A DNA stretch of 64,000 bases from Oscillospiraceae bacterium (lineage in GTDB: Bacteria; Bacillota; Clostridia; Oscillospirales; Oscillospiraceae): the NCBI GenBank assembly GCA_017458085.1, contig JAFTGE010000081.1:1-64000 (forward strand), read 5' to 3'. The notes beneath the pieces were generated by a model. The model searched no databases. It had not been told where the DNA came from and saw only the letters and a program-made list of their open reading frames with translations. Below, piece after piece: positions 1 through 64,000 of the stretch. The stretch's first letter is position 1. Each line of letters begins with the position of its first letter. Made by a program: the position numbers and the translations under genes.

Positions 1-398
1 CCGCGGTCGGCTTCATGGGGCTGAACATGGCGGCCCAGGCCGGCGGCATCGACGCGCAGAGCCTCTACGCCATGGGCGCACAGCAGCAGGCCGCCAAGCC
101 CGCGGCACAGCCCGCCGCCCCCGCGGTGGACAACTGGACCTGCCCCAGCTGCGGCAAGGCCGCCTTCGGCAAGTTCTGCCCCGAGTGCGGCGCGAAAAAG
201 CCGGAGGACGGCTGGACCTGCCCGAGCTGCGGTAAGGTCAACAAGGGCAAGTTCTGCTCCGAATGCGGGGCAAAGAAGCCCGCTGCGGCGCTTCTGTACC
301 GCTGCGACAAGTGCGGTTGGGAGCCGGAGGACCCGGCGCACCCGCCCAAGTTCTGCCCCGAATGCGGCGATCCCTTCGACGAGGCAGATATTCAGTGA
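1..398 (+). CDS. C-terminal part of a zinc-ribbon protein, probably SPFH-domain family (5' partial)
   Basis: The reading frame is open from base 3, so the N-terminus lies outside the window. What remains is an Ala/Gly/Met-rich segment with two MG/NM clusters, an Ala/Pro/Gln linker and three zinc ribbons: two near-identical units of the form WTCPSCGK..(G)KFC.ECGAKKP and a last CDKC...CPEC unit. This tail is typical of bacterial SPFH (band 7) proteins annotated as virion core protein-like, but the SPFH domain itself cannot be seen, so the family is an inference. It is followed after 31 bases by another zinc-ribbon protein and then a TPM protein, a grouping that suggests one membrane-associated complex or stress-response operon. 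Confidence 0.75.
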   Translation, partial: AVGFMGLNMAAQAGGIDAQSLYAMGAQQQAAKPAAQPAAPAVDNWTCPSCGKAAFGKFCPECGAKKPEDGWTCPSCGKVNKGKFCSECGAKKPAAALLYRCDKCGWEPEDPAHPPKFCPECGDPFDEADIQ

Positions 399-429
399 TC
401 CCCCGCCGGGGTAAGCGAGGTGACGCCCT

Positions 430-1545
430 GTGGCAAAACAAATAACCAACTACCAGTGCCCGTCGTGCACAGGCCCGCTGCACTATGTGGGCGAGAGCGG
501 CATGCTCGAATGCGACTACTGCGGCAGCAAGTTCACCGTACAGCAGATCGAGGCGCTGTACAAGGACAAGGACGAGGCGGCGGCTGCCGCCTCCGCCCAG
601 GCCCAGGCTCAGCAGGCCGCCCAGCAGGAAGCGGATAACCAGTGGCAGGATAACGGCACCAACTGGGCGACGGATCAGGGATTGCGGGTCTATAACTGCC
701 CCAGCTGCGGGGCGGAGCTGATCTGCGACGAGACCACCGCCGCTACCAGCTGCCCATACTGCAACAATCCGTCCATTGTGCCGGGACAGCTCAGCGACAT
801 GCTCAAGCCCGACTATGTCATCCCCTTCAAGCTGTCAAAGGACGCGGCGGTCACGGCGCTGAAAAACTACTACCGCGGCAAGAAGCTGCTGCCCAAGGCA
901 TTCTCGGACAACAACCATATTCAGGAGATCAAGGGTGTGTACGTCCCCTTCTGGCTCTTTAACGGCGAGGCCGACGCCGATGTGACCTTCCAGGCCACCC
1001 GCGTCAGCTCCGTCACCACCGGCGACACCGTTATCACGACCACCGACCACTACCGGCTGCATCGATCCGGCACGGTGAGCTTTGAGAAGATCCCGGTGGA
1101 CGCCTCCAGCAAGATGCCGGATGCGCACATGGACGCCATCGAGCCCTTTGATTATTCCGAGCTCAAGCCGTTTTCCAACGCGTATCTCCCCGGCTTTATG
1201 GCCGACAAGTACGACGTGCAGGCCGAGGACTGCTATCGGCGGGCCGACGAGCGGGCCGAGAACACAACCGTGGAGATCATGAACCGGTCGGTCTCGGGCG
1301 GCTATTCCACCTGCGTGCCGGAGAGCCGCCGGATCAATATCCGCCGCGGTAAGATGCACTATGCACTGCTGCCGGTATGGTTACTCAGCACCCAGTGGAA
1401 CGGGAAGAACTATCTGTTCGCCATGAACGGGCAGACCGGGAAGCTCATCGGCGATCTGCCGATTTCTTCCTCAAAGGTGCTGGCCTGGACGGCGGGGATC
1501 GCGGCGCCGCTGATGGCGCTGCTGGCGGCCTTCTTCTGGCTGTGA
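430..1545 (+). CDS. Zinc-ribbon protein with C-terminal membrane anchor
   Basis: The 371-residue protein has two CxxC...CxxC zinc ribbons: CPSC...CDYC near residues 10-32 and CPSCGAEL...CPYC near residues 90-112. An Ala/Gln-rich, probably helical linker lies between them. A roughly 200-residue globular region follows, and the last 20 residues form a hydrophobic helix. The likely topology is a cytoplasmic domain with a tail anchor. The start is GTG, preceded by an AGGTGA-like ribosome binding site; no ATG in this frame fits better. The family is annotated as TFIIB-type zinc-ribbon-containing protein in Firmicutes and has no established function. It sits between the zinc-ribbon tail gene and the TPM gene, 12 bases before the latter. 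Confidence 0.8.
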   Translation: MAKQITNYQCPSCTGPLHYVGESGMLECDYCGSKFTVQQIEALYKDKDEAAAAASAQAQAQQAAQQEADNQWQDNGTNWATDQGLRVYNCPSCGAELICDETTAATSCPYCNNPSIVPGQLSDMLKPDYVIPFKLSKDAAVTALKNYYRGKKLLPKAFSDNNHIQEIKGVYVPFWLFNGEADADVTFQATRVSSVTTGDTVITTTDHYRLHRSGTVSFEKIPVDASSKMPDAHMDAIEPFDYSELKPFSNAYLPGFMADKYDVQAEDCYRRADERAENTTVEIMNRSVSGGYSTCVPESRRINIRRGKMHYALLPVWLLSTQWNGKNYLFAMNGQTGKLIGDLPISSSKVLAWTAGIAAPLMALLAAFFWL

Positions 1546-1557
1546 GGAGGAAATGAG

Positions 1558-2391
1558 ATGAAGAAAAAACTCTTTCTGTCCCTGCTGCTGGCCGTCTTGC
1601 TGCTGCTGAGTCTGGGGATGAGCGCCCACGCAGAGGCGCAGATCGACTACGTCACCGACACGGCGGGGCTCCTCTCCGCCGAGGAGCAGAGCGCCCTCAA
1701 CGAGCAGGCGCGGCAGATTGCCGCCGCTACCGGCTGCGGCGTATACGTGGTGACGGTGGACGACTATACCAAGTACGTCAGCGGAAATATAGAGGATTTT
1801 TCCGAGGCCATCTACAAGACCTATGACCTGGGTGAGGGCGAGGGGAAGGACGGTATTCTGCTGGCCCTGAGCATGAGCGAGCGGGACTACGACCTCTGCG
1901 CCTACGGGGATTTCGCAAACTATGCCTTTACCGACTACGGCAAGGATCAGCTGGCCGGAACCTTTCTGGATAACTTCCGCCGCAACGATTGGGCGGGCGG
2001 CTTCCGCGATTATATCGCCAACGCTGCCGCGCTCATTCAGCGGGCCAAGGCCGGCAATCCGCTGGACACCTATGTCTACGAAACCGAACCCGGCCCCCGG
2101 ATCACGCCCTTCAGCGTGGTGGTCGTCATCGGCCTGCCGCTGCTGATCGCATCGATGGTCGTCGGCGGGTTTAAAAAGCAGATGAAGACCGCCGTGCGCC
2201 AGACCGAAGCCTATGATTACATCGGTCAGGGCGGCGCCAGGCTGCGGGGTCAGCGCGACCAGTTTATTAACCGCAGCGTGACGCGGCAGGTCATCCGCCG
2301 CGAGCCGGTATCCAGCGGGCGTCCCGGCGGTCATGCCGGCGGCACCCATGTCAACTCCGGCGGCTTCTCCCACCACAGCGGAAAATTTTAA
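1558..2391 (+). CDS. Secreted/membrane TPM-domain protein (YgcG family)
   Basis: The 277-residue protein begins with a signal peptide (KKK followed by a leucine-rich core, AHA-EA cleavage-like site near residue 25). The TPM domain follows (about residues 28-165: YVTDTAGLLS, the GVYVVTVDDY strand, GKDGILLALS). One transmembrane helix lies at about residues 185-205, then a basic tail ending in a Gly/Ser/His-rich motif (GGFSHHSGKF) like the GG-rich tails of this family. TPM proteins have been linked to photosystem repair and to phosphatase activity elsewhere, but the bacterial role is not settled. GGAGGAAATGAG just upstream is a good ribosome binding site. It is the last gene of the operon. Confidence 0.85.
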   Translation: MKKKLFLSLLLAVLLLLSLGMSAHAEAQIDYVTDTAGLLSAEEQSALNEQARQIAAATGCGVYVVTVDDYTKYVSGNIEDFSEAIYKTYDLGEGEGKDGILLALSMSERDYDLCAYGDFANYAFTDYGKDQLAGTFLDNFRRNDWAGGFRDYIANAAALIQRAKAGNPLDTYVYETEPGPRITPFSVVVVIGLPLLIASMVVGGFKKQMKTAVRQTEAYDYIGQGGARLRGQRDQFINRSVTRQVIRREPVSSGRPGGHAGGTHVNSGGFSHHSGKF

Positions 2392-2395
2392 CGTA

Positions 2396-2435
2396 AAGAA
2401 AATCCCGGTATGCTGCAAAGCAGCATACCGGGATT
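2396..2435 (-). terminator. Hairpin plus T-run, minus strand, in left tip of the repeat
   Basis: Read on the minus strand, the 16-bp stem with AAA loop is followed by TTTTCTTT. This can terminate the ribbon-helix-helix gene that points into the repeat. The right tip (2631-2665) is followed by TTTTCT on the plus strand and could end transcription coming from the TPM operon, so the element as a whole works as a bidirectional terminator. Confidence 0.55.
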
Positions 2436-2669
2436 CAGACTGTAGACAAAGTACCCATCTGTCATTGCGAACCAGTGACCGATGTCACTGGTGTGGTGCA
2501 CGCCCTGCGGGTGCAATCCGTATTCCCCGAAAGCCGCATATTTCCAGCACTATACCGGAGAACGGATTCCCACGCCAGTGTTGCGACACTGGCTCGGAAT
2601 GACGCTCTTTTGAGGTTTGTCGACACATTGAGTCCCGGTATGCTGCAAAGCAGCATACCGGGATTTTCT
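2397..2669. repeat. MITE-like element with palindrome-tipped inverted ends
   Basis: About 273 bases fill the gap between the TPM gene and the next gene. Each end is a 35-nt hairpin (2401-2435 and 2631-2665; arm TCCCGGTATGCTGC, loop AAA). The inverted similarity continues inwards: CGGGATTCA..TGTAGACAAA on the left matches CGGGACTCA..TGTCGACAAA read from the right. A second inverted pair inside (2461 onward GTCATTGCGAACCAGTG, and GTCATTCCGAGCCAGTG read leftward from 2603) resembles short dispersed repeats of gut Clostridia. There is no coding capacity and no clear target-site duplication. It looks like a non-autonomous mobile element or a REP-type repeat. Confidence 0.65.
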
Positions 2670-2690
2670 CTATAAGTATTCCCAATAGTA

Positions 2691-2885
2691 TTAACGGGCG
2701 TCTTGTGCGTCTTCCTCATAATGTGCCAACGCGTATTCGATGCACTGGTTGACGATCTTGTTAAAGGATACACCGGTTTGGCGGTTGATTTCGTTAATGC
2801 GATCAAAGGTTTCTTCTTTCATACGGATCGTCCGGCTGATGGAGGACATTTTCCGATCGGTTTTATCGATGACGAACTTTTCCAT
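2691..2885 (-). CDS. Small ribbon-helix-helix DNA-binding protein
   Basis: Sixty-four residues. The pattern SISRTIRMKEETFDRINEINRQTGVSFNKIVNQ.. matches the Arc/CopG/MetJ fold: a short beta strand (about 15-22), helix A (24-36), a turn with GVS, and helix B (38-55). A GGAGGGAG ribosome binding site lies 6-7 bases before the ATG. Such proteins act as dimeric repressors or antitoxins. No toxin-like partner is obvious, and the next gene (at 2985) is divergent. The shared upstream region of about 100 bases may hold its operator. The target is unknown. Confidence 0.7.
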   Translation of the reverse strand: MEKFVIDKTDRKMSSISRTIRMKEETFDRINEINRQTGVSFNKIVNQCIEYALAHYEEDAQDAR

Positions 2886-2984
2886 GCTGTGCTCCCTCCT
2901 GATTCAATATTGTACTCATTTGAGAGCTGCATTATAATGTACATAATTGCAATCAAAAATGTACACAAACGGAAGGGGAAAGCT

Positions 2985-3371
2985 ATGCCGCCATATAAAA
3001 GAGTGTATTTTCATCTGTTCAACGCCGTTACAGACGCGCTTCGGAAAATTGCCGCAGAGGATATTACCCAGGCGCAAGAAATCCTGATCCTTGCCCAGCG
3101 GTGGTGTGAGCAGACATACATAGAAACCGGCGAGGAACTTGCAACACGCCCCTTTATTTCATCAACAGGAAGCTCTGGCCGTAGGGGTAGGGGGAGCCGC
3201 GGCGGTTCTCCCGGACATGGGCAGCCATTGCGCCACGGTCGGTTACAGCCATGCCGGCAATGCGGTCCAGCCCAAAGTCCAGCAGCGCCGGGCACAAGGG
3301 GACCGAGGGCCCGGTCAGGATCGTGGTTGCCTGGGGGCAGAGGCTCAGGAGATGGGGCAGGGTCTTGTTGA
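2985..3371 (+). CDS. Small unknown protein; C-terminal half runs into an opposing gene
   Basis: It starts at ATG 2985 behind a GGAAGGGG ribosome binding site. The first ~50 residues (KRVYFHLFNAVTDALRKIAAEDITQAQEILILAQRWCEQTYIE) match in style a short helical protein common in Clostridia, which normally ends soon after this point. Here the frame stays open for about 70 more residues, rich in Gly/Arg/Pro, entirely over the 3' end of the DUF364 gene on the other strand. The tail composition is that of antisense read-through. The 3' end of this gene may have been lost in a rearrangement. No function can be given. Confidence 0.5.
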   Translation: MPPYKRVYFHLFNAVTDALRKIAAEDITQAQEILILAQRWCEQTYIETGEELATRPFISSTGSSGRRGRGSRGGSPGHGQPLRHGRLQPCRQCGPAQSPAAPGTRGPRARSGSWLPGGRGSGDGAGSC

Positions 3372-3891
3372 TCAGGCTGCTGCCGGTGATGAGCACCAGA
3401 TCGCACCGGGGCAGGAGCCAGTCACAGGCGGCGTCCGGGTAATCCCCGGGCTGAGGGACGCGCTCCATGATGTAAACGGCCTTGGCCTGCTCCCGCAGAC
3501 CCTCGGGGCCGTGCATGTGGCCGATGATCCCCACGGTCAGACCGTGCAGATCGATGCCGACCGTGCTGTAAACATCGGGCGAAACGGCCGCGCCCAGCGC
3601 CTCGATCCGCGCGGGCGTGTTATAAAAGGCGTTGGCCGCGGCCAAGCCCAGGGACGCTTCCCGCAGATTCCAGCTCATGACAGCCTCAGACGCCCTGCGC
3701 AGGCTGAGAGCGTCCAGACCGTCGGCAAAAAGGGGAGGAACGGTTTCGCCCGGGGTTGCCATGGCAAGGCCCAGGCTGTCCGGCGTCTCGGTCATGGCCC
3801 AGCGCCGGCCGAACAGTGTGCGCCGAATCACGGCGTCACTGTCGACCCCGGCGAACAGCGCGTCATACAGGGGGAGAAAGTTTCGATCCAT
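3154..3891 (-). CDS. DUF364-type protein (Rossmann-like, putative heavy-metal chelation)
   Basis: The 245 residues fit the two-domain layout of this family. The N-terminal DUF4213-like part covers about residues 1-80 (LGLAMATPGETVPPLF). The C-terminal DUF364-like part (about 85-240) has the conserved LGLAAANAFYNTP segment, a Rossmann-type strand VGIIGHMHG, and LVLITGSSLINKTLPHLL. Some family members lie near molybdenum or nickel uptake genes, hence the chelation name; no such genes are seen here. It lies downstream of ftsH on the same strand, separated by a hairpin. Its 3' end overlaps the small plus-strand frame by about 218 bases. Confidence 0.75.
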   Translation of the reverse strand: MDRNFLPLYDALFAGVDSDAVIRRTLFGRRWAMTETPDSLGLAMATPGETVPPLFADGLDALSLRRASEAVMSWNLREASLGLAAANAFYNTPARIEALGAAVSPDVYSTVGIDLHGLTVGIIGHMHGPEGLREQAKAVYIMERVPQPGDYPDAACDWLLPRCDLVLITGSSLINKTLPHLLSLCPQATTILTGPSVPLCPALLDFGLDRIAGMAVTDRGAMAAHVRENRRGSPYPYGQSFLLMK

Positions 3892-3917
3892 GCTGCCACC
3901 TCGGTTGTTCCTTAATC

Positions 3918-3950
3918 AAATCTCCCGGATGAAGTCCATCCGGGAGATTT
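3918..3950 (-). terminator. Hairpin between ftsH and the DUF364 gene
   Basis: A perfect 13-bp stem (AAATCTCCCGGAT) with a 7-nt loop lies just past the ftsH stop codon. On the minus strand only a short T-rich stretch (TTTGATT) follows, so termination may be partial. Confidence 0.6.
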
Positions 3951-3957
3951 ATGACGG

Positions 3958-5964
<2,007 letters not shown>

Positions 5965-6004
5965 GTGTGGGTCACATCCTTTTTATGCTGGCATTGGGAA
6001 AAAC

Positions 6005-6544
6005 TCAAATAGAGGTATAGATTTCCGGTTTCAATACGCCGATGTAGGGGAGGTTGCGGTAGCGCTCGTTATAATCCAGGCCGTAGCCGACGACAAAGGC
6101 GTCGGGCACCTCAAAGCAGGAATAGTCCGCGTAGACGTCGGCTTTGCGCCGGGCGGGCTTGTCCATCAGGGTGGCGATGGTAATAGAGGCGGGATGACGC
6201 ACCATGAGATAGTTTTTCAGGTAGCTCAGCGTCACGCCGGAGTCGAGGATGTCCTCCACGATGATGACATGGCGGCCCTCAATATCCTGCCCCAAATCCT
6301 TGTTGATTTTCACCGCGCCCGTGGAGCTGGTGCCCGCATAGGAGGACACGGCCATAAAATCCATGGAGCAGTGGATGTCCACATGGCGCATAAGGTCTGC
6401 CATGAAGATAAAGCAACCCTTGAGCACGCCCACAAAAATGGGGTCCTTGCCGCGAAAATCCGCGCTGATCTGCTGGCCGACGCGTGCAACCGCGGCCTCA
6501 ATTTCTTCCTCGCTGATGAGGACTCTTTCAATATCCTGGTTCAT
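6005..6544 (-). CDS. hpt: Hypoxanthine phosphoribosyltransferase
   Basis: The enzyme salvages hypoxanthine (and usually guanine) with PRPP to make IMP/GMP. The 179-residue length is standard. The PRPP-binding motif IIVEDILDSGVTL lies at about residues 95-107, and the flexible-loop region (SSYAGTSSTG) lies before it. The start codon overlaps the end of tilS by 17 bases, so translation is probably coupled. Confidence 0.95.
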   Translation of the reverse strand: MNQDIERVLISEEEIEAAVARVGQQISADFRGKDPIFVGVLKGCFIFMADLMRHVDIHCSMDFMAVSSYAGTSSTGAVKINKDLGQDIEGRHVIIVEDILDSGVTLSYLKNYLMVRHPASITIATLMDKPARRKADVYADYSCFEVPDAFVVGYGLDYNERYRNLPYIGVLKPEIYTSI

Positions 6545-7865
6545 GAACGGATAATTCTCCTCTTTCTGGTTCTGTTTGGATGAAGTGCAGACGCACTGCC
6601 CGGTCGCCGGGCATGGGAACAGCCCGTTCAGACACGGCCAGCCCTCGAACCCAAAGCGGCCCCTGACTGTCCCGGATCACGGGGGTCAGGTCGCGCTGCG
6701 CCTGGGTGAAGCCCGCCTCCTGAAAGAGCGCCTTTAGCGTCTTGGTGCAGCCGCGTCCCACTGGGCGCAGCCGGTCACCCGGCAGGCGGCCGGTGCAGAG
6801 AAGATCGGCACTAATCATCTCATATTTGACAAAAGAAGTCGTGAACAAGTCGTTAACTTCTCCACGAAAAATGCACAATTGGCTCTGTAAGGTAAGCCCC
6901 GCTTCGGGGATAGGAAGGGCTTGGCCGACGGTCAGAGGACGCGCGGGGAGCGTGGAATGATCCCCTGCGTCGAGATACAGGCGGCCCTGCTCCCGGCGGA
7001 GCCTCCGCCCCGGCAGATCCAGCAGAGCGTAATCGGAGCCTTGTATAAAACGCAGCGCAGCATCGACATGCTCCGCTTCAAGCCCCGGCAGCAGCCGCCG
7101 CAGAACGCGGGAAGCGATGGCCGGGTGCAGCGCACGGAATTCCTCGAGCGGGAGGCTGTTGTCCCGCAGCTGACGCCGGAGGAAATCTTCGGCCAGCGCG
7201 TTCAGACAGTCATCATCCTGCCCGAGCAGGCGGGCGGAGCGGGCCGCGGCCTCGGCAATGCGGGGGTTCAACTCCCGCAGCGTGGGCAGTACGCCATGGC
7301 GGATGCGGTTGCGGGTATAGGCGTCGCTTTGGTTGGAGCTGTCCTCCACATGGGCAAGCGCGTGCTCGGTGAGATAGGCTTCGATCTCTTTTCGCGAGAC
7401 CGAAAGGAGGGGGCGCACGATGATGCCGCGCTGCCGGGGAATCCCCGTCAGACCCGCGGCGCCGCTGCCCCGGGTGAGGTGAAACAAAATCGTCTCGGCG
7501 TTGTCGTCGAGGGTGTGGGCCGTGGCGATCACGTCACAGCCGGCGTCCGCGGCCGCGCGGGTGAGAAAGGCATAGCGCAGCTGTCTTGCCGCCTCCTCAA
7601 TCCCAAGGCCGTGTGACGCGGCATAAGCGGGCACATCGCCGTGCCCGATGACAGAGGGTACGCCGTTTTCCCGGCACCAGTTTTCCACAAAGGCCGCGTC
7701 GCGCCTGGATTCCGCGCCGCGGATGCCGTGCTCAAAGTGGGCGGCAGTCACATCGATCCCGTTTGCGCGCAGCAGGTGCAGCAGGCACATGGAGTCGGCC
7801 CCGCCGGAGACGGCGCAGAGCACGCGCCGGCCCTCCACCAGGGCGCGGTCAAACTCAATACTCAT
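6528..7865 (-). CDS. tilS: tRNA(Ile)-lysidine synthase
   Basis: TilS attaches lysine to C34 of tRNA-Ile(CAU), changing it from Met to Ile identity and AUG to AUA decoding. The N-terminal PP-loop motif SGGADS is at residues 20-25 and the ATPase domain covers about 1-210 (TAHTLDDNAETIL, RPLLSVSRKEIEAYL). The linker and C-terminal tRNA-binding domain follow (GDRLRPVGRGCTKTLKALFQEAG), giving a full-length 445-residue enzyme. It overlaps dnaB by 11 bases upstream and hpt by 17 bases downstream. Confidence 0.95.
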   Translation of the reverse strand: MSIEFDRALVEGRRVLCAVSGGADSMCLLHLLRANGIDVTAAHFEHGIRGAESRRDAAFVENWCRENGVPSVIGHGDVPAYAASHGLGIEEAARQLRYAFLTRAAADAGCDVIATAHTLDDNAETILFHLTRGSGAAGLTGIPRQRGIIVRPLLSVSRKEIEAYLTEHALAHVEDSSNQSDAYTRNRIRHGVLPTLRELNPRIAEAAARSARLLGQDDDCLNALAEDFLRRQLRDNSLPLEEFRALHPAIASRVLRRLLPGLEAEHVDAALRFIQGSDYALLDLPGRRLRREQGRLYLDAGDHSTLPARPLTVGQALPIPEAGLTLQSQLCIFRGEVNDLFTTSFVKYEMISADLLCTGRLPGDRLRPVGRGCTKTLKALFQEAGFTQAQRDLTPVIRDSQGPLWVRGLAVSERAVPMPGDRAVRLHFIQTEPERGELSVHEPGY

Positions 7866-9201
7866 CGTCCCGGCGCTTCTCCAGATTCGAGAAGCTGGTG
7901 TATTCCGGCAGCCAAAGCAGCTCCACGGTGCCGGTCTGACCCTTGCGGTTTTTCAGGATGATGGCCTCGGCCAGGTTGGGATTCTCGCTCTCCTTGTTAT
8001 AATACCCATCCCGGTACAGACCTATGACAACGTCGGCGTCCTGTTCGATGGCGCCGGACTCACGCAGGTCGGAGAGCATGGGGCGCTTGTCCTGCCGGGA
8101 CTCGTTGGCACGGGACAGCTGCGACAGACAAATGACGGGGACGTTGAGCTCCTTGGCCATGATTTTCAGCATACGGCTGATATCACTGACGGCCTGGGTG
8201 CGGCTTTCGTTGGACCAGCTGTGGCCGGAACCGGCCGACTGCATCAATTGCAGGTAGTCGATGACCACAAGACCCAGGTTCGGCACCCTGCGGCACTGGG
8301 CATTCATGTCGGAGACGGTGAGGGTGGGGTTGTCGTCAATGCGGATGTCGGTGGCGCTGAGCGCCTGGGCCGCGTCCGAAATGTCGCTCCACTGCTGGTC
8401 GGAAAGCTGACCGGTCAGCAGGTTCTGCGAAGGGACCAGGGACGCGCGGGACAAGAGCCTTGTCACCAGCTGCTCCCGCGACATTTCCAGCGAGAACACC
8501 GCCACCGTCTGGCGCAGGTTCAGCGCCGCATGCAGGGCCATGTTCAGCGCGATGCTGGTCTTGCCCATGCCGGGGCGTGCCGCGATCAAAATCAGCTCCG
8601 ACTTATTCAGACCCAGGGTCACCCGGTCGAGATCGGGCAAGCCCGTGGAGAGGCCGGGGATGGCGTTGCCGGAGGCAGAGGCGTCGGCCAGATTGTCAAA
8701 CACGTTCTGCACCACCGAGGACACGGGAATCAGTCCGCCGACATTGCGGCCCTGCCGGAGGTTATAGATCCGCCGCTCGGCGGCCTCCAGCATGGCCTCG
8801 GCCTCGCCGGAGCCCTCGTAGACCATGGCGTTGATCTCATCGGCGGCCTCACCCAGCCGGCGCAGCAGCGCCCGGTCGCGCACGATGGCAGCGTACTCCA
8901 GAACATTCGCGGCGGTGGGGGTGACGCGCATGATCTCCGCCAGGTACTCCTCGCAGTTGTCCTGATACACGCCGCGCACCTTCATCTGACCCAGCACGGT
9001 GACCGGGTCGATGGCCTGGGCGTAAGAGAACATGGCGTAGATGGTCTCGTAGATATCCCGGTTGAGCTGAATGTAAAACTCATCCGGCTTCAGTTTTTCC
9101 AGAACCTCCGGAATGCACCGGGGGTCAATGAGCATAGAGCCGATGACGGCCTGCTCCGCCGGTGCGGAGTGGGGCGTCTTCCTGCCCAGCAGTTCATCCA
9201 T
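7855..9201 (-). CDS. dnaB: Replicative DNA helicase DnaB
   Basis: The 448-residue hexameric 5'-3' helicase works at the fork (called DnaC in Bacillus). The N-terminal domain (about 1-110: PAEQAVIGSMLIDP) is followed by a linker and the RecA-like ATPase. Walker A ARPGMGKT is at residues 208-215, the Walker B-type strand VVIDYLQLM lies about 110 residues later, and a C-terminal IIAKNRKGQTG-like segment is seen as IILKNRKGQTG. No intein. The gene follows rplI and overlaps tilS. The link to tilS extends the conserved gdpP-rplI-dnaB block into tilS-hpt-ftsH. Confidence 0.97.
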   Translation of the reverse strand: MDELLGRKTPHSAPAEQAVIGSMLIDPRCIPEVLEKLKPDEFYIQLNRDIYETIYAMFSYAQAIDPVTVLGQMKVRGVYQDNCEEYLAEIMRVTPTAANVLEYAAIVRDRALLRRLGEAADEINAMVYEGSGEAEAMLEAAERRIYNLRQGRNVGGLIPVSSVVQNVFDNLADASASGNAIPGLSTGLPDLDRVTLGLNKSELILIAARPGMGKTSIALNMALHAALNLRQTVAVFSLEMSREQLVTRLLSRASLVPSQNLLTGQLSDQQWSDISDAAQALSATDIRIDDNPTLTVSDMNAQCRRVPNLGLVVIDYLQLMQSAGSGHSWSNESRTQAVSDISRMLKIMAKELNVPVICLSQLSRANESRQDKRPMLSDLRESGAIEQDADVVIGLYRDGYYNKESENPNLAEAIILKNRKGQTGTVELLWLPEYTSFSNLEKRRDDEY

Positions 9202-9222
9202 GGCTGTGTTCCTTTCGGAAGA

Positions 9223-9672
9223 TTATTTGTCCTCTACCACCAGAACGTTGACCGTGCCGCTGACCTCGTAGCCCAGCTTGGCCTTGACGGAGTATGAGCC
9301 GAAGGTCTTGATGGGCTCGGCCTGGACGATCTTGTTCTTCTCGATGTCGATGTCAAACTGCGCCTTGAGCGCGTCGCTGATTTCCTGGGAGGTGACGGCG
9401 CCGAAGAGCTTACCGGCGCTGCCGGCCTTGGCGCGAATGATCACCTGCACGCCGGCAAGCTTCTTGGCGTTTTCCTCGGCCAGCGCCTTCTCGCGGGCGA
9501 TCTGGGCGGCCTTGGCCTTCTCCTTGAGCTTGAGAGCGTTGATATTGTCGGTCGTGGCCTCTGCCGCCAGACCGCGCGGGATCAGATAGTTGCGGGCGTA
9601 GCCGATGGAGACCTCCTTCATCTCGCCCTTCTTGCCCTGACCCTTCACGTCAACGTTAAAAATCACTTTCAT
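9223..9672 (-). CDS. rplI: 50S ribosomal protein L9
   Basis: The 149-residue protein has the N-terminal RNA-binding domain signature ([20 protein letters not shown], start of the protein), a long connecting helix rich in Lys/Ala/Glu, and a C-terminal domain ([12 protein letters not shown]...). Length is normal. It lies between gdpP and dnaB in the order conserved across Firmicutes. Confidence 0.97.
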
Positions 9673-9687
9673 TGGTATGATCCCCTT

Positions 9688-11688
9688 TCACGAAAGATAA
9701 TCGTCAATTGCGGCGTAAACTTTTTTTACCGCGCCGGGGAGGTTTTCCTCGGCAAACTGCACGGCCGCGGCGCTGCGATTGCCGCCGCCACCGAGTTTTT
9801 CCATAATCAGCTGCACGTTCAGATCTCCGATGGAACGGGCCGAGGCAAAGACGCCGCCCTTTCCGTCCGGGCAGATAACAATGGACGCGTCGACCCCGGA
9901 GATGTTCAGCAGCTCGTCGGCCGCCATGGCCGCGACCACGCGCTCCTGCGGCTCCGTCGGGGCGGAGATGGCCACCTTGCGGTACAGCTCCACCTGCTCC
10001 AAGATCCGGTACTTGGCGACGGTATGGTCCATGTCGGCCTGGAACAGACGCTTGACGGCGGCGGTGTCCGCGCCGACCCGACGCAGGTAGGCTGCGGCGT
10101 CAAAGGTGCGCTCGCCGGTGCGCAGGGAGAAGCTCTTGGTGTCCAGCACAATGCCTGACAGCAGCGCCTCGGCTTCGCAGCGGAGCATGCTCATGGTTTC
10201 GGGCAGCTCCTGCAAAATCTCGGTCAGCAGCTCGCAGGCCGAGGAAGCATACGGCTCGATAAAGGCGAGGGCCGCGCCCTGGATATAGGTGGCGGCGACG
10301 CGGTGGTGGTCGATGACGGCCACGCGCTCGCAGGATTGGAGCAGCGCCGGGCAGTCCACCTGCTCGGGGCGGCTGGTGTCCACCACGACGAGCAGCGTGC
10401 CCTGCTCGGGCTTCGCGGGCACATCGGAGGGCGCGATAAAGGCGTCCTTATACTCCGGCTCCCGCCGCAGCATGTCGGCCAGGGAGACGGCGTTGGAGTG
10501 GACAATATCGGCCACGATGTTGTATCGAACGCCCAGCTGCCGCGCCACGCTGCACACGCCGACAGCGGCGCCGAAGCTGTCCAGATCGCCCATGCGGTGG
10601 CCCATGACCAGCACCCGGGAGGAGTCGCGCACCAGCTCGGCAAAGGCGTTGGCCATGACGCGGGACTTGACCTTGGTGCGTTTTTCCACCTCCAGCCCGC
10701 GGCCGCCGTAAAATTCGTAGCCCATGCGGTTTTTGATCACGGTCTGGTCGCCGCCGCGGGAGAGCGCCATTTCAGCGGCGGTGTCGGCAAATTGCAGCGC
10801 CTCGGAAAAATCCTCGCCCTCGGCGCCGAGGCCGATGCTGATGCTGGCGGTGATGCCCGAGGGACTGACGACCTCGTGGATGCGGTCGGTGATGTTGAAT
10901 TTCTCCGCCTTGAGCTTTTCCATGTGTTCATGGTCCATCAGCAGCAGATAGCGGTCGCGGTCATAGCGGCGGATGAAGCCGTCAAAGCCGGACACCCACT
11001 GGCTCAGCTGATCCTCGACCGCGTCGCGCAGGTCGTTTTTGACGCGGTCGGGCTGGTTTTTCATCAGCTCGTCCAGATTGTCGATGATAACCACGCCGGC
11101 CACGGGACGGGTGTTCTCATAGCGGATGCGGATGTCGTCGTATTCGGTGACGTCCACCCAATAGGTGATGCCCATGAAGGGGGCGTTTTCGCTGTCCTGA
11201 TCCTTGTCGGAGTGGATGATGCTGCCGTGCAGCTGATACTTGCGGCCCTGCACCTCCAGCAGCGTGGGGTAGCGGGTTTTCCCCTCCAGCAGCCACTTGC
11301 CGGAAAACTGCGGCACCAGCACCGCAAGGTTTGCGTCGAGCCTTGTGTCCGGCTCGCCGCACATGCGGAAAAACTCCTCGTTGCCCCATACGATCATCGC
11401 GTCGTCCAGGCGGAAGATCGCAATGGGCAGGGGAAAGCTCATGAGCGTGCTGCTCTTGGCGTTTTCGGTCTCATAGGTGAGGCTTTCAATATAGGAAGCC
11501 AGCTCCTTCTCCTTCCGCCGCCGGGTGATCAGCGAGACGATCAGCAGCAGCAGCACGGCCCCGGCCGCCGCCGCCGCGAGAATATATTCACGAAAATACA
11601 GCGCCGCCGCCGCGAACAGCACCAGGAAGATCAGCGGCAGCCTGCCCGGCTCCACCAGCTTGCGCAGCGTTTTGTTCAACGGGGACAC
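9688..11688 (-). CDS. gdpP: Cyclic-di-AMP phosphodiesterase GdpP (DHH family)
   Basis: The 666-residue membrane protein hydrolyses c-di-AMP and so affects osmotic and cell-wall homeostasis. It has two TM helices (about 17-32 and 36-55), a PAS-like domain (about 85-190), a degenerate GGDEF domain (about 195-320, without an intact GGDEF motif) and a DHH/DHHA1 module. Metal ligands are recognisable: H364, D368 and D370 in GHRMGDLDS, D437 in VVDTSRP, and D460-H461-H462 in VIDHH. The DHHA1 signature GGGGNRSAAA is near the C-terminus. It is the first gene of the gdpP-rplI-dnaB operon, with its own strong promoter. Confidence 0.95.
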   Translation of the reverse strand: MSPLNKTLRKLVEPGRLPLIFLVLFAAAALYFREYILAAAAAGAVLLLLIVSLITRRRKEKELASYIESLTYETENAKSSTLMSFPLPIAIFRLDDAMIVWGNEEFFRMCGEPDTRLDANLAVLVPQFSGKWLLEGKTRYPTLLEVQGRKYQLHGSIIHSDKDQDSENAPFMGITYWVDVTEYDDIRIRYENTRPVAGVVIIDNLDELMKNQPDRVKNDLRDAVEDQLSQWVSGFDGFIRRYDRDRYLLLMDHEHMEKLKAEKFNITDRIHEVVSPSGITASISIGLGAEGEDFSEALQFADTAAEMALSRGGDQTVIKNRMGYEFYGGRGLEVEKRTKVKSRVMANAFAELVRDSSRVLVMGHRMGDLDSFGAAVGVCSVARQLGVRYNIVADIVHSNAVSLADMLRREPEYKDAFIAPSDVPAKPEQGTLLVVVDTSRPEQVDCPALLQSCERVAVIDHHRVAATYIQGAALAFIEPYASSACELLTEILQELPETMSMLRCEAEALLSGIVLDTKSFSLRTGERTFDAAAYLRRVGADTAAVKRLFQADMDHTVAKYRILEQVELYRKVAISAPTEPQERVVAAMAADELLNISGVDASIVICPDGKGGVFASARSIGDLNVQLIMEKLGGGGNRSAAAVQFAEENLPGAVKKVYAAIDDYLS

Positions 11689-11723
11689 CTCCTCGGGACG
11701 GTTTCATTCGTACGTGATGTTAC

Positions 11724-11752
11724 ATTATACCAAATCTGGCCGCTGTTTACAA
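11724..11752 (-). promoter_or_regulatory. SigA-type promoter of the gdpP operon
   Basis: On the minus strand TTGTAA (-35, 11747-11752), a 17-bp spacer and a perfect TATAAT (-10, 11724-11729) lie about 36 bases upstream of the gdpP start. Confidence 0.85.
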
Positions 11753-11818
11753 TCATAAATTCCTTTTCCTGAAAGACACTAACAACAGATTCAAAAAATG
11801 GTGCGGGAGGAAAGAACG

Positions 11819-12847
11819 ATGAAAGCGATTATCATGGCGGGTGGGCTGGGAACGCGGCTGCGTGCGGTGACGGGGGAGCACCCCAAGCCGATGGCCCCGC
11901 TGCTGGGCAGGCCGATTATGGAGCATATCGTCCTCCTGCTGCGGGAGAACGGCTTTGATGAAATCTGTGTGACGCTGCGCTACCGGGCGGGGGAGATCAT
12001 GGCCCACTTCGGCGACGGCAGCCGCTTCGGTGTGAACATGCAGTACCGCATTGAGACAGTGCCCCGCGGCACCGCCGGCGGCGTCAGGGGCTGCCGGGAC
12101 TTTTATGCGGACGAGGACTTTCTCGTCATCAGCGGCGACGCCGCGTGCGATTTTGATTTAAAACGCCTGATGGACGAGCATAAGGCGCGCGGCGCGGCGG
12201 CGACCCTGGCGCTCTGCCGCAGCGCTTCGCCGCTGCGTTATGGTCTCGCTGTGACCGACGGGGAGGGGCGCATCCGTTCCTTTATCGAAAAACCCGCCTG
12301 GCCCCGCGTGGTCAGCGACCTGGTGAACACGGGCATTTATGTGCTTTCCCCGAAGGCGTTGGACACCGTGCCGGAGGACCGGCCCTGCGACTTCGGCGCG
12401 GAGCTGTTCCCCCAGCTGCTGCGGCGGGGGGAGCACCTGGCGGGCGTGGTGCTGGACGGGTACTGGACCGATATCGGAACGCCGGCGGCCTATTATCGCT
12501 GCTGTGTGGATGCGCTGGAAGGGCGGCTGCGGCTGGATCTGCCGGAGGCGTGGCGCGCAGCGGAGGAGGAGACAAGGGATGAGCCGGAGCCGGGCTACAC
12601 CGAGGAGCTGCCCTGCGATGACCGGGCGGGGCTCATGGGCGCCTTGTCGGAGCTGATGCTGGAGCTGGGCGCCGACTATGACGATGGCATTCGGCTGCAA
12701 GGCCGCGGCTACAGGCTGCATATCTGCCCCTCGGCCGCGCGTTCGGCGGTGAGACTTGCGGTGCAGAGCGAGGACGCGGAGTTTGCCAGATCCCTGTGTC
12801 TGTCGGCCCGGGCGGTGGCCGAGGCGCTGCAGCGGGGAGATGCTTGA
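11819..12847 (+). CDS. Sugar-phosphate nucleotidyltransferase with C-terminal phosphomutase-like segment
   Basis: The first ~235 residues are a nucleotidyltransferase domain (KAIIMAGGLGTRLR at the start, KPM motif, SGDAACDFDL metal site, IEKP, VNTGIYVLSP, YWTDIGTP), of the type that makes NDP-sugars such as GDP-mannose or dTDP/UDP-glucose. The last ~70 residues (DRAGLMGALSELMLELG...DDGIRLQG...LHICPSAARSAVRLAVQSEDAEFARSL) look like domain IV of phosphogluco/phosphomannomutases. Full-size fusions of these two enzymes exist, but mutase domains I-III are absent here. ATG 11819 is chosen over 11798 because GGGAGGAAAG precedes it. The sugar specificity cannot be read. Confidence 0.8.
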   Translation: MKAIIMAGGLGTRLRAVTGEHPKPMAPLLGRPIMEHIVLLLRENGFDEICVTLRYRAGEIMAHFGDGSRFGVNMQYRIETVPRGTAGGVRGCRDFYADEDFLVISGDAACDFDLKRLMDEHKARGAAATLALCRSASPLRYGLAVTDGEGRIRSFIEKPAWPRVVSDLVNTGIYVLSPKALDTVPEDRPCDFGAELFPQLLRRGEHLAGVVLDGYWTDIGTPAAYYRCCVDALEGRLRLDLPEAWRAAEEETRDEPEPGYTEELPCDDRAGLMGALSELMLELGADYDDGIRLQGRGYRLHICPSAARSAVRLAVQSEDAEFARSLCLSARAVAEALQRGDA

Positions 12848-12897
12848 CTTACCGCCGACTTCCCGGTAAAATAATATGGAACAGGATAAATGAAAAC

Positions 12898-12917
12898 GGC
12901 GTGCCGGCTGGCACGCC
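12898..12917. promoter_or_regulatory. Palindrome between nucleotidyltransferase and XRE gene
   Basis: GGCGTGCC and GGCACGCC arms (8 bp, perfect) flank a GGCT loop, 23 bases before the XRE start. No T-run follows, so it may be an operator or a weak terminator. Confidence 0.4.
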
Positions 12918-12939
12918 CGGTACATACAGGAGTACGATT

Positions 12940-13536
12940 TTGGAGCTTTCAGAACTCAAGCTGATCAGCGCCAGCAACATCATCCGGCTGCGCACCAATG
13001 CGGGGATGACACAGGCGGAGCTTGGCGCACAGCTGAACTATTCGGATAAATCCGTCTCCAAGTGGGAGCGGGGGGAGGCCATCCCAGACGCCTATGTCCT
13101 TACGCGCCTGGCGGAGCTTTTTGGCGTCAGCGTGGACTATCTGCTCTCCACCCACGATGCGTGGACGCCGCCGGAGGAGGAGCCTGCGCCGGCGCAGTAC
13201 AGCTTTGGCGTCATCACGGCGGTGGCCATCCTCGCCGTATGGACCATGGCGCTGACAGGCTTTGTGGTGCTGTGGCTGGTGGGCGTCATCTGGTGGCCGG
13301 TGTTCGCCGTGGCGCTGACGGTGTCGCTGCTGGCGTATCTGATCCTGCTGATCGTTTTTAAGCGGTGGCGGCCGCTGCGCTATGTGATCGCGGCCTTTGT
13401 AGCCAGCGTCTTTGTGCTGATCTATGTGCTGATCCTGCCGCTGGGCAACAACTGGCAGCTGTTTTTGATCCTGATCCCGGCGGAGATCCTGGTCTTTCTG
13501 GTCTTTCATATCCGCAAAAAGCCTCGAAAAAGATAA
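12940..13536 (+). CDS. XRE-family regulator fused to a four-helix membrane domain
   Basis: The frame extends upstream, but TTG 12940 (CAGGAG six bases before) gives a protein that begins right before the HTH; this start is inferred. Residues ~8-63 are a Cro/C1 HTH (NIIRLRTNAGMTQAELGAQLNYSDKSVSKWERG..PDAYVLTRLAELFGVSVDYLL). About four hydrophobic helices (residues ~90-190) and a basic C-terminus follow. Membrane-tethered XRE proteins of this kind are common in Clostridia; ligand and targets are unknown. Length 198 residues. Confidence 0.8.
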   Translation: MELSELKLISASNIIRLRTNAGMTQAELGAQLNYSDKSVSKWERGEAIPDAYVLTRLAELFGVSVDYLLSTHDAWTPPEEEPAPAQYSFGVITAVAILAVWTMALTGFVVLWLVGVIWWPVFAVALTVSLLAYLILLIVFKRWRPLRYVIAAFVASVFVLIYVLILPLGNNWQLFLILIPAEILVFLVFHIRKKPRKR

Positions 13537-13594
13537 CTCTACGATTCGTAGAGTGGCAAAAAACGGTGAGTAGAGTGAAATCTGCCCACCGTTT
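13536..13594 (+). terminator. Two hairpins after the XRE-membrane gene
   Basis: ACTCTACG and CGTAGAGT arms (13536-13554) begin at the stop codon, followed by AAACGGTG/CACCGTTT arms (13561-13594) and then CATTTTG. The second is a plausible weak terminator. The TAGAGT repeats between them could also bind protein. Confidence 0.45.
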
Positions 13595-13616
13595 CATTTT
13601 GTAGAGAAGCGCTCCC

Positions 13617-13645
13617 TTGCCGCAGGAACCAAAAAAGGATAAACT
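13617..13645 (+). promoter_or_regulatory. Likely promoter of the DegV gene
   Basis: TTGCCG (13617-13622), 17-bp spacer, TAAACT (13640-13645), about 35 bases before the ATG. Confidence 0.5.
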
Positions 13646-13679
13646 ATTATTATCATATTTAGCGAAAGGAAACCGTATC

Positions 13680-14567
13680 ATGTCTGATTATATTCTCAGC
13701 GGCTGCTCCGCGGCCGACCTGACCAAGGAACACTTCGAGAGCATCGATGTCAAGTACATCTGCTTCCACTTCATGCTCGACGGCCAGATCTACCCTGACG
13801 ATCTGGGACAGACCATTTCCGCCGACGAGCTTTACTCCCGCATGGCCAAGGGCGCGACGACCTCGACCTCCCAGGTCAACATCGCCGAGTATGTCGACTA
13901 CTTCTCCGCTTTCTGTGAGCAGGGGAAGGACATCGTCCATGTGACCCTCTCCTCCGGCATCTCCGGCACCTACGGCTCGGCCACGAACGCGGCCCTGATC
14001 GTCAAGGAACGCTATCCCGAGCGCAACATTTACATTGTCGACTCCCTGGCCGCCTCCTCCGGCTACGGCCTGCTGCTGGACACCGCCGCCGCCAAGCGCG
14101 ACGAGGGACTGAGCGCCGCGGAGCTGGCGGATTGGCTCGAGAAAAACAAGCTCAAGCTCAACCACTGGTTCTTCTCCACGGACCTTTCCAGCTATGTCCG
14201 CGGCGGCCGCATTTCCAAGACCGCGGCCTTCTTCGGCGGTGTGTTTGAGATCTGCCCCCTGCTGAACGTGGACTATCTGGGCCGCCTGATCCCCCGCAAA
14301 AAGGTGCGTACCAAGAAGAACGTCATCAAGGAGATCGTCCAGCGCATAGAGGATAACGCCGAGGACGGCCTGGACTACAGCGGCAAGTGCTTCATCTCCA
14401 TGTCCGCCTGCCGCGCTGACGCCGAGGCGGTGGCTTCCCTGATCGAGGCGAAGTTCCCCAAGCTCAACGGCAAGGTGCTCATCAACAACATCGGCGGTCT
14501 GATCGGCGCCCACACCGGCCCCGGCACTGTGGCCCTGTTCTTCTGGGGCAAGGAGCGCGTGGACTGA
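13680..14567 (+). CDS. DegV family fatty-acid-binding protein
   Basis: The 295-residue protein has the DegV fold. Family members bind a fatty acid, and some (FakB) present it to the kinase FakA for phosphorylation. Visible landmarks: early CSAADLT strand, GATTSTSQVN, the VTLSSGISGTYGSA motif (about residues 92-106), RNIYIVDSLAASSGYGLL, and GGRISKTAAF. The N-terminus begins MSDYILSGC rather than the more usual IVTDS, so the first strand differs from typical FakB. The start is supported by AAAGGAAA upstream. It is single-gene, ended by a strong hairpin. No fakA is in the window. Confidence 0.88.
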   Translation: MSDYILSGCSAADLTKEHFESIDVKYICFHFMLDGQIYPDDLGQTISADELYSRMAKGATTSTSQVNIAEYVDYFSAFCEQGKDIVHVTLSSGISGTYGSATNAALIVKERYPERNIYIVDSLAASSGYGLLLDTAAAKRDEGLSAAELADWLEKNKLKLNHWFFSTDLSSYVRGGRISKTAAFFGGVFEICPLLNVDYLGRLIPRKKVRTKKNVIKEIVQRIEDNAEDGLDYSGKCFISMSACRADAEAVASLIEAKFPKLNGKVLINNIGGLIGAHTGPGTVALFFWGKERVD

Positions 14568-14579
14568 AGTTTATATTCA

Positions 14580-14620
14580 AACAAGAAATGAGCCATCCAT
14601 CGGGTGGCTCATTTCTTGTT
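14580..14620. terminator. Bidirectional terminator
   Basis: A near-perfect stem of about 19 bp (AACAAGAAATGAGCC...GGCTCATTTCTTGTT) lies between convergent genes, with A- and T-rich ends serving both strands. Confidence 0.85.
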
Positions 14621-14634
14621 GGATCGATTCAACA

Positions 14635-14880
14635 CTAGTTGTACAGGGACGCCCCGCCCTTCACGGTCTCGTCCCGCAGCGCCAGGTGCTGCTGTTCCAG
14701 GGCCTTCCACTGCTGCTCCAGCTCGTTGAATTCATTGTAGGCCCGCTTCATCTCGTCGGAGTCATAGGAAACACCCTGCCCCACCAGTTCCTTGAGCCGC
14801 GTCCGCGCTGCCTCCAGATCCACACCCAGGCTGTACAGCCTTGCCGCCGAAGCCAGTAATAAATTGTTTCTATAATCCAT
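14635..14880 (-). CDS. Small helical protein of unknown function
   Basis: From ATG 14880 it has 81 residues; a GTG at 14892 would add four. It is almost entirely helical and probably coiled coil (SAARLYSLGVDLEAARTRLKELVGQG..., then EFNELEQQWKALEQQHLALRDE). The GTGAGG before the ATG is close for a ribosome binding site, so the start is uncertain. It is divergent from a small XRE gene and shares its operator region with it, which suggests co-regulation. No family is recognised. Confidence 0.6.
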   Translation of the reverse strand: MDYRNNLLLASAARLYSLGVDLEAARTRLKELVGQGVSYDSDEMKRAYNEFNELEQQWKALEQQHLALRDETVKGGASLYN

Positions 14881-14904
14881 ATCCTCACCCACAACTTTTT
14901 CTGC

Positions 14905-14972
14905 TTGTCCTGTTATAGGACAAGAAATCTTGCTATGTAGTTTACGCTTATCTTTGTCCTAAGTCAAGACAA
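14905..14972. promoter_or_regulatory. Pair of 19-bp operators in the divergent XRE region
   Basis: Two sites share the form TTGTC-N9-GACAA: 14905-14923 and 14954-14972, with starts 49 bases apart. The second overlaps the AAAGGAG ribosome binding site of the XRE gene. Dyad form and position fit binding by the encoded XRE repressor and control of both divergent genes. Confidence 0.65.
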
Positions 14973-14986
14973 AGGAGCGTGCAATT

Positions 14987-15226
14987 ATGGCAAGGATTAT
15001 TGACGGGAAAGCCCAAAACATGGTTGGCGATAAAGTTCGGAAGCTGCGTACAGAACAGAAGATGAGTCAGCAAATGCTCTCAGATCGTTTGGAGACCCTT
15101 GCGATTTATATCTGTCGCGGCTCCATTTCTCGCATTGAGGACAAGCAGCGCACGGTAACGGACATTGAGCTGTATGGCTTGGCAAAGGTACTTGGTGTTT
15201 CGATCGAGGAACTGTTTCGGGAGTAA
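14987..15226 (+). CDS. Small XRE-family transcriptional regulator
   Basis: The 79 residues are essentially one HTH domain (VGDKVRKLRTEQKMSQQMLSDRLETLAIYICRGSISRIEDKQRTVTDIELYGLAKVLGVSIEELF). The loop between HTH helices 2 and 3 is a few residues longer than in standard Cro/C1 proteins, a form seen in many Clostridia regulators. AAGGAG lies seven to eight bases before the ATG. It probably binds the two TTGTC-N9-GACAA dyads upstream and represses itself and the divergent helical gene. Confidence 0.8.
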   Translation: MARIIDGKAQNMVGDKVRKLRTEQKMSQQMLSDRLETLAIYICRGSISRIEDKQRTVTDIELYGLAKVLGVSIEELFRE

Positions 15227-15391
15227 TACCGTTCAGACCAATAATTCAATGTAACAAGCAATGGATATAAGCTTGCCGAGAGAGTAAAAGTCCTGCGAGA
15301 GACGAGGATATCAAAAAGAAGCATCGAAGTTGCCCCGTTCATTTCATCAGACGCGAGCTCAGCGTCAGCGGGTCGCGTCTGAAAAGGAAAA

Positions 15392-15450
15392 ACAAAACCG
15401 CCGGTCGATGTGACGGTGCTTGCGCCGTCATATGACCTTGCGGTTTCGTT
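15392..15450 (-). terminator. Second terminator, behind the duplicated tRNA-Glu 3' end
   Basis: On the minus strand, ACGAAACCGC pairs with GCGGTTTTGT and is followed by TTTTCC. A smaller inner stem, GACGGCGCAAGCACCGTC, lies in the loop. It starts a few bases after the tRNA copy and the bases CGTC. Confidence 0.55.
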
Positions 15451-15456
15451 TTGACG

Positions 15457-15476
15457 TGGTGACCCGTACGGGACTC
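15457..15476 (-). repeat. Isolated copy of the tRNA-Glu 3' end
   Basis: GAGTCCCGTACGGGTCACCA (minus strand) is identical to the last 20 bases of the tRNA-Glu gene at 15610-15629, including CCA. No other tRNA sequence accompanies it. The spacing between copies is 153 bases. Confidence 0.9.
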
Positions 15477-15570
15477 CCCGCCTGCGGGCGGGCCGGGGCG
15501 CGGCTCTGACATGCCCCCGGCATGTCATTCACTCCCGCGCCCTTCGAGTCCCGCGAGAGACGAGAATATC

Positions 15571-15609
15571 AAAAAGAAGCAATCCGCCATCCGGCGGATT
15601 GCTTCTTTT
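15571..15609 (-). terminator. Terminator of the tRNA-Met/tRNA-Glu operon
   Basis: AAAAAGAAGCAATCCGCC pairs perfectly with its complement around an ATCC-type loop, directly after the CCA of tRNA-Glu, and ends in CTTCTTTTT on the minus strand. Confidence 0.85.
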
Positions 15610-15684
15610 TGGTGACCCGTACGGGACTCGAACCCATGTTACCGCCGTGAAAGGGCGGTGTCTTAACCACTTGACCAACGGGCC
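15610..15684 (-). tRNA. tRNA-Glu (UUC)
   Basis: A 75-base cloverleaf read on the minus strand. The acceptor begins GGCCCGT, the anticodon stem CCGCC/GGCGG encloses the loop CTTTCAC (anticodon TTC), the T-arm holds GGTTCGAGTCC, and CCA is encoded. It is second in an operon after tRNA-Met. Confidence 0.95.
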
Positions 15685-15689
15685 GTATA

Positions 15690-15718
15690 AAAGGCGCAGC
15701 AAGATGTGCTGCGCCTTT
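15690..15718 (-). other. Hairpin between tRNA-Met and tRNA-Glu
   Basis: AAAGGCGCAGC and GCTGCGCCTTT arms (11 bp) with a 7-nt loop fill nearly the whole 35-base gap between the two tRNAs. It may be a processing signal or an attenuator; no real T-run follows. Confidence 0.6.
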
Positions 15719-15719
15719 A

Positions 15720-15796
15720 TGGTAGCGGCACCTGGATTTGAACCGGGGACACTCCGGGTATGAACCGAATGCTCTAGCCAGCTGAGCTATGCCGCC
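15720..15796 (-). tRNA. tRNA-Met (CAU), elongator type
   Basis: A 77-base cloverleaf with acceptor GGCGGCA, anticodon loop TTCATAC (anticodon CAT) and encoded CCA. The anticodon stem TTCGG/CCGGA lacks the three G-C pairs of initiator tRNA. The acceptor sequence resembles elongator Met rather than tRNA-Ile2, which also has a CAU anticodon gene; that choice is an inference. Confidence 0.9.
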
Positions 15797-15820
15797 ATGT
15801 GTTCTGAGAACAGCATAGGA

Positions 15821-15849
15821 ATTGTAACAGAATGATTGCTCTTTGTCAA
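15821..15849 (-). promoter_or_regulatory. Promoter of the tRNA-Met/tRNA-Glu operon
   Basis: Perfect TTGACA (15844-15849), 17-bp spacer and TACAAT (15821-15826) on the minus strand, 24 bases before tRNA-Met. Confidence 0.9.
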
Positions 15850-15900
15850 CACCCATTTTGAAAAAAACCGGACAATTTTGAGAAAATCGAAAAGTTCCTC

Positions 15901-15929
15901 TTGAAATGTCCAAAGAGATGTGATAGTAT
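15901..15929 (+). promoter_or_regulatory. Promoter of tRNA-Val
   Basis: TTGAAA (15901-15906), 17-bp spacer and TAGTAT (15924-15929), 11 bases before the tRNA. Confidence 0.75.
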
Positions 15930-15940
15930 GTACAAGCTAC

Positions 15941-16017
15941 GGAGGGTTAGCTCAGCTGGTTAGAGCGTCCGCCTCACACGCGGAAGGTCGACGGTTCGAG
16001 TCCGCCACTCTCCACCA
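15941..16017 (+). tRNA. tRNA-Val (CAC)
   Basis: A 77-base cloverleaf: acceptor GGAGGGT, D-arm TAGCTCAGCTGG, anticodon loop CTCACAC (CAC), T-loop TTCGAGT and encoded CCA. The T-stem as read (GACGG/CCGCC) contains an A-C mismatch where G-C/A-T pairing is expected, so the T-arm is slightly imperfect. Confidence 0.92.
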
Positions 16018-16053
16018 AACAGACAGCCCCGCCTTTTGGCGGGGCTGTCTGTT
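16018..16053 (+). terminator. First terminator after tRNA-Val
   Basis: AACAGACAGCCCCGCC pairs perfectly (16 bp) with its complement around a TTTT loop, directly after CCA. Only GTTT follows as T-tract. Confidence 0.75.
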
Positions 16054-16183
16054 TGGTGAAGAACGGACGAGAACCGGAGGTTCGATACGTGAGGCTCCAA
16101 AAAAGCAAGCATTGCGCCGCTTTTTGGCTAAGCCGAACTTATGCATGCGAGCAAAGCGAGCCGCAGTCCGCCACTCTCCACCA
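16054..16183 (+). repeat. Spacer ending in an isolated copy of the tRNA-Val 3' end
   Basis: About 110 bases without coding capacity end in AGTCCGCCACTCTCCACCA (16165-16183), identical to the last 19 bases of tRNA-Val (15999-16017). The A-C mismatch-bearing CCGCC is copied as well. The same arrangement occurs at tRNA-Glu. The rest of this gap, up to 16273, holds only the second terminator. Confidence 0.85.
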
Positions 16184-16184
16184 C

Positions 16185-16222
16185 GTCGTCGCAAGCTGCA
16201 TATCGCTTGCGGCGACTTTTTT
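16185..16222 (+). terminator. Second terminator, behind the tRNA-Val 3' copy
   Basis: GTCGTCGCAAGC pairs with GCTTGCGGCGAC (one G-U) and is followed by TTTTTT. This is a stronger intrinsic terminator than the one right after the tRNA. Confidence 0.85.
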
Positions 16223-16273
16223 ATGCCATGTACCGCAGAATTCTTAAAAATCCTGAAAATGCTGCCCGGAGCA

Positions 16274-16302
16274 TTGTCCGACAGAGAGGTCTGTGATAAA
16301 CT
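16274..16302 (+). promoter_or_regulatory. Possible promoter of the lipoprotein gene
   Basis: TTGTCC (16274-16279), 17-bp spacer, TAAACT (16297-16302), 41 bases before the start codon. Confidence 0.5.
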
Positions 16303-16343
16303 GAGCCTGTCTGAAGAGAACAGGAACCCATAGGAGTAACAAC

Positions 16344-18002
16344 ATGAAACGATCAAAGAAAAACAGAACGATCATCCTGACTGTCGGCCTGACGCTGAGC
16401 CTGCTTCTCGCTGCCTGCGGCGAAAAAAAGACAGAGACCGTTGAAGTCCCCGTGCCGTCCGCGAGCGCTGTGCCGTCGCCGGAGACTGCTGCGGAAACCC
16501 CGGCGCCTGCGAACAACACGCTTCCCACGCTTGAAGAACAGAAGCAAATTCTGGAAGCCAACCGCGAGCTCTGGGCCTTTGACGATCCCTATGCCAGCCC
16601 GTGGTTCTATACCTTCACAGACCTCGACCATAACGGGCGGCTGGAAGTGATCGCAGCCTCCACGCAAGGAACCGGGATCTTCACCTACGCCCATTTCTAT
16701 GAGGTCCGCGCCGACGGCTCCGGCATCGACAGCTGCTATGAAGCGCCGGAGGGATTGAACGACTGGCCGGAGATCATTCTGGACACACTGCCCTGCTATT
16801 ATGACGCGGCGGCCGACCGCTATTACTATGTGTGCGAGGGCGTTACCCGCGACGGCGCGGCCCACCAGTACTACGCCTGGCAGGCGCTGTCCTTAAAGGA
16901 CGGCGTGGGAACCTGGGAGCGCCTGGCAGATAAGAAAATGGAATGGCGCAACGGCGGAGAGACGCTCGATGTGACCTGCGTCGACGCCGAGGGCAATCCC
17001 ATCTCCGAGGCCGACTATGACCGCGCGGTGGAGCGGCGTTTTGCGGGCATGGAGGAATCCACGCTTACGCTCGACTGGACGCAGGTGGAAATACCCTTTG
17101 GGGATCCTTTGGCACCCGTGGAGAGCGCGGGGCCGGCCATTGTCATCACTAAAAACCCCAGCAGCGAAGCCATCACCGTCGGCGGTAAGACCTGGTTTAT
17201 CGCCCACGCGGACAATGCCGACAGGCTGACCTGGCTGATGCTCAGACCTGACGGCGAGACGTATACCCTTTCGGACGCGATGGCGGCCAATCCCGGCCTC
17301 AAGCTGGAGGCGCTGGAGGGCGACACCATCGCCGTCAGCAATGTGCCCCTGAGTGCCAACGGCTGGGGCGTGCTGGCACGCTTCGACGGTCCCGGCGGCG
17401 ACGCTTTGACAGAGCCCGCCTACCTCTACGTGGGCGAGTTCACTGCCGCCTATGACAGCGTGATCTCCGCGTACCGCGCGGCTTATGCCGGCGGCAACCA
17501 GGGGAACCTGGAGTATCTTTCAAACCACGGCCTGTCCGAGGTGGCGGCCTATTCCAGCGGCGTGGGCTACGCGCTCAAGGACCTGGACAAGGACGGCACA
17601 CCCGAGCTGATCATTGCGGGAATGGGTACGGACGACTTTTCCGACGGAATCGTCTATGGCCTCTACACGCTGGTCGACGGCGCGCCGGTCAATTTGGTTA
17701 CCTCCTGGGCGCGAAACCGCTACTATCTGCTGACGGACAACACGGTGCTCAGCGAGGGCTCCGGCGGCGCGGCCTATACCTATATCACCCTCTGGCGTTT
17801 GACCGGGGATAAGCTGACGGAGACGGAGATGGTCTTCACCGATCTGGATGACAGTAACCAGATCGTCTATTATGCCCAGCAGGGCCACAGCGACGGCCTG
17901 CCGAGCGAGAAAAGCGTCGCGATCACGCAGGCGCAATTCGACGAGCGCTGGGAACAGTGGGAAGGAAAAATCTACGTCCCGCCGCTGACCAAAATATTCT
18001 AA
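16344..18002 (+). CDS. Large lipoprotein of unknown function
   Basis: The 552-residue protein has a lipoprotein signal peptide: basic N-terminus (KRSKKNR), hydrophobic core and lipobox LLAAC with the modified Cys near residue 26. A Pro/Ala/Glu linker follows. Two DxDxxGxxE stretches, TDLDHNGRLEVI (about 92-103) and KDLDKDGTPELI (about 413-424), look like calcium-binding loops seen in extracellular repeat domains. The AGGAGTAACAAC ribosome binding site supports the start. It is monocistronic, with a terminator behind. It probably sits on the outer face of the membrane; no enzyme motif is recognised. Confidence 0.8.
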   Translation: MKRSKKNRTIILTVGLTLSLLLAACGEKKTETVEVPVPSASAVPSPETAAETPAPANNTLPTLEEQKQILEANRELWAFDDPYASPWFYTFTDLDHNGRLEVIAASTQGTGIFTYAHFYEVRADGSGIDSCYEAPEGLNDWPEIILDTLPCYYDAAADRYYYVCEGVTRDGAAHQYYAWQALSLKDGVGTWERLADKKMEWRNGGETLDVTCVDAEGNPISEADYDRAVERRFAGMEESTLTLDWTQVEIPFGDPLAPVESAGPAIVITKNPSSEAITVGGKTWFIAHADNADRLTWLMLRPDGETYTLSDAMAANPGLKLEALEGDTIAVSNVPLSANGWGVLARFDGPGGDALTEPAYLYVGEFTAAYDSVISAYRAAYAGGNQGNLEYLSNHGLSEVAAYSSGVGYALKDLDKDGTPELIIAGMGTDDFSDGIVYGLYTLVDGAPVNLVTSWARNRYYLLTDNTVLSEGSGGAAYTYITLWRLTGDKLTETEMVFTDLDDSNQIVYYAQQGHSDGLPSEKSVAITQAQFDERWEQWEGKIYVPPLTKIF

Positions 18003-18008
18003 AAACAA

Positions 18009-18037
18009 CACCCCATAACCGTCTCGGTTATGGGGTG
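18009..18037. terminator. Bidirectional terminator between lipoprotein and ychF
   Basis: CACCCCATAACC and GGTTATGGGGTG arms (12 bp), 5-nt loop, between convergent genes. Confidence 0.75.
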
Positions 18038-18051
18038 CAGTTTGTTTGGGA

Positions 18052-19125
18052 TTAAATATTGAACCGGAACATGGTCACGTCGCCGTCCTGCATGACGTAG
18101 TCCTTGCCCTCCAGACGGAACAGGCCCTTCTCCTTGGCGGCGGCCATGGTGCCGCAGGTCTTGAGATCCTCAAAGGCCACGATCTCGGCGCGGATGAAGC
18201 CGCGCTCGATGTCGGTGTGGATCTTGCCGGCGGCCCGGGGCGCCTTGGTGCCGCGGACGATGGTCCAGGCGTGCACGTCGTCCTCGCCGGCGGTGAGGAA
18301 GGAGATGTAGCCCAGCAGATCATAAGAGGTGCGGATCAGGCGGTCCAGCCCCGTCTCGGTCAGCCCCAGATCCTCCATGAACATCTGCGCCTCGTCAGCG
18401 TCGAGCTCGGCAATGTCCTCCTCAAACTTGGCCGCGACCGGCAGCACGGCCGCGCCGCGCGCGGCGGCAAAGGCTTTGAGCGCCTGGAAGTTCTGGTTGC
18501 CGTCCAGGTCGCTCATACCGTCCTCGTCGAGGTTGGCCGCGTAGATGATGGGCTTGACGGTCAGCAGGCCGCCGTCGACCAGAATATCCCTGTCCTCATC
18601 GGTGAACGCGAAATCGCGCGCGGGCTTCTCGCTTTCCAGGTGTTCGATCAGCGCCTGGCACATCTCCGCCTCGCGCTTATACTTTTTGTCGCCGCTCTTT
18701 GCGTTCTTTTTGGCGCGCTCCAGACGGCGCTCCACGATCTCGATATCCGCCAGAATCAGCTCCAGATCAAAGCTCTCCGCGTCGCGCACGGCGTCGGCCT
18801 TTTCGAGAAAGACGCTGTCGTCGTCAAAGCAGCGCACCACCTCCACCAGCGCGTCCATCATGCGGATGGCCTGGAACACCTCCCGACCCTTGCCGCCGGG
18901 GGCCACGCCCGGCACGTCCACAAACTCGATGGTTGCGGGGGTGTATTTCTTGGGGTGATAGTATTCGGCCAGCCAGTCCAGCCGCTCGTCGGGCACCTTG
19001 GCGGTGCCGATGTTGGGCTTGGCGGCAGCGTTGGTGTAGCTGCCGGTTTCGGCCTTGGAGCCGGTCAGCGCGTTAAACAGAGTCGTCTTGCCCACGTTGG
19101 GCAGACCCACGATACCTAATTTCAT
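18052..19125 (-). CDS. ychF: Redox-regulated ATPase YchF (OLA1 family)
   Basis: The 357-residue protein is an Obg-family P-loop protein that in this branch prefers ATP and binds ribosomes. G1 GLPNVGKTT lies at residues 7-15, followed by the family segment KPNIGTAKVPDERLDWLAEYYHPKKYTPATIEFVDVPG with the DVPG G3 motif. The G4 position reads NLDE in place of a GTPase NKxD, in keeping with ATP preference. A coiled-coil insert (about 125-165) and the C-terminal TGS domain (GEDDVHAWTIVRGTKAPRAAGKIHTD, KDYVMQDGDVTMFRFNI) follow. A mobile element is inserted just upstream of its start. Confidence 0.97.
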   Translation of the reverse strand: MKLGIVGLPNVGKTTLFNALTGSKAETGSYTNAAAKPNIGTAKVPDERLDWLAEYYHPKKYTPATIEFVDVPGVAPGGKGREVFQAIRMMDALVEVVRCFDDDSVFLEKADAVRDAESFDLELILADIEIVERRLERAKKNAKSGDKKYKREAEMCQALIEHLESEKPARDFAFTDEDRDILVDGGLLTVKPIIYAANLDEDGMSDLDGNQNFQALKAFAAARGAAVLPVAAKFEEDIAELDADEAQMFMEDLGLTETGLDRLIRTSYDLLGYISFLTAGEDDVHAWTIVRGTKAPRAAGKIHTDIERGFIRAEIVAFEDLKTCGTMAAAKEKGLFRLEGKDYVMQDGDVTMFRFNI

Positions 19126-19233
19126 TTATCTTCACATCTCCTCTAATAATCCAGTGTTTTCAATGCTTTCCGGGTTTGCTCAAAATTGGCTTACGCCCTT
19201 TTTACGCCCTTTTTTGCCCTCCGAGCTTAACTT

Positions 19234-20412
19234 TCAGGCGTAGGCGGACTCAAACTGATGGATGGCCTTCAGCATCGAATCGTCCGTCACATGGACGTAC
19301 CGATCCATTGTCGTTTTGATACTCGCATGTCCAAGAAGCTGCTGCAGGACCTTCGGCTGTACGCCGCGCTCTATCGCTCTCGTCGCATAGGTGTGACGTA
19401 AAGCGTGCATACAGAAGTGCTTAATGCCAGCCTCGTCACAGAGCTTGTAGAGGTGCGTATCGTAGGAACTGTTCTTGTTTGGCTCTCCTGTGCGGTAGTT
19501 GATAAAGACCAGATCCCGCATGACCATGCACTTTTTCTCACCCGTCCGGCTGTCAGTGTATTCCAGCACTTGCGACAGAGAATCCGCTTCTTTCCGGGTA
19601 GTCCGTTCATCGTAACAGCTTTTCAAGATCTGATATGCTTTCTCCGTGAGAGGAATAGTACGGTAGCTCTTTTTCGTCTTGGGAGGCCCGGCGCGCCAAC
19701 AGCCCTGCTTGTGACGATACTCCAGGCTCTTGTTGACCGTCAGTGTTCGTTTCTTCCAGTCTATCGCGTCCCACGTCAGGCCGATCAGCTCCGCAGTACG
19801 CAGACCGGTTTCCAGCAATAGTGCATACTGCCGGTAGTTATGGGACTTCTTGGCCGCTTCCAGAAACAGTTTTTGCTCCTCCGCAGTCAAATACTTGATG
19901 TCATCCACCGCGCGGGCCGGCTTGGTATATCTCACGCCATCCATAGGATGCTTGGAAATGATATCGTTCATGACCGCGGCACGAAACATGGTTCCCATCG
20001 CAATATACGCCTGCTTGATCGTCCCTCCGGCATAGCTTGCCGCCATCTTGTTGAGAACGATCTTGCAGTGCATGGGCTTGACGTCACACATCCGCATACT
20101 GCCGATGATCGGTTGGACATTGATTCTGTACCGTTCCCGATAATTTCTCTTGGTATTAGGGGACAGATCACAGATCAAATTGTCCATCCAAAATTGATGC
20201 CAGGCATCGACTGTCATTTCCGAATTGGCGTTAAACAGGTCGTGTAAATCCTCGTATTTCGCGTCTGCAAGCCATTTTCTCGCTTCTGGCAGCGTATTGA
20301 AATGCTTTTCGCGGCGTGTACCATCCTTCGCCAGGAATCTTGCGGAATATTTCCCGTCCTTCCTCTGGCAGATTCCTGCGCCGCACTCCTTTCCTTTGAG
20401 GTTTTTACCCAT
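19234..20412 (-). CDS. int: Tyrosine recombinase (Tn916/phage-type integrase)
   Basis: ATG 20412, with AAAGGAG nine bases before it, gives 392 residues. The N-terminal arm-binding domain (about 1-65: CGAGICQRKDGKYSARFLAKDG), core-binding domain (about 66-165) and catalytic domain are all present. Catalytic residues in this numbering are R205 (TGLRTAE), H336 and R339 (HALRHTYATR), H362 (LGHASIKTT) and Y372 (DRYVHV). It should integrate and, with excisionase, excise the element. It lies at the left edge of the island, next to the ychF 5' end. It has its own promoter. Confidence 0.93.
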   Translation of the reverse strand: MGKNLKGKECGAGICQRKDGKYSARFLAKDGTRREKHFNTLPEARKWLADAKYEDLHDLFNANSEMTVDAWHQFWMDNLICDLSPNTKRNYRERYRINVQPIIGSMRMCDVKPMHCKIVLNKMAASYAGGTIKQAYIAMGTMFRAAVMNDIISKHPMDGVRYTKPARAVDDIKYLTAEEQKLFLEAAKKSHNYRQYALLLETGLRTAELIGLTWDAIDWKKRTLTVNKSLEYRHKQGCWRAGPPKTKKSYRTIPLTEKAYQILKSCYDERTTRKEADSLSQVLEYTDSRTGEKKCMVMRDLVFINYRTGEPNKNSSYDTHLYKLCDEAGIKHFCMHALRHTYATRAIERGVQPKVLQQLLGHASIKTTMDRYVHVTDDSMLKAIHQFESAYA

Positions 20413-20457
20413 ATCGTGTTCTCCTTTCCTTGCAGAAAAGAGCCCAACACGCCACAT

Positions 20458-20486
20458 AATATACCACGAACATGCCCTTTTCTCAA
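20458..20486 (-). promoter_or_regulatory. Promoter of the integrase gene
   Basis: TTGAGA (20481-20486), 17-bp spacer and TATATT (20458-20463) on the minus strand, 45 bases before the start. A GGCGG/CCGCC hairpin at 20494-20510 separates it from the excisionase gene. Confidence 0.75.
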
Positions 20487-20526
20487 GTCGTTTCGGCGGA
20501 TATTGCCGCCTTTTTTGTCAGGAATT

Positions 20527-20733
20527 TCAGATCATCACCTGTGTTCGGATGCATTCTTCAAACTCCTTGCGTTTCACGAGCTTCTTTGTTCCCACGTACA
20601 GGACGAAGGGACAATTATAGGATCGAAGCAGACTGTCGATCTTGTTGATCCCGATGTTGCTGTATTCTGCCGCTTCCTTGATCGTCAGCGTGAGTTTTTG
20701 CGGGATCGGTACTTTTTCTGTCTCTGTACTCAT
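20527..20733 (-). CDS. xis: Excisionase (Tn916 Xis-like)
   Basis: The 68 residues form a winged-helix DNA-binding module: KLTLTIKEAAEYSNIGINKIDSLLRSYNCPFVLYVGTKKLVKRKEFEECI. This is the layout of Tn916 Xis, with an N-terminal HTH, a wing with the VGTKKLVKR basic stretch, and a short helix. Directional factors of this type bend DNA and steer the integrase to excision. It lies directly upstream of int. Its start overlaps the end of the small gene before it (ATGA). Confidence 0.85.
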   Translation of the reverse strand: MSTETEKVPIPQKLTLTIKEAAEYSNIGINKIDSLLRSYNCPFVLYVGTKKLVKRKEFEECIRTQVMI

Positions 20734-20873
20734 GATGCGCTCTCCTCTCCGGCGGCATTGCCCCGTTCCTTCATGCTCAGCAGTGTCTCCAGCAGAAAAC
20801 TGTGTGATAATGCATGGGGGTCAGATTTGCTTTTGTGTGTTAGATAGGCTGTTTTGTAATTTGAATGATTCAT
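20730..20873 (-). CDS. Small hypothetical protein before xis
   Basis: ATG 20873 with GGGAGG upstream gives 47 residues (NHSNYKTAYLTHKSKSDPHALSHSFLLETLLSMKERGNAAGEESAS). It overlaps the xis start by four bases, so it is likely translated and coupled. A short amphipathic helix (SFLLETLLSMKERG) is the only feature. No family is recognised. It is probably an accessory gene of the mobile element. Confidence 0.5.
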   Translation of the reverse strand: MNHSNYKTAYLTHKSKSDPHALSHSFLLETLLSMKERGNAAGEESAS

Positions 20874-20885
20874 GATGAAAAGCCT

Positions 20886-20929
20886 CCCTTCACTAACCCC
20901 AATCTCAGAGGCTGTTTTTGCAAGCACCT
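20886..20929 (-). repeat. 44-bp degenerate direct repeat, copy A
   Basis: On the plus strand ACCCCAATCT and TTTTGCAAG-ACCT blocks with a CACT lead-in match 23327-23370, with about three quarters of positions the same. The two copies flank the relaxase/mobC block. Confidence 0.7.
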
Positions 20930-21015
20930 GAGCAAACAATGTTTGTAAATTTTTTGTGAACGAGAGGCTGTATCAAAAATGATCGCCCTGAAAGGGTATG
21001 ACAAAAAAGACCGTC

Positions 21016-22718
21016 CTACCGCTGTGGATCTGATTTCTTTCTCGCAGGCGAGCCCTGCTTATATGCCTCAACGATCTGCTGGTTTTTGCAAAGATGTTCC
21101 AGAACAGATGCTTTCTCCGGACTTTTGGGCGGAAGCACGGTTTCTGTAATCTGCGTATTCTGTGCTGTCGTTCCTTCCAAGATCGCGTCCACATTGGCAC
21201 ATGCCGTCCGCAATTCCTTTTCATACTCTTTGAAATACTCACAGGTGTCGCGCTGGGCTTTTTTCATCTGCAGCAGCTGATCTCGTTGCGCTTTCAGTTC
21301 TTTAAGCAGCGGCACATGAGCATTCATGTTTTCCTTGATGTATTTCACCGCCGCTTCGTAGAGATCCAGCTCATCGCCGTGCTGCTCCCGGAATCGTTTT
21401 TTGTTTTTTGCTTTCAGGAATTCCGCCTTCGCCGCTTTGTGGCTCGTGTATTGCCCCGCATAGTGGATCTGCTCATTGAGCGTCTGGATACGATCCTCAG
21501 TATTGTGAAAAGTCTGTTGGGCATCCTGTAGCTTGCACCGAATTTCTTCCAGCCTGGCGTTTAGATCGTCACGGGTAGCGAAGCCATTTTCCTGGACATA
21601 GCAGATGGTCTTTGCCATCTCTTTCAGATTGGTGAGCTTCACCTTCTGCGCGTAGGCTTGGCTCTGTTGAGCCTTGACACAGGTTTGCAGATCTGTGACC
21701 AGCCGAAGGTGGGAGCGAATGAACAGGATCGCTACGGGGTCGGTTTCGTAGTTGTAGCTCGGATCGTACGCATGCGCCTTTGCGTTTTTCTCCAAAACGG
21801 ATAGCAGGTGATCTTTCTCGAAGTCACCCCCCCCCAGCCGCCGGGCAGTAATGTACCGCTCCCGGTCCGGCAGCAGATAGCTGAATCGGCCTCTGCTCTC
21901 TTTGAGCGTGATCCCATATTTCTCTTGAAGGCCCTTTTGTAATTCTTCATAGGAACAAGAGGAAGCGGCACAATCCACAATGGCGTCTGCAGATCGGTCT
22001 GGAATTTGGTAAAGCGCGGCTTCATGCCGTCTGCGATGATCTGGGCATTTAGCTCTTCTAGCTTTTCTTGTCCTCGCTTTTCCTTGCGGTATTTCTTTTC
22101 TGTAATCTTCACCGCTGCGGGGGACAGCAAATCTATTTGGCGCAAGCCCTCCCGCTCTGTGATCTCCATCAAGCCCTTCTGCATGACAGTCAGCAGTTCC
22201 CGCGTCTGGTGGTGTTTGTATCCCGCGCGGGAATCATAGCTGCGCTCCATAAACGGTTGCGGCTCCACGTCCAGTTTTCGCAAACTGTTCAGAACGATGT
22301 GAACGTGGATGTTGCCGCTCTTGTTATTGCCGTCCATGTGGGTACATACCAGCATCTGATGCCCTGCGAAAAAGCGATTGGCAAATTCCAGCCCGAAGGC
22401 CTGCGCCCTTTTTCCATCCAGACAGCATTCCGTCTCATCCCGCGGATCGAAGCTGATGATGTAGTGGTGAGATTTCACATCGCCGCGATTTTGGTTTTTA
22501 TGAAATCGGTCGTTGAGCTGCTTACACTCCAGATTAAAGGTCAGCTCCTCACAGTTGATCCCATCCAGATAGAATTCCGTACGCAGCAGACCATGGCCGT
22601 TTTCATCCAGCTGCTCTTTTCCGGTTTTCTCATCATGCTGAAACATGAGATAATCCAAAACGGCGCCGTAGTCGGAACTCTTAATGGACAGGTGTTTTAT
22701 AATTGCCAATTCCCTCAC
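21016..22718 (-). pseudogene. MobA/MobL relaxase, frameshifted
   Basis: Two overlapping frames together form one relaxase. The N-terminal part (GTG 22718) has the HUH core: THMDGNNKSGNIHVHIVLNS (HxD...HxH) and upstream YHYI-type strand SHHYIISFDPRD. Its family-like sequence stops making sense after KPRFTKFQTD (near 22000). Family sequence resumes in another frame with DAIVDCAASSCSYEELQKGL...SRGRFSYLLPDRERYITARRLG (from about 21980), then a long coiled coil to 21016. A one-base indel near 21970-22005 explains this. A run of nine C (21827-21835) lies in the second half. The element therefore probably cannot nick its own oriT unless the shift is a sequencing error or is recoded. Confidence 0.8.
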
Positions 22719-23073
22719 CTGTCATTCTTTTCAATACGGTCAGCATGGTCAGAACAGTGTCCGTGGCTCCGCGGATTGCATCATGCATAGCCCAAGAATA
22801 CAGCCCGCCGGCATTGTAGTATTTTGCGATCTGCTGCAAATTGGCCAGGATGCCGTTTAGTTCCCTCGCCGCTTTTTTCACTTCCTCTGGGTCGGCGATG
22901 ATCCGAAACGTCGTTTCCACTCTTCCGTGCACACTGCGATCACGGAGATAATCTGTGACCGTGGTATTTTGCTTTTTGGCCGATTCTACGATCTTCGCAT
23001 ATTCCGCCTCGGAGAAACGGATGGAAATCTGTTTTCTCTTTCTCAGTGATTCATCTTTCTTTGGCCTTGCCAT
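22681..23073 (-). CDS. mobC: Mobilization protein MobC
   Basis: ATG 23073 (GTGGAGGT upstream) gives 130 residues. A basic N-terminus (ARPKKDESLRKRKQ) precedes a ribbon-helix-helix (ISIRFSEAEYAKIVESAKKQNTTVTDYLRDRSV). The C-terminal MobC motif ELNGILANLQQIAKYYNAGG is followed by a helix. MobC proteins help the relaxase open oriT. The gene overlaps the relaxase start by 38 bases. The frame extends upstream without a good start and over a conserved non-coding block. Confidence 0.88.
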   Translation of the reverse strand: MARPKKDESLRKRKQISIRFSEAEYAKIVESAKKQNTTVTDYLRDRSVHGRVETTFRIIADPEEVKKAARELNGILANLQQIAKYYNAGGLYSWAMHDAIRGATDTVLTMLTVLKRMTGEGIGNYKTPVH

Positions 23074-23326
23074 GATTTTCGTACCTCCACTTTTTTCAAT
23101 TTTCAATATTCTGGCTTTGACGAGAATCGTCACCGGAGCGCCTTTCCCGAAAAAGGAAAGGCTGTATCCGCTGCGACTACGCCAGTAGGAGCCACAGAGA
23201 AAAACGCCGTTTTTCTCAAACCGAGGGATTGGGGAGCCGGATTCCCCAACGAGATCGCCGGACAGCAGAAAACCCGAAACAGGATTTCTGTCCGACACAG
23301 GCGTATCTTGCGTTATAACGGTCGTT

Positions 23327-23370
23327 CCCCTCACTTACCCCAATCTTCGGCCCCACTTTTGCAAGTACCT
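23327..23370 (-). repeat. 44-bp degenerate direct repeat, copy B
   Basis: Same orientation as 20886-20929, sharing the blocks TCACT.ACCCCAATCT and TTTTGCAAG.ACCT. Confidence 0.7.
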
Positions 23371-23384
23371 ATTTGGAAATAATA

Positions 23385-23399
23385 AAAGCCCGCGGCTTT
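23385..23399 (-). terminator. Terminator of the polysaccharide operon
   Basis: AAAGCC/GGCTTT arms with a 3-nt loop, followed on the minus strand by TTTTATTATTT, about 50 bases after the flippase stop codon. The stem is short. Confidence 0.5.
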
Positions 23400-23446
23400 C
23401 GGATTCTCCGTTTTGCCGCAGGCATCGTTTCCGATAATTCAGTTTT

Positions 23447-24862
23447 TTAACTGGTTATTTTGCAGAACACTTGCTTTGCTTTTTCTAGAATTACTTTCAC
23501 AAACGACCTGTTCAGCATAAAAAAGGTCGTCACTCCAAACAAAATGTTGAAGATATTGCTGAACAGCCTGTTGATAAAGCAAAGCGCCGTTTCTATAAGC
23601 AGGATTCCAACCACCAGCAGGATATGTTTGAAATCATAGCGAATTGCAACTAGCTTCTTTACGTCTATCATCCGAAAGATCATAAGGAATAAATAACTAA
23701 TCAATGTAGATCCGGAAGCAGCGTATAAGCCTATCTTTTTGATCAATGCCAAATCAACCAACAAATTACAGGTTGCCGCAGCCGTTGACGTAATTCCTAC
23801 ACTTAATGTTGCTTTATGCGCAATATAGATTCCCCCAAGAAATGAACATACACAATTGAAAAACATGGCAAGAAAGAGAATTGGCAACTGGGCATAGGCT
23901 TCCGAGTAATCGCCTCGAATTAAGAGCTGAAACAGAAGCGGTGCAGCACAGATCAACAGTCCCAAAAGGCCAGCAACCAAATCGAGAATTGTCCGGAACA
24001 TAGAACTGTAATATTCATTTACGTCTTTATCGTTGACGACAATGCTCGCGTTTTCAAGCCACGCCATATTAAAAGTACCGTGTGCAAGTGTTAAAATAGA
24101 GGGAATCTTGTTCGCGACAGCATATACGGCGTTGGCCGTGATACCCATAAACATTGTTACGACGAAACGATCAGAAACCCTCATCACCCACATAGACATA
24201 CTATTAGGCACCAACGGCCACGAATATTGCAGAAGCTCCTTTATTATTGAGAAATTTAACAGCTTAAAATCAATATACCGGAAAAGATGGATTCTGATTG
24301 ATAACGCTGTAAAGGATGCTGTGGATGCAGCCAGTAAGGCTAGCACTGCGCCAATCAGGCCAGTTCTGAAATACCGCACAAAAATCACAGCGAACAGCAT
24401 TTTTCCCAAAGCGCTGATAACAGCGCTTATCGAATAATCCATATTACGCTCCAATCCTCTGGCTATTTGCCGGGTATTATTTGAATAAATATCCACGAAA
24501 AAATACGCACAGATAAGGAGTTTAGTTTCGGATGATCCGCTCGGTAAAAGAAAATACAAGATAAGCAAAGCGACAATAGAGATCGGTGAAATAAAGGCAA
24601 AAATATTTGTTATTATAATTTTTACTTTTTTTTCGTCTTTCCTAGCGTCGATCAAAAAACGAAATGCGGCGGTTTGGATTTGCAGTGTAACAGCAGGAAG
24701 GAAGAGAGAGACTAAAATCGTTATTAAATCATAAGTTCCGTATTCCTCTTTTGTTAAGTATGCAGTAAGGATTGGCAGCGTAATAAACGCTGCCAATTTA
24801 GGTAAAAAAGTACCGATCGACAATATAATTGTATTTTTTGCCAGTTTCTCTTCCCTGCTCAT
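23447..24862 (-). CDS. Polysaccharide flippase (Wzx/MVF family)
   Basis: The 471 residues are almost entirely hydrophobic helices, about 12-14 in number. The start (KNTIILSIGTFLPKLAAFITLPILTAYLTKEEYGTYDLITILVSLFLPAVTLQIQTAAFRF) is the classic polysaccharide-biosynthesis export motif. Proteins of this type flip undecaprenyl-linked repeat units to the outer face. It is the last gene of the minus-strand cluster and overlaps the LicD gene by four bases. AT-rich codon use contrasts with the surrounding chromosome. Confidence 0.88.
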   Translation of the reverse strand: MSREEKLAKNTIILSIGTFLPKLAAFITLPILTAYLTKEEYGTYDLITILVSLFLPAVTLQIQTAAFRFLIDARKDEKKVKIIITNIFAFISPISIVALLILYFLLPSGSSETKLLICAYFFVDIYSNNTRQIARGLERNMDYSISAVISALGKMLFAVIFVRYFRTGLIGAVLALLAASTASFTALSIRIHLFRYIDFKLLNFSIIKELLQYSWPLVPNSMSMWVMRVSDRFVVTMFMGITANAVYAVANKIPSILTLAHGTFNMAWLENASIVVNDKDVNEYYSSMFRTILDLVAGLLGLLICAAPLLFQLLIRGDYSEAYAQLPILFLAMFFNCVCSFLGGIYIAHKATLSVGITSTAAATCNLLVDLALIKKIGLYAASGSTLISYLFLMIFRMIDVKKLVAIRYDFKHILLVVGILLIETALCFINRLFSNIFNILFGVTTFFMLNRSFVKVILEKAKQVFCKITS

Positions 24863-25665
24863 TCTCCTTCCCTTGCCTTTCGATATGCCCGGAAAAGATG
24901 CTCCGTTTTCCTTTTGTCTTCCGGTGGCAACTGCATATAATTTCCATAAAGCTTTTCCAGATAAGTTTTATACCCGACCGGAGCCGGGAGCATCATATCT
25001 TCAAAAGGTAAGAACACCGTCTCATTAAAAATATCTTTGGAATTCCGCTCGCGGAAAAGATGGTGGAGAGTGGTTGTTACACCAACATAGGCAGAACTAT
25101 CAAATGAGTATTTCAAAGCGACTTTTGTCAGCCGGTTGCAATAGTAATTTCCATCGTGCTTGAGGACTTTGTGAAGCAGCCGCTTGATAATAATAAATTT
25201 CTCATTTTCATAGTATTTTTGTCTAATTACTGCACTAATCATAGACCGAATTATTTTTATCCTATAAAGATGCAAATGCGAAATGATCTCATTCTGAGGA
25301 TATCCATCAATTGGGAAGATATCTACAAAAACACCAATCGTTTTTTCCTTGGTCGAGAATGTCAAGGATGTATTGGGATCCCACACTCTTGCAAATGGAG
25401 TATTATAATCTGAATCCGTCTCACAAGATGACACACAAAAGCGCCCCATGTGAAAGCTACGAATAAATTGCTCATAGTCAGGTCTCGGCATCATTAAATC
25501 CACATCATCATCCCATGGAATATAGCCTTGGTGACGCACTGCCCCCAGAAGTGTGCCACCAGCCATATAATATCGAATCTTATTCTCTTTCGCAAATCGA
25601 TCGATACAATGAATGATTTCAAGACCGATATCTTGTATTTCTTTGCACTCCAACTCCTGATTCAT
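24859..25665 (-). CDS. LicD family phosphotransferase (first of two)
   Basis: The 268-residue protein has the LicD signature YYMAGGTLLGAVRHQGYIPWDDDVDLMM near residues 32-60, with the metal-binding DDD/D set of the nucleotidyltransferase fold, and VFVDIFPIDGYP. LicD proteins move a phospho-alcohol (phosphocholine, or ribitol phosphate in the related fukutin/FKRP proteins) from a CDP carrier to a glycan. The neighbouring IspD-type cytidylyltransferase points to a CDP-activated donor made by this cluster. The exact group is unknown. Confidence 0.88.
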   Translation of the reverse strand: MNQELECKEIQDIGLEIIHCIDRFAKENKIRYYMAGGTLLGAVRHQGYIPWDDDVDLMMPRPDYEQFIRSFHMGRFCVSSCETDSDYNTPFARVWDPNTSLTFSTKEKTIGVFVDIFPIDGYPQNEIISHLHLYRIKIIRSMISAVIRQKYYENEKFIIIKRLLHKVLKHDGNYYCNRLTKVALKYSFDSSAYVGVTTTLHHLFRERNSKDIFNETVFLPFEDMMLPAPVGYKTYLEKLYGNYMQLPPEDKRKTEHLFRAYRKAREGE

Positions 25666-25681
25666 GGTCTTCTCCTCTCTA

Positions 25682-26734
25682 CTATACTAAATCTTTTAAG
25701 ATGGCTACGGTATGACCAAATCCTTCCTTGGCCGGGAAACAGCCTTTCCAACCAAGTGCAAGCAGGCTATCACTGTTTAAAGATGAATTACTCATTGGAT
25801 TGAAGCCTTGCTTTTCCATCTCTGTCGGTGTTTCGGTTATCAGCTTAACCCGGGCACAAGCAGTCAGAATCTCGGCCATTTGTTTTATGCTGATTACCGA
25901 GTCTGGATTAGAAATGTTATAAGCGCAGCAATTGTCCCCTTTCATCAAGATCGTCAAAATTGCAGACGCACAGTCGAGGCAATAGCAGTAGCTTCGAATT
26001 TGGGCACCATCGCTTTTCATCACAATATTCTCACCGCGGGAGACGGCAAATGGCCACTGAGATGAGACCCGATTGTCTTGCTTGCCCGCAGTAGGCCCAT
26101 AAATATGTCCGGGACGAACAATAACACTTTCCACTCCATATTCCTTTGCATAGGAAACACACAGCGTCTCTGCTGCCCGTTTTCCTACGGAATAGGAGTT
26201 GCGAGGATTCAGGATATCTATGAATCCATATTCATTCTCTACAAATGGAAGGTCATTGCTCTTCGTGCCATAAACCTCACTGGAACTGATATACAAAACC
26301 CTTTTAGATTTCTCTTTAAATGCATAATCCAGGAGTTCTCGGATCCCCAAGAAATTGCCGAGCATCGTCTCTACCGGTTCTTTCATAACAACACCGGGAT
26401 TTGCGTTTGCAGCGGCGTGAATCACATAATCAGCATGAACAGAAAGTTGATTATCTGTTTTTGTTGAATCGTATGGTATGAAGTTGAAATCTTTGCGCTC
26501 TGCCATATGACCAAAACGACGTATCATGCTTTCATAGGAGCGCCCAGCAGCTATGATATTAATGCTTGTGCCATGTACGTCGTTGTACCGAAACAGGATG
26601 TCCACTACAGCCGATCCAATCAATCCGGTAGCGCCAGTAATCATAATGCTTTTGCCGGACAGCGCTTCGAGAAAATGCATTGTCGCAATCGTTTTATCAA
26701 TATCTGAGATCCATAATTTGTTCTGGTAAAGCAT
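25682..26734 (-). CDS. NAD-dependent epimerase/dehydratase (extended SDR)
   Basis: The 350-residue protein has the Rossmann motif SIMITGATGLIGSAVVDIL near residues 29-47, the catalytic Ser region ISSSEVYG, and YxxxK in NSYSVGKRAAE (Y then K four later). It is most like NDP-sugar epimerases/dehydratases, and neither substrate nor nucleotide can be read. It lies between the IspD-type gene and the first LicD gene, so it may process the CDP-linked donor or its precursor. Confidence 0.85.
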   Translation of the reverse strand: MLYQNKLWISDIDKTIATMHFLEALSGKSIMITGATGLIGSAVVDILFRYNDVHGTSINIIAAGRSYESMIRRFGHMAERKDFNFIPYDSTKTDNQLSVHADYVIHAAANANPGVVMKEPVETMLGNFLGIRELLDYAFKEKSKRVLYISSSEVYGTKSNDLPFVENEYGFIDILNPRNSYSVGKRAAETLCVSYAKEYGVESVIVRPGHIYGPTAGKQDNRVSSQWPFAVSRGENIVMKSDGAQIRSYCYCLDCASAILTILMKGDNCCAYNISNPDSVISIKQMAEILTACARVKLITETPTEMEKQGFNPMSNSSLNSDSLLALGWKGCFPAKEGFGHTVAILKDLV

Positions 26735-26744
26735 CAGCGTCTCC

Positions 26745-27479
26745 TCATTTCAGCCAGCTTTGTTTTTTCGTATGGAGCAACGCTTCATAAATTAACATGT
26801 CGTCCACTGTGGTGATTTTCAGATTTGTTTCTGAACCTTTGGAAAAGAATACCGTTTCACCTAATAACTGCATCAATGTGCAGGAGGCGGCCGTATTGCT
26901 GATTCCCCTTTTTGATGCTTCCTCATGTGCCCAGAGAAGCTTTTCCAAACTGTATGTATGCGGTGTCTGTGTCCTGAAAAGCTGCTCGCGCGGTATGGAA
27001 ATGTCAGACGATTTTCCATCGTCATTGCTACGGAAAACCGCTTCGACACACGGAATTGCGGCTACTGCCGAGCCTTTCTCATGAAATGTAGCCAGTGAGT
27101 CAGAAATAATCTCACTAGAAACCATACATCTGTTTCCGTCATGTATCATTACAATGTCATCGGGCGATAGATGCTTAGCCAATTCTAACAGTCCATTATT
27201 AATCGATTCCTGGCCCGTAGCTCCGCCAGGAACCACCCAGTTCAGCTTTGTAATGTTGAACTGGTTCGCGTAAGCCTGAACCACGGCTGTCCAGGCGGAG
27301 AGTGTCACAACGATTATCGCATCTATTGCCGGATGGGTTTGAAACGCCTCCATCGTATGAATAATAAGGGGCTTGTTATCAACATGCATGAATTGTTTCG
27401 GGATATCCTGACCCATTCTGGTACCTGTACCCGCCGCTGTAAGTAAAGCAACAACTTTGTGTTTATTTGTTAAATCCAT
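26745..27479 (-). CDS. IspD/TarI-type cytidylyltransferase
   Basis: The 244 residues contain the family motif LLTAAGTGTRMGQDIPKQF near the N-terminus (CTP-binding loop and KQF), VVPGGATGQESINNGL, the VMIHDGNRCM metal motif and FRTQTPHTYSLEKL. IspD makes CDP-methylerythritol, while TarI-like paralogues make CDP-ribitol. In a glycan cluster next to LicD genes the TarI-like role (a CDP-polyol or CDP-alcohol donor) is more likely. HDGNR replaces the HDAAR usual in IspD. This assignment is an inference. Confidence 0.82.
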   Translation of the reverse strand: MDLTNKHKVVALLTAAGTGTRMGQDIPKQFMHVDNKPLIIHTMEAFQTHPAIDAIIVVTLSAWTAVVQAYANQFNITKLNWVVPGGATGQESINNGLLELAKHLSPDDIVMIHDGNRCMVSSEIISDSLATFHEKGSAVAAIPCVEAVFRSNDDGKSSDISIPREQLFRTQTPHTYSLEKLLWAHEEASKRGISNTAASCTLMQLLGETVFFSKGSETNLKITTVDDMLIYEALLHTKKQSWLK

Positions 27480-27504
27480 TTTTTATTCCTGCCCTTCTGC
27501 ACTT

Positions 27505-28392
27505 TCATAATTCAAGAGCAACATATGCATGCTTCTCTCTTTTATCCGGAGGGGGCAGCTGCATATAATTGCTGCCATATCTTTGTCGCAAGTATTCTTC
27601 TGGGTTTGCTGGCAGATTCCATTTTTCGCCTTCAAACAAACCTGTGCTTGGGTGTTCAAATAAAGAACTATTATATAATTCTCCAAAAAAATGATTGACA
27701 CCGCCTGGACACACAAGATATTTTCCTCTTTTATGAACACTCGAAAAGACTTGATCAGACAAGAACAGCCAACGCTCTAACGGCATAAGTGCAAATAGAT
27801 GGGAAGCCCATGTTCTTTTGCGAATTTCTTTCTGAATGCGAGGGTCATTGTTTGTATATTTCAATATGTTTTTCGAACAGTATCCAAGTCGAACCGAGCT
27901 GTCTACAAAAAGCAAAAACGTGCTCTTCAAGCCATGAATTGATCTCAACAAGGCATTGTCATATGTGTTTTCCAGTATAAAAATATCAATAAACAGACCG
28001 TGACTGTGATTCTCTACTGACTGGATTGACTGAACTTTCGTACCAATCTTTTCAATGCGTGGAAAACACATTAAATAGTCTTTGTCCCCCGGTGTCCTGA
28101 GCATATATCTGTCGTCTAAGCATTTGTCAAAAACCTTTTTAAACCTATCGAAATCCGATCTTTCCATAAAAAGGTCAATATCATCATCCCAAGGAATAAA
28201 GCCCTGGTGTCGTACCGCCCCCAGAATACTTCCTCCAGAAAGAAACCATTTGATGTGATTCTCAAGAAATACCGGAACTATATCTTTCATCATAGACATC
28301 AGCTCAGACTGAACCAGTTTTAACTTGCTATCATCTAGTATAATCACATCATCTGTGTATTTGGCTGTTTTAAACAAGTGTAAAAAGCCCAT
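27505..28392 (-). CDS. LicD family phosphotransferase (second)
   Basis: The 295-residue protein has the same core as the first LicD gene: WFLSGGSILGAVRHQGFIPWDDDIDLFMERSDFDRFKKVF (about 50-88) and GLFIDIFILENTYDN. Outside the core the two differ, so they probably act on different acceptors or donors. Both end in the motif ...YMQLPP(E/P)DKR. It follows the Wzy gene by 41 bases. Confidence 0.88.
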   Translation of the reverse strand: MGFLHLFKTAKYTDDVIILDDSKLKLVQSELMSMMKDIVPVFLENHIKWFLSGGSILGAVRHQGFIPWDDDIDLFMERSDFDRFKKVFDKCLDDRYMLRTPGDKDYLMCFPRIEKIGTKVQSIQSVENHSHGLFIDIFILENTYDNALLRSIHGLKSTFLLFVDSSVRLGYCSKNILKYTNNDPRIQKEIRKRTWASHLFALMPLERWLFLSDQVFSSVHKRGKYLVCPGGVNHFFGELYNSSLFEHPSTGLFEGEKWNLPANPEEYLRQRYGSNYMQLPPPDKREKHAYVALEL

Positions 28393-28433
28393 AAACTATT
28401 CCTCCAATAGTATTCTACTTGTTCTGGACAACT

Positions 28434-29642
28434 TCATCCTTCCATAGCTTCACGTTCTGGCAAGCACCTCGCCAGAATTCCTACTGTGGAGAAGAAAAGT
28501 ACTGTTACCCAGTCTGTAGTATCCAGATCTGATGTGATCAAAAATGCAAGATAAAAAAGCAACATGAATAATACTATTTTTCCTACATGTGAATCTTTAA
28601 GGATATCCCATAAGTGATGATATAAATGGGTCATACCTAAGACAAACAAGATTGTCCCAAGTATTCCGGTTTTGTAGAACATACCAATAGACGTACTATG
28701 AGAACCATAAGGATATCTGCCCAACATATATTTGATTCCCATACCAATAATGGGTGATTCCTTCCATGCTCTAGCTATGCTGTTCAAATAGATATTTAGT
28801 CTGGCATTATTGCTGCCGCCTCTTCTATTAAGGAATGCAACCGCCAAATTCTTGATAAGCGGAAACTCAATAATTGCAACTGTAATAACAACTCCAGCGC
28901 AAAGTATCACAAAAGCATTGATCAATCTCTTACTGATTGCCTTATCGTTAAGAACAAAATAAGCGGCAAGAAAAACCTGGGCAAAGGAGATGACTTCACC
29001 CATTCTGGAATGTGTAGCCAAAACCGGAACAAGGCCTATCATCGCCCATAAAATAACGCTCCAGGTGTTTTCCCCTGTTTTTTTGATAAGATAAACCAAC
29101 AGGGGGAATTGAATAATGAAAAAATGAGAAGGGCATATTACCGTATCCATCAATCCGCAAAAACGTGTCGTCACGCCTGATGATAGGTAATCTGTTTTTC
29201 GAAGATACAGGCTCATCCCAGCGATACTTATTACTGACCTGTTTGAAACGCGGTAAACAATGTAGATTGCAAACAGAATCAAAAAATTGGTTTTAAGGTA
29301 TTTGAGTAAGAGACTATAGTCCCGCGTTGTGAAGCTCTGTTTTTGTCTAATCAGCAAGAAGAAAAACAGCGCAATGATCCAAATTGACGAAGTATTAATG
29401 GCAGCCATCAGTCTCTCTGCGTCTGGTGATCCAGTTAGGACTTGGACAAGGATTGCTATATACTGAACAAGGCTGCACCCAATGAAGCATGCGGAAATAT
29501 TATCCAGTTTTATTCTCCTCTTATTTAGAAATACCAATACAAAGACAATGTACAAAACAAATTGTGCGGTCTTTGGCAGAATAACGAATAGCCACAAATA
29601 CTTGAAAACGGAGAGCTCACTTCTTTTTATACTTATCTTCAT
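28434..29642 (-). CDS. Putative O-antigen/polysaccharide polymerase (Wzy-like)
   Basis: The 402 residues contain about ten hydrophobic helices and one longer outer loop (about 270-325) with RGGSNNARLNIYLNSIARAWKESPIIGMGIKYMLGRYPYGSHS. This matches the Wzy_C/O-antigen ligase loop, with conserved Arg and the H-S/N-x-x-L-like HSTSIGMFYKTGILG segment. The likely role is polymerising flipped repeat units outside the membrane. Wzy proteins diverge fast, so identification rests on topology, loop and context. Confidence 0.8.
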   Translation of the reverse strand: MKISIKRSELSVFKYLWLFVILPKTAQFVLYIVFVLVFLNKRRIKLDNISACFIGCSLVQYIAILVQVLTGSPDAERLMAAINTSSIWIIALFFFLLIRQKQSFTTRDYSLLLKYLKTNFLILFAIYIVYRVSNRSVISIAGMSLYLRKTDYLSSGVTTRFCGLMDTVICPSHFFIIQFPLLVYLIKKTGENTWSVILWAMIGLVPVLATHSRMGEVISFAQVFLAAYFVLNDKAISKRLINAFVILCAGVVITVAIIEFPLIKNLAVAFLNRRGGSNNARLNIYLNSIARAWKESPIIGMGIKYMLGRYPYGSHSTSIGMFYKTGILGTILFVLGMTHLYHHLWDILKDSHVGKIVLFMLLFYLAFLITSDLDTTDWVTVLFFSTVGILARCLPEREAMEG

Positions 29643-29669
29643 ATAAAGTCCTTCTAAATGCCTCTCAAA

Positions 29670-30872
29670 TCAGTTAAAATGCTTTTTAAGCTGCCTCTTT
29701 AGCTTTGCGGGAAGCAGACTCTTGATTTGGCTGGAATACCTTCTATAGCCGATCTGGGCTTTGTACCCTTTCTCAAGACCTTTCCAGCCCTCTTCCACGT
29801 ATTCCTTTACTATTTCATCTCTTTTTTCGATTTGACTTGGCGCTCTTAATTGCGCATTTCCAGCCGCCATTTGTGAAAATGTCGATTCCTTTAAATCGAT
29901 GACAGTTTCATACTCTTCGATGGCGTCGGCACCTTTTCTCGTATTTGCAATAAGAAGAGAAATTCCAGCAGTTTCATCCCAGCCATTTTTCCCCAGGAAT
30001 TCTGGATGTTGTTTTTCTATCCCCCAGTAATCTCCTATTGTTAGATCTGCAGGCCTATATTCACAAGCGTACTTGCATGTATAGCAGTTCTCTCGATAAA
30101 TCCAGCCCTTCGTAAAATAATAAAGGTAAGAGGATGCACTCTGCCATATTGTAACTTTTTTTCCATTAATTACTGCGCATCCGTTAATCCCCCAACCGAT
30201 TGACTTGTCGCGAAATGTGAACTGTTCAACCTTTCCGCCATGCTTCTCCTCAAGCAGTCTTAAGTAATCCTTTAGCATCCTGACGCTCGGAACGCCATGA
30301 CAAACAATGTCAACCGTTATGAGGTTTTCATATTCTTTTCCCAAGTATTCTTTAAAGCCCGCAATCTGACACGGTGTCCCGGAGTACAAGACCTTTCTCC
30401 CGGTCTGCAGCTGCTTCTTTGCCTCAGAAAAGGTTCTTTCTGTATTGCTGTGGGCATACTTCGAGCCCTGAAGCTTCTCTAAAGTCGTCTCATCTTCTAT
30501 CCCTATGTGATGAACTCCCCAAAGCTCATCAAAAGCAGCCCCGTATACAATGCCGCCTTCTTTAAGAACAGACAATGCGATTGCTGCGAAAATCCCCGCG
30601 GAAGCAGACTTTTTCGCCCGGTCTTCATCTGTGCTGACTGCCGCAAAGCATTCGATCGGTGAATTCGTCTCTTCTCTGTTTTGAAACGCACAGACCGTCT
30701 TACAACATCCACAACGTATACACCGTTCTGTGTTGATCACAGGATAGATAAATCCGCCTTCATCCTCCTGCATAGTAATGGCGTTCGCCGGACATATGTT
30801 AAGGCATGCTCCGCAGCCGCAACATGCTTCTTTTGCATGAAAAAGTTCTGGGACCGCATTCATTTTATCCAT
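29670..30872 (-). CDS. Coenzyme F420 hydrogenase beta-subunit-like iron-sulfur protein
   Basis: The 400-residue protein starts with two 4Fe-4S motifs, CCGCGACLNICP and CIRCGCCKTVC (about residues 17-55). The FrhB-like domains follow: GSKYAHSNTERTFSEAKKQLQTGRKVLYSGTPCQIAGFKEYL, then NLITVDIVCHGVPS and a conserved Cys pair in NCYTCKYACEYRPADLTIGDYWG. Such proteins sit next to polysaccharide pyruvyl transferases in many glycan clusters; their redox role is not known. It overlaps the pyruvyl transferase by 13 bases, so the two probably work together. Confidence 0.88.
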   Translation of the reverse strand: MDKMNAVPELFHAKEACCGCGACLNICPANAITMQEDEGGFIYPVINTERCIRCGCCKTVCAFQNREETNSPIECFAAVSTDEDRAKKSASAGIFAAIALSVLKEGGIVYGAAFDELWGVHHIGIEDETTLEKLQGSKYAHSNTERTFSEAKKQLQTGRKVLYSGTPCQIAGFKEYLGKEYENLITVDIVCHGVPSVRMLKDYLRLLEEKHGGKVEQFTFRDKSIGWGINGCAVINGKKVTIWQSASSYLYYFTKGWIYRENCYTCKYACEYRPADLTIGDYWGIEKQHPEFLGKNGWDETAGISLLIANTRKGADAIEEYETVIDLKESTFSQMAAGNAQLRAPSQIEKRDEIVKEYVEEGWKGLEKGYKAQIGYRRYSSQIKSLLPAKLKRQLKKHFN

Positions 30873-31969
30873 TGATTTAAATAGTTCCGTGTATTCTCCT
30901 GTTCGCTTCGTATAACAGCATCAGTGACTGAGTACTGGATCGGCTTCTCAATCGTTTCCGGCAGCGCTTCTATAGATGCGATCATTCGGGTTTCAAGCCG
31001 CAATCTTTGCAGAAGATCCGTCATTTTCTGGCTATTGCCATATCCCGTTTCTCTGATAATCGACACAAACTGTTTATGTGTAATGACTGAAAGAATAGCG
31101 CCATGAAAGGTGTCGGTCACTATGCATGCGGCATGCTGAAAATACGCAATCACTTCAAACGGATTCACATCGATAAACTTATCGCAGCAATCCTGGACGC
31201 CGCCAATGCAAAAGATCTTCAGTCCTTTGCTGTCGGCATATTTTCGGATCTCCCGGCACTCTTCTCTGCTGAATCTCCCCGAATATCCATAAAGAAGCAT
31301 ATAATCCGTATCCGGAACAGAGGACGGGATTTCCTTGCACTTGCCGATAAAATCATACACAAGGACAGGATCGAGGTTATACACAGGTTCCATGCCGGTC
31401 AGTTCTTTTACTATCTCTCCACTATTCTTATCCCGAACAGAGATTGCATCAAAGTCGTGTAGCCACCCTGCGACCTTGCCTCTCACTCTGTATTGCTCAA
31501 GCTTTCCAAGCGTAGTGTTGCCGAAGGAGGCAGCGTAACTGATTAGCTTTCTTGCCTTGTTATCCTGCCCGAACAGCTCAGGAGAGAATCCAACATTTGT
31601 ATTGTTCTGCACGCAATTGAATACTTCATCAGAACCGATCACAAGGATGTCAAGCTCCGGACTATAATTTCTCACCTCGGTAATTCCAAGGTACGGATAG
31701 TAATTCGCAGCATAATTCTTCTTATAGGCAATGAAACGCAGCTTCTCTCTCAGCGGACCGTTTTGTTTCAGAACATCTCTAACCTTGGATATTTTTCTCC
31801 CCAGACCTGTGCCGCCGTCTGCGGGAATTAAGGTCTCGCCTGGATGGAAGTCAACAAATTGTACTTCGCAGCCCAGATCCTCCAAGATGTGTTTCAGACC
31901 ATACGCCTGCAAAAAAGACCCGTAGTTTTGAATCCGCTGCATTGATAAAATTCCGACACTTTTTCCCAT
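30860..31969 (-). CDS. Polysaccharide pyruvyl transferase family protein
   Basis: The 369-residue protein has the family start VGILSMQRIQNYGSFLQAYGLKHILEDLG, a LVIGSDEVFN motif, YAASFGNTTL, ISVRDKNSGEIVKELTG and the late VTDTFHGAILSVI motif. Members add ketal-pyruvate from phosphoenolpyruvate to sugars, giving the polymer a negative charge. It overlaps its F420-hydrogenase-like partner downstream, and its ATG overlaps the stop of PssE-like gene upstream by one base. Confidence 0.88.
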   Translation of the reverse strand: MGKSVGILSMQRIQNYGSFLQAYGLKHILEDLGCEVQFVDFHPGETLIPADGGTGLGRKISKVRDVLKQNGPLREKLRFIAYKKNYAANYYPYLGITEVRNYSPELDILVIGSDEVFNCVQNNTNVGFSPELFGQDNKARKLISYAASFGNTTLGKLEQYRVRGKVAGWLHDFDAISVRDKNSGEIVKELTGMEPVYNLDPVLVYDFIGKCKEIPSSVPDTDYMLLYGYSGRFSREECREIRKYADSKGLKIFCIGGVQDCCDKFIDVNPFEVIAYFQHAACIVTDTFHGAILSVITHKQFVSIIRETGYGNSQKMTDLLQRLRLETRMIASIEALPETIEKPIQYSVTDAVIRSEQENTRNYLNQWIK

Positions 31970-32460
31970 TACCGCACCAGCTCATTCGCAATTTTTCCAA
32001 ACTCTGCGCAGAATTTTTCATTGTTGTGCTGTAAGGTGTTTTGCATGTGCGCTGTGATTTCTTCATATGTTTCAAGCATTTCTTCAAGCTTATTCACATC
32101 TTCCACAACAATGATATTCCGTTGACGTTCCGCAACTGCCTTTACAAAATCCACTTGATGATCATTGACATGCTCATTGAATTCCGCTCTGCGTGGAACA
32201 ACGATCGGTATCTTTCCTATTTGCAGCGGCATGATAAAGCTCGATGGACCGCCATGTGTGATCACAATTCTCGCTTCTGCAACATTCTTTAGCATTTCCT
32301 GATAGGGAAACAGCTTTTGCCATTGACAGTTTTTGGGTTCATATGTACTAAAACCCGTTTGTATAATGACGCTCTCTTCATGTTTTGCAGCCCACTTATC
32401 CATATACGCAACCAATCTGGCAAAAGGTTGCTCATGGGTCCCCACCGTCACAAATATCAT
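31969..32460 (-). CDS. Glycosyltransferase subunit, PssE/Alg13-like
   Basis: The 163 residues match the C-terminal half of GT28-type enzymes: MIFVTVGTHEQPFARLVAYMDKW at the start, a GFSTYEP strand, and the nucleotide-sugar site ARIVITHGGPSSFIMPLQIGKIPIVVPR...HVNDHQ. In pneumococcal and lactic-acid-bacteria systems this part (Cps14G/PssE) carries catalysis and works with a membrane-bound PssD/Alg14 partner, encoded next door. The pair usually adds the second sugar, often beta-1,4-galactose. Confidence 0.9.
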   Translation of the reverse strand: MIFVTVGTHEQPFARLVAYMDKWAAKHEESVIIQTGFSTYEPKNCQWQKLFPYQEMLKNVAEARIVITHGGPSSFIMPLQIGKIPIVVPRRAEFNEHVNDHQVDFVKAVAERQRNIIVVEDVNKLEEMLETYEEITAHMQNTLQHNNEKFCAEFGKIANELVR

Positions 32461-32497
32461 GCTTCTTTCACCCCTACCGATTCCGTTACTTAAAGAT

Positions 32498-32947
32498 TCA
32501 GAAGATACTTCCCAGATTCACCGCTTTAGGATACACTTCCTTCATTTCTTCCCATTCCACGATGAACCGGTCCGCCACCGGGTAGCAAAGTTTCCCGGCA
32601 ATCGTCGATTGGTCAATTCGATCAAAAACCTCAATATAGATCGTCTTGGCACCCATCAGCTTGCCGATCCAAAAGAAGGGGATGGCTGGAGCTGCTCCAC
32701 TACTGATAATGAGATCCGGCCGCTCCTTCCGGAGAATTTTGATTGCCCTGTGAGTATTGATAATCAGCGCTTTGATGGACCTGTTGCTCGGATAATACAC
32801 GGGATACATCTTCTCACCTTGAAGAAGGCTTCTGGCATCCTCTTTATCAAAGGTTGCCCAGAAACGCTCCTTATCCTGCCAAAAGGGCTTAAGCATATAC
32901 AAATGCGTTAAATGCCCGCCAGATGACCCAACAAAACAGATTTTCAT
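32498..32947 (-). CDS. Glycosyltransferase subunit, PssD/Alg14-like
   Basis: The 149-residue partner of the PssE-like protein starts with MKICFVGSSGGHLTHLYMLKPFW (GGH motif). It has LIISSGAAPAIPFFWIGKLMGAKTIYIEVFDRIDQSTIAGKLCYPVADRFIVEWEEM. Alg14-type subunits recruit the catalytic subunit to the membrane and help bind the acceptor lipid. It is 37 bases upstream of the PssE gene and starts just after the priming transferase. Confidence 0.9.
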   Translation of the reverse strand: MKICFVGSSGGHLTHLYMLKPFWQDKERFWATFDKEDARSLLQGEKMYPVYYPSNRSIKALIINTHRAIKILRKERPDLIISSGAAPAIPFFWIGKLMGAKTIYIEVFDRIDQSTIAGKLCYPVADRFIVEWEEMKEVYPKAVNLGSIF

Positions 32948-34393
32948 TCACATTGCTCCCTTTCGCGAAAACAGCACGCCTACCGTTTTAAACAAAATCT
33001 TTAAATCCAAGCCCGGACTCCAGTTGGTGATGTACTCGGTGTCCAGCCGCACAACTTCTTCAAAATCGGTGATCTCACTGCGGCCGCTGACCTGCCAGAG
33101 CCCGGTGATGCCCGGCTTGATTGCCAGGCGCGCCCGGTGGTGGTACTCATACTTCTCCCACTCATCCACCGTGGGCGGACGGGTGCCGATCAAACTCATG
33201 TCCCCCCGCAGGACGTTATAGAATTGACCAAACTCGTCAAGCGAAGTCTTGCGTATAAATTCTCCAATGCCGGTTTTCTTCGTCCCGTCAGGGAGAATCT
33301 CGTTACCGATGATGCGTGGATCAAAATCGAGCTTGAACATCATGCCGTCCTTGACCCGGTTTTGCTCCAGCAGATCCTTTTTGCGCTCCTCCGCGTCCAT
33401 ATACATGGAGCGAATCTTGTACATCTTAAAACGCTTGCCATTCTGTCCGATTCTCTCTTGTGCAAACAGGATTGGCCCTGGGGATTGCTTTTTTATGATC
33501 GGCCCGATGATCGCGATGATCAAGAGCGCAACCAGGCTGCCTATAAGTCCCCCGAGGATATCAAAGGCGCGCTTCATGACCGCTTGGATTGGTGTAGCGT
33601 AATTAATAGAAGTGGTTAGAACCGTGGTTCCGCCAATTTTCTCTGAAAAGCGTTTGACACCGTTCCGACTCATATTGGGGACATGATAGTGAGTCGGTAC
33701 CGCCATCAATGCGCAGTCGTCCATTAGTTTGATGACTCTCTCATCTGAAAGCGGCGCGTCTATGTATACAGAATCAACCCACTCTCGGACAATGTAATTC
33801 CCAACGGTGGCCATATCCGCAACAATGGGGTAACCTGCGATTTCACTCTTCTCACTCGCCTCTGTAAGAACTGTGCCGACGATCTTATAGCCGCCGACAG
33901 TGTCCTTGCTAAGTCGCTGTAATATCTCATTTGCGGAATCCGGACTAGCAACAACCAGCATGCTGTTTTTCTTCTCTCTGCTTTTGCTGTGACGCTTTAG
34001 GTACAGCTTCCAGAGGATTCTCAGCCCATAGCCGACAGACGTATGGAACAGGAATGTAAGGAAAAGCAGAATACGCGAATACGCATCGCCGGACTGCGTG
34101 GCAAACATATAGACCGTCGCAATAGCGAATACATAGAAGCAATGCTTGATGGTTTCCGCAGCCTCCGTATAGTATCCACGGCTCATAACATTGTGCATGG
34201 AGTTAAAGAGAACCATCACCAGTGCATTGATCAGAATGAGCATAAAGCCGAGGCTTCGATAAAGCGGCGTAGCATAGACCCAGGAGTGATGCCGGAACAA
34301 CCCCGCCAGAATAAAAGCAATTTGGAGGCTGATTTCATCCATCACAAGAAAGTCAAAATGCTTCGACCAGCCCTGCGCGTTTCTCTTATACAT
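32948..34393 (-). CDS. Undecaprenyl-phosphate sugar phosphotransferase (priming enzyme)
   Basis: The 481-residue protein has four N-terminal TM helices (about 18-120), a CoA-binding-like cytoplasmic domain (about 140-270), a fifth TM region (about 278-302: RAFDILGGLIGSLVALLIIAIIGPII), and the catalytic bacterial sugar transferase domain. Motifs seen are QERIGQNGKRFKMYKIRSM, FIRKTSLDEFGQFYNVLRGDMSLIGTRPP and KPGITGLWQVSGR. It loads the first sugar-1-phosphate (often glucose or galactose) onto undecaprenyl phosphate. It is the first gene of the cluster, with ATAAGGAGG before the ATG and a long hairpin just ahead of that. Confidence 0.93.
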   Translation of the reverse strand: MYKRNAQGWSKHFDFLVMDEISLQIAFILAGLFRHHSWVYATPLYRSLGFMLILINALVMVLFNSMHNVMSRGYYTEAAETIKHCFYVFAIATVYMFATQSGDAYSRILLFLTFLFHTSVGYGLRILWKLYLKRHSKSREKKNSMLVVASPDSANEILQRLSKDTVGGYKIVGTVLTEASEKSEIAGYPIVADMATVGNYIVREWVDSVYIDAPLSDERVIKLMDDCALMAVPTHYHVPNMSRNGVKRFSEKIGGTTVLTTSINYATPIQAVMKRAFDILGGLIGSLVALLIIAIIGPIIKKQSPGPILFAQERIGQNGKRFKMYKIRSMYMDAEERKKDLLEQNRVKDGMMFKLDFDPRIIGNEILPDGTKKTGIGEFIRKTSLDEFGQFYNVLRGDMSLIGTRPPTVDEWEKYEYHHRARLAIKPGITGLWQVSGRSEITDFEEVVRLDTEYITNWSPGLDLKILFKTVGVLFSRKGAM

Positions 34394-34423
34394 GGCTCAT
34401 CGAATCCTCCTTATAGGCGCAAA

Positions 34424-34469
34424 ATGGCAAAGAGGCTTGGCACTCTGTTTGGGCAAGCCTCTTTGCCAT
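34424..34469 (-). terminator. Hairpin in the leader of the polysaccharide operon
   Basis: A perfect 16-bp stem (ATGGCAAAGAGGCTTG) with a 14-nt loop, followed on the minus strand by TTTTGCGCC, ends about 30 bases before the priming-transferase ATG and just before its ribosome binding site. It can end helicase transcripts or act as an attenuator for the cluster. Confidence 0.65.
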
Positions 34470-34578
34470 CCAGTTCATTCTAATAGTTTGCACAACGAAT
34501 CCCCTCTTATAGTCACTCACTTTTCACAGAGGAGGCTGAGTCTACCTCCACCGCTTTGTTTTACTAAAGTGAATTGAA

Positions 34579-36945
34579 TTAAGCGCCGACACGGCTTTCC
34601 GCCGGTACTTGAACTTGCCGATGTGATACTTTTTCGCTTGGCATACTTACCGGCTTAGCTGTGGGCCGCAACCCGATCTTTGCAAGGTATTCTTTCTGCT
34701 CCTCGGTCAAGGGCTTGCCTTTGCCGTTGAGCTTCCCGATCTGCGTATACATCCAGCGAGAGAGCCATACGCCGTTCACTACATAGTCTGCGGGCATTTT
34801 CAGATCGCCGTGCTCCTGATAGTACTGCTCCAACAGCGCATATTTCTCGCCCCAGGGATCCTTCTCCCAGACCATGCCGAGCGCGTCCAGCTTTTGCTTT
34901 CGCTCTTCGGATAGGCGTCCGGCTTTCCAAAAGTCCCGCTGCCGCGCTATCCAAGCCCCTAACGCCAAACCGGAAGATGTTTTATATTTGGATGGGACGT
35001 TGATATTTCCGTGTTCGCTCTGATACCGGGCCGCCTCTTCGTAGGCGCTGTCCCAATCACTCTGGAACTTGCCGTTCCAGAGCATGCCAAGCTCATTCAA
35101 GCGTAGGAGCTGATCTTCTGACAGCCGTAGCGTGTTCTTCCTGTAATGCGTCCGCAGATTGGCGATCCACACGCCGAGGCGGAGGCCATTAGCGTCTATG
35201 TAGTGAGTTGGGACGTTCAGATCGCCGTGCGCTCGGTGGTATTCCACTGCGGCGGCGTAGTTGCGCTCAAAGAGATAGTCCAGCACATCCCACTGCATAC
35301 CAAGCTCGTCCAGCGCCTGAATCCGCTCGTCAGTGAGATAGCTGTTTCTGATGCCGCTTTTCCGGTAATTCCGCTGGTTGGCCAGCCATCTGCCCAGCTT
35401 CAAGCCCTCATCCGTCTCATACAGACGGTTGATCAGCAGATCACCGTGCCGTTCGTAGTAGCGCCTGGCCGCGGTATAAAAGCGCTCCCAGCTCTGATCG
35501 CTCGCACTTTCCCAGCGCATTCCAAGGTCGTCTAAGAGCTTGACTTGCTCTTCTGTCAGAGTCCCGACCACTTTCCCAGCGCGCACACGCCGTTGATTGT
35601 TCAGCCAATTGCCGAGGGAATAGCCGGACGCCGTTATATAACGCTTAGGTACGTTCAGATCGCCGTTCTCGGTGTGGTATTTCTTAGCCTCCGCGTACAT
35701 CAGATCCCAGGAGGCGGTCAGCGTCTCGTTGAGCTTCGCGAACAGCTCCACACAGTCCCGTACCTCGTCGATGACCTTGAAGTGCTCGTTGACGATCTCG
35801 CTATCTAAGCCGAGAGAACGGTAATAGGTGGTGGCCAGCTGCATCTCTTCCTCGATGGCCCCGATGCTGTATAGATTCTCGATGTTCAGCACGATATCGA
35901 AGATCACGGCATCCCTGGTCTTGCCAGCCGACAGAGCGCGGCCGATCTGTTGTTTATAGATGATGGGCGAAACCGTGGGCCGCAACAGGATAACCCCGCT
36001 GACATCCGGGACATGGACGCCCTCGTTGAGCATGTCGATGCAGAACAGAAGCTTCAGGTGCTCACTGGCATCGGCTTTGAAAGAGGCGAAAGCTTTGTCG
36101 GTATCCGGATCAGCGGAATAGGCGGTGTAGACATGGGGCCTTTCATCCACCTTGCCAAACCACTCCGGCACTTTGGTGACCATATCCCGCATGTGCTCGG
36201 CATTGGCGCAGAAAACGAGATATTTTCCCGTACGGTCGGATATGTGCTTATTGAAGATCTCGTCCAGCCCTTCTGCTTTTTCGAGGGCGCGGCGCAAGGC
36301 TTCCAGATACTCTTCGCCCTTGTCCCGGACCGCCTTACTTTTGGCCTGTTGCAGGCGGGATTGGTATTTCTCCAGCTGGTTCTGATAGGTAAACAGCGAA
36401 AGCACATATTTCGGCGGGTTCAAAATGCCGCGCACGATAGCCTCGCCCAGACTCATTTGGGAAGCAATGTTGTTGCCGAAAAGCTCGTCTGCCATATCCC
36501 GCTGGTTGTCGAGATAGCGGATATTGGTGGCCGAAAGGCCCAAAATCGGGGGTTCCGGATAAGCTCTCAGCAGGCGTTGCACGCCCGCTCCCCACATCTC
36601 CGCGCCGCAACGGTGGAACTCATCCAGAATGATGTAATCCGGTTGGATCTTGCTGATCTCTTCCGGCGTCATCAGCATCAGCTTGGCGTAGGTGTAAAAC
36701 CAGATATTCTCCGGTTGATAGCCGTCCGCCGCTGCTCTCAGGTTTTCCAACTGGGTTTTGAAGATATATTCCGATGGTGACAGCCAGCAGACCACCGCAT
36801 CGGGATTGTCCTCGCAGAGCTTGAAGCCGATGAAGGACTTGCCTGTGCCGGTAGGGTGGATGATGGTGGCCTTTCTCGTCTCGGCAAGGAGCTCCAGCGC
36901 AGAGGCATATGCCTCCGCATTGTGCGGATAGAGCGATATAGCCAC
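34579..36945 (-). CDS. DEAD/DEAH-box helicase with five helicase-associated repeats
   Basis: GTG 36945 is chosen because GGGAGGTG precedes it; an in-frame TTG at 36960 lacks this. The 788-residue protein has an SF2 motor: Walker A PTGTGKS (31-37), DEFH box (108-111), SATN motif (GLSATNIRYL), and motif VI QQIGRALSAGK near 335. Then come five repeats of about 65 residues, each with W...Y..A..Y...(H/N)GDLN(V)P, then G..LG.W...QR and LDELGM.W. These are helicase-associated (HA) domains thought to bind nucleic acid. It stands alone between a possible invertible promoter and the polysaccharide operon. The cellular role is unknown; defence or mobile-element control is a guess. Confidence 0.9.
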   Translation of the reverse strand: MAISLYPHNAEAYASALELLAETRKATIIHPTGTGKSFIGFKLCEDNPDAVVCWLSPSEYIFKTQLENLRAAADGYQPENIWFYTYAKLMLMTPEEISKIQPDYIILDEFHRCGAEMWGAGVQRLLRAYPEPPILGLSATNIRYLDNQRDMADELFGNNIASQMSLGEAIVRGILNPPKYVLSLFTYQNQLEKYQSRLQQAKSKAVRDKGEEYLEALRRALEKAEGLDEIFNKHISDRTGKYLVFCANAEHMRDMVTKVPEWFGKVDERPHVYTAYSADPDTDKAFASFKADASEHLKLLFCIDMLNEGVHVPDVSGVILLRPTVSPIIYKQQIGRALSAGKTRDAVIFDIVLNIENLYSIGAIEEEMQLATTYYRSLGLDSEIVNEHFKVIDEVRDCVELFAKLNETLTASWDLMYAEAKKYHTENGDLNVPKRYITASGYSLGNWLNNQRRVRAGKVVGTLTEEQVKLLDDLGMRWESASDQSWERFYTAARRYYERHGDLLINRLYETDEGLKLGRWLANQRNYRKSGIRNSYLTDERIQALDELGMQWDVLDYLFERNYAAAVEYHRAHGDLNVPTHYIDANGLRLGVWIANLRTHYRKNTLRLSEDQLLRLNELGMLWNGKFQSDWDSAYEEAARYQSEHGNINVPSKYKTSSGLALGAWIARQRDFWKAGRLSEERKQKLDALGMVWEKDPWGEKYALLEQYYQEHGDLKMPADYVVNGVWLSRWMYTQIGKLNGKGKPLTEEQKEYLAKIGLRPTAKPVSMPSEKVSHRQVQVPAESRVGA

Positions 36946-36963
36946 ACATTCACCTCCCAAAAC

Positions 36964-37005
36964 GAAAAAAGCGCCAAGTCCGGTTTTGATCAGACTTGGC
37001 GCTTT
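36964..37005 (-). terminator. Strong terminator-like hairpin in the helicase leader
   Basis: A perfect 13-bp stem (AAAGCGCCAAGTC) with a 12-nt loop is followed on the minus strand by TTTTTTCGTTTT and then the helicase ribosome binding site. Nothing fits as a promoter between it and the gene, so helicase transcripts must pass through it. Confidence 0.8.
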
Positions 37006-37013
37006 GATAGCAT

Positions 37014-37155
37014 GGAGATTAAGGTGTACCTTTTTCCCAAGCGTTCACGAAGCCTTGATATGCCAAACCAAGTCTAAGTTTATTCATTTTAATTTACCAT
37101 AAATGCTCATATTTTTCAATACATATGCCGGAGAAAAAGGTACACTTTTTTCTTC
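37014..37155. repeat. Two hix-like 26-bp dyad sites in inverted orientation
   Basis: Site 1 (37014-37039) has core GT at 37026-37027 and site 2 (37130-37155) has core AC at 37142-37143. Written outward from the cores, the four 12-bp half-sites are ACCTTAATCTCC, ACCTTTTTCCCA, ACCTTTTTCTCC and ACTTTTTTCTTC. They flank 116 bp of AT-rich DNA next to a serine recombinase gene. This is the layout of an invertible segment; a resolvase res region is the alternative. Confidence 0.7.
37091..37119 (-). promoter_or_regulatory. Promoter inside the candidate invertible segment
   Basis: TTGAAA (37114-37119), 17-bp spacer and TAAATT (37091-37096) on the minus strand, pointing at the helicase gene in the orientation given. 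Confidence 0.55.
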
Positions 37156-37161
37156 AAATAC

Positions 37162-37761
37162 TTATGCAGACTGATCATTCGCCCATTTTAGAAAGGTTTT
37201 GTGGTTGACACCAAGGCGGGATGCTGCGCTGCGAGCGGAGACCTTGCCGCTGTGCCACAGTTCATAGACCGCCGGATACTCGTCCGGTTTTTCTTTTGGC
37301 CTACGTCCCAGATGCTCCCCGCGCGCCTTGGCCGCCGCGATCCCCTCTGCCTGCCGCTGACGGATAAACTCTCGCTCGGTTTGCGCCACATAGCTTAATA
37401 GCTGCAGTACGATATCCGCGATCAGCGTTCCGGTCAAGTCGCGTCCCTGTCTGGTATCCAACAGCGGCATATCCAGCACAACGACAGCCGCACCCTTGTC
37501 TTTTGTGATCACCCGCCACTGTTCCAAAATCTCATCATAGTTTCTGCCCAGCCGGTCAATACTCTTGATGACGAGAGTATCGCCCGGCTTTAGTTTTTTG
37601 AGCAGACGGCGGTAGGCTGGTCGTTCAAAATCCTTGCCGGATTGCTTATCCTGATAGATCTGCTTGTCCAGAACACCAAACTCATGCATAGCCAACAGCT
37701 GGCGATCCAGATTCTGCTCTTTGGATGAGACTCTCACATATCCGTAAATCTTGTTTTCCAT
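37162..37761 (-). CDS. Serine recombinase (resolvase/invertase family)
   Basis: ATG 37761 with TTGGAGGAAAC before it gives 199 residues, the size of Hin/Gin/Tn3-type enzymes. The catalytic domain has YGYVRVSSKEQNLDRQ (active Ser about residue 10), the YQDKQSGKDFERPAYRRLLKKLKPGDTLVIKSIDRLGRN motif with the key Arg residues, then the long E helix (LLSYVAQTEREFIRQRQAEGIAAAKARG). The C-terminal HTH is EYPAVYELWHSGKVSARSAASRLGVNHKTFLKW. It could act on the dyad sites a few bases beyond its 3' end. Confidence 0.92.
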   Translation of the reverse strand: MENKIYGYVRVSSKEQNLDRQLLAMHEFGVLDKQIYQDKQSGKDFERPAYRRLLKKLKPGDTLVIKSIDRLGRNYDEILEQWRVITKDKGAAVVVLDMPLLDTRQGRDLTGTLIADIVLQLLSYVAQTEREFIRQRQAEGIAAAKARGEHLGRRPKEKPDEYPAVYELWHSGKVSARSAASRLGVNHKTFLKWANDQSA

Positions 37762-37834
37762 TTTGTTTCCTCCAATCAAGGATAGTGTTGTTTAGAGGAA
37801 ACCTTGATATGCAGATGTTTTCAATAATTGCGTT

Positions 37835-37855
37835 TGTCGTAACAATTATACGACA
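37835..37855. promoter_or_regulatory. Operator-like dyad between recombinase and XRE gene
   Basis: TGTCGT-N9-ACGACA is a perfect inverted repeat. A weaker relative with a TTTGTCG half-site lies at 37877 onward over the -10 TATAAT (37887-37892) of the XRE gene. Binding by the XRE protein would control both divergent genes. Confidence 0.5.
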
Positions 37856-37921
37856 TGAATTATTAAATTACAACGCTTTGTCGAAGTATAATTTACGAAA
37901 ATAACAAGTGCTGGTGATGGT

Positions 37922-38227
37922 ATGGAAAACATTCTGAATCGAATTACGGCCATGCGGGAGACCCGTGGCTGGACGGAATACCAGTTGGCAGAAAAATCAG
38001 GCTTACCGCAGTCTACGATTTCTTCCTGGTATCGGAAGAACATGATTCCCAGTGTTCCTTCACTGTCAAAAATATGCTCCGCTTTTGGTATTACACTGTC
38101 CCAGCTTTTTTCAGAAGATGGGGTATATTGCGACCTGACCGATGAGCAAAAGGACCTGCTGGAGCGCTGGGCCTGCTTCACGAAGGAACAACAGGAAGCG
38201 TTACTTCGGTTCTTGAAAACTCTCTAA
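37922..38227 (+). CDS. XRE-family regulator
   Basis: The 101-residue protein has an N-terminal HTH (ILNRITAMRETRGWTEYQLAEKSGLPQSTISSWYRKNMIPSVPSLSKICSAFGITLSQLF, residues 4-63) and a short C-terminal helical part (TDEQKDLLERWACFTKEQQEALLRFLKTL). This matches small Clostridia regulators. It is divergent from the serine recombinase, with a dyad between them, so it may control recombinase expression. A TATAAT -10 lies 30 bases upstream, without a clear -35. Confidence 0.82.
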   Translation: MENILNRITAMRETRGWTEYQLAEKSGLPQSTISSWYRKNMIPSVPSLSKICSAFGITLSQLFSEDGVYCDLTDEQKDLLERWACFTKEQQEALLRFLKTL

Positions 38228-38420
38228 CACAGCGGATCTCCCCTCGGTTTTTAGTCATTGCCATCGCTATTTGCTCGTGGTGAATTGCTCCGCCGCAGCT
38301 TGGACAGGGCAGGTTATGACAAGAAAGACCGATCTTTTCTCAAATTGCATAGAGGAATGATACCAGATCGGATCAGAAGCATCCGATTCTTCTCTGAGCT
38401 TATGTAAATAATCGTGACAC

Positions 38421-38481
38421 AGCAGCCTCTTGCTTTCGCTTCCTTTCACGATGTGAAAGGAAGCGAAAGCAAGAGGCTGCT
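38421..38481. repeat. 61-nt perfect palindrome
   Basis: Two 29-bp arms (AGCAGCCTCTTGCTTTCGCT... and its exact complement) are separated by GAT. No T-run follows on either side. Confidence 0.85.
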
Positions 38482-38504
38482 ACTATTCTCCAAACGGATA
38501 ACAT

Positions 38505-38554
38505 AAAGGAGCCTGAGAGGAGTGCGGTATTCCCGCAAATTTTCAGACTCCTTT
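38505..38554 (+). terminator. Terminator downstream of the XRE gene
   Basis: AAAGGAGCCTGA pairs with TCAGACTCCTTT (one mismatch) around a loop that has its own small GCGG/CCGC stem, followed by GTTTTATTTT. Confidence 0.65.
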
Positions 38555-38785
38555 GTTTTATTTTCCCGTTTCCCTTGAAATGTGTTGGGCGCCTCTTCTG
38601 CTGATGCGCACCATGTCCGCACCAATATGATATAGATTTATGTGTTTTTTCGTGGAGATTTGTGAAACTGCTTTTTCAAAAAATCCAGAAGCCATGCGCC
38701 TTTGCTGGCTTTTATGGATTATTATAGAGCTATGAAATCAGGCCGATTTGCTTCAATGCCTAATTTCATATGCGTACCCTTCTTA

Positions 38786-38813
38786 TTGACATTTTAAGTG
38801 TAAGCAGTATAAC
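38786..38813 (+). promoter_or_regulatory. Promoter upstream of the ylmC-family gene
   Basis: Perfect TTGACA (38786-38791), 16-bp spacer, TATAAC (38808-38813), giving a leader of about 105 bases. Confidence 0.75.
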
Positions 38814-38888
38814 ACACAAAACCGCGTTTCTCAATAGCTTTTCTGCCCGTGTCAGAGAAGGCCGCGCCGACTTTTGACGGAATAGGAC

Positions 38889-38925
38889 AACATCACCCCG
38901 GCGTATACTGCGCTGGGGTGATGTT
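38889..38925 (+). promoter_or_regulatory. Leader hairpin covering the ylmC ribosome binding site
   Basis: AACATCACCCC pairs perfectly (11 bp) with GGGGTGATGTT, which contains the GGGGTGAT ribosome binding site and ends right at the ATG. When folded it should block translation. Confidence 0.65.
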
Positions 38926-39201
38926 ATGCTGAGTTATTTTTCCGAGCTGCGCTATAAGGAGGTCATCGACGTCCACACGGGCTTTCGCCTGGGCTACATC
39001 TGCGACGTGGAGTTTGACGACCGGGAGGGCTGCCTGACTTCGCTGGTCACGCCGGGCAAGCCGCGCTTTTTCGGCCTGATGGGGCGGGAGGACGACTATA
39101 TCCTGCCCTGGAGCAGCATTGTGCGCGTGGGCACAGACATCGTGCTGGTGGAGGTCAAAGGGGAGTTTATGCGCAGAAAGCGGCGCAACCGCTTCTTTTA
39201 A
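38926..39201 (+). CDS. YlmC/YmxH family PRC-barrel protein
   Basis: The 91-residue protein is a PRC-barrel-like domain: FSELRYKEVIDVHTGFRLGYICDVEFDDREGCLTSLVTPGKPRFFGLMGREDDYILPWSSIVRVGTDIVLVEV. A basic tail (RRKRRNRFF) follows. Members are widespread in spore formers and are annotated as sporulation-linked, with no known mechanism. Its ribosome binding site is inside a hairpin, which suggests translational control. Confidence 0.88.
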   Translation: MLSYFSELRYKEVIDVHTGFRLGYICDVEFDDREGCLTSLVTPGKPRFFGLMGREDDYILPWSSIVRVGTDIVLVEVKGEFMRRKRRNRFF

Positions 39202-39203
39202 TA

Positions 39204-39232
39204 TTGGCAAATGGGCGGAATTGGGCTATAAT
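39204..39232 (+). promoter_or_regulatory. Promoter of the second lipoprotein gene
   Basis: TTGGCA (39204-39209), 17-bp spacer, perfect TATAAT (39227-39232), starting three bases after the ylmC-family stop codon. Confidence 0.85.
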
Positions 39233-39273
39233 GGATAAACTAAAGACAACGAGAGCAAAACAGGGGATGAACC

Positions 39274-40125
39274 ATGAGAAAAACGATTGCGCTGCTGCTT
39301 GCCGCCGTGCTGCTGGCGCTGACGCTTGCCGGCTGCGGACAGGAGAAGGAGCTGGAGCCCTGGACGATGCCCGCGGTGGACGCAAAGCCCACGCCGGAGC
39401 CGACGCCAACGCTGTCCTATGGCGGCGGCACGCCGGAAAAATATGTCTGGAACGAGGCTGTGTCCTTCCGCATGAACGACCCCGGCACCGACCCCGCCAG
39501 CACGCAGGAGACCTTTACACATGCTAAAAGCCTGACGCTGTTTCCCTATACCTTCCTGCCCGCTGCGATCTTTTCGGAGAGCTACGCGGCCTACCCCAAG
39601 CTCACGCTGAAAAAGCAGGAGCATGCGGTCATGCTGGATGAGTGCGGGGCGCTGGCCGAGCACGCCTATATCGAATACGTCTATCTGCCGAAAAACGGCA
39701 CCGAGGCCGATGCCCTCTATGTGATGGTGGAGCTGTGCTCTTACGACGCGGCGGCCGAGATCAGTCTCGGCGGCGTCTATCCCCACATCGGGTATGAGGA
39801 GGGCGCGCGGCCTGCGCTGTCCACCTATTATCTCAAAAACTTTGTGCTTGCCCGCTATGGCGAGCAGCGGCTGGCGCAGGTTCTCAAGCTTGCGCCCAGC
39901 TCCTATTTTTCCGATGCGCGCGAAGCCCTGCGTGAGGCCGAGGAGACGGGCGAGAGCTATACCCCTGCGCGGCAGGTGTTTATGACGGTCACCTGCGGCA
40001 TCCACATGAGCGACGAGGCATTCGTTGCCGCGGTGTCGAATCTGTTGCGCTACAGCGACGGCAGCGAGAACCCCACGCCGGAGCCGTCGAGACTGCCGGT
40101 ATTTGGAGAAAAGGGCGCGGCCTGA
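39274..40125 (+). CDS. Lipoprotein of unknown function
   Basis: The 283-residue protein starts with a lipoprotein signal (MRKTIALLLAAVLLALTLAGC, lipobox LAGC). An acidic, proline-rich linker (PTPEPTPT) and a globular domain follow. The globular part alternates strands and helices and has Tyr-rich stretches (YAAYPKLTLKKQEHAVMLDECGALAEHAYIEYVYLP). No catalytic motif is seen. GGGGATGAACC precedes the ATG. It ends with a hairpin terminator. No family is recognised beyond secreted lipoprotein. Confidence 0.8.
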   Translation: MRKTIALLLAAVLLALTLAGCGQEKELEPWTMPAVDAKPTPEPTPTLSYGGGTPEKYVWNEAVSFRMNDPGTDPASTQETFTHAKSLTLFPYTFLPAAIFSESYAAYPKLTLKKQEHAVMLDECGALAEHAYIEYVYLPKNGTEADALYVMVELCSYDAAAEISLGGVYPHIGYEEGARPALSTYYLKNFVLARYGEQRLAQVLKLAPSSYFSDAREALREAEETGESYTPARQVFMTVTCGIHMSDEAFVAAVSNLLRYSDGSENPTPEPSRLPVFGEKGAA

Positions 40126-40130
40126 CGGCC

Positions 40131-40160
40131 TCAACAAAGTGCAAGCACTTTGTTGATTTT
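40131..40160 (+). terminator. Terminator after the lipoprotein gene
   Basis: TCAACAAAGTGC and GCACTTTGTTGA arms (12 bp) followed by TTTT. Further palindromic sequence fills the gap to hflX (CCTCGG../..CGAGG and GAATT..AATTC near 40220-40280). Confidence 0.75.
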
Positions 40161-40291
40161 GCACCCCGCTGCGCGCACTCGCTGTGCTCGCACACTTGCG
40201 GGGCGAGAGGTGTTTTTTTCGAGGCGCATGTCCTCGGAAAAAACGAATTTGAATTCTTTTCGCATGCGCGAAAAATTCTGCGAGGCTACAC

Positions 40292-41590
40292 ATGAACGAT
40301 ACAATGACGAAAAAAGAACGGGCCGTGCTGGCGGGGCTGGCCGCCAATTCCATGGACGAGCATGAGCGTTCCAGCGATGTTTCTATGGAGGAGCTGGCCG
40401 CCCTGGTGGAGACCGCCGGGGGCGAGGCCGTGGCCATGGTCATGCCGAACCGCCCCACGCCCGACCCGCGCAGCTTCATCGGCGACGGCAAGGTACGCGA
40501 GATGAAGGAGCTCATCGAGCGCAACGACTGCGATCTTGCGGTCTTCGACAACGAGCTCTCCCCCTCGCAGATGCGCGTGCTGTCGGAGGAGCTGGGGGTC
40601 AAGGTGCTGGACCGCTCCGGCCTGATCCTCGACATCTTTGCGCAGCGCGCCCAAACGCGGGAGGGTCAGCTGCAGGTGGAGCTGGCGCAGTATAAGTATC
40701 TGCTGCCGCGTCTGACCGGCATGTGGACGCATCTGGTGCGGCAGACCGCTTCCGGCGGCTCCTCGCCCATCGGCACCCGCGGCCCCGGCGAGACCCAGCT
40801 GGAAACCGACCGCCGCCACATTCGCCGCAAGATCCAGAAGCTGGAGGAGGAGCTGGCCCAGGTGCGCAAGGTGCGCGGCACCCAGCGCCGCCGCCGGGAG
40901 AAAAACGCCATGCCCGTGGTAGCCCTGGTGGGCTACACCAACGCGGGCAAATCCACGCTTTTAAACTGCCTGACGGATTCGGATATCCCGGCCAACGACC
41001 GGCTCTTTGACACGCTGGACACCACCACCCGCCGCCTGCAGGTGGACGAGATGACCGAGGTGCTACTGTCCGACACGGTCGGCTTTATCCGCAAGCTCCC
41101 CACCCATCTGATCGAGGCCTTCAAGGCAACCCTTGAGGAACTGCAATACGCGGACGTGCTGGTGCATGTGATCGACATTTCCAATCCCGAATGGACCGAG
41201 CAGGCCCGCGTGGTGGACGAGCTGATTGGCCAGCTGGGGGCAGAGTCCACGCCCTGCCTGCGGGTGTTCAACAAGTGCGACGCTTATTTCGGTATCCTGC
41301 CCCATGGGGAGGATGTGGTATGCATCTCCGCCAAAAGCGGGGAAGGGGCGAAAGAACTGCTCGAAAAGCTTTCGGCCATGCTCGACCGGGGCAAGCGCCA
41401 TGTAAATCTCCTGATCCCCTACGCCTCCGCCGGCATCATCGACACGCTCAACCGCGAGGCCCAGGTACTGCGCACGGCGTACACCGACGCGGGCATCGAG
41501 CTGGAGGCCGTGGTCGGGCCGGAGCTGTTCGGCCGGGTCAAGGGCTTTATCCCCGGCTACACCGAGCCCAAGGAGGACTGGGAGACATGA
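40292..41590 (+). CDS. hflX: GTPase HflX
   Basis: The 432-residue ribosome-associated GTPase splits stalled or hibernating ribosomes. The N-terminal HflX domain (about 30-200) has FIGDGKVREMKELI, FDNELSPSQMRVLSEELG, RSGLILDIFAQRAQTREGQLQVELAQ and the glycine-rich GTRGPGETQLETDRR. The G domain has G1 GYTNAGKST (214-222), G3 DTVGF (261-265) and NKCD. GCGAGG precedes the ATG. The stop codon overlaps the yigZ start (ATGA). Confidence 0.95.
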   Translation: MNDTMTKKERAVLAGLAANSMDEHERSSDVSMEELAALVETAGGEAVAMVMPNRPTPDPRSFIGDGKVREMKELIERNDCDLAVFDNELSPSQMRVLSEELGVKVLDRSGLILDIFAQRAQTREGQLQVELAQYKYLLPRLTGMWTHLVRQTASGGSSPIGTRGPGETQLETDRRHIRRKIQKLEEELAQVRKVRGTQRRRREKNAMPVVALVGYTNAGKSTLLNCLTDSDIPANDRLFDTLDTTTRRLQVDEMTEVLLSDTVGFIRKLPTHLIEAFKATLEELQYADVLVHVIDISNPEWTEQARVVDELIGQLGAESTPCLRVFNKCDAYFGILPHGEDVVCISAKSGEGAKELLEKLSAMLDRGKRHVNLLIPYASAGIIDTLNREAQVLRTAYTDAGIELEAVVGPELFGRVKGFIPGYTEPKEDWET

Positions 41591-42228
41591 GCGAGTATTT
41601 TGTCCCCGCAGGCTCCGGTGAGGCGGAGCTGACGGAAAAGCGCTCCCGCTTCATCGGCCATGTTCGCCCGGTCGAGTCTGAGGAGGAGGCACGGGCCTTC
41701 GTCACCGAGATGAAGAAGAAATACTACGACGCCCGGCACAACTGCTGGTGCTATCTCCTGAAGGACGGACCCGAGCGCTACAGCGACGACGGCGAGCCCC
41801 AGGGCAGCGCCGGTCTGCCCATGCTGGAGGTCTTTCATCGGCGGGAGGTCACAAACGCCGTCTGCGTGGTGACGCGCTACTTCGGCGGCGTGCTGCTGGG
41901 GACGGGCGGGCTGCTGCGGGCCTATACCAAGAGCGCCGCCGACGCGCTGGACGCGGCGGGCCTGGCGGTGGTGCGCCGCTGGGTGGAGGCGGAGCTGCCC
42001 TGCTCCTATGCCCAAGCGGAGCGGCTGAAAACCGAGGCTGTGGCCGTTGGCGCGGTGGTGGCGGACGTGGTCTACGCCGCCGATGTGACGCTGCGGCTTC
42101 TGATTCCGGAGGAGCGGATGGAGGCGCTGGCTGCGCGCGTCTTTGACCTCAGCGGCGGCAGCGTGACGCTGCGCCAGACGGGGGAGTGCTGCCGGGCGGC
42201 AAAGCTTAAAAATTTTTCAAAAAAATAA
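41587..42228 (+). CDS. yigZ: YigZ/IMPACT family protein
   Basis: The 213-residue protein has the N-terminal UPF0029/IMPACT fold: EKRSRFIGHVRPVESEEEARAFV, the signature YYDARHNCWCYLL followed by RYSDDGEPQGSAGLPML, and VCVVTRYFGGVLLGTGGLLRAYTKSA. The C-terminal ferredoxin-like domain (about 140-200) binds nucleic acid in homologues. Function is linked to translation or RNA in related species but is not defined. It overlaps hflX by four bases, so translation is coupled. Confidence 0.93.
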   Translation: MSEYFVPAGSGEAELTEKRSRFIGHVRPVESEEEARAFVTEMKKKYYDARHNCWCYLLKDGPERYSDDGEPQGSAGLPMLEVFHRREVTNAVCVVTRYFGGVLLGTGGLLRAYTKSAADALDAAGLAVVRRWVEAELPCSYAQAERLKTEAVAVGAVVADVVYAADVTLRLLIPEERMEALAARVFDLSGGSVTLRQTGECCRAAKLKNFSKK

Positions 42229-42253
42229 AGGGAAATAAAAATTTGCGTCGTAT

Positions 42254-42289
42254 AAAGAGTAGGGAAAGAAAATTTCCCTACTCTTTTTT
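42254..42289 (+). terminator. Terminator of hflX-yigZ
   Basis: AAAGAGTAGGGAAA pairs perfectly (14 bp) with its complement and is followed by TTT. Confidence 0.9.
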
Positions 42290-42300
42290 GATCGGCGGTG

Positions 42301-43311
42301 ATGGGCATGGCACTTCCCCGGGAAGAATGGGAACGGCTCGAGCATGAAATCATCGGGCCTTACGGCGTGCTGGCGGAGAACACCCGCGGCCGCCTTGTGC
42401 CGGAGCGGGAGGACGATATCCGCACCTGCTTTCAGCGGGACGTGGACCGCATCACCCACTCCAAATCCTTCCGCCGCCTCAAGCATAAGACCCAGGTCTT
42501 CCTCCAGCCGGAGGGCGACCATTATCGCACGCGCCTGACCCACACGCTGGAGGTCACACGGCTTTCCCGCACGGTGGCCCGGGCGCTGCATTTGAATGAG
42601 GATTTGGCCGAGGCCATCGCTCTGGGCCACGATCTGGGCCACACGCCCTTCGGCCACGCGGGGGAGCGGGCACTTAACGCCATCTACCCCGGCGGCTTCA
42701 AGCACTATGAGCAGAGCCTGCGGGTGGTGGACGTGCTGGAAAAGGACGGCGAGGGCTTAAACCTCTGCTACGAGACGCGTATGGGCATCCTCAACCACAC
42801 CCATGGCGCGCCGGACGATACCCGCGAGGCCACCACCGTCCGTCTTTGTGACCGCATTGCCTACATAAATCACGATCTGGATGACTCCATCCGCGCCGGC
42901 ATCGTCAGGGCCGAGTCCGTGCCGGAGCTGATCCGCGTAAACTGCGGTGAGCGCAACAGCGCCCGCATCAATTCCCTCGTCTCCGACCTCATTGCCAACA
43001 GCGCCGACGGGGTGCTCAAGATGTCGCCCAAGATGCAGGAGACCTTCGACTTCTTCCATAAATATATGTTCTCCGATGTCTACACCAACCCCATCGCCAA
43101 GAGCGAGGAGAACAAGGTGCAGGGCATTCTGGAAAAGCTCTACGAGGCGTACGTGAAACGGCCGGAGCTGATGCCGGACGATTTCATCGCCGTGGTCGAG
43201 CGTGACGGACGCGAGCGTGCCGCCGTGGATTATATCTCCGGCATGACCGACGGCTACGCCATGGAAAAATACGGCGAGCTGTTTATTCCGTTTGCGTGGA
43301 CAGTGAAATAA
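42301..43311 (+). CDS. dgt: dGTPase-like HD-domain triphosphohydrolase
   Basis: The ~336-residue metal-dependent hydrolase converts dNTPs, classically dGTP, to nucleoside and triphosphate. Motifs: RDVDRITHSKSFRRLKHKTQVF, H of RLTHTLEV, HD of LGHDLGHTPFGHAGE, then HYEQSLRVVD and the later D in YINHDLDD. The start is unclear: GTG 42298, ATG 42301 and ATG 42307 all lie in frame behind a weak GGCGGTG; 42301 is used. It is placed ahead of dnaG and rpoD, as in other Clostridia. Confidence 0.93.
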   Translation: MGMALPREEWERLEHEIIGPYGVLAENTRGRLVPEREDDIRTCFQRDVDRITHSKSFRRLKHKTQVFLQPEGDHYRTRLTHTLEVTRLSRTVARALHLNEDLAEAIALGHDLGHTPFGHAGERALNAIYPGGFKHYEQSLRVVDVLEKDGEGLNLCYETRMGILNHTHGAPDDTREATTVRLCDRIAYINHDLDDSIRAGIVRAESVPELIRVNCGERNSARINSLVSDLIANSADGVLKMSPKMQETFDFFHKYMFSDVYTNPIAKSEENKVQGILEKLYEAYVKRPELMPDDFIAVVERDGRERAAVDYISGMTDGYAMEKYGELFIPFAWTVK

Positions 43312-43420
43312 GTTTGGAGTTTGGAATGTGGAGTGTGAAGTGAAGGTGTCCGCTTCGCGGACTTATTCGAATTGCGCCGCAGGCGCTCCATAACTCCACA
43401 CTCCAAACTCCACACTCCCC
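43312..43420. repeat. Intergenic inverted repeat of GGAGTGTGGAGTTTGGA type
   Basis: Left arm 43312-43342 (GTTTGGAGTTTGGAATGTGGAG...) and right arm 43386-43420 (CTCCACACTCCAAACTCCAC...) are inverted and internally repetitive. Two small hairpins lie between them (GTCCGC/GCGGAC and GCGCC/GGCGC). This low-complexity repeat type is dispersed in Clostridia intergenic regions; role unknown. Confidence 0.75.
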
Positions 43421-43441
43421 ACGGAGAGAAGGTGAGACATC

Positions 43442-45184
43442 ATGGCCTTTCCCGAAAAGTTCATAACGGAGCTTATCGACCGCTCGGACATCGTGGACGT
43501 GGTGTCGGGCTATGTGCGTTTGTCGAAGCGCAGCGGGGCCAACATGTTCGGCCTCTGCCCCTTTCACAGTGAGAAGACCCCGTCCTTCTCCGTCTCGCCG
43601 GACAAGCAGATCTACCACTGCTTCGGCTGCGGCAAGGGCGGCGGGGTCATCAGCTTTGTCATGGAGATCGAAAACCTCTCCTACCCCGAGGCGGTGGAAT
43701 TTCTGGCAAAGCGGGCCGGCATGACCATGCCGGAGGAGACCAACTCCGCCGAGAGCCGCAAGCGCGCCCGGATGCTCTCGCTCAACAAGGACGCGGCCCG
43801 CTTTTTCTACAGCCAGCTGTCTACCCCGGCGGGGGCGGCGGCCGTGGCCTATATCCGCAAGCGCGGCATCTCCCCGGCCATGGTCAAAAACTTTGGCCTC
43901 GGCGCGGCGCCGGATTCCTGGGACAGCCTTGTCAACGCCATGCGCGACAAGGGCTACACCGACTACGAGCTGTTTGACGCGGGCCTTGTCAAGCGCGGAA
44001 AAAAGGGCGGCTTTTACGATGCCTTCCGCAATCGGCTGATGTTTCCGGTCATTGATGTGCGCGGCAATGTCATCGGCTTTTCCGGCCGTATCCTCGGCGA
44101 TGGGGAGCCGAAGTACCTCAACAGCCCCGAAACATTGGTTTTCAACAAAAGCCGGAATCTTTTCGCCCTGAATCTGGCTAAAAAATCAAAAAGCGGATAT
44201 ATCCTTTTATCAGAGGGCAATATAGACGTAGTGAGTCTGCATCAGGCGGGCTTTGATTCGGCGGTGGCCTCGCTGGGCACCTCGCTGACGCCGGAGCAGG
44301 CGCGGCTCATCTCCCGCTACACCGATCAGGTGATCATCGCCTACGATAACGACGGCGCGGGCATCAAGGCCTCCCAGCGCGCCATCGGCATTCTGGAAAA
44401 GCTGGACATCAAGGTCAAGGTCCTGCGCATGAGCGGGGCCAAGGACCCGGACGAATTCATCCAGACCAAGGGCGCCGACGCCTTCCGCAACCTGATCGAG
44501 GCTTCGGAAAATCAGATCGACTACCGTCTGCGTTCGATCCGGGATAAGTATGACCTGAGCGTGGACGATCAGAAGGTGGACTTTTTACGGGAAGCCTACG
44601 ACCTGGTGGCACGGCAGACGGACCCGGCCCGGCGGCAGGTATACGCCATGCGCGTGGCGGAGATCGCGGGGCTACAGGCCGACCTTGTGGTGGCCGATGT
44701 GGAGCGGCGGCACAAGCGCATAGTGCGCGGCATGCAGAAGACGCAGCAGCGTGAGCAGGCCCAGCCGGAGAAGCTGATCCAGCCCGCGGCGCGCGAGCTC
44801 CGCTATGAGGACCCGGCCTCGGCCATGGCGGAGGAGGGCCTGATAAGGCTTTTGTACTATGAGCCGGAGCTGATCAAAACCGAGGGGCTGCCGTTGGTGT
44901 CGGATTTTTCCTCGCCGGTTCTGGGGCGGATCTATGAGATCATCTGCGCCCGCATTCGCGCCGGGGACAGCGTCAGCGCCGACACGCTGGCCGCCGACCT
45001 GACCGGGGATGAGATGAGCCTTCTCATCACCCTGCTGCAAAAACCTGAGGTGCTCAAGAACAGCTCCCGGAGCATCGCGGATTACATAGCAAAGATCAAA
45101 GACAGAAAACAGCGCTCAAGCGGCGCGGCCGACCTGCGTGCGCTGAGCGAGCAGTTAAGAAAAACCAAAGGATATGAGGGATAA
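43442..45184 (+). CDS. dnaG: DNA primase
   Basis: The 580-residue primase has a CHC2 zinc finger with ligands C39, H42, C60 and C63. The RNA polymerase domain follows with the TOPRIM motifs [31 protein letters not shown] and [15 protein letters not shown]-terminal DnaB-interacting helical domain (about 430-580) has an Arg/Gln-rich linker ahead of it. AGAAGGTGAG precedes the ATG. It is directly followed by rpoD in the macromolecular synthesis operon order. Confidence 0.97.
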
Positions 45185-45188
45185 CAAC

Positions 45189-46448
<1,260 letters not shown>

Positions 46449-46492
46449 TTCTCAGCCGGTACGCAGTCAGCCCGCCCGAAAGGAGTCAGGAA

Positions 46493-47293
46493 ATGGCCTC
46501 AACCAACAAATGCGAGTACTGCGGCTCGACCCTCACATCCGAGCAGGCGAGCTGCCCCAACTGCGGCGCGGCCAATCCCAACTTTGTGGCCGACACCCCG
46601 CGCACGGTCTTTTTCCCCAAAACCATCGAGGAGCTGAAGGAATACTGCGCCGAGCGGGGAATGCCGCTTTTGCGCATGCGCTTCTTCATCGGCGAGGACT
46701 ATCGTCAGCCCAAGGCATTCGGCATCTATCAGGACGGCAATGACTTTGTCGTCTACAAGAACAAGGCCGACGGCAGCCGGGCCGTCCGGTATCGCGGCCC
46801 TGATGAGGCCCACGCGGTGGATGAGATCTTCACAAAGCTGCTGGCCGAGTGCCACAGCCGCGGCATCTATCCAGATGGCAAGCCGACGAACGATCCGTCG
46901 CGCGCCGCAAAGCAGCGGTGGCGCCACGTGCTGCTCATCGTGCTGATCGTTGTCTATCTGGGGAGCATGTTCGGCAGCCTGATCATCCCGCGCATTATCC
47001 ACCGCAACGACGGCTATTATCAGTTTGATACCGGCACGGTCTACTACCGCTACGGCAGCGACTGGTATTATACATACGACGACAACACCGCCGGCTACTG
47101 GTATGAGACGGACAGCGCGCCCGTCTCGGACTACGGCGACTACTACCTGGGCGGGGATTTCCAGTCCGACTGGGGCGTCAGCGACTTCAAGGCCTCCAGC
47201 ACCTGGAGCGCCATTCAGGCGGATCACAGCTCCGGCTCCTCGGACTACGATTCCTGGGACAGCGGTGACACCGACTGGGATTCCGATTGGTAA
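46493..47293 (+). CDS. Zinc-ribbon membrane protein with acidic Tyr/Ser/Asp-rich tail
   Basis: The 266-residue protein starts with one zinc ribbon (CEYCGS...CPNCGA, residues 7-25). A globular domain of ~110 residues follows (TIEELKEYCAERGMPLLRMRFFIGEDYRQPKAFGIYQDGNDFVVYKNKADGSRAVRY), then one TM helix (about 142-165) and a low-complexity tail rich in Tyr, Asp, Ser and Trp (SDYDSWDSGDTDWDSDW at the end). The ribbon should be cytosolic and the tail outside. No family function is known. It is related in style to the zinc-ribbon genes at the left edge. A GAAAGGAG site precedes the ATG. Confidence 0.8.
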   Translation: MASTNKCEYCGSTLTSEQASCPNCGAANPNFVADTPRTVFFPKTIEELKEYCAERGMPLLRMRFFIGEDYRQPKAFGIYQDGNDFVVYKNKADGSRAVRYRGPDEAHAVDEIFTKLLAECHSRGIYPDGKPTNDPSRAAKQRWRHVLLIVLIVVYLGSMFGSLIIPRIIHRNDGYYQFDTGTVYYRYGSDWYYTYDDNTAGYWYETDSAPVSDYGDYYLGGDFQSDWGVSDFKASSTWSAIQADHSSGSSDYDSWDSGDTDWDSDW

Positions 47294-47296
47294 GCG

Positions 47297-47326
47297 AAAA
47301 AGCCGGAAAGATTTCCGGCTTTTTTC
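47297..47326 (+). terminator. Terminator after the zinc-ribbon gene
   Basis: AAAAGCCGGAAA/TTTCCGGCTTTT stem and a TTTTTT run. Confidence 0.9.
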
Positions 47327-47351
47327 ATAGAGACAGAGAAGGAGACTGTAT

Positions 47352-48545
47352 ATGACCTACGACTTTACCACGATTCTTGACCGTGCCGGGCACGACTGCC
47401 TGGCGGCGGATTCCATACCCTTTCCCGACGCCCGTGTGGATGAGGGCTTTGACGTGATCCCCATGTGGATTGCGGACATGGCCTTTCCTACGGCGCCGCC
47501 GGTGATGGACGCTATCCGGAAGCGCTTGGAGCTGCCGAACTTCGGCTATTTCCCCCTGTCGAAGGATTACTACGCGAGCATCATCGACTGGCAGCGGCGG
47601 CGCAACGGGGTTGAAGGGCTTTCCCCCAAGCATATCGGCTATGAAAACGGCGTGCTCGGCGGCGTCAGCTCCGCGATCCAGGCCTTCACCACGCCGGGGG
47701 AGAAGATCCTGGTGCATTCGCCCACCTACGTGGGCTTCACCCACACGCTGGACGACACCGGGCGGCCCGCCGTCCACTCGCCGCTCAAGCGGGACGCGCA
47801 GGGCGTCTGGCGCATGGACTATGAGGACATGGACCGCAAGCTCAAGGAGCATCACATTCACTTTGCCATCTTCTGCTCGCCGCACAATCCCTGCGGCCGG
47901 GTCTGGGAGCGCTGGGAGATCGAGCGCGCCATGGAGGTCTACGCCGCCAACGACTGCCTGGTCATCTCCGACGAGATCTGGTCGGACATTATCATGCCGG
48001 GCCAGCGGCACATTCCCACCCAGTCTGTGTCCGAGGACGCGAAAAACCGGGTCATTGCCCTCTATGCCCCCAGCAAGACCTTCTCTCTGGCGGGCTTGGT
48101 CGGCTCCTACCATGTGATTTACAACGACTATCTGCGGGCACGCCTGCAGCGCCGCGCCGCGCTCAGCCACTACAACGATCCCAACATTCTCTCCATGCAC
48201 GCGCTCATCGGCGGCTATCGCGACGGGGAAGCCTGGGTCAACGAGATGAACGAGGTCATCGACGCGAACCTCGGCTATGCCTGTGATTTTATTGCGGCGC
48301 ATTTTGACGGCGTACAGGTATTTCGTCCCCAGGGGACATATATGCTCTTCCTCGATTGCGGCGACTGGTGCCGGGCGCACGGCGTTTCGATTGCCGAGCT
48401 GCAGGCACGGGGCGTGCGCTGCGGCGTGATCTGGCAGAATGGGGAGGACTTTTTCTGGCCGGACAGCATCCGTATGAATCTGGCCCTGCCGAAGTCCCGC
48501 CTGATCGAGGCCATGGACCGGCTGGAAAAATACGCGTTTATCTGA
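47352..48545 (+). CDS. PatB/MalY-type C-S beta-lyase (PLP-dependent)
   Basis: The 397-residue fold-type I PLP enzyme has the N-terminal signature VIPMWIADMAFPTAPPVMDAI, FGYFPLSKDYYASIIDWQRRRN, FCSPHNPCGRVW, SDEIWSD (PLP-binding Asp and Tyr-like region), and the lysine K242 in APSKTFSLAGL. Members cleave cystathionine or other cysteine S-conjugates to pyruvate, ammonia and a thiol, while some act as aminotransferases or regulators. GAGAAGGAGAC precedes the ATG. Single gene. Confidence 0.9.
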   Translation: MTYDFTTILDRAGHDCLAADSIPFPDARVDEGFDVIPMWIADMAFPTAPPVMDAIRKRLELPNFGYFPLSKDYYASIIDWQRRRNGVEGLSPKHIGYENGVLGGVSSAIQAFTTPGEKILVHSPTYVGFTHTLDDTGRPAVHSPLKRDAQGVWRMDYEDMDRKLKEHHIHFAIFCSPHNPCGRVWERWEIERAMEVYAANDCLVISDEIWSDIIMPGQRHIPTQSVSEDAKNRVIALYAPSKTFSLAGLVGSYHVIYNDYLRARLQRRAALSHYNDPNILSMHALIGGYRDGEAWVNEMNEVIDANLGYACDFIAAHFDGVQVFRPQGTYMLFLDCGDWCRAHGVSIAELQARGVRCGVIWQNGEDFFWPDSIRMNLALPKSRLIEAMDRLEKYAFI

Positions 48546-48548
48546 AGC

Positions 48549-48583
48549 AAAGAGGCGGCGCCCGGAATGGGCGCCGCCTCTTT
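48549..48583. terminator. Bidirectional terminator between patB-like gene and rpmE
   Basis: AAAGAGGCGGCGCC pairs perfectly (14 bp) around a 7-nt loop between convergent genes. Confidence 0.85.
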
Positions 48584-48609
48584 GCCGTTCGGCTTTGTAT
48601 ATGACCGAA

Positions 48610-48810
48610 TTACTTGATGCCGTACTTCTTGTTGAACTTGTCAACGCGGCCGCTGGTGTCGACCAGCTTCTGCTTGCCGGTGTAGAAGGGGTGGCACTTG
48701 GAGCAGATTTCAACGGTGATGTCCTTCTTGGTGGAGCCGGTCTCAATGACGGCGCCGCAGGCACAGCGGATGGTGGTCTGCTGGTAATTCGGATGGATGC
48801 CAGACTTCAT
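48610..48810 (-). CDS. rpmE: 50S ribosomal protein L31 (zinc-binding form)
   Basis: Sixty-six residues: [26 protein letters not shown], then [32 protein letters not shown]. The four-cysteine CxC...CxxC zinc site marks the C+ form, which can serve as a zinc store and may be swapped for a C- paralogue under zinc limitation. Cysteines are at about 16, 18, 36 and 39. GAGGAGAAATTATC precedes the ATG. Confidence 0.97.
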
Positions 48811-48958
48811 GATAATTTCTCCTCGTCAAAGGCTATCTTGATTGTGCCAAAAAGGCATAGTTACAAGACGCAAAACGGATTGTATCACAGCGCATGCGAC
48901 TTTGCAAGGGCTTTTGCAAAAAGTTTTCCGGAAAAAATTGGGGGAGGCAAGGCTGTAC

Positions 48959-48987
48959 TTGTCGCAATTCGACCCTTGTGTTATAAT
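48959..48987 (+). promoter_or_regulatory. Promoter of tex-galT and following genes
   Basis: TTGTCG (48959-48964), 17-bp spacer, perfect TATAAT (48982-48987), 35 bases before the chosen tex start. Confidence 0.85.
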
Positions 48988-49021
48988 CTCATTTTAGAGA
49001 ATGATCGAAAAGGAGAAAGCC

Positions 49022-51190
49022 TTGGAAAGCATCAGCCAAATTCTTGCCCGGGAGCTGGGCCGCCCCCAGGCACAGATCGACAACGTAATCACCCTTATTG
49101 ACGAGGGCAATACCATTCCCTTTATTGCCCGCTACCGCAAGGAACTGCACGGCGCCATGGACGACACGGCTCTGCGCACCCTGGCCGAGCGCCTGAGCTA
49201 CCTGCGCAATCTGCAGGAACGGCGCGAAACCGTGAAAAACTCCATTGCCGAGCAGGGAAAACTGACGGAGGAGCTCTCCGCCGCGCTTGACGAGGCCGAG
49301 ACCCTCGCCGCGCTGGAGGATCTGTACCGCCCCTATAAACCCAAACGGCGCACCCGCGCCACCATCGCCCGCGAGAAGGGACTGGAGCCGCTGGCTGCCG
49401 CGCTTTTTGCCCAGCGTATGGACTGCCCGGCGCCCGAGGAGCTGGCCAAGGCGTACCTCGATGCGGACAAAGGCGTTGAAACTGTCGAGGACGCCCTTGC
49501 CGGGGCCTCCGATATCCTCGCGGAGCAGATCTCCGATGATGCGGAAAACCGTAAACGCCTGCGCGCACTCATCGCGGACCGGGCCGCGCTTCACGCCGAG
49601 GCTGCCACGGAGGAGGATACGGTCTACCGTCTGTACTATGATTTTACCCAGAGCCTGCAGCGTCTGCAGGGACATCAGATTCTTGCCGTCAACCGCGGGG
49701 AGAAGGAGGGCGCGCTCAAGGTCAGCGTGGTGCTTGACCGGGAGCTTGCGCTGCAGCGGCTGCGCCGCGCCGTCATCCGGCCCGGCAGCCCGGCTATGGC
49801 CTTTGTGCGCGCGGCCTGTGACGACGCCTATGACCGGCTGATCTGGCCGTCTATGGAGCGGGAAACCCGCGCCGCCCTCACTGACAGCGCCGCCGAGGGC
49901 GCAATCAAAATGTTTGGCCTGAACCTCAAGCCCCTGCTGATGCAGCCGCCGGTCAAGGGCCGCGTCACCATGGGCCTCGATCCCGGTTACCGCAACGGCT
50001 GCAAGGTCGCGGTGGTGGACGGCACCGGCAAGGTGCTGGACACGGCGGTGGTCTATCCCACCTTTTCCGAGAACCGGAAGCAGGAGGCGATCCGCACCTT
50101 GTCGGCGCTGATCCGCAAGCACGGCGTGGAGCATATTGCCATCGGCAACGGCACCGCCTCGCGCGAGACGGAGCAGATGACCGTTGAGATGATCGCCCAG
50201 CTTGGCGGCAAGGTCAGCTACGCCATCGTCAACGAGGCGGGGGCCTCGGTCTACTCGGCCTCGAAGCTGGCCGCCGAAGAGTTTCCCGACTATGACGTCA
50301 ACCTGCGCTCGGCGGTGTCCATCGCCCGGCGCTTGCAGGACCCGCTTGCGGAGCTGGTCAAGATCGACCCCATGGCCATCGGCGTCGGGCAGTACCAGCA
50401 CGATATGCCCCAGACCAAGCTGGCTGAGACACTGGACGGTGTGGTGGAGGATTGTGTCAACGCCGTCGGCGTGGATGTCAACACCGCCTCGCCCGCGCTT
50501 TTGCAGCGCATTGCGGGCCTGAATAAAACCACCGCAAAGAACATTGTGGCCTACCGGGAGGCCAACGGCGCCTTCTCAAGCCGCAAGGCCATCAACAAGG
50601 TGCCAAAGCTCGGCCCCAAGGCTTTCCAGCAGTGCGCGGGCTTCCTGCGCGTGCCGGAGAGCAAGCAGGTGCTTGATAACACCGCCGTGCACCCCGAAAG
50701 CTATGCCGCCGCGGAGAAGCTGCTGGCCCTCTGCGGCTACACGCTCGACGATGTGAAGGCCGGCGCCATTGCCGAGCTTCCGAAGCGCGTCCGGGACTAC
50801 GGCCCGGCGCGGGCCGCGGAGGACTGCGGCGTGGGCGAGCCGACCTTGAACGACATCGTCGCGGAGCTGTTAAAGCCCGGCCGTGACCCGCGGGACGAGC
50901 TGCCGCCGGTGCTGCTGCGCCGGGATGTGCTGGAGATCAAGGATCTCAAGCCCGGTATGGTGCTCACCGGCACCGTGCGCAACGTCATCGATTTCGGCGT
51001 CTTTGTGGACATCGGCGTGCATCAGGACGGGCTTGTGCATGTGTCGCAGATTTCCGACAAATTCATCCGCCACCCCAGCGAGGTGCTGGCTGTGGGGGAC
51101 ATCGTCAAGGTGGTCGTCCTGGATGTGGACGAGAAGAAAAAGCGCATCTCCCTCTCCATCAAACAGGTAAAGGAAGGTAACAACGGATGA
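49022..51190 (+). CDS. tex: Tex-type RNA-binding transcription accessory protein
   Basis: TTG 49022 is chosen because AAAGGAGA lies six bases before it and the protein then begins ESISQILARELG like other Tex proteins; ATG 49001 lacks such a site. The ~722 residues contain the N-terminal helical Tex domain (NTIPFIARYRKELHGAMDD), the YqgF/RNase H-like domain (GLDPGYRNGCKVAVVDGTGKVLDTAVVYP), helix-hairpin-helix motifs (LNKTTAKNIVAYREANGAFSSRKAI), and a C-terminal S1 domain (GMVLTGTVRNVIDFGVFVDIGVHQDGLVH). It ends in ATGA overlap with galT. Confidence 0.96.
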   Translation: MESISQILARELGRPQAQIDNVITLIDEGNTIPFIARYRKELHGAMDDTALRTLAERLSYLRNLQERRETVKNSIAEQGKLTEELSAALDEAETLAALEDLYRPYKPKRRTRATIAREKGLEPLAAALFAQRMDCPAPEELAKAYLDADKGVETVEDALAGASDILAEQISDDAENRKRLRALIADRAALHAEAATEEDTVYRLYYDFTQSLQRLQGHQILAVNRGEKEGALKVSVVLDRELALQRLRRAVIRPGSPAMAFVRAACDDAYDRLIWPSMERETRAALTDSAAEGAIKMFGLNLKPLLMQPPVKGRVTMGLDPGYRNGCKVAVVDGTGKVLDTAVVYPTFSENRKQEAIRTLSALIRKHGVEHIAIGNGTASRETEQMTVEMIAQLGGKVSYAIVNEAGASVYSASKLAAEEFPDYDVNLRSAVSIARRLQDPLAELVKIDPMAIGVGQYQHDMPQTKLAETLDGVVEDCVNAVGVDVNTASPALLQRIAGLNKTTAKNIVAYREANGAFSSRKAINKVPKLGPKAFQQCAGFLRVPESKQVLDNTAVHPESYAAAEKLLALCGYTLDDVKAGAIAELPKRVRDYGPARAAEDCGVGEPTLNDIVAELLKPGRDPRDELPPVLLRRDVLEIKDLKPGMVLTGTVRNVIDFGVFVDIGVHQDGLVHVSQISDKFIRHPSEVLAVGDIVKVVVLDVDEKKKRISLSIKQVKEGNNG

Positions 51191-52671
51191 TCGACAGCAG
51201 CATCGAAAAACTGGTCAACTACGCCCTGGACAAGGGCCTGATCGAGGAAAGCGACCGCGTCTGGGCGGAGAACACGCTGCTCCACGCGCTTGGACTGGAA
51301 AGCTTTGAGCGCCCGGAGAACGCGGCGGCGGGCGAATTGGAGGATATCCTCTCCGAGCTGATTGCCTACGCGAGAGAGCAGGCGCTCATCGGTGACGGCA
51401 TCACGGAGAGCGATCTCTTTGACGCGCGGCTCATGGGCCTTTTGACCCCGCGCCCCAGCGAGGTGATCCGCAGCTTCCGCACCTGCTATGCCGAAAGTCC
51501 CGAGAAGGCAACCGACTGGTACTATGATCTCAGCCGGAATAGCGACTATATCCGTTCCTACCGCATTGCCAAGGATGTCAAGTGGCTCGCTGCCACCGAG
51601 TATGGTGATCTGGACATTACCATCAACCTCTCCAAGCCCGAAAAGGACCCAAAGGCCATTGCCGCGGCGGGAAAGGCCAAGGCATCGGGCTATCCCAAGT
51701 GCCTGCTGTGCCGCGAGGCCGAGGGCTACGCCGGGCGTCTCAACTACCCCGCGCGCTCCAACCATCGGCTGATCCCCCTGCAGCTGAACGGGGACGCTTA
51801 CTTCCTGCAATACTCCCCCTATGTCTATTATAACGAGCACTGCATCGTGCTCAACCGCGACCATGTGCCCATGAAGATCGACAAGGGCACCTTCCTGCGC
51901 CTGCTGGATTTTGTGGGCCAGTTCCCCCATTATTTCCTCGGCAGCAACGCGGACCTGCCCATCGTGGGCGGCTCCATCCTCAGCCACGACCACTTCCAGG
52001 GCGGGCACTACTGCTTTGCCATGGAGCGGGCCGGGATCGAGCAGGAGCTGTCCTTCCGGGATTTCCCCGATGTCCGGGCGGGCATCGTCAAGTGGCCCAT
52101 GTCCGTCATCCGCCTGCAGGGGGCCGATCCGAAACGCATGGCGGATCTGGCCGACCGCATCCTCACCGCCTGGCGCGGCTACAGCGACGAGAGCGTGTCC
52201 GTCTTCGCCTGCACCGATGGTGAGGCGCACAATACCATCACGCCTATTACCCGCCGCCGGGGTTCGGATTTTGAACTCGACCTGGTGCTGCGCAATAACC
52301 TGACCACCGAGGAATATCCCCTTGGTCTGTTCCATCCCCATCAGGAGCTGCACCATATCAAGAAGGAGAACATCGGCCTGATCGAGGTGATGGGTCTGGC
52401 CGTGCTGCCCGCGCGACTGAAGACCGAGCTCAAGGAGCTGGCCGACACGCTCGTCGCGGACGGCGATCTTTATGCCACCGAGAGCCTTGCCTCTCACGCG
52501 GCCTGGGCCGAGCAGCTCAAGGCACGCTATACCTTCACCGCCGATAACGCCGAGGAGATTCTCCGCGCCGAGGTGGGCGAGGTGTTCAAAACCGTGCTGG
52601 AGCACGCGGGCGTCTTCAAGCGCGACGCGCAGGGGCGTGCGGCATTTGAGAAATTTACGGCAAGCGTTTGA
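51187..52671 (+). CDS. galT: UDP-glucose-hexose-1-phosphate uridylyltransferase (class II GalT)
   Basis: The 494-residue length and sequence fit the Gram-positive class II GalT, not the shorter class I enzyme. Landmarks: LMGLLTPRPSEV, TDWYYDLSRNSDYIR, YPKCLLCREAEGYAGRLNYPARSNHRLIPL, YNEHCIVLNRDHVPM, and the HDHFQGG catalytic stretch (GGSILSHDHFQGGHY). It exchanges UMP between UDP-glucose and galactose-1-phosphate in the Leloir pathway. galK and galE are not in the window. Its overlap with tex is unusual functionally. Confidence 0.95.
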   Translation: MIDSSIEKLVNYALDKGLIEESDRVWAENTLLHALGLESFERPENAAAGELEDILSELIAYAREQALIGDGITESDLFDARLMGLLTPRPSEVIRSFRTCYAESPEKATDWYYDLSRNSDYIRSYRIAKDVKWLAATEYGDLDITINLSKPEKDPKAIAAAGKAKASGYPKCLLCREAEGYAGRLNYPARSNHRLIPLQLNGDAYFLQYSPYVYYNEHCIVLNRDHVPMKIDKGTFLRLLDFVGQFPHYFLGSNADLPIVGGSILSHDHFQGGHYCFAMERAGIEQELSFRDFPDVRAGIVKWPMSVIRLQGADPKRMADLADRILTAWRGYSDESVSVFACTDGEAHNTITPITRRRGSDFELDLVLRNNLTTEEYPLGLFHPHQELHHIKKENIGLIEVMGLAVLPARLKTELKELADTLVADGDLYATESLASHAAWAEQLKARYTFTADNAEEILRAEVGEVFKTVLEHAGVFKRDAQGRAAFEKFTASV

Positions 52672-52690
52672 CGCAATGGAGGCATCGGCT

Positions 52691-54385
52691 GTGACGCGGA
52701 TCGAACAATGGAATACCAATCGGCGGGCGCGGCTGATCGCGGCCCTGCTTTTGAACGCTGTCTTCCTCGCGGCAACGGTGCTGATCGTTCGGGTCGGCTT
52801 CGAGAGCAACGACGATCTGACCCTGGCTGCCTTTGTGGACGGGCAGATGGCCGCGCGCACGGCCTACATTCCCTACGTCAATTTCGTGCTGGGCCTTTTG
52901 ATGAAGGGTGTGTACACGCTTCTTGGCCAGGGGGTGGCCTGGCACACGCTGGGCCAGTACCTGCTGCTGTTTGTGAGCTTTACGGCCCTGAACATGGTCC
53001 TCAATGAGCGGCTGGGCATCGTGTACGGCTGCGCGGTCAGCACGGTGCTGCTGCTGTTTTTCGGCGCCGACGTCTATACGGTCATCAGCTATACCAAGAC
53101 CGCCGCGGTCTGCACCGTGGGCGGCATGGTTTTGCTGGTCCACACCATGGAGCAGAACGAGCGCCGTTGGGGGGCGGTCGTCCTCGGCGCGGCGCTGTGT
53201 GTGTTCGGCTTCATGCTGCGCAGGATGGAGTTTCTGCCCTGCTTCGGCCTGATGGCGGCGCTGTGCCTGCGCCGGCTCTGCGGTCTGCTGTTTCTGGAAA
53301 AGGGAACCGGTCGGGAAAAAGGCAGGGCACTGTATCGCTTCGCGCTGCCCTTCGTGTGTGTCGCGGCGCTGTGCGCTATGCTGTATCTGGTCGACTGGGC
53401 CGCCTGGTCCCGCGCCCCCTGGTCCGCCTACCGCGAATACGACGCCATCCGGGTCGACTACTCCGACTATGGCCGTCCGACTTATGGCGAAATGCCGGAG
53501 GAATATGCCTACCTCGGCCTCTCGGAGGCGGACGTGGAGCTGCTTTATGAGGGCAACTATTTTGACCCCGAGCAGTTTTCCGGCGCCGTGATGCAGTCGA
53601 TCACCAATGCGCGGGAGCTGCGTTTTCCGCATCCCTCCCTGGGGGAATGCCTGGGGCTGTTTCTGGATCGATGCCTGCCCGGTTTCTTTATCAATCTGCC
53701 GGTCTACGGCCTTCTGCTCCTGCTGGCGCTGTGGCTCTTCGGCGGGGCGCATGCACCGCGCGACTGGCTTGCGCTGCTGGCCGTGGCGGGCCTGTTTGCG
53801 GCGGCGTACCTGTATCTGATCTGGCGCGGGCGCTACCTCATTGACCGGGTGGACGCGGGGCTGTTTTTGGCCGGCGCGGTCTGTGCGGCTTATATGCTCA
53901 GCCGGGAGAAGCTTTCGCGTGAGCCTGTTATGACCGTGCTGACCCTGCTGCTTGCCGTCGGGATCAGCTGGTATCTTGTGCGCGATGACTATCGGGCAAA
54001 CGATCCGTGGGACAGTTCCGACGCACGCGCGGCGGTGGAGCGCCTGCTGGAGGACGGGGAGCATGTGTACCTTGCCAAGCTCGACACGGTGTCTGACCGG
54101 ATCTACAGTCCGTTTGAACCGGCGGGCAAGGGCTATTGGGACAGGATCGTGCTGCTGGGCGGCTTTGACTGCAACCATCCCGCCATCATGAACAATCTGA
54201 GACAATACGGGGTGGAAAACCCCTACCGTGACTGTGTCGGCAATGAACGCGTCTATCTGATTGAGGACGATATCGAGCTGACGCTGGCCTTTATTCACGA
54301 GCACTACGATCCCGACGCCGCGGCGGAGCTGGTGCAGCCGCTCAGCGACGAGACGGGACTGATGATCTACCGGATCAGGAAATGA
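52691..54385 (+). CDS. Multi-pass membrane protein, GT-C-like (paralogue 1)
   Basis: GTG 52691, eight bases after GGAGG, gives 564 residues beginning MTRIEQWNTNRRARLI, which lines up with paralogue 2 (MKRKEQWNRSAW). About ten TM helices, an early acidic motif SNDDLTLAAFVDGQ after TM1 (DD as in GT-C glycosyltransferases), an extracytoplasmic segment around 245-330, and a C-terminal soluble domain. That domain ends NPYRDCVGNERVYLIEDDIELTL...DPDAAAELVQPLSDETGLMIYRI. The function is not known; cell-surface glycan assembly is a reasonable guess. It follows galT by 19 bases. Confidence 0.75.
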   Translation: MTRIEQWNTNRRARLIAALLLNAVFLAATVLIVRVGFESNDDLTLAAFVDGQMAARTAYIPYVNFVLGLLMKGVYTLLGQGVAWHTLGQYLLLFVSFTALNMVLNERLGIVYGCAVSTVLLLFFGADVYTVISYTKTAAVCTVGGMVLLVHTMEQNERRWGAVVLGAALCVFGFMLRRMEFLPCFGLMAALCLRRLCGLLFLEKGTGREKGRALYRFALPFVCVAALCAMLYLVDWAAWSRAPWSAYREYDAIRVDYSDYGRPTYGEMPEEYAYLGLSEADVELLYEGNYFDPEQFSGAVMQSITNARELRFPHPSLGECLGLFLDRCLPGFFINLPVYGLLLLLALWLFGGAHAPRDWLALLAVAGLFAAAYLYLIWRGRYLIDRVDAGLFLAGAVCAAYMLSREKLSREPVMTVLTLLLAVGISWYLVRDDYRANDPWDSSDARAAVERLLEDGEHVYLAKLDTVSDRIYSPFEPAGKGYWDRIVLLGGFDCNHPAIMNNLRQYGVENPYRDCVGNERVYLIEDDIELTLAFIHEHYDPDAAAELVQPLSDETGLMIYRIRK

Positions 54386-54396
54386 GAGAGAAATCC

Positions 54397-56109
54397 ATGA
54401 AGCGCAAGGAACAATGGAATCGGAGTGCCTGGCCGCGCGTTCTGGCCGCGGTGCTGATCAACGCCGCCTTTCTTCTGCTGATGCTGACGGCCTTTGCACC
54501 CGTCTATGAGACCAACGACGACCTGCTCATGTCCAAGTTCGTCGACGGTCAGCTGAGCGTGAAGACCGCCTATGTGCCCTATGTGAATATCCTGCTGGGC
54601 TGGCTGCTGAAAATGCTCTATACGCTGTTTGGCGACGGCTTCAACTGGTATGCCGCCTGCCAGTATTTCCTGCTGTTTTTGGGCTTTACGGCCATTACCT
54701 GGACGCTGCTGCGCCGCTTTGCGCCGCTTCCGGCCCTGGTGATGACGGTGGTGATCCTCGGGGCCTTCGCCTCGGACTGCTATCTCAGCATGAACTTCTC
54801 CAAGCCCGCCGCGGTGGGCACCGTGGGCGGCATGAGCCTGATGCTCCACGCCATGCGCAACGACAGCGGTAAGGTGAGCAGAACGCCGCTGGTGCTGGGT
54901 ATTCTGCTGGCGCTGGGCGGCTTCTGCTGGCGCTGGGAGGAGTTTGGCGTCTGTGCGGTTTTGATGGCGGCGGTCTGCCTGTCGGCCCTTTTTGAAATCT
55001 TTGGCGAGAACCGGCATAAGCCCCGGGGACAGCGCCGCAGCGCGTCGCGGTATCTGGCGCCGTTTGTGCTGCTTGCTGCCCTGGCGGTGGGCCTTTATGC
55101 GCTCTTTCAATACGCGTGGAATCGCCCGGAGGTCAGATTCTACAAGCATTTTGACGACTCCCGCAGCCTGCTCATCGATTATGAGATCCCGGATTACAAG
55201 CTCATGCCGGAGGTCTATGACGAGCTGGACATGGACGAAAACTTCGTCTATATGATGAAAAACTGGAGCTTCTATGACACGGAGGTTTTCACGCAGGAGG
55301 CCATTGACACCATGCTTGCCGCGCGGACAGAGCATGTGCACCGCCGGACATTTGGGGAGTGTCTGGGCGTTTTTCTCAACAAGTGTCTGATGGGCTTTAC
55401 ACAGGACCGGCCCTTTGCGGGCTTTGCACTGTTCCTCGCGCTGTGGCTTGCCTGCGGCCGACGGCGCCGGGCCGGGGACTGGGCGGTCGTCATCTACATG
55501 GCGGGCATGTTCTTCGTGATGTACATGGCCTTCATTTATCTTGAGCGGTATCTGGCAAACCGGGTGGATATCGGGCTGTTTCTCGCCATGGCCATGGTGC
55601 TGAGCTTCCATCTGGAACCGGAGAAGCTCAGCGGCGAAAAGCTGCTGCTGACGGCGGTGCTGCTGCTGAGCCTGCTGATCAGCTACCGCGCCAACCGGGT
55701 GGTCTGCCTCTATGACAGCCACAACACTATCGAGGACAAGAGCTTTGAAAAGGCCGCGGTCGCGCGGCTGCTGGAGGATACGGAGCACCTGTACTTTGTC
55801 AAGGTCTGGTCGGTCGACCACCAGCTCTATACCCCGCTGGAGCCTGCGCCCGCCGGGTATGCCGACCGGCTGGTGCACATCGGCGGCTGGAGCATGCACC
55901 ATCCCGTGATCGAGGCGCTGCTGCAAAGCTGGGGGATCGAGAACCCGTATCGTGATCTGGTGAATAACGACAGCGTTTATCTCATCGACAACGACATTGA
56001 CCGCACCCTGGCCTATCTCCGCTTCGCCTATTACCCCGACGCGGCGGCCGAATTGCTTCAGCCGCTCAGCGACGAGACAGGCTACAGGATCTATCGAATT
56101 ACCGGATAA
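54397..56109 (+). CDS. Multi-pass membrane protein, GT-C-like (paralogue 2)
   Basis: From ATG 54397 (GAGAGAG upstream; ATG 54382 overlapping the previous stop is the alternative) it has 570 residues. It shares with paralogue 1 the start (RKEQWN), the TNDDLLMSKFVDGQLSVKTAYVPYVNILLGWLLKMLYTLFG block, the TKP-like KPAAVGTVGGMSLMLHAM block and the C-terminal NPYRDLVNNDSVYLIDNDIDRTL...YPDAAAELLQPLSDETGYRIYRI. The two are tandem duplicates that have diverged strongly in between. Same inferred membrane glycan role, without a known substrate. Confidence 0.75.
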   Translation: MKRKEQWNRSAWPRVLAAVLINAAFLLLMLTAFAPVYETNDDLLMSKFVDGQLSVKTAYVPYVNILLGWLLKMLYTLFGDGFNWYAACQYFLLFLGFTAITWTLLRRFAPLPALVMTVVILGAFASDCYLSMNFSKPAAVGTVGGMSLMLHAMRNDSGKVSRTPLVLGILLALGGFCWRWEEFGVCAVLMAAVCLSALFEIFGENRHKPRGQRRSASRYLAPFVLLAALAVGLYALFQYAWNRPEVRFYKHFDDSRSLLIDYEIPDYKLMPEVYDELDMDENFVYMMKNWSFYDTEVFTQEAIDTMLAARTEHVHRRTFGECLGVFLNKCLMGFTQDRPFAGFALFLALWLACGRRRRAGDWAVVIYMAGMFFVMYMAFIYLERYLANRVDIGLFLAMAMVLSFHLEPEKLSGEKLLLTAVLLLSLLISYRANRVVCLYDSHNTIEDKSFEKAAVARLLEDTEHLYFVKVWSVDHQLYTPLEPAPAGYADRLVHIGGWSMHHPVIEALLQSWGIENPYRDLVNNDSVYLIDNDIDRTLAYLRFAYYPDAAAELLQPLSDETGYRIYRITG

Positions 56110-56111
56110 GA

Positions 56112-56139
56112 CAAGGGCCGCTCTTTTGAGCGGCCCTTG
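56112..56139 (+). terminator. Hairpin after the membrane paralogues
   Basis: CAAGGGCCGCTC and GAGCGGCCCTTG arms (12 bp) around TTTT, directly after the stop codon. There is no T-run, so termination is uncertain. Confidence 0.6.
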
Positions 56140-56171
56140 CGTCGAAAAAGAGGAAATGCTTGAAAAATCCG

Positions 56172-56200
56172 TTGCAAATACCGGCGCGGAGACGTATACT
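56172..56200 (+). promoter_or_regulatory. Promoter of the acyltransferase/acyl-CoA ligase pair
   Basis: TTGCAA (56172-56177), 17-bp spacer, TATACT (56195-56200), 42 bases before the GTG start. Confidence 0.65.
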
Positions 56201-56242
56201 GATGTTTGGTTATTCGATACATTTCAATGGGAGGAAGCATTT

Positions 56243-57121
56243 GTGGAACCGAGAGAAAAAAAGAGAGGCGACCGTTTTGACGGGTACTGGCTGCGGGATG
56301 AAGCGCCTGCGCTGGGCCAGTTCATGGCATACCTCATGCCCAATCGTGCCGACAATGAGGCGCATATCACCGTGGATATCGACACCCGTGCCATGGACGC
56401 GTTCCTGGAAAAGAAGAACGCGGGGCTGGAAGCGGATAAGTATACCTATTTTCATATCTTTCTTGCGGCCATGGTCAAGTGCTTTGTGCTGCGCCCGCGC
56501 ATGAACCGCTTTATCGCCGGCAACCGCCTGTACATGCGCGACCATATCTCTGTCTCCTTTGTGGTCAAAAAGCGCTTTGAGGATAAGTCCGAGGAGGGCC
56601 TTGCCTACAAGAAGTACGGCGAAGAGGACACCATCGATACCCTGCACGCCTCCATCATGGAGGAGATCCACCAGTGCCGCCGCGAGGATGTGCTGGACAA
56701 CTCCACCGATATGATGACCAAGCTCCTGAAGCTGCCGCGCTGGGTGCTCAAGATCATTGTGGACATTCTCTTCTCACTCGACCGCAAGGGCAAGGTGCCT
56801 TACGATCTGATCAAGGCCGACCCGAACTATTCCTCCATTTTCCTGACGAACCTGGGCTCCATCGGCCTGGGCGCCGGGTATCACCATCTGAACAACTGGG
56901 GCACCAACTCCTTCTTCGGCGTCATCGGCAAAAAGCACCTGGCACCCGAATGGCACGAGGATGGCAGCTGCACGGTCCGTCCCGTGATCAGCCTGGGCCT
57001 GACCCTGGACGAGCGCATTGGCGACGGCTTTTACTACGCCGGCACCGTGCGTCTGCTGGAAAAGCTGCTGGCCAATCCCGAGCTTTTGGAGCTGCCCTTT
57101 AGCACACCTGTGGAATACTGA
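56243..57121 (+). CDS. E2-like (CAT-fold) acyltransferase family protein
   Basis: GTG 56243 behind GGGAGGAAGC gives 292 residues, without lipoyl or subunit-binding domains. The CAT fold is seen in PNRADNEAHITVDIDTRAMDAFL, KYTYFHIFLAAMVKCFVLRPRMNRFIAGNRLYMRDHISVSFVVKK, and SSIFLTNLGSIGLGAGYHHLNNWGTNSFFGVIG. Where true E2 enzymes have DHRxxDG, this protein reads DERIGDGFYYA, so the catalytic His is replaced by Glu. It is paired with an acyl-CoA ligase 35 bases downstream, suggesting shared work in acyl or lipid transfer. Activity is unknown. Confidence 0.85.
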   Translation: MEPREKKRGDRFDGYWLRDEAPALGQFMAYLMPNRADNEAHITVDIDTRAMDAFLEKKNAGLEADKYTYFHIFLAAMVKCFVLRPRMNRFIAGNRLYMRDHISVSFVVKKRFEDKSEEGLAYKKYGEEDTIDTLHASIMEEIHQCRREDVLDNSTDMMTKLLKLPRWVLKIIVDILFSLDRKGKVPYDLIKADPNYSSIFLTNLGSIGLGAGYHHLNNWGTNSFFGVIGKKHLAPEWHEDGSCTVRPVISLGLTLDERIGDGFYYAGTVRLLEKLLANPELLELPFSTPVEY

Positions 57122-57156
57122 TCCGCATATCGCAAGAGAAAAGAGGAAATCAGCAA

Positions 57157-58884
57157 ATGGAAATTACCGCAAAGCGCCCCTGGCTTTCCAGCCTGGGCGA
57201 GGTCCCCGCGACGCTGGACTACTTTCAGGGCTCCATGGTCGAGGCCGTGGAGAAGATCGCCGAGGCCTACCCCAACAACATTGCCTTCGACTTCATGGGC
57301 AAGTCCACCACCTATAAGGACATGGTGGCCAACATTGAAAAATGCGCCCGCAGTCTGCGCACCATCGGCGTGCGTGAGCATGACCGCGTCACCATCGCCA
57401 TGCCCAACTGCCCTCAGGCGATTTATATGTTCTACGCCGTGAACATGGTCGGCGCGGTGGCCAACATGGTGCACCCGCTGTCCAGCGAGAAGGAACTGGA
57501 GTTTTATATCAACGAGTCTGAGTCCGTCACGGTGGTGACGCTCGACCAGTTTTACCACAAGTTTGAGGCCATCCGTCAGAACACCTGCGTGGTCAACGTC
57601 GTCATCGCCCGCATCAAGGACGCGCTGTCCAAGCCCATGAAGGCCGGGTACATGCTCACCGAGGGCCGCAAGATCAAGAAGATCCCCGCCGACGCGCCGG
57701 TGATCCTGTGGGACGAGTTTATGCGTCTGGGCAAGGCATGCTTCTGGAACTACAAGGTCAAGCGCACGGCGGATGACGCCGCGGCCATTCTCTATTCCGG
57801 CGGCACCACCGGCACCACCAAGGGCATCCTGCTGACAAACCTGAACTTCAACGCCCTCGGCCAGCAGATCATCGCCACCAATCCCATGTTCCGCCCCGGG
57901 GACAAGATGCTCTCCGCCATGCCGCTGTTCCACGGCTTTGGCCTGGGCGTGTGCATCCACTCCATGCTCAGTCAGGGCGGGCGCTGCATCCTGGTGCCGC
58001 GCTTTACGGCCGAGAGCTATTCCAAGCTGATCACCAAGTACCGCTGCAACTTTATCGCGGGCGTGCCCACGCTGTACGAAGCGCTGCTGCGCCTGCCGAA
58101 CATGGAAAACGCCGATCTGAGCTGCCTCAAGGGCGTCTTTTCCGGCGGCGACTCGCTGTCTGTGGAGCTGAAGAAAAAGTTCGACAAATTCCTCTACGAC
58201 CACAAGGCGGTCATCCAGGTGCGCGAGGGCTACGGCACCACCGAGACCGTTACCGCCTGCTGCCTGACGCCTACCACCAAGGCCAAGGAGGGCAGCATCG
58301 GCATTCCCTTCCCCGACACCTATATCAAGATCGTCCGCCCCGGCACGGACGAGGAGCTGCCCTACGGTGAGGAGGGTGAGATCCTGCTTGCCGGGCCGAC
58401 GGTCATGAAGGAGTATATCAAGCACCCCGAGGAGACCGCCCAGACCCTGCGCAGACATGCCGACGGCCTGACCTGGGTTTACACCGGGGATCTCGGCACG
58501 ATGGACGAGGAGGGCTTCATCTATTTCCGCGGCCGCTCCAAGCGCATGATCATCTCCTCCGGCTACAACATTTATCCCGCCCAGTTGGAGAACGTCTTTG
58601 ACGCCAATGAGCTGGTGCAGATGAGCTGCGTGATCGGCGTGCCGGATTCCTACCGCATGCACCGGCCCAAGGTCTTCGTCACCCTCAAGCCCGGTGTACC
58701 CGCCAACGAGGAGACGCGTAAGGCCATCATGGACTACGCGGCCAAGCACATCGCCAAGTACGCCATGCCCAAGGAGCTGGAGTTCAGGGAGACCCTGCCC
58801 AAGACCCTGGTGGGCAAGGTGGCCTACCGCCAGCTGGAGGAAGAGGAGGCGGCCAAGCGCAAGGCCGCCGGCGAAGAAGCCTGA
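57157..58884 (+). CDS. Acyl-CoA synthetase / AMP-dependent ligase
   Basis: The 575-residue adenylate-forming enzyme has the P-loop-like A3 motif AAILYSGGTTGTTKGILLTN (about 209-228), MPLFHGFGLGV, A5 YGTTET, A7 YTGDLG, A8 FRGRSKRMIISSGYNIYP, and A10 lysine near PKTLVGKVAYR. It activates a carboxylic acid, probably a fatty acid, to acyl-AMP and acyl-CoA. The substrate cannot be read. It is the second gene of the pair with the E2-like acyltransferase; AAAGAGGAAATCAGCA precedes the ATG. Confidence 0.92.
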   Translation: MEITAKRPWLSSLGEVPATLDYFQGSMVEAVEKIAEAYPNNIAFDFMGKSTTYKDMVANIEKCARSLRTIGVREHDRVTIAMPNCPQAIYMFYAVNMVGAVANMVHPLSSEKELEFYINESESVTVVTLDQFYHKFEAIRQNTCVVNVVIARIKDALSKPMKAGYMLTEGRKIKKIPADAPVILWDEFMRLGKACFWNYKVKRTADDAAAILYSGGTTGTTKGILLTNLNFNALGQQIIATNPMFRPGDKMLSAMPLFHGFGLGVCIHSMLSQGGRCILVPRFTAESYSKLITKYRCNFIAGVPTLYEALLRLPNMENADLSCLKGVFSGGDSLSVELKKKFDKFLYDHKAVIQVREGYGTTETVTACCLTPTTKAKEGSIGIPFPDTYIKIVRPGTDEELPYGEEGEILLAGPTVMKEYIKHPEETAQTLRRHADGLTWVYTGDLGTMDEEGFIYFRGRSKRMIISSGYNIYPAQLENVFDANELVQMSCVIGVPDSYRMHRPKVFVTLKPGVPANEETRKAIMDYAAKHIAKYAMPKELEFRETLPKTLVGKVAYRQLEEEEAAKRKAAGEEA

Positions 58885-58905
58885 GTCGGCACAACATAAA
58901 CAGGC

Positions 58906-58945
58906 GAAATGGCTATAGCCATTTCTGTTCTTCAAAGAAGAACAG
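58906..58945 (+). terminator. Two adjacent hairpins after the acyl-CoA ligase
   Basis: GAAATGGCTATAGCCATTTC (self-complementary) and CTGTTCTTC-AAA-GAAGAACAG follow one another. No T-run on the plus strand, so this may be a weak terminator or mRNA stabiliser. Confidence 0.45.
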
Positions 58946-58976
58946 AATAAGGATTAACCGCGCGACGGAGGAAAGC

Positions 58977-59741
58977 ATGAAAGCAAAATCTGGATGGAAA
59001 ACCGTGGCGCTGGCCTGCGCGCTTGCGCTGCTGGCGGTCATGGCGGCCCTGCTGTGGCAGCTTGCCCACCGGGAGACACCGCAGGATGCCCGCTGGCGCT
59101 ATGCCGCCGGGGATATCCTTTGTGTCGGAGACAGCCTGACCAGCGGTACCTGCTTTGGCCACGGGCTGGAGGGCGCTGACATTCAGCAACGCTATTCCTA
59201 TTATCTGGCCCGGATGCTCAACGCCCGCGTTGACACGGCTGCGGTTCCGGGGATTTCCGTCTCGGCGTGGTTTACGGAGTACGCCGCGCGTTATGATTAC
59301 CGGGACTATGACACGGTGATTTTGTGGTTTGGTACAAACAACGGCCCGGCCAATTCGTTGGAGGCGGATGTTTTATCCCGTTCCGGGCCGGACGCGTACG
59401 CCGAGACAGAGACCGGGTATTACTGCCGCCTGATCGAAAAGATCCGGGCCGAGAATCCGGACTGTCTGATCGTGCTGGTGAACGTGTTTGCCTCCAAGGA
59501 CGATGTGGAGGAGGTCAACCGAGGCATCTCGTCCATCGCGGCGCACTACGCCCTGCCGCTGGTTGATATGTCCGACATGGGGTCCGAGGCGCACCCGGAG
59601 TACCATGCGGGCCTTCAGAATCCACACTTTGGCAAAACCGGCAACATTGCGGTGGCTTCCCGCATTGTGGACACGTTGGAGATTTGGTTTGCCGCCGATC
59701 CCTCTCGTGCGGAGTATGGTGTGCGCGCCCTGGCCGAATAA
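58977..59741 (+). CDS. SGNH/GDSL-type hydrolase, membrane-anchored or secreted
   Basis: The 254-residue protein has an N-terminal TM helix or signal (about 8-28) and an outer SGNH domain. Block I is ILCVGDSLTSGT (Ser in GDSL context), block III WFGTNNGPAN supplies the Gly/Asn site, and block V should be NPHFGKTGNIAVA near the C-terminus, where D-x-x-H reads N-P-H. Such enzymes remove acyl groups from lipids, peptidoglycan or surface glycans. CGGAGGAAAGC precedes the ATG. Confidence 0.82.
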   Translation: MKAKSGWKTVALACALALLAVMAALLWQLAHRETPQDARWRYAAGDILCVGDSLTSGTCFGHGLEGADIQQRYSYYLARMLNARVDTAAVPGISVSAWFTEYAARYDYRDYDTVILWFGTNNGPANSLEADVLSRSGPDAYAETETGYYCRLIEKIRAENPDCLIVLVNVFASKDDVEEVNRGISSIAAHYALPLVDMSDMGSEAHPEYHAGLQNPHFGKTGNIAVASRIVDTLEIWFAADPSRAEYGVRALAE

Positions 59742-59816
59742 GTCGGATGAAACGCGGGGAAAGTTTCAGGGTATTATCCTAAGCGGAAATAGAGAGACAG
59801 TTTTTCAGGAGAAGCT

Positions 59817-61349
59817 ATGGTGGAAGACTCAAGAAGGTTTAGGAAAGACGATCTAACTTATGGAGCAATAATGCTCCTCTATCTTGGGATAGTCGTTTTC
59901 TTGACGGCCAAACATGAGAACTGGCGAGACGAGGCGCAGGCTTGGCTGTTGGCGCGCGACCTGAATGTCATAGAGCTGTTCAGGCAAATGTCCTATGAAG
60001 GCCATCCCTGTCTATGGCATCTGATTCTTATGCCCTTTGCAAAGCTTGGCTTTCCGTATCGGACAATGAATGTAGTAAGTATGTTACTTGTCGCATCAGC
60101 GGCGGGATTGATGCTATGGAAGTCTCCAGTCTCACTCGGTTGGAAAATCCCCGTTCTGTTCGGTGGCGCATTTCTATATTTTATGCCAGTTGTTTCCCGC
60201 AGCTATTCGTTGATTCCGCTGTTTATATGTATAAATGCAGCAATCTATAAAAAAAGGCATCAGAGTCCGGTATGGTACGGTCTGTCTCTTGCATTGTTGG
60301 TACAGACTCATATCTATATACTTCCATTCGCAGGGTGGCTCTCGGTATTCTGGCTTTTCGAGGCCATAGATATCTATCGAAAATCGCGCAACCGCCGCTT
60401 CTTGATTCAGCAGGGTCTGGGGCTGCTGTTGCCATGTTTCAGTTTTCTTCTGTTTCTGGTACAGATGAGCGGGGTGCAGAAGTCTTCCGCATTTTTAATC
60501 CATTGGAAGGACAGCTTTTCATATGATACTGTTTTTAATCAACTGAATATTAGTCTGTTCGGTTTTAGAGGACTCTATATAAATCGCATGTTTCCTCGGA
60601 TCCTCTATACCAGGCCAAAACGCAGTTTTATTCTGATTCTGTTTTTCCTTTTTGCTCCGGTATTAGTTTTTTTCCTGGCGATTAAAAGACGCCAGAAGGA
60701 AGTGGCAAAAGCAGCGGGTATTTATCTTATGGCAACACTTTCTGGTCTATTTCTTATGCTCCTATTAGGGCGTACTGGCCTACAGAAAACGGCAATTTTT
60801 GCTTTCCTGCCGATTTGGTTGCTGTGGACCTCGTGGCGGTATCTGCAAGTGGATAAGCAAATGCTACGCTTAACGCTGGTGAACTATGTGGGACTTGCGC
60901 TGCTGTTCCTGATGATGAACAGCGCGGCAATTTATGATGTGCATAACTGCTATTCTGACGCTGCCGATTGTGCCGCATTCATACGAGAAAACTTGCCGAG
61001 TGACGCAACTATTTTCCAAAACAGCACGGCATATGCGTCGTCTGTTGTGGCTTATTTAAACGCTGACGGCTTATATAGTCTGGAGAGTGGGGAATCGGAG
61101 AGCTTTGCACAGTGGATCAATCGGGAGCCGCGTATTACAGATTATAAATCATTCTGTGAATCAGTTGAGAGAATACGCGCTGGAACAGAAACGGCCTATT
61201 TATTGATACAGATGAAATTTGTTGAACCGTATATAGATATTCTCACACATACGGATAGTGAAGATATACTATACTCTTCTTTTCTGGAAAAAGATCCTGC
61301 GCCGGAAGAATGCTATATTTTGATGCGAATTTCTATAAACGAAGAGTAG
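59817..61349 (+). CDS. Membrane protein, GT-C/GT39-like
   Basis: The 510-residue protein has about ten TM helices. After TM1 it has [41 protein letters not shown]. This DEAQ..D and GHP..W arrangement is like dolichyl-phosphate-type GT-C transferases, where the acidic residue is catalytic. The C-terminal soluble part (about 390-510) is outside. Codons are clearly more AT-rich than in flanking genes, so it may have been acquired separately. Lipid-linked sugar transfer to a surface polymer is inferred. Confidence 0.75.
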
Positions 61350-61366
61350 AGAAGGAGGACATCGTT

Positions 61367-62920
61367 TTGAAACGTGTATTAATCATCGGCGGAGGACCTG
61401 CCGGCCTGACGGCCGCCTATGAGCTTTTGCGTCAGTCGAAGGATGTACAGGTCATACTCTTTGAGGAAAGTGACACCTTCGGCGGCATTTCCCGCACCGT
61501 GGCCTACCACGGCAACCGCATGGACATGGGCGGCCACCGCTTCTTTTCCAAGGCGCCGGAGGTCAACGCCTGGTGGGAGAGCATTCTGCCCGTGCAGGGC
61601 GCGCCCTCCAAGGACGATCTGCTGCTCGATCGTACGCCGCCGCTGGCTCCGGACGGGCCGGACCCGGAGAAGACCGATGAGGTCATGCTCATCCGCCGCC
61701 GGGTATCCCGCATCTTTTTTGACGGAAAGTTTTACGATTACCCCATTTCCCTCAAACCGGAGACCTTTAAGAACATGGGCTTTGCCAAAACGATGAAGTG
61801 CGGCTTTTCCTATCTGGGGGCTATGCTGCACAAGCTGCCGGAGGACAACCTGGAGAACTTCTACATCAACTCCTTCGGCCGTCAGCTCTATTCCATGTTC
61901 TTTGAGTATTACACGGAGAATCTCTGGGGCCGCCACCCCAGCGAAATCGACGCCTCCTGGGGCGCGCAGCGCACCAAGGGCCTGTCCATCATGGGCATCC
62001 TCAAGGACGTGTTCGGCAAGGTTTTCCACGTCAAGAACCGCGAGGTGAACACCTCTCTGATCGAGGAGTTCAAGTATCCCAAGCTCGGCCCCGGCCAGTT
62101 GTGGGAGGTCGTGGCCGACAAGGTGCAGGCCATGGGCGGCACCATTGTCAAGAATGCACAGGTCACAGGCGTGGAGAAGGAGGGCAACCGTATCGTTGCG
62201 CTCACCTGCGCCGACGGCAGGCGCTTTGAAGGGGACTATGTCATCTCCTCCATGCCCATCCGGGACCTGGTGGGCGGCATGAACGATGTCCCCGCCGAAC
62301 CCGCGCGCATCGCGGCGGGCTTACCCTACCGGGATTATATGACCCTGGGCGTGCTGGTGAAGAAGCTGGCCCTGGTCAACAAAACGAACCTGACCACAGT
62401 AGGGGACATTGTTCCGGATTGCTGGGTCTATGTGCAGGATCGCAGTGTGAAGATGGGCCGCTTCCAGATCTACAACAACTGGAGCCCGTATCTGGTGAAG
62501 GATCTGGAGAACACCGTGTGGGTCGGCCTTGAGTATTTCTGCAACGAGGGCGACGCGTTCTGGAACCAGAGCGAGGAGGAGTTTGCCCGGCTGGGCGTGG
62601 AGGAGATGCTGCGCATCGGTCTGATCACCGACGCCTCCCAGGTGCTGGACACGCATATGGAAAAGGTCAAGAAGGCATACCCCGCCTATTTTGACACCTA
62701 TGCCGAGATGGACAAGCTGGTCGACTGGCTCAACACCATCGACAACCTCTACTGTGTTGGCCGTAACGGGCAGCACCGCTATAACAACCTGGACCACTCC
62801 ATGATGACCTCCTTTGAGGCGGTCCGCTGCCTGCTCTCCGGCAGCACGGATAAGAGCGCCTTGTGGAGCGTGAACACCGAGAAGGAGTACCACGAGGAAA
62901 AGAATAACACCGCACCGTAA
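61367..62920 (+). CDS. FAD-dependent oxidoreductase, UDP-galactopyranose mutase-like
   Basis: TTG 61367 (GGAGG nine bases before) starts the protein at [22 protein letters not shown], the dinucleotide-binding motif; upstream codons belong to the previous gene's end. The 517 residues continue with [49 protein letters not shown], and [31 protein letters not shown]. The C-terminal [21 protein letters not shown] closes the FAD site. This subgroup sits in glycan clusters and resembles UGM and protoporphyrinogen oxidase-like enzymes; the substrate is unknown. Confidence 0.85.
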
Positions 62921-62981
62921 CGGGTGCCGAAGGCATGCCGTGTAAGCGGGCCGGCCGATGGACGGCGGGAGAGATCGAGTG

Positions 62982-64000
62982 ATGAAAAACAAAGGAATCT
63001 GGAATACCTGGCTTGCCGTGCCGCTGTGTGGCTGCGCGGCATTGGCCGTTTGTATGCAATTTGCCGCCCCTGTGTCCCTGACCGGGAGCGGCCGCGCCGC
63101 CCTGACGCTGGCGAATCTTGCCGAGAGCCTGGCGGGACGGATGCTTCCGCTGCTGCTTTGCTTCGGGGCTTGCTACGCGCTCTGCCGCCATGTCCGGCGA
63201 AAGGGGACCACTCTGGGCGTGCTCTTTCATATCTTCTGCGCGGTCGTCGCCGGGATCTGGCTGCTGGCGCAGGGCTTCCAGATTGACAATACGTTGGATT
63301 CACTGACCGCCGTACCCGGGCAAATGACCAAGAGCCTGCTCTATCTGGTCGGAAGCTTCGCCGTTCTCGAATTGGCCGGGGCCGGGCTCATAGACTTCCT
63401 GGACTCCGGCGTGGATCTTCGAGAGAGGGGCGGCCTTGCGCGGCTCTATCGGGAGCACTGTTTTGCTGCGTACTTTGTGACGCTGCTGATCTGCTGCCTG
63501 CCGACCTGGATCATCTGTTATCCCGGCTATCTGGTGCCGGATTCCTACTGCCAGCTGGCCTATTACTTCGGGATCTATGCGTTCTACGGGCAGTTTCCCC
63601 CGATCCATACGCTGCTGATCTCCCTGCCGGTCAAGCTCGGCACGCTGCTGGGGAGCGCGAACCTGGGGCTGTTCCTGGTGGTCTGCGTCCAAATGCTGTG
63701 CTTTGCGGCGGTGTTTGCCTATCTGATGGATACCCTGTATCAGCTCGGCGCACCGCATTGGCTGCGGCTGTTTTCCTTCCTGCTGATCGTGACGGGGCCC
63801 TATTTTATTGTTCAGGCGGCATACGTGAGCAAGGACACACCCTATTCGTACGGCGCGCTGCTGTATATACTGGAGACTGTCTGGCTGTTTCGTCTGGGCG
63901 ATGCCTTTTGGAAGAACAGAAGGCACAGGCTCCTGCTGATTCTGGGGATCATCCTGACCATGCTGATGCGCACCAACAGAAAATACCTTATCTATGTCTG
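62982..64000 (+). CDS. Large membrane protein, DUF6020-like (3' partial)
   Basis: The frame opens at ATG 62982 (GGGAGAGATCGAG upstream) and has no stop up to the window end, giving 339 visible residues. It starts KNKGIWNTWLAVPLCGCAALAVCMQFAA and has at least seven TM helices. The segment CCLPTWIICYPGYLVPDSYCQLAYYFG, followed by a PPIHTLLISLPVKLG stretch, matches the DUF6020 membrane family of Gram-positive bacteria. It has no known function but lies among surface-glycan genes. It begins 62 bases after the UGM-like gene. Confidence 0.75.
   Translation, partial: MKNKGIWNTWLAVPLCGCAALAVCMQFAAPVSLTGSGRAALTLANLAESLAGRMLPLLLCFGACYALCRHVRRKGTTLGVLFHIFCAVVAGIWLLAQGFQIDNTLDSLTAVPGQMTKSLLYLVGSFAVLELAGAGLIDFLDSGVDLRERGGLARLYREHCFAAYFVTLLICCLPTWIICYPGYLVPDSYCQLAYYFGIYAFYGQFPPIHTLLISLPVKLGTLLGSANLGLFLVVCVQMLCFAAVFAYLMDTLYQLGAPHWLRLFSFLLIVTGPYFIVQAAYVSKDTPYSYGALLYILETVWLFRLGDAFWKNRRHRLLLILGIILTMLMRTNRKYLIYV

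Follow-up and report, generated by a model that had tools for sequence, protein, structure and literature searches.

A putative invertible promoter beside a small serine recombinase gene in an Oscillospiraceae bacterium, and its relatives

What is the role of a pair of inverted dyad sites that lies just past the 3' end of a small serine recombinase gene and ahead of a helicase gene and a run of polysaccharide-type genes? The question is raised by the 64,000-nucleotide stretch of Oscillospiraceae DNA analyzed here (the window), in which the order of elements on the minus strand is a recombinase promoter, leader and recombinase gene, the right site, a promoter-like sequence, the left site, a terminator hairpin, the helicase ribosome binding site (RBS) and gene, a second hairpin, and eleven polysaccharide-type genes. 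In the reading that we favor, with a probability of about 0.86, a promoter-like sequence is flanked by the two inverted 26-bp sites next to the recombinase gene. The 114-bp segment that they delimit is likely flipped by the recombinase, an event that would join the promoter to the helicase gene or cut it off.

The left recombination site, on the helicase side (37014..37039, plus strand), is a 26-bp dyad GGAGATTAAGGT-GT-ACCTTTTTCCCA with its GT core at 37026-37027, and the right site, on the recombinase side (37130..37155, minus strand), is a 26-bp dyad GAAGAAAAAAGT-GT-ACCTTTTTCTCC with a minus-strand GT core at 37142-37143. The two are inverted, share the same core and are identical at 20/26 positions; the putative invertible segment between the cores (37028..37141) is 114 bp long, and the site centers are 116 bp apart, or ~11 helical turns. 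These dyads, their inverted arrangement and their spacing were already reported in a preliminary description of the locus and were re-derived here, as were the cores, both of which are GT once the two sites are put in a common orientation. A measure combining dyad symmetry with inverted repetition gives 34 for this region and no more than 29 in 500 shuffles; the inverted-repeat component by itself (18/22) is equalled by the best shuffle, and the region is exceptional only when the dyads are counted in as well. The inverted pair of dyad sites is not a product of chance. At up to three mismatches the site pattern is found at two places only in the 2.67-Mb assembly, and these are the two sites of this pair. 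Shuffles preserving two-base blocks were used for the site-pair, terminator, leader-fold, dyad-score and flank/interior identity tests, and single-base shuffles for the promoter-place tests and the all-pairs comparison of segment interiors.

The recombinase gene (37165..37761, minus strand) is a full-length open frame encoding 199 aa, with a resolvase/Sin-type catalytic domain and three C-terminal helices, and a promoter scan predicts TTGTAA-N17-TATAAT (37845..37873, minus strand) upstream of it. The description of a Hin-sized serine recombinase beginning seven bases from the sites is corrected here, as the minus-strand gene starts near 37761 and it is the stop codon (37162-37164) that lies six bases from the right site. 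Residues invariant among 31 aligned recombinases include S12, R10, R70 and R73; in the alignment these fall on the Sin active-site motif, and we take them to have the corresponding active-site roles. Among sequences of solved structure the closest match is Sin resolvase (2r0q, E 3.7e-29), followed by gamma-delta (3.5e-21) and Gin (1.1e-17). The best matches to a fold model of the protein (pLDDT 84.7, pTM 0.60) are gamma-delta resolvase entries, which are full-length resolvases; the rmsd of the full-length superpositions is high (14.8-18.6), probably as a result of different domain placement in the model. A Cro/C1-type helix-turn-helix gene (37922-38227, plus strand) is divergently transcribed from the recombinase gene and is a possible regulator of it.

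Within the genus, relatives of the recombinase are found in 63/101 genomes at E 1e-3, many of these matches being weak, and in 29/102 at 1e-60, and within the family at 1e-64 in 133/400 genomes and 54/101 genera. Loci were taken from part of the places listed in the family search (29 and a further 80), from viral contigs (31 loci) and from species genomes (the best 80 of 539 loci, mostly from uncultured Oscillospiraceae and other Clostridia, many of them from animal guts). A site motif built from 28 sites at 14 loci, those of the window included, identifies a pair of at least 18 bits beside the 3' end of the recombinase gene in 124/229 locus records with enough downstream DNA, corresponding to 103 unique pairs; the 229 records include some places fetched twice, and 23 further records are cut by contig ends. 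The remaining 105 records have no pair above threshold, and some of these are probably sites too divergent for the motif. As controls, 687 shuffles gave 17.5 bits at most, and the sequence on the 5' side of the recombinase gene passes in 3/227 records. A pair is present in 24/29 records at recombinase identities of at least 75%, in 55/78 at 70-75%, 13/32 at 65-70%, 23/65 at 60-65% and 9/25 below this (pooled, 79/107 at 70% or more versus 45/122 below). In two loci (L015 and L016) strong inverted-repeat pairs precede the recombinase gene rather than follow it, and here the switch is possibly on the other side.

Inversion by serine recombinases needs matching 2-bp overlaps in inverted orientation. 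The core dinucleotides match when read inverted in 83 of the 103 unique pairs with a non-palindromic core and in 10 with a palindromic one; eight pairs are mismatched and two match in direct orientation. The corresponding counts for the 89 pairs outside the motif training are 70 inverted, 10 palindromic, 8 mismatched and 1 direct. Four of the ten non-matching pairs have gaps greater than 350 bp and are probably false pairs, and these are still counted. The cores vary among loci (AC, GT, AG, AT, AA, TG, CT, TC and others) yet agree within each pair when read inverted.

The predicted promoter within the segment (TTGAAA-N17-TAAATT, with TG ahead of the -10) lies at 37091..37119 on the minus strand and points at the helicase gene (ON-like), so that the promoter of the preliminary description was found as described, directed at the helicase from 37119 to 37091. 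Its -10 element, TAAATT, is weak, and promoter-like sites are not enriched in the surrounding 4 kb (4 found versus 3.1 expected from shuffles). The significance of the promoter comes from its stereotyped place and not from the scan score alone, as its -35 starts 23 bp from the center of the right site, the place preferred among relatives; the -35 of the best promoter is located 20-24 bp from a site center in 43/93 relatives versus 6/93 when shuffled. Of these 43 promoters 13 are directed away from the recombinase gene (ON-like) and 30 toward it. The window has in this form what defines an inverton, a promoter between inverted recombination sites, here a predicted consensus promoter at a stereotyped place.

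The first gene reached from this promoter (34579..36945, minus strand) codes for a helicase with DEAD/ResIII and Helicase_C domains and five Helicase-associated (HA) stretches, with a likely GTG start at 36945 and an RBS, GGGAGGTG. An intrinsic terminator hairpin that was absent from the preliminary description lies between the switch and this RBS (36968..37005, minus strand), with a 15-bp stem, a folding energy of -25.7 kcal/mol (z -4.7) and a T-run. The RBS starts six bases past the T-run, so no promoter fits between terminator and helicase, and with the terminator in between the helicase likely depends on read-through. The proposal that the switch turns the helicase on and off thus stands as regards promoter orientation, whereas a simple ON/OFF link is qualified by the terminator, and flipping by itself may be insufficient for expression of the helicase and sugar genes. 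Hairpins are found at the equivalent place in six relatives (L003, L004, L005, L007, L009 and L010). A terminator after the switch as a family-wide rule was rejected, as one is found on the cargo strand in 12/92 loci and on the opposite strand in 9/92 (shuffled 2.5%); the cargo is a helicase or a methyltransferase in nine of the 12 cargo-strand loci. Antitermination by a LoaP/UpxY-like NusG paralogue was likewise rejected, the 93.5%-complete assembly containing one NusG only.

Beyond the helicase gene is a second terminator-like hairpin (34425..34468, minus strand; -28 to -30 kcal/mol, z -3.5) followed by TTTT, and then the eleven polysaccharide-type genes (23447..34393, minus strand), coding for sugar transferase, Alg14-like, GT28-C, pyruvyl transferase, FrhB-like, Wzy, LicD, IspD, epimerase, LicD and flippase proteins. 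The switch may also control this operon. In two relatives (L255 and L256) a helicase 64-65% identical to that of the window follows the recombinase gene and is itself followed by unlike gene sets that look sugar-related, a call made by eye from the first 70 residues. This suggests that the switch and helicase travel together in front of exchangeable polysaccharide genes.

The cargo of the other relatives is diverse. A Pfam match was obtained for 17/30 first downstream frames scanned, and those matched include sugar and glycosyl transferases, O-antigen ligase, an S-layer protein, DNA methyltransferase, HerA-type ATPases, Hsp70 and a symporter, among others; defence models were run on six proteins.

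The segment also has a relationship with the recombinase mRNA leader (37762..37812, minus strand), which is predicted to form a hairpin GTTTCCTC.../...GAGGAAAC over the RBS. The upstream side of this hairpin (37798-37812) is a motif of which a copy (GCATATCAAGGCTTC) is located inside the segment (37049..37063, minus strand) and matches at 14/15 bases. In the final 68 nt ahead of the start codon the RBS pairing probability exceeds 0.7 in 48/72 relatives, with a mean of 0.79 versus 0.63 in shuffled leaders and a fold z below -2 in 27/72; the arms vary among loci while their complementarity, as judged by eye, is kept. Copies of the leader in the segment score at least 20 in 17/81 loci versus 2.1 expected, with the opposite relation in 5, although some of the matches are A/T-rich, and 10 of the 17 sit 5-12 nt inside the promoter-distal site. 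A sense copy is on the strand transcribed from the predicted promoter in the window and in L044, L055, L073, L108 and L112, and because this strand bears the sense copy a read-through recombinase message would carry its complement in the OFF orientation only. Cofolding raises RBS accessibility by more than 0.3 with a locus's own OFF segment in 3/72 cases, with its own ON segment in 1/72 and with the segments of other loci in 1/72, and the change in the window is 0.04. That the complement in the segment might open the leader hairpin is a speculation to which cofolding lends weak support, and the leader copy is explained equally well by a protein operator common to both places, or by an origin of the segment in the recombinase promoter. 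A search for known RNA elements at the leader or switch returned none, the only hits being sub-threshold miRNA look-alikes on both strands at an unrelated long palindrome (38417-38485).

These leader copies bear on the best surviving alternative, that the segment does invert but serves chiefly to regulate the recombinase itself through an antisense transcript, an altered protein tail and leader pairing, with the helicase being driven from elsewhere. The terminator between promoter and helicase also speaks for it, as does the recombinase frame ending within the segment in 32/93 relatives (L004-L007, L040, L045, L103 and others), in 29 of which inversion would alter the C-terminal tail. In the window, however, the recombinase frame is already closed before the site is reached, so inversion would leave the tail unchanged, and the lack of room for another promoter between terminator and helicase speaks against a helicase driven from elsewhere. 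The first downstream frame, moreover, is co-oriented in 52 of the 58 loci with any open frame past the right site, a frame chosen mechanically. We regard self-regulation as the chief role of the segment as unlikely, but as the most serious competitor to the invertible promoter for the helicase.

Evidence that such segments flip comes from comparison of their interiors between loci. In an all-pairs comparison 45 pairs of loci align at a score of at least 44 (null maximum 30), 30 of them in the same sense and 15 reversed; since the same few loci (L006, L066 and L169) recur, the 15 reversed pairs reduce to some four or five independent cases. Clearest among these are L167 and L169, whose interiors are 96.2% identical when one is inverted and 44.3% forward, with flanks in the same sense at 94.0% and 93.5%; L006 and L007 have interiors 85.6% identical inverted versus 56.7% forward. 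The window itself is reversed relative to L003, which is from a different species, with interiors 72.2% identical inverted versus 57.8% forward (shuffled maximum 66.7%) and flanks 77.0% identical on the left and 62.5% on the right. The downstream gene of L003 matches the window helicase over residues 1-73 only (76.7%), and the match does not continue into the last 0.27 kb of the contig. L003 is thus OFF-like and the window ON-like. Both orientations thus exist between species, in the three pairs window/L003, L006/L007 and L167/L169, with one orientation per genome. The reversal in related species, the strongest line of evidence in this analysis, indicates that the segment likely flips, and because each genome has a single orientation, flipping in this strain is inferred.

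The single orientation in the window and the differences between its sites at 6/26 positions would also be expected if the pair were a locked relic that formerly inverted and no longer flips in this strain. We consider this improbable, as the two sites share one core, the recombinase has an unbroken reading frame, and differences at 4 to 10 positions are usual within the pairs of relatives. Least tenable, and rejected on core orientation and reversed segments, is a resolvase res region, with the dyads as binding subsites of a recombinase that serves to resolve dimers or cointegrates, for which the Sin and gamma-delta matches and the relaxase and integrase genes beyond the sugar genes could be cited, but which is opposed by the predominance of inverted over direct cores, the reversal of the enclosed segment in relatives with flanks in the same orientation, the position of the sites after the gene around a promoter at a stereotyped place, and the lack of any further genome match to the site pattern at up to three mismatches. 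The preference of the preliminary description for a phase switch over a res region is upheld.

If the invertible promoter reading is correct, a recombinase dimer would bind each dyad site, and the two dimers would meet across a short U-turn of ~11 helical turns, the loop being the whole segment. They would then cut at the common GT core, rotate and rejoin; with two inverted copies of one core, this would yield an inversion. In the present orientation the promoter would read toward the helicase gene (ON-like), and in the other it would read antisense into the 3' end of the recombinase gene (OFF-like). The terminator before the helicase and the second one before the sugar genes would constitute a second gate, with transcripts having to read through both.

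The spacing of the sites is itself informative. Gaps in relatives cluster at 84, 93-96, 105-106, 113-117, 126-128, 134-139 and 145-147 bp, and then at 159, 179 and 189 bp, near multiples of 10.5 bp and thus whole helical turns, with main steps at 84, 95, 105, 115.5, 126, 137 and 147 bp. At a preset period of 10.5 the resultant is 0.664 for the 49 values that remain once the dominant 112-119 class and all gaps of at least 200 bp are set aside. The pattern holds when relatedness is allowed for. With recombinases clustered at 80% identity (31 values) the best anchored period is 10.5 (cosine 0.739) and the resultant was reached by 0/20,000 random sets; P is 5e-5 with clustering at 75% and about 0.001 at 70%. 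There are outliers at 77-79, 102, 121 and 124 bp, and the 128 group is ~2 bp off. Two pairs of close relatives, L005/L004 (91% recombinase identity) and L053/L043 (95%), differ in spacing by 10 bp (close to one turn) and 33 bp (close to three turns) respectively, differences that from sequence comparison appear to be natural insertions or deletions of whole turns. We infer that the dimers on the two sites come together over a short loop and would have to face the same side of the helix, and the whole-turn spacing points to an enhancer-free synapse with a short loop.

A bolder proposal is that these proteins form a separate class of enhancer-free serine invertases in which the DNA between the sites acts as a ruler. 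Only segments of whole turns would bend into a synapse, and the tight loop would take over from the Fis enhancer in selecting direction and limiting rotation to a single turn. In addition, pairing between the leader of the recombinase message and its 3' end would be confined to one orientation, setting recombinase output by orientation. We offer this as a tentative idea that we consider unlikely.

Invertible promoters and serine invertases are already known, and by its sequence the present system appears to operate as an invertible promoter served by a dedicated serine invertase. The Mpi-type serine invertases of Bacteroides are proteins of ~200 aa associated with short invertible promoters between inverted repeats at capsular polysaccharide loci, and Mpi acts on many loci in trans. 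The window is alike in its ~200-aa serine recombinase, its short promoter segment between inverted repeats and its polysaccharide cargo, but the recombinase failed the NCBIfam Mpi model NF009949 (56.7 bits versus a cutoff of 272), and the only two matches to the site pattern in this genome both adjoin the recombinase gene. Common to the window and to Hin, Gin and Pin are a small serine recombinase and inverted dyad sites with a shared 2-bp core, although the recombinase is nearer to Sin than to Gin and so is not a closest relative of the Hin/Gin group. The host lineage is not known to have Fis. Hin is reported to use a Fis-bound enhancer between the sites and an HU-aided loop that spans ~100 bp from one hix site to the enhancer and limits subunit rotation (PMC3798978). 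In the window, by comparison, the whole segment is 114 bp, and the spacing in relatives is in whole turns. Sin and gamma-delta resolvases are the closest in solved sequence and in fold, but the sites here are inverted and not direct (2/103 pairs direct), and the two genome matches at up to three mismatches include no accessory sites, of which more divergent ones are possible.

The window also has in common with the Clostridia invertons, cwpV among them, and with fim a short invertible segment ahead of surface genes. A terminator is reported to matter at cwpV of C. difficile, and at fim the message of the fimE recombinase ends differently according to orientation (PMC2784873). However, the cwpV promoter is outside the segment and its terminator forms in the OFF state, whereas in the window it is the promoter that lies within the segment and the terminator that lies beyond it. 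The inverton group reported as most strongly enzyme-linked has 32/33 members from Clostridia and pairs with a tyrosine recombinase (PMC11892184), in contrast to the serine recombinase here. Among the matches listed in a literature search by title and start of abstract, whose scope excluded most subscription journals, there was no description of this recombinase family or of a whole-turn spacing rule.

Such recombinases occur, at a strict cutoff, in more than half of the sampled genera of the family, and their site pair precedes very diverse cargo. The spacing rule offers a direct and inexpensive way to test how a serine recombinase forms an enhancer-free synapse across about 90 bp, and aids the detection of such switches in any assembly.

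Two further observations concern the surroundings of these genes. One relative (L259, G027:C39) has three recombinase-like genes in tandem ahead of an HA helicase, one of them with RQTPKDQ at the expected active-site serine motif. In the window, tyrosine integrase, MobA-type relaxase and NikA-like genes (19234-23334, minus strand) adjoin the polysaccharide genes and a YchF-type GTPase gene (18052-19125), and everything from there as far as the recombinase may make up an integrative mobilisable island.
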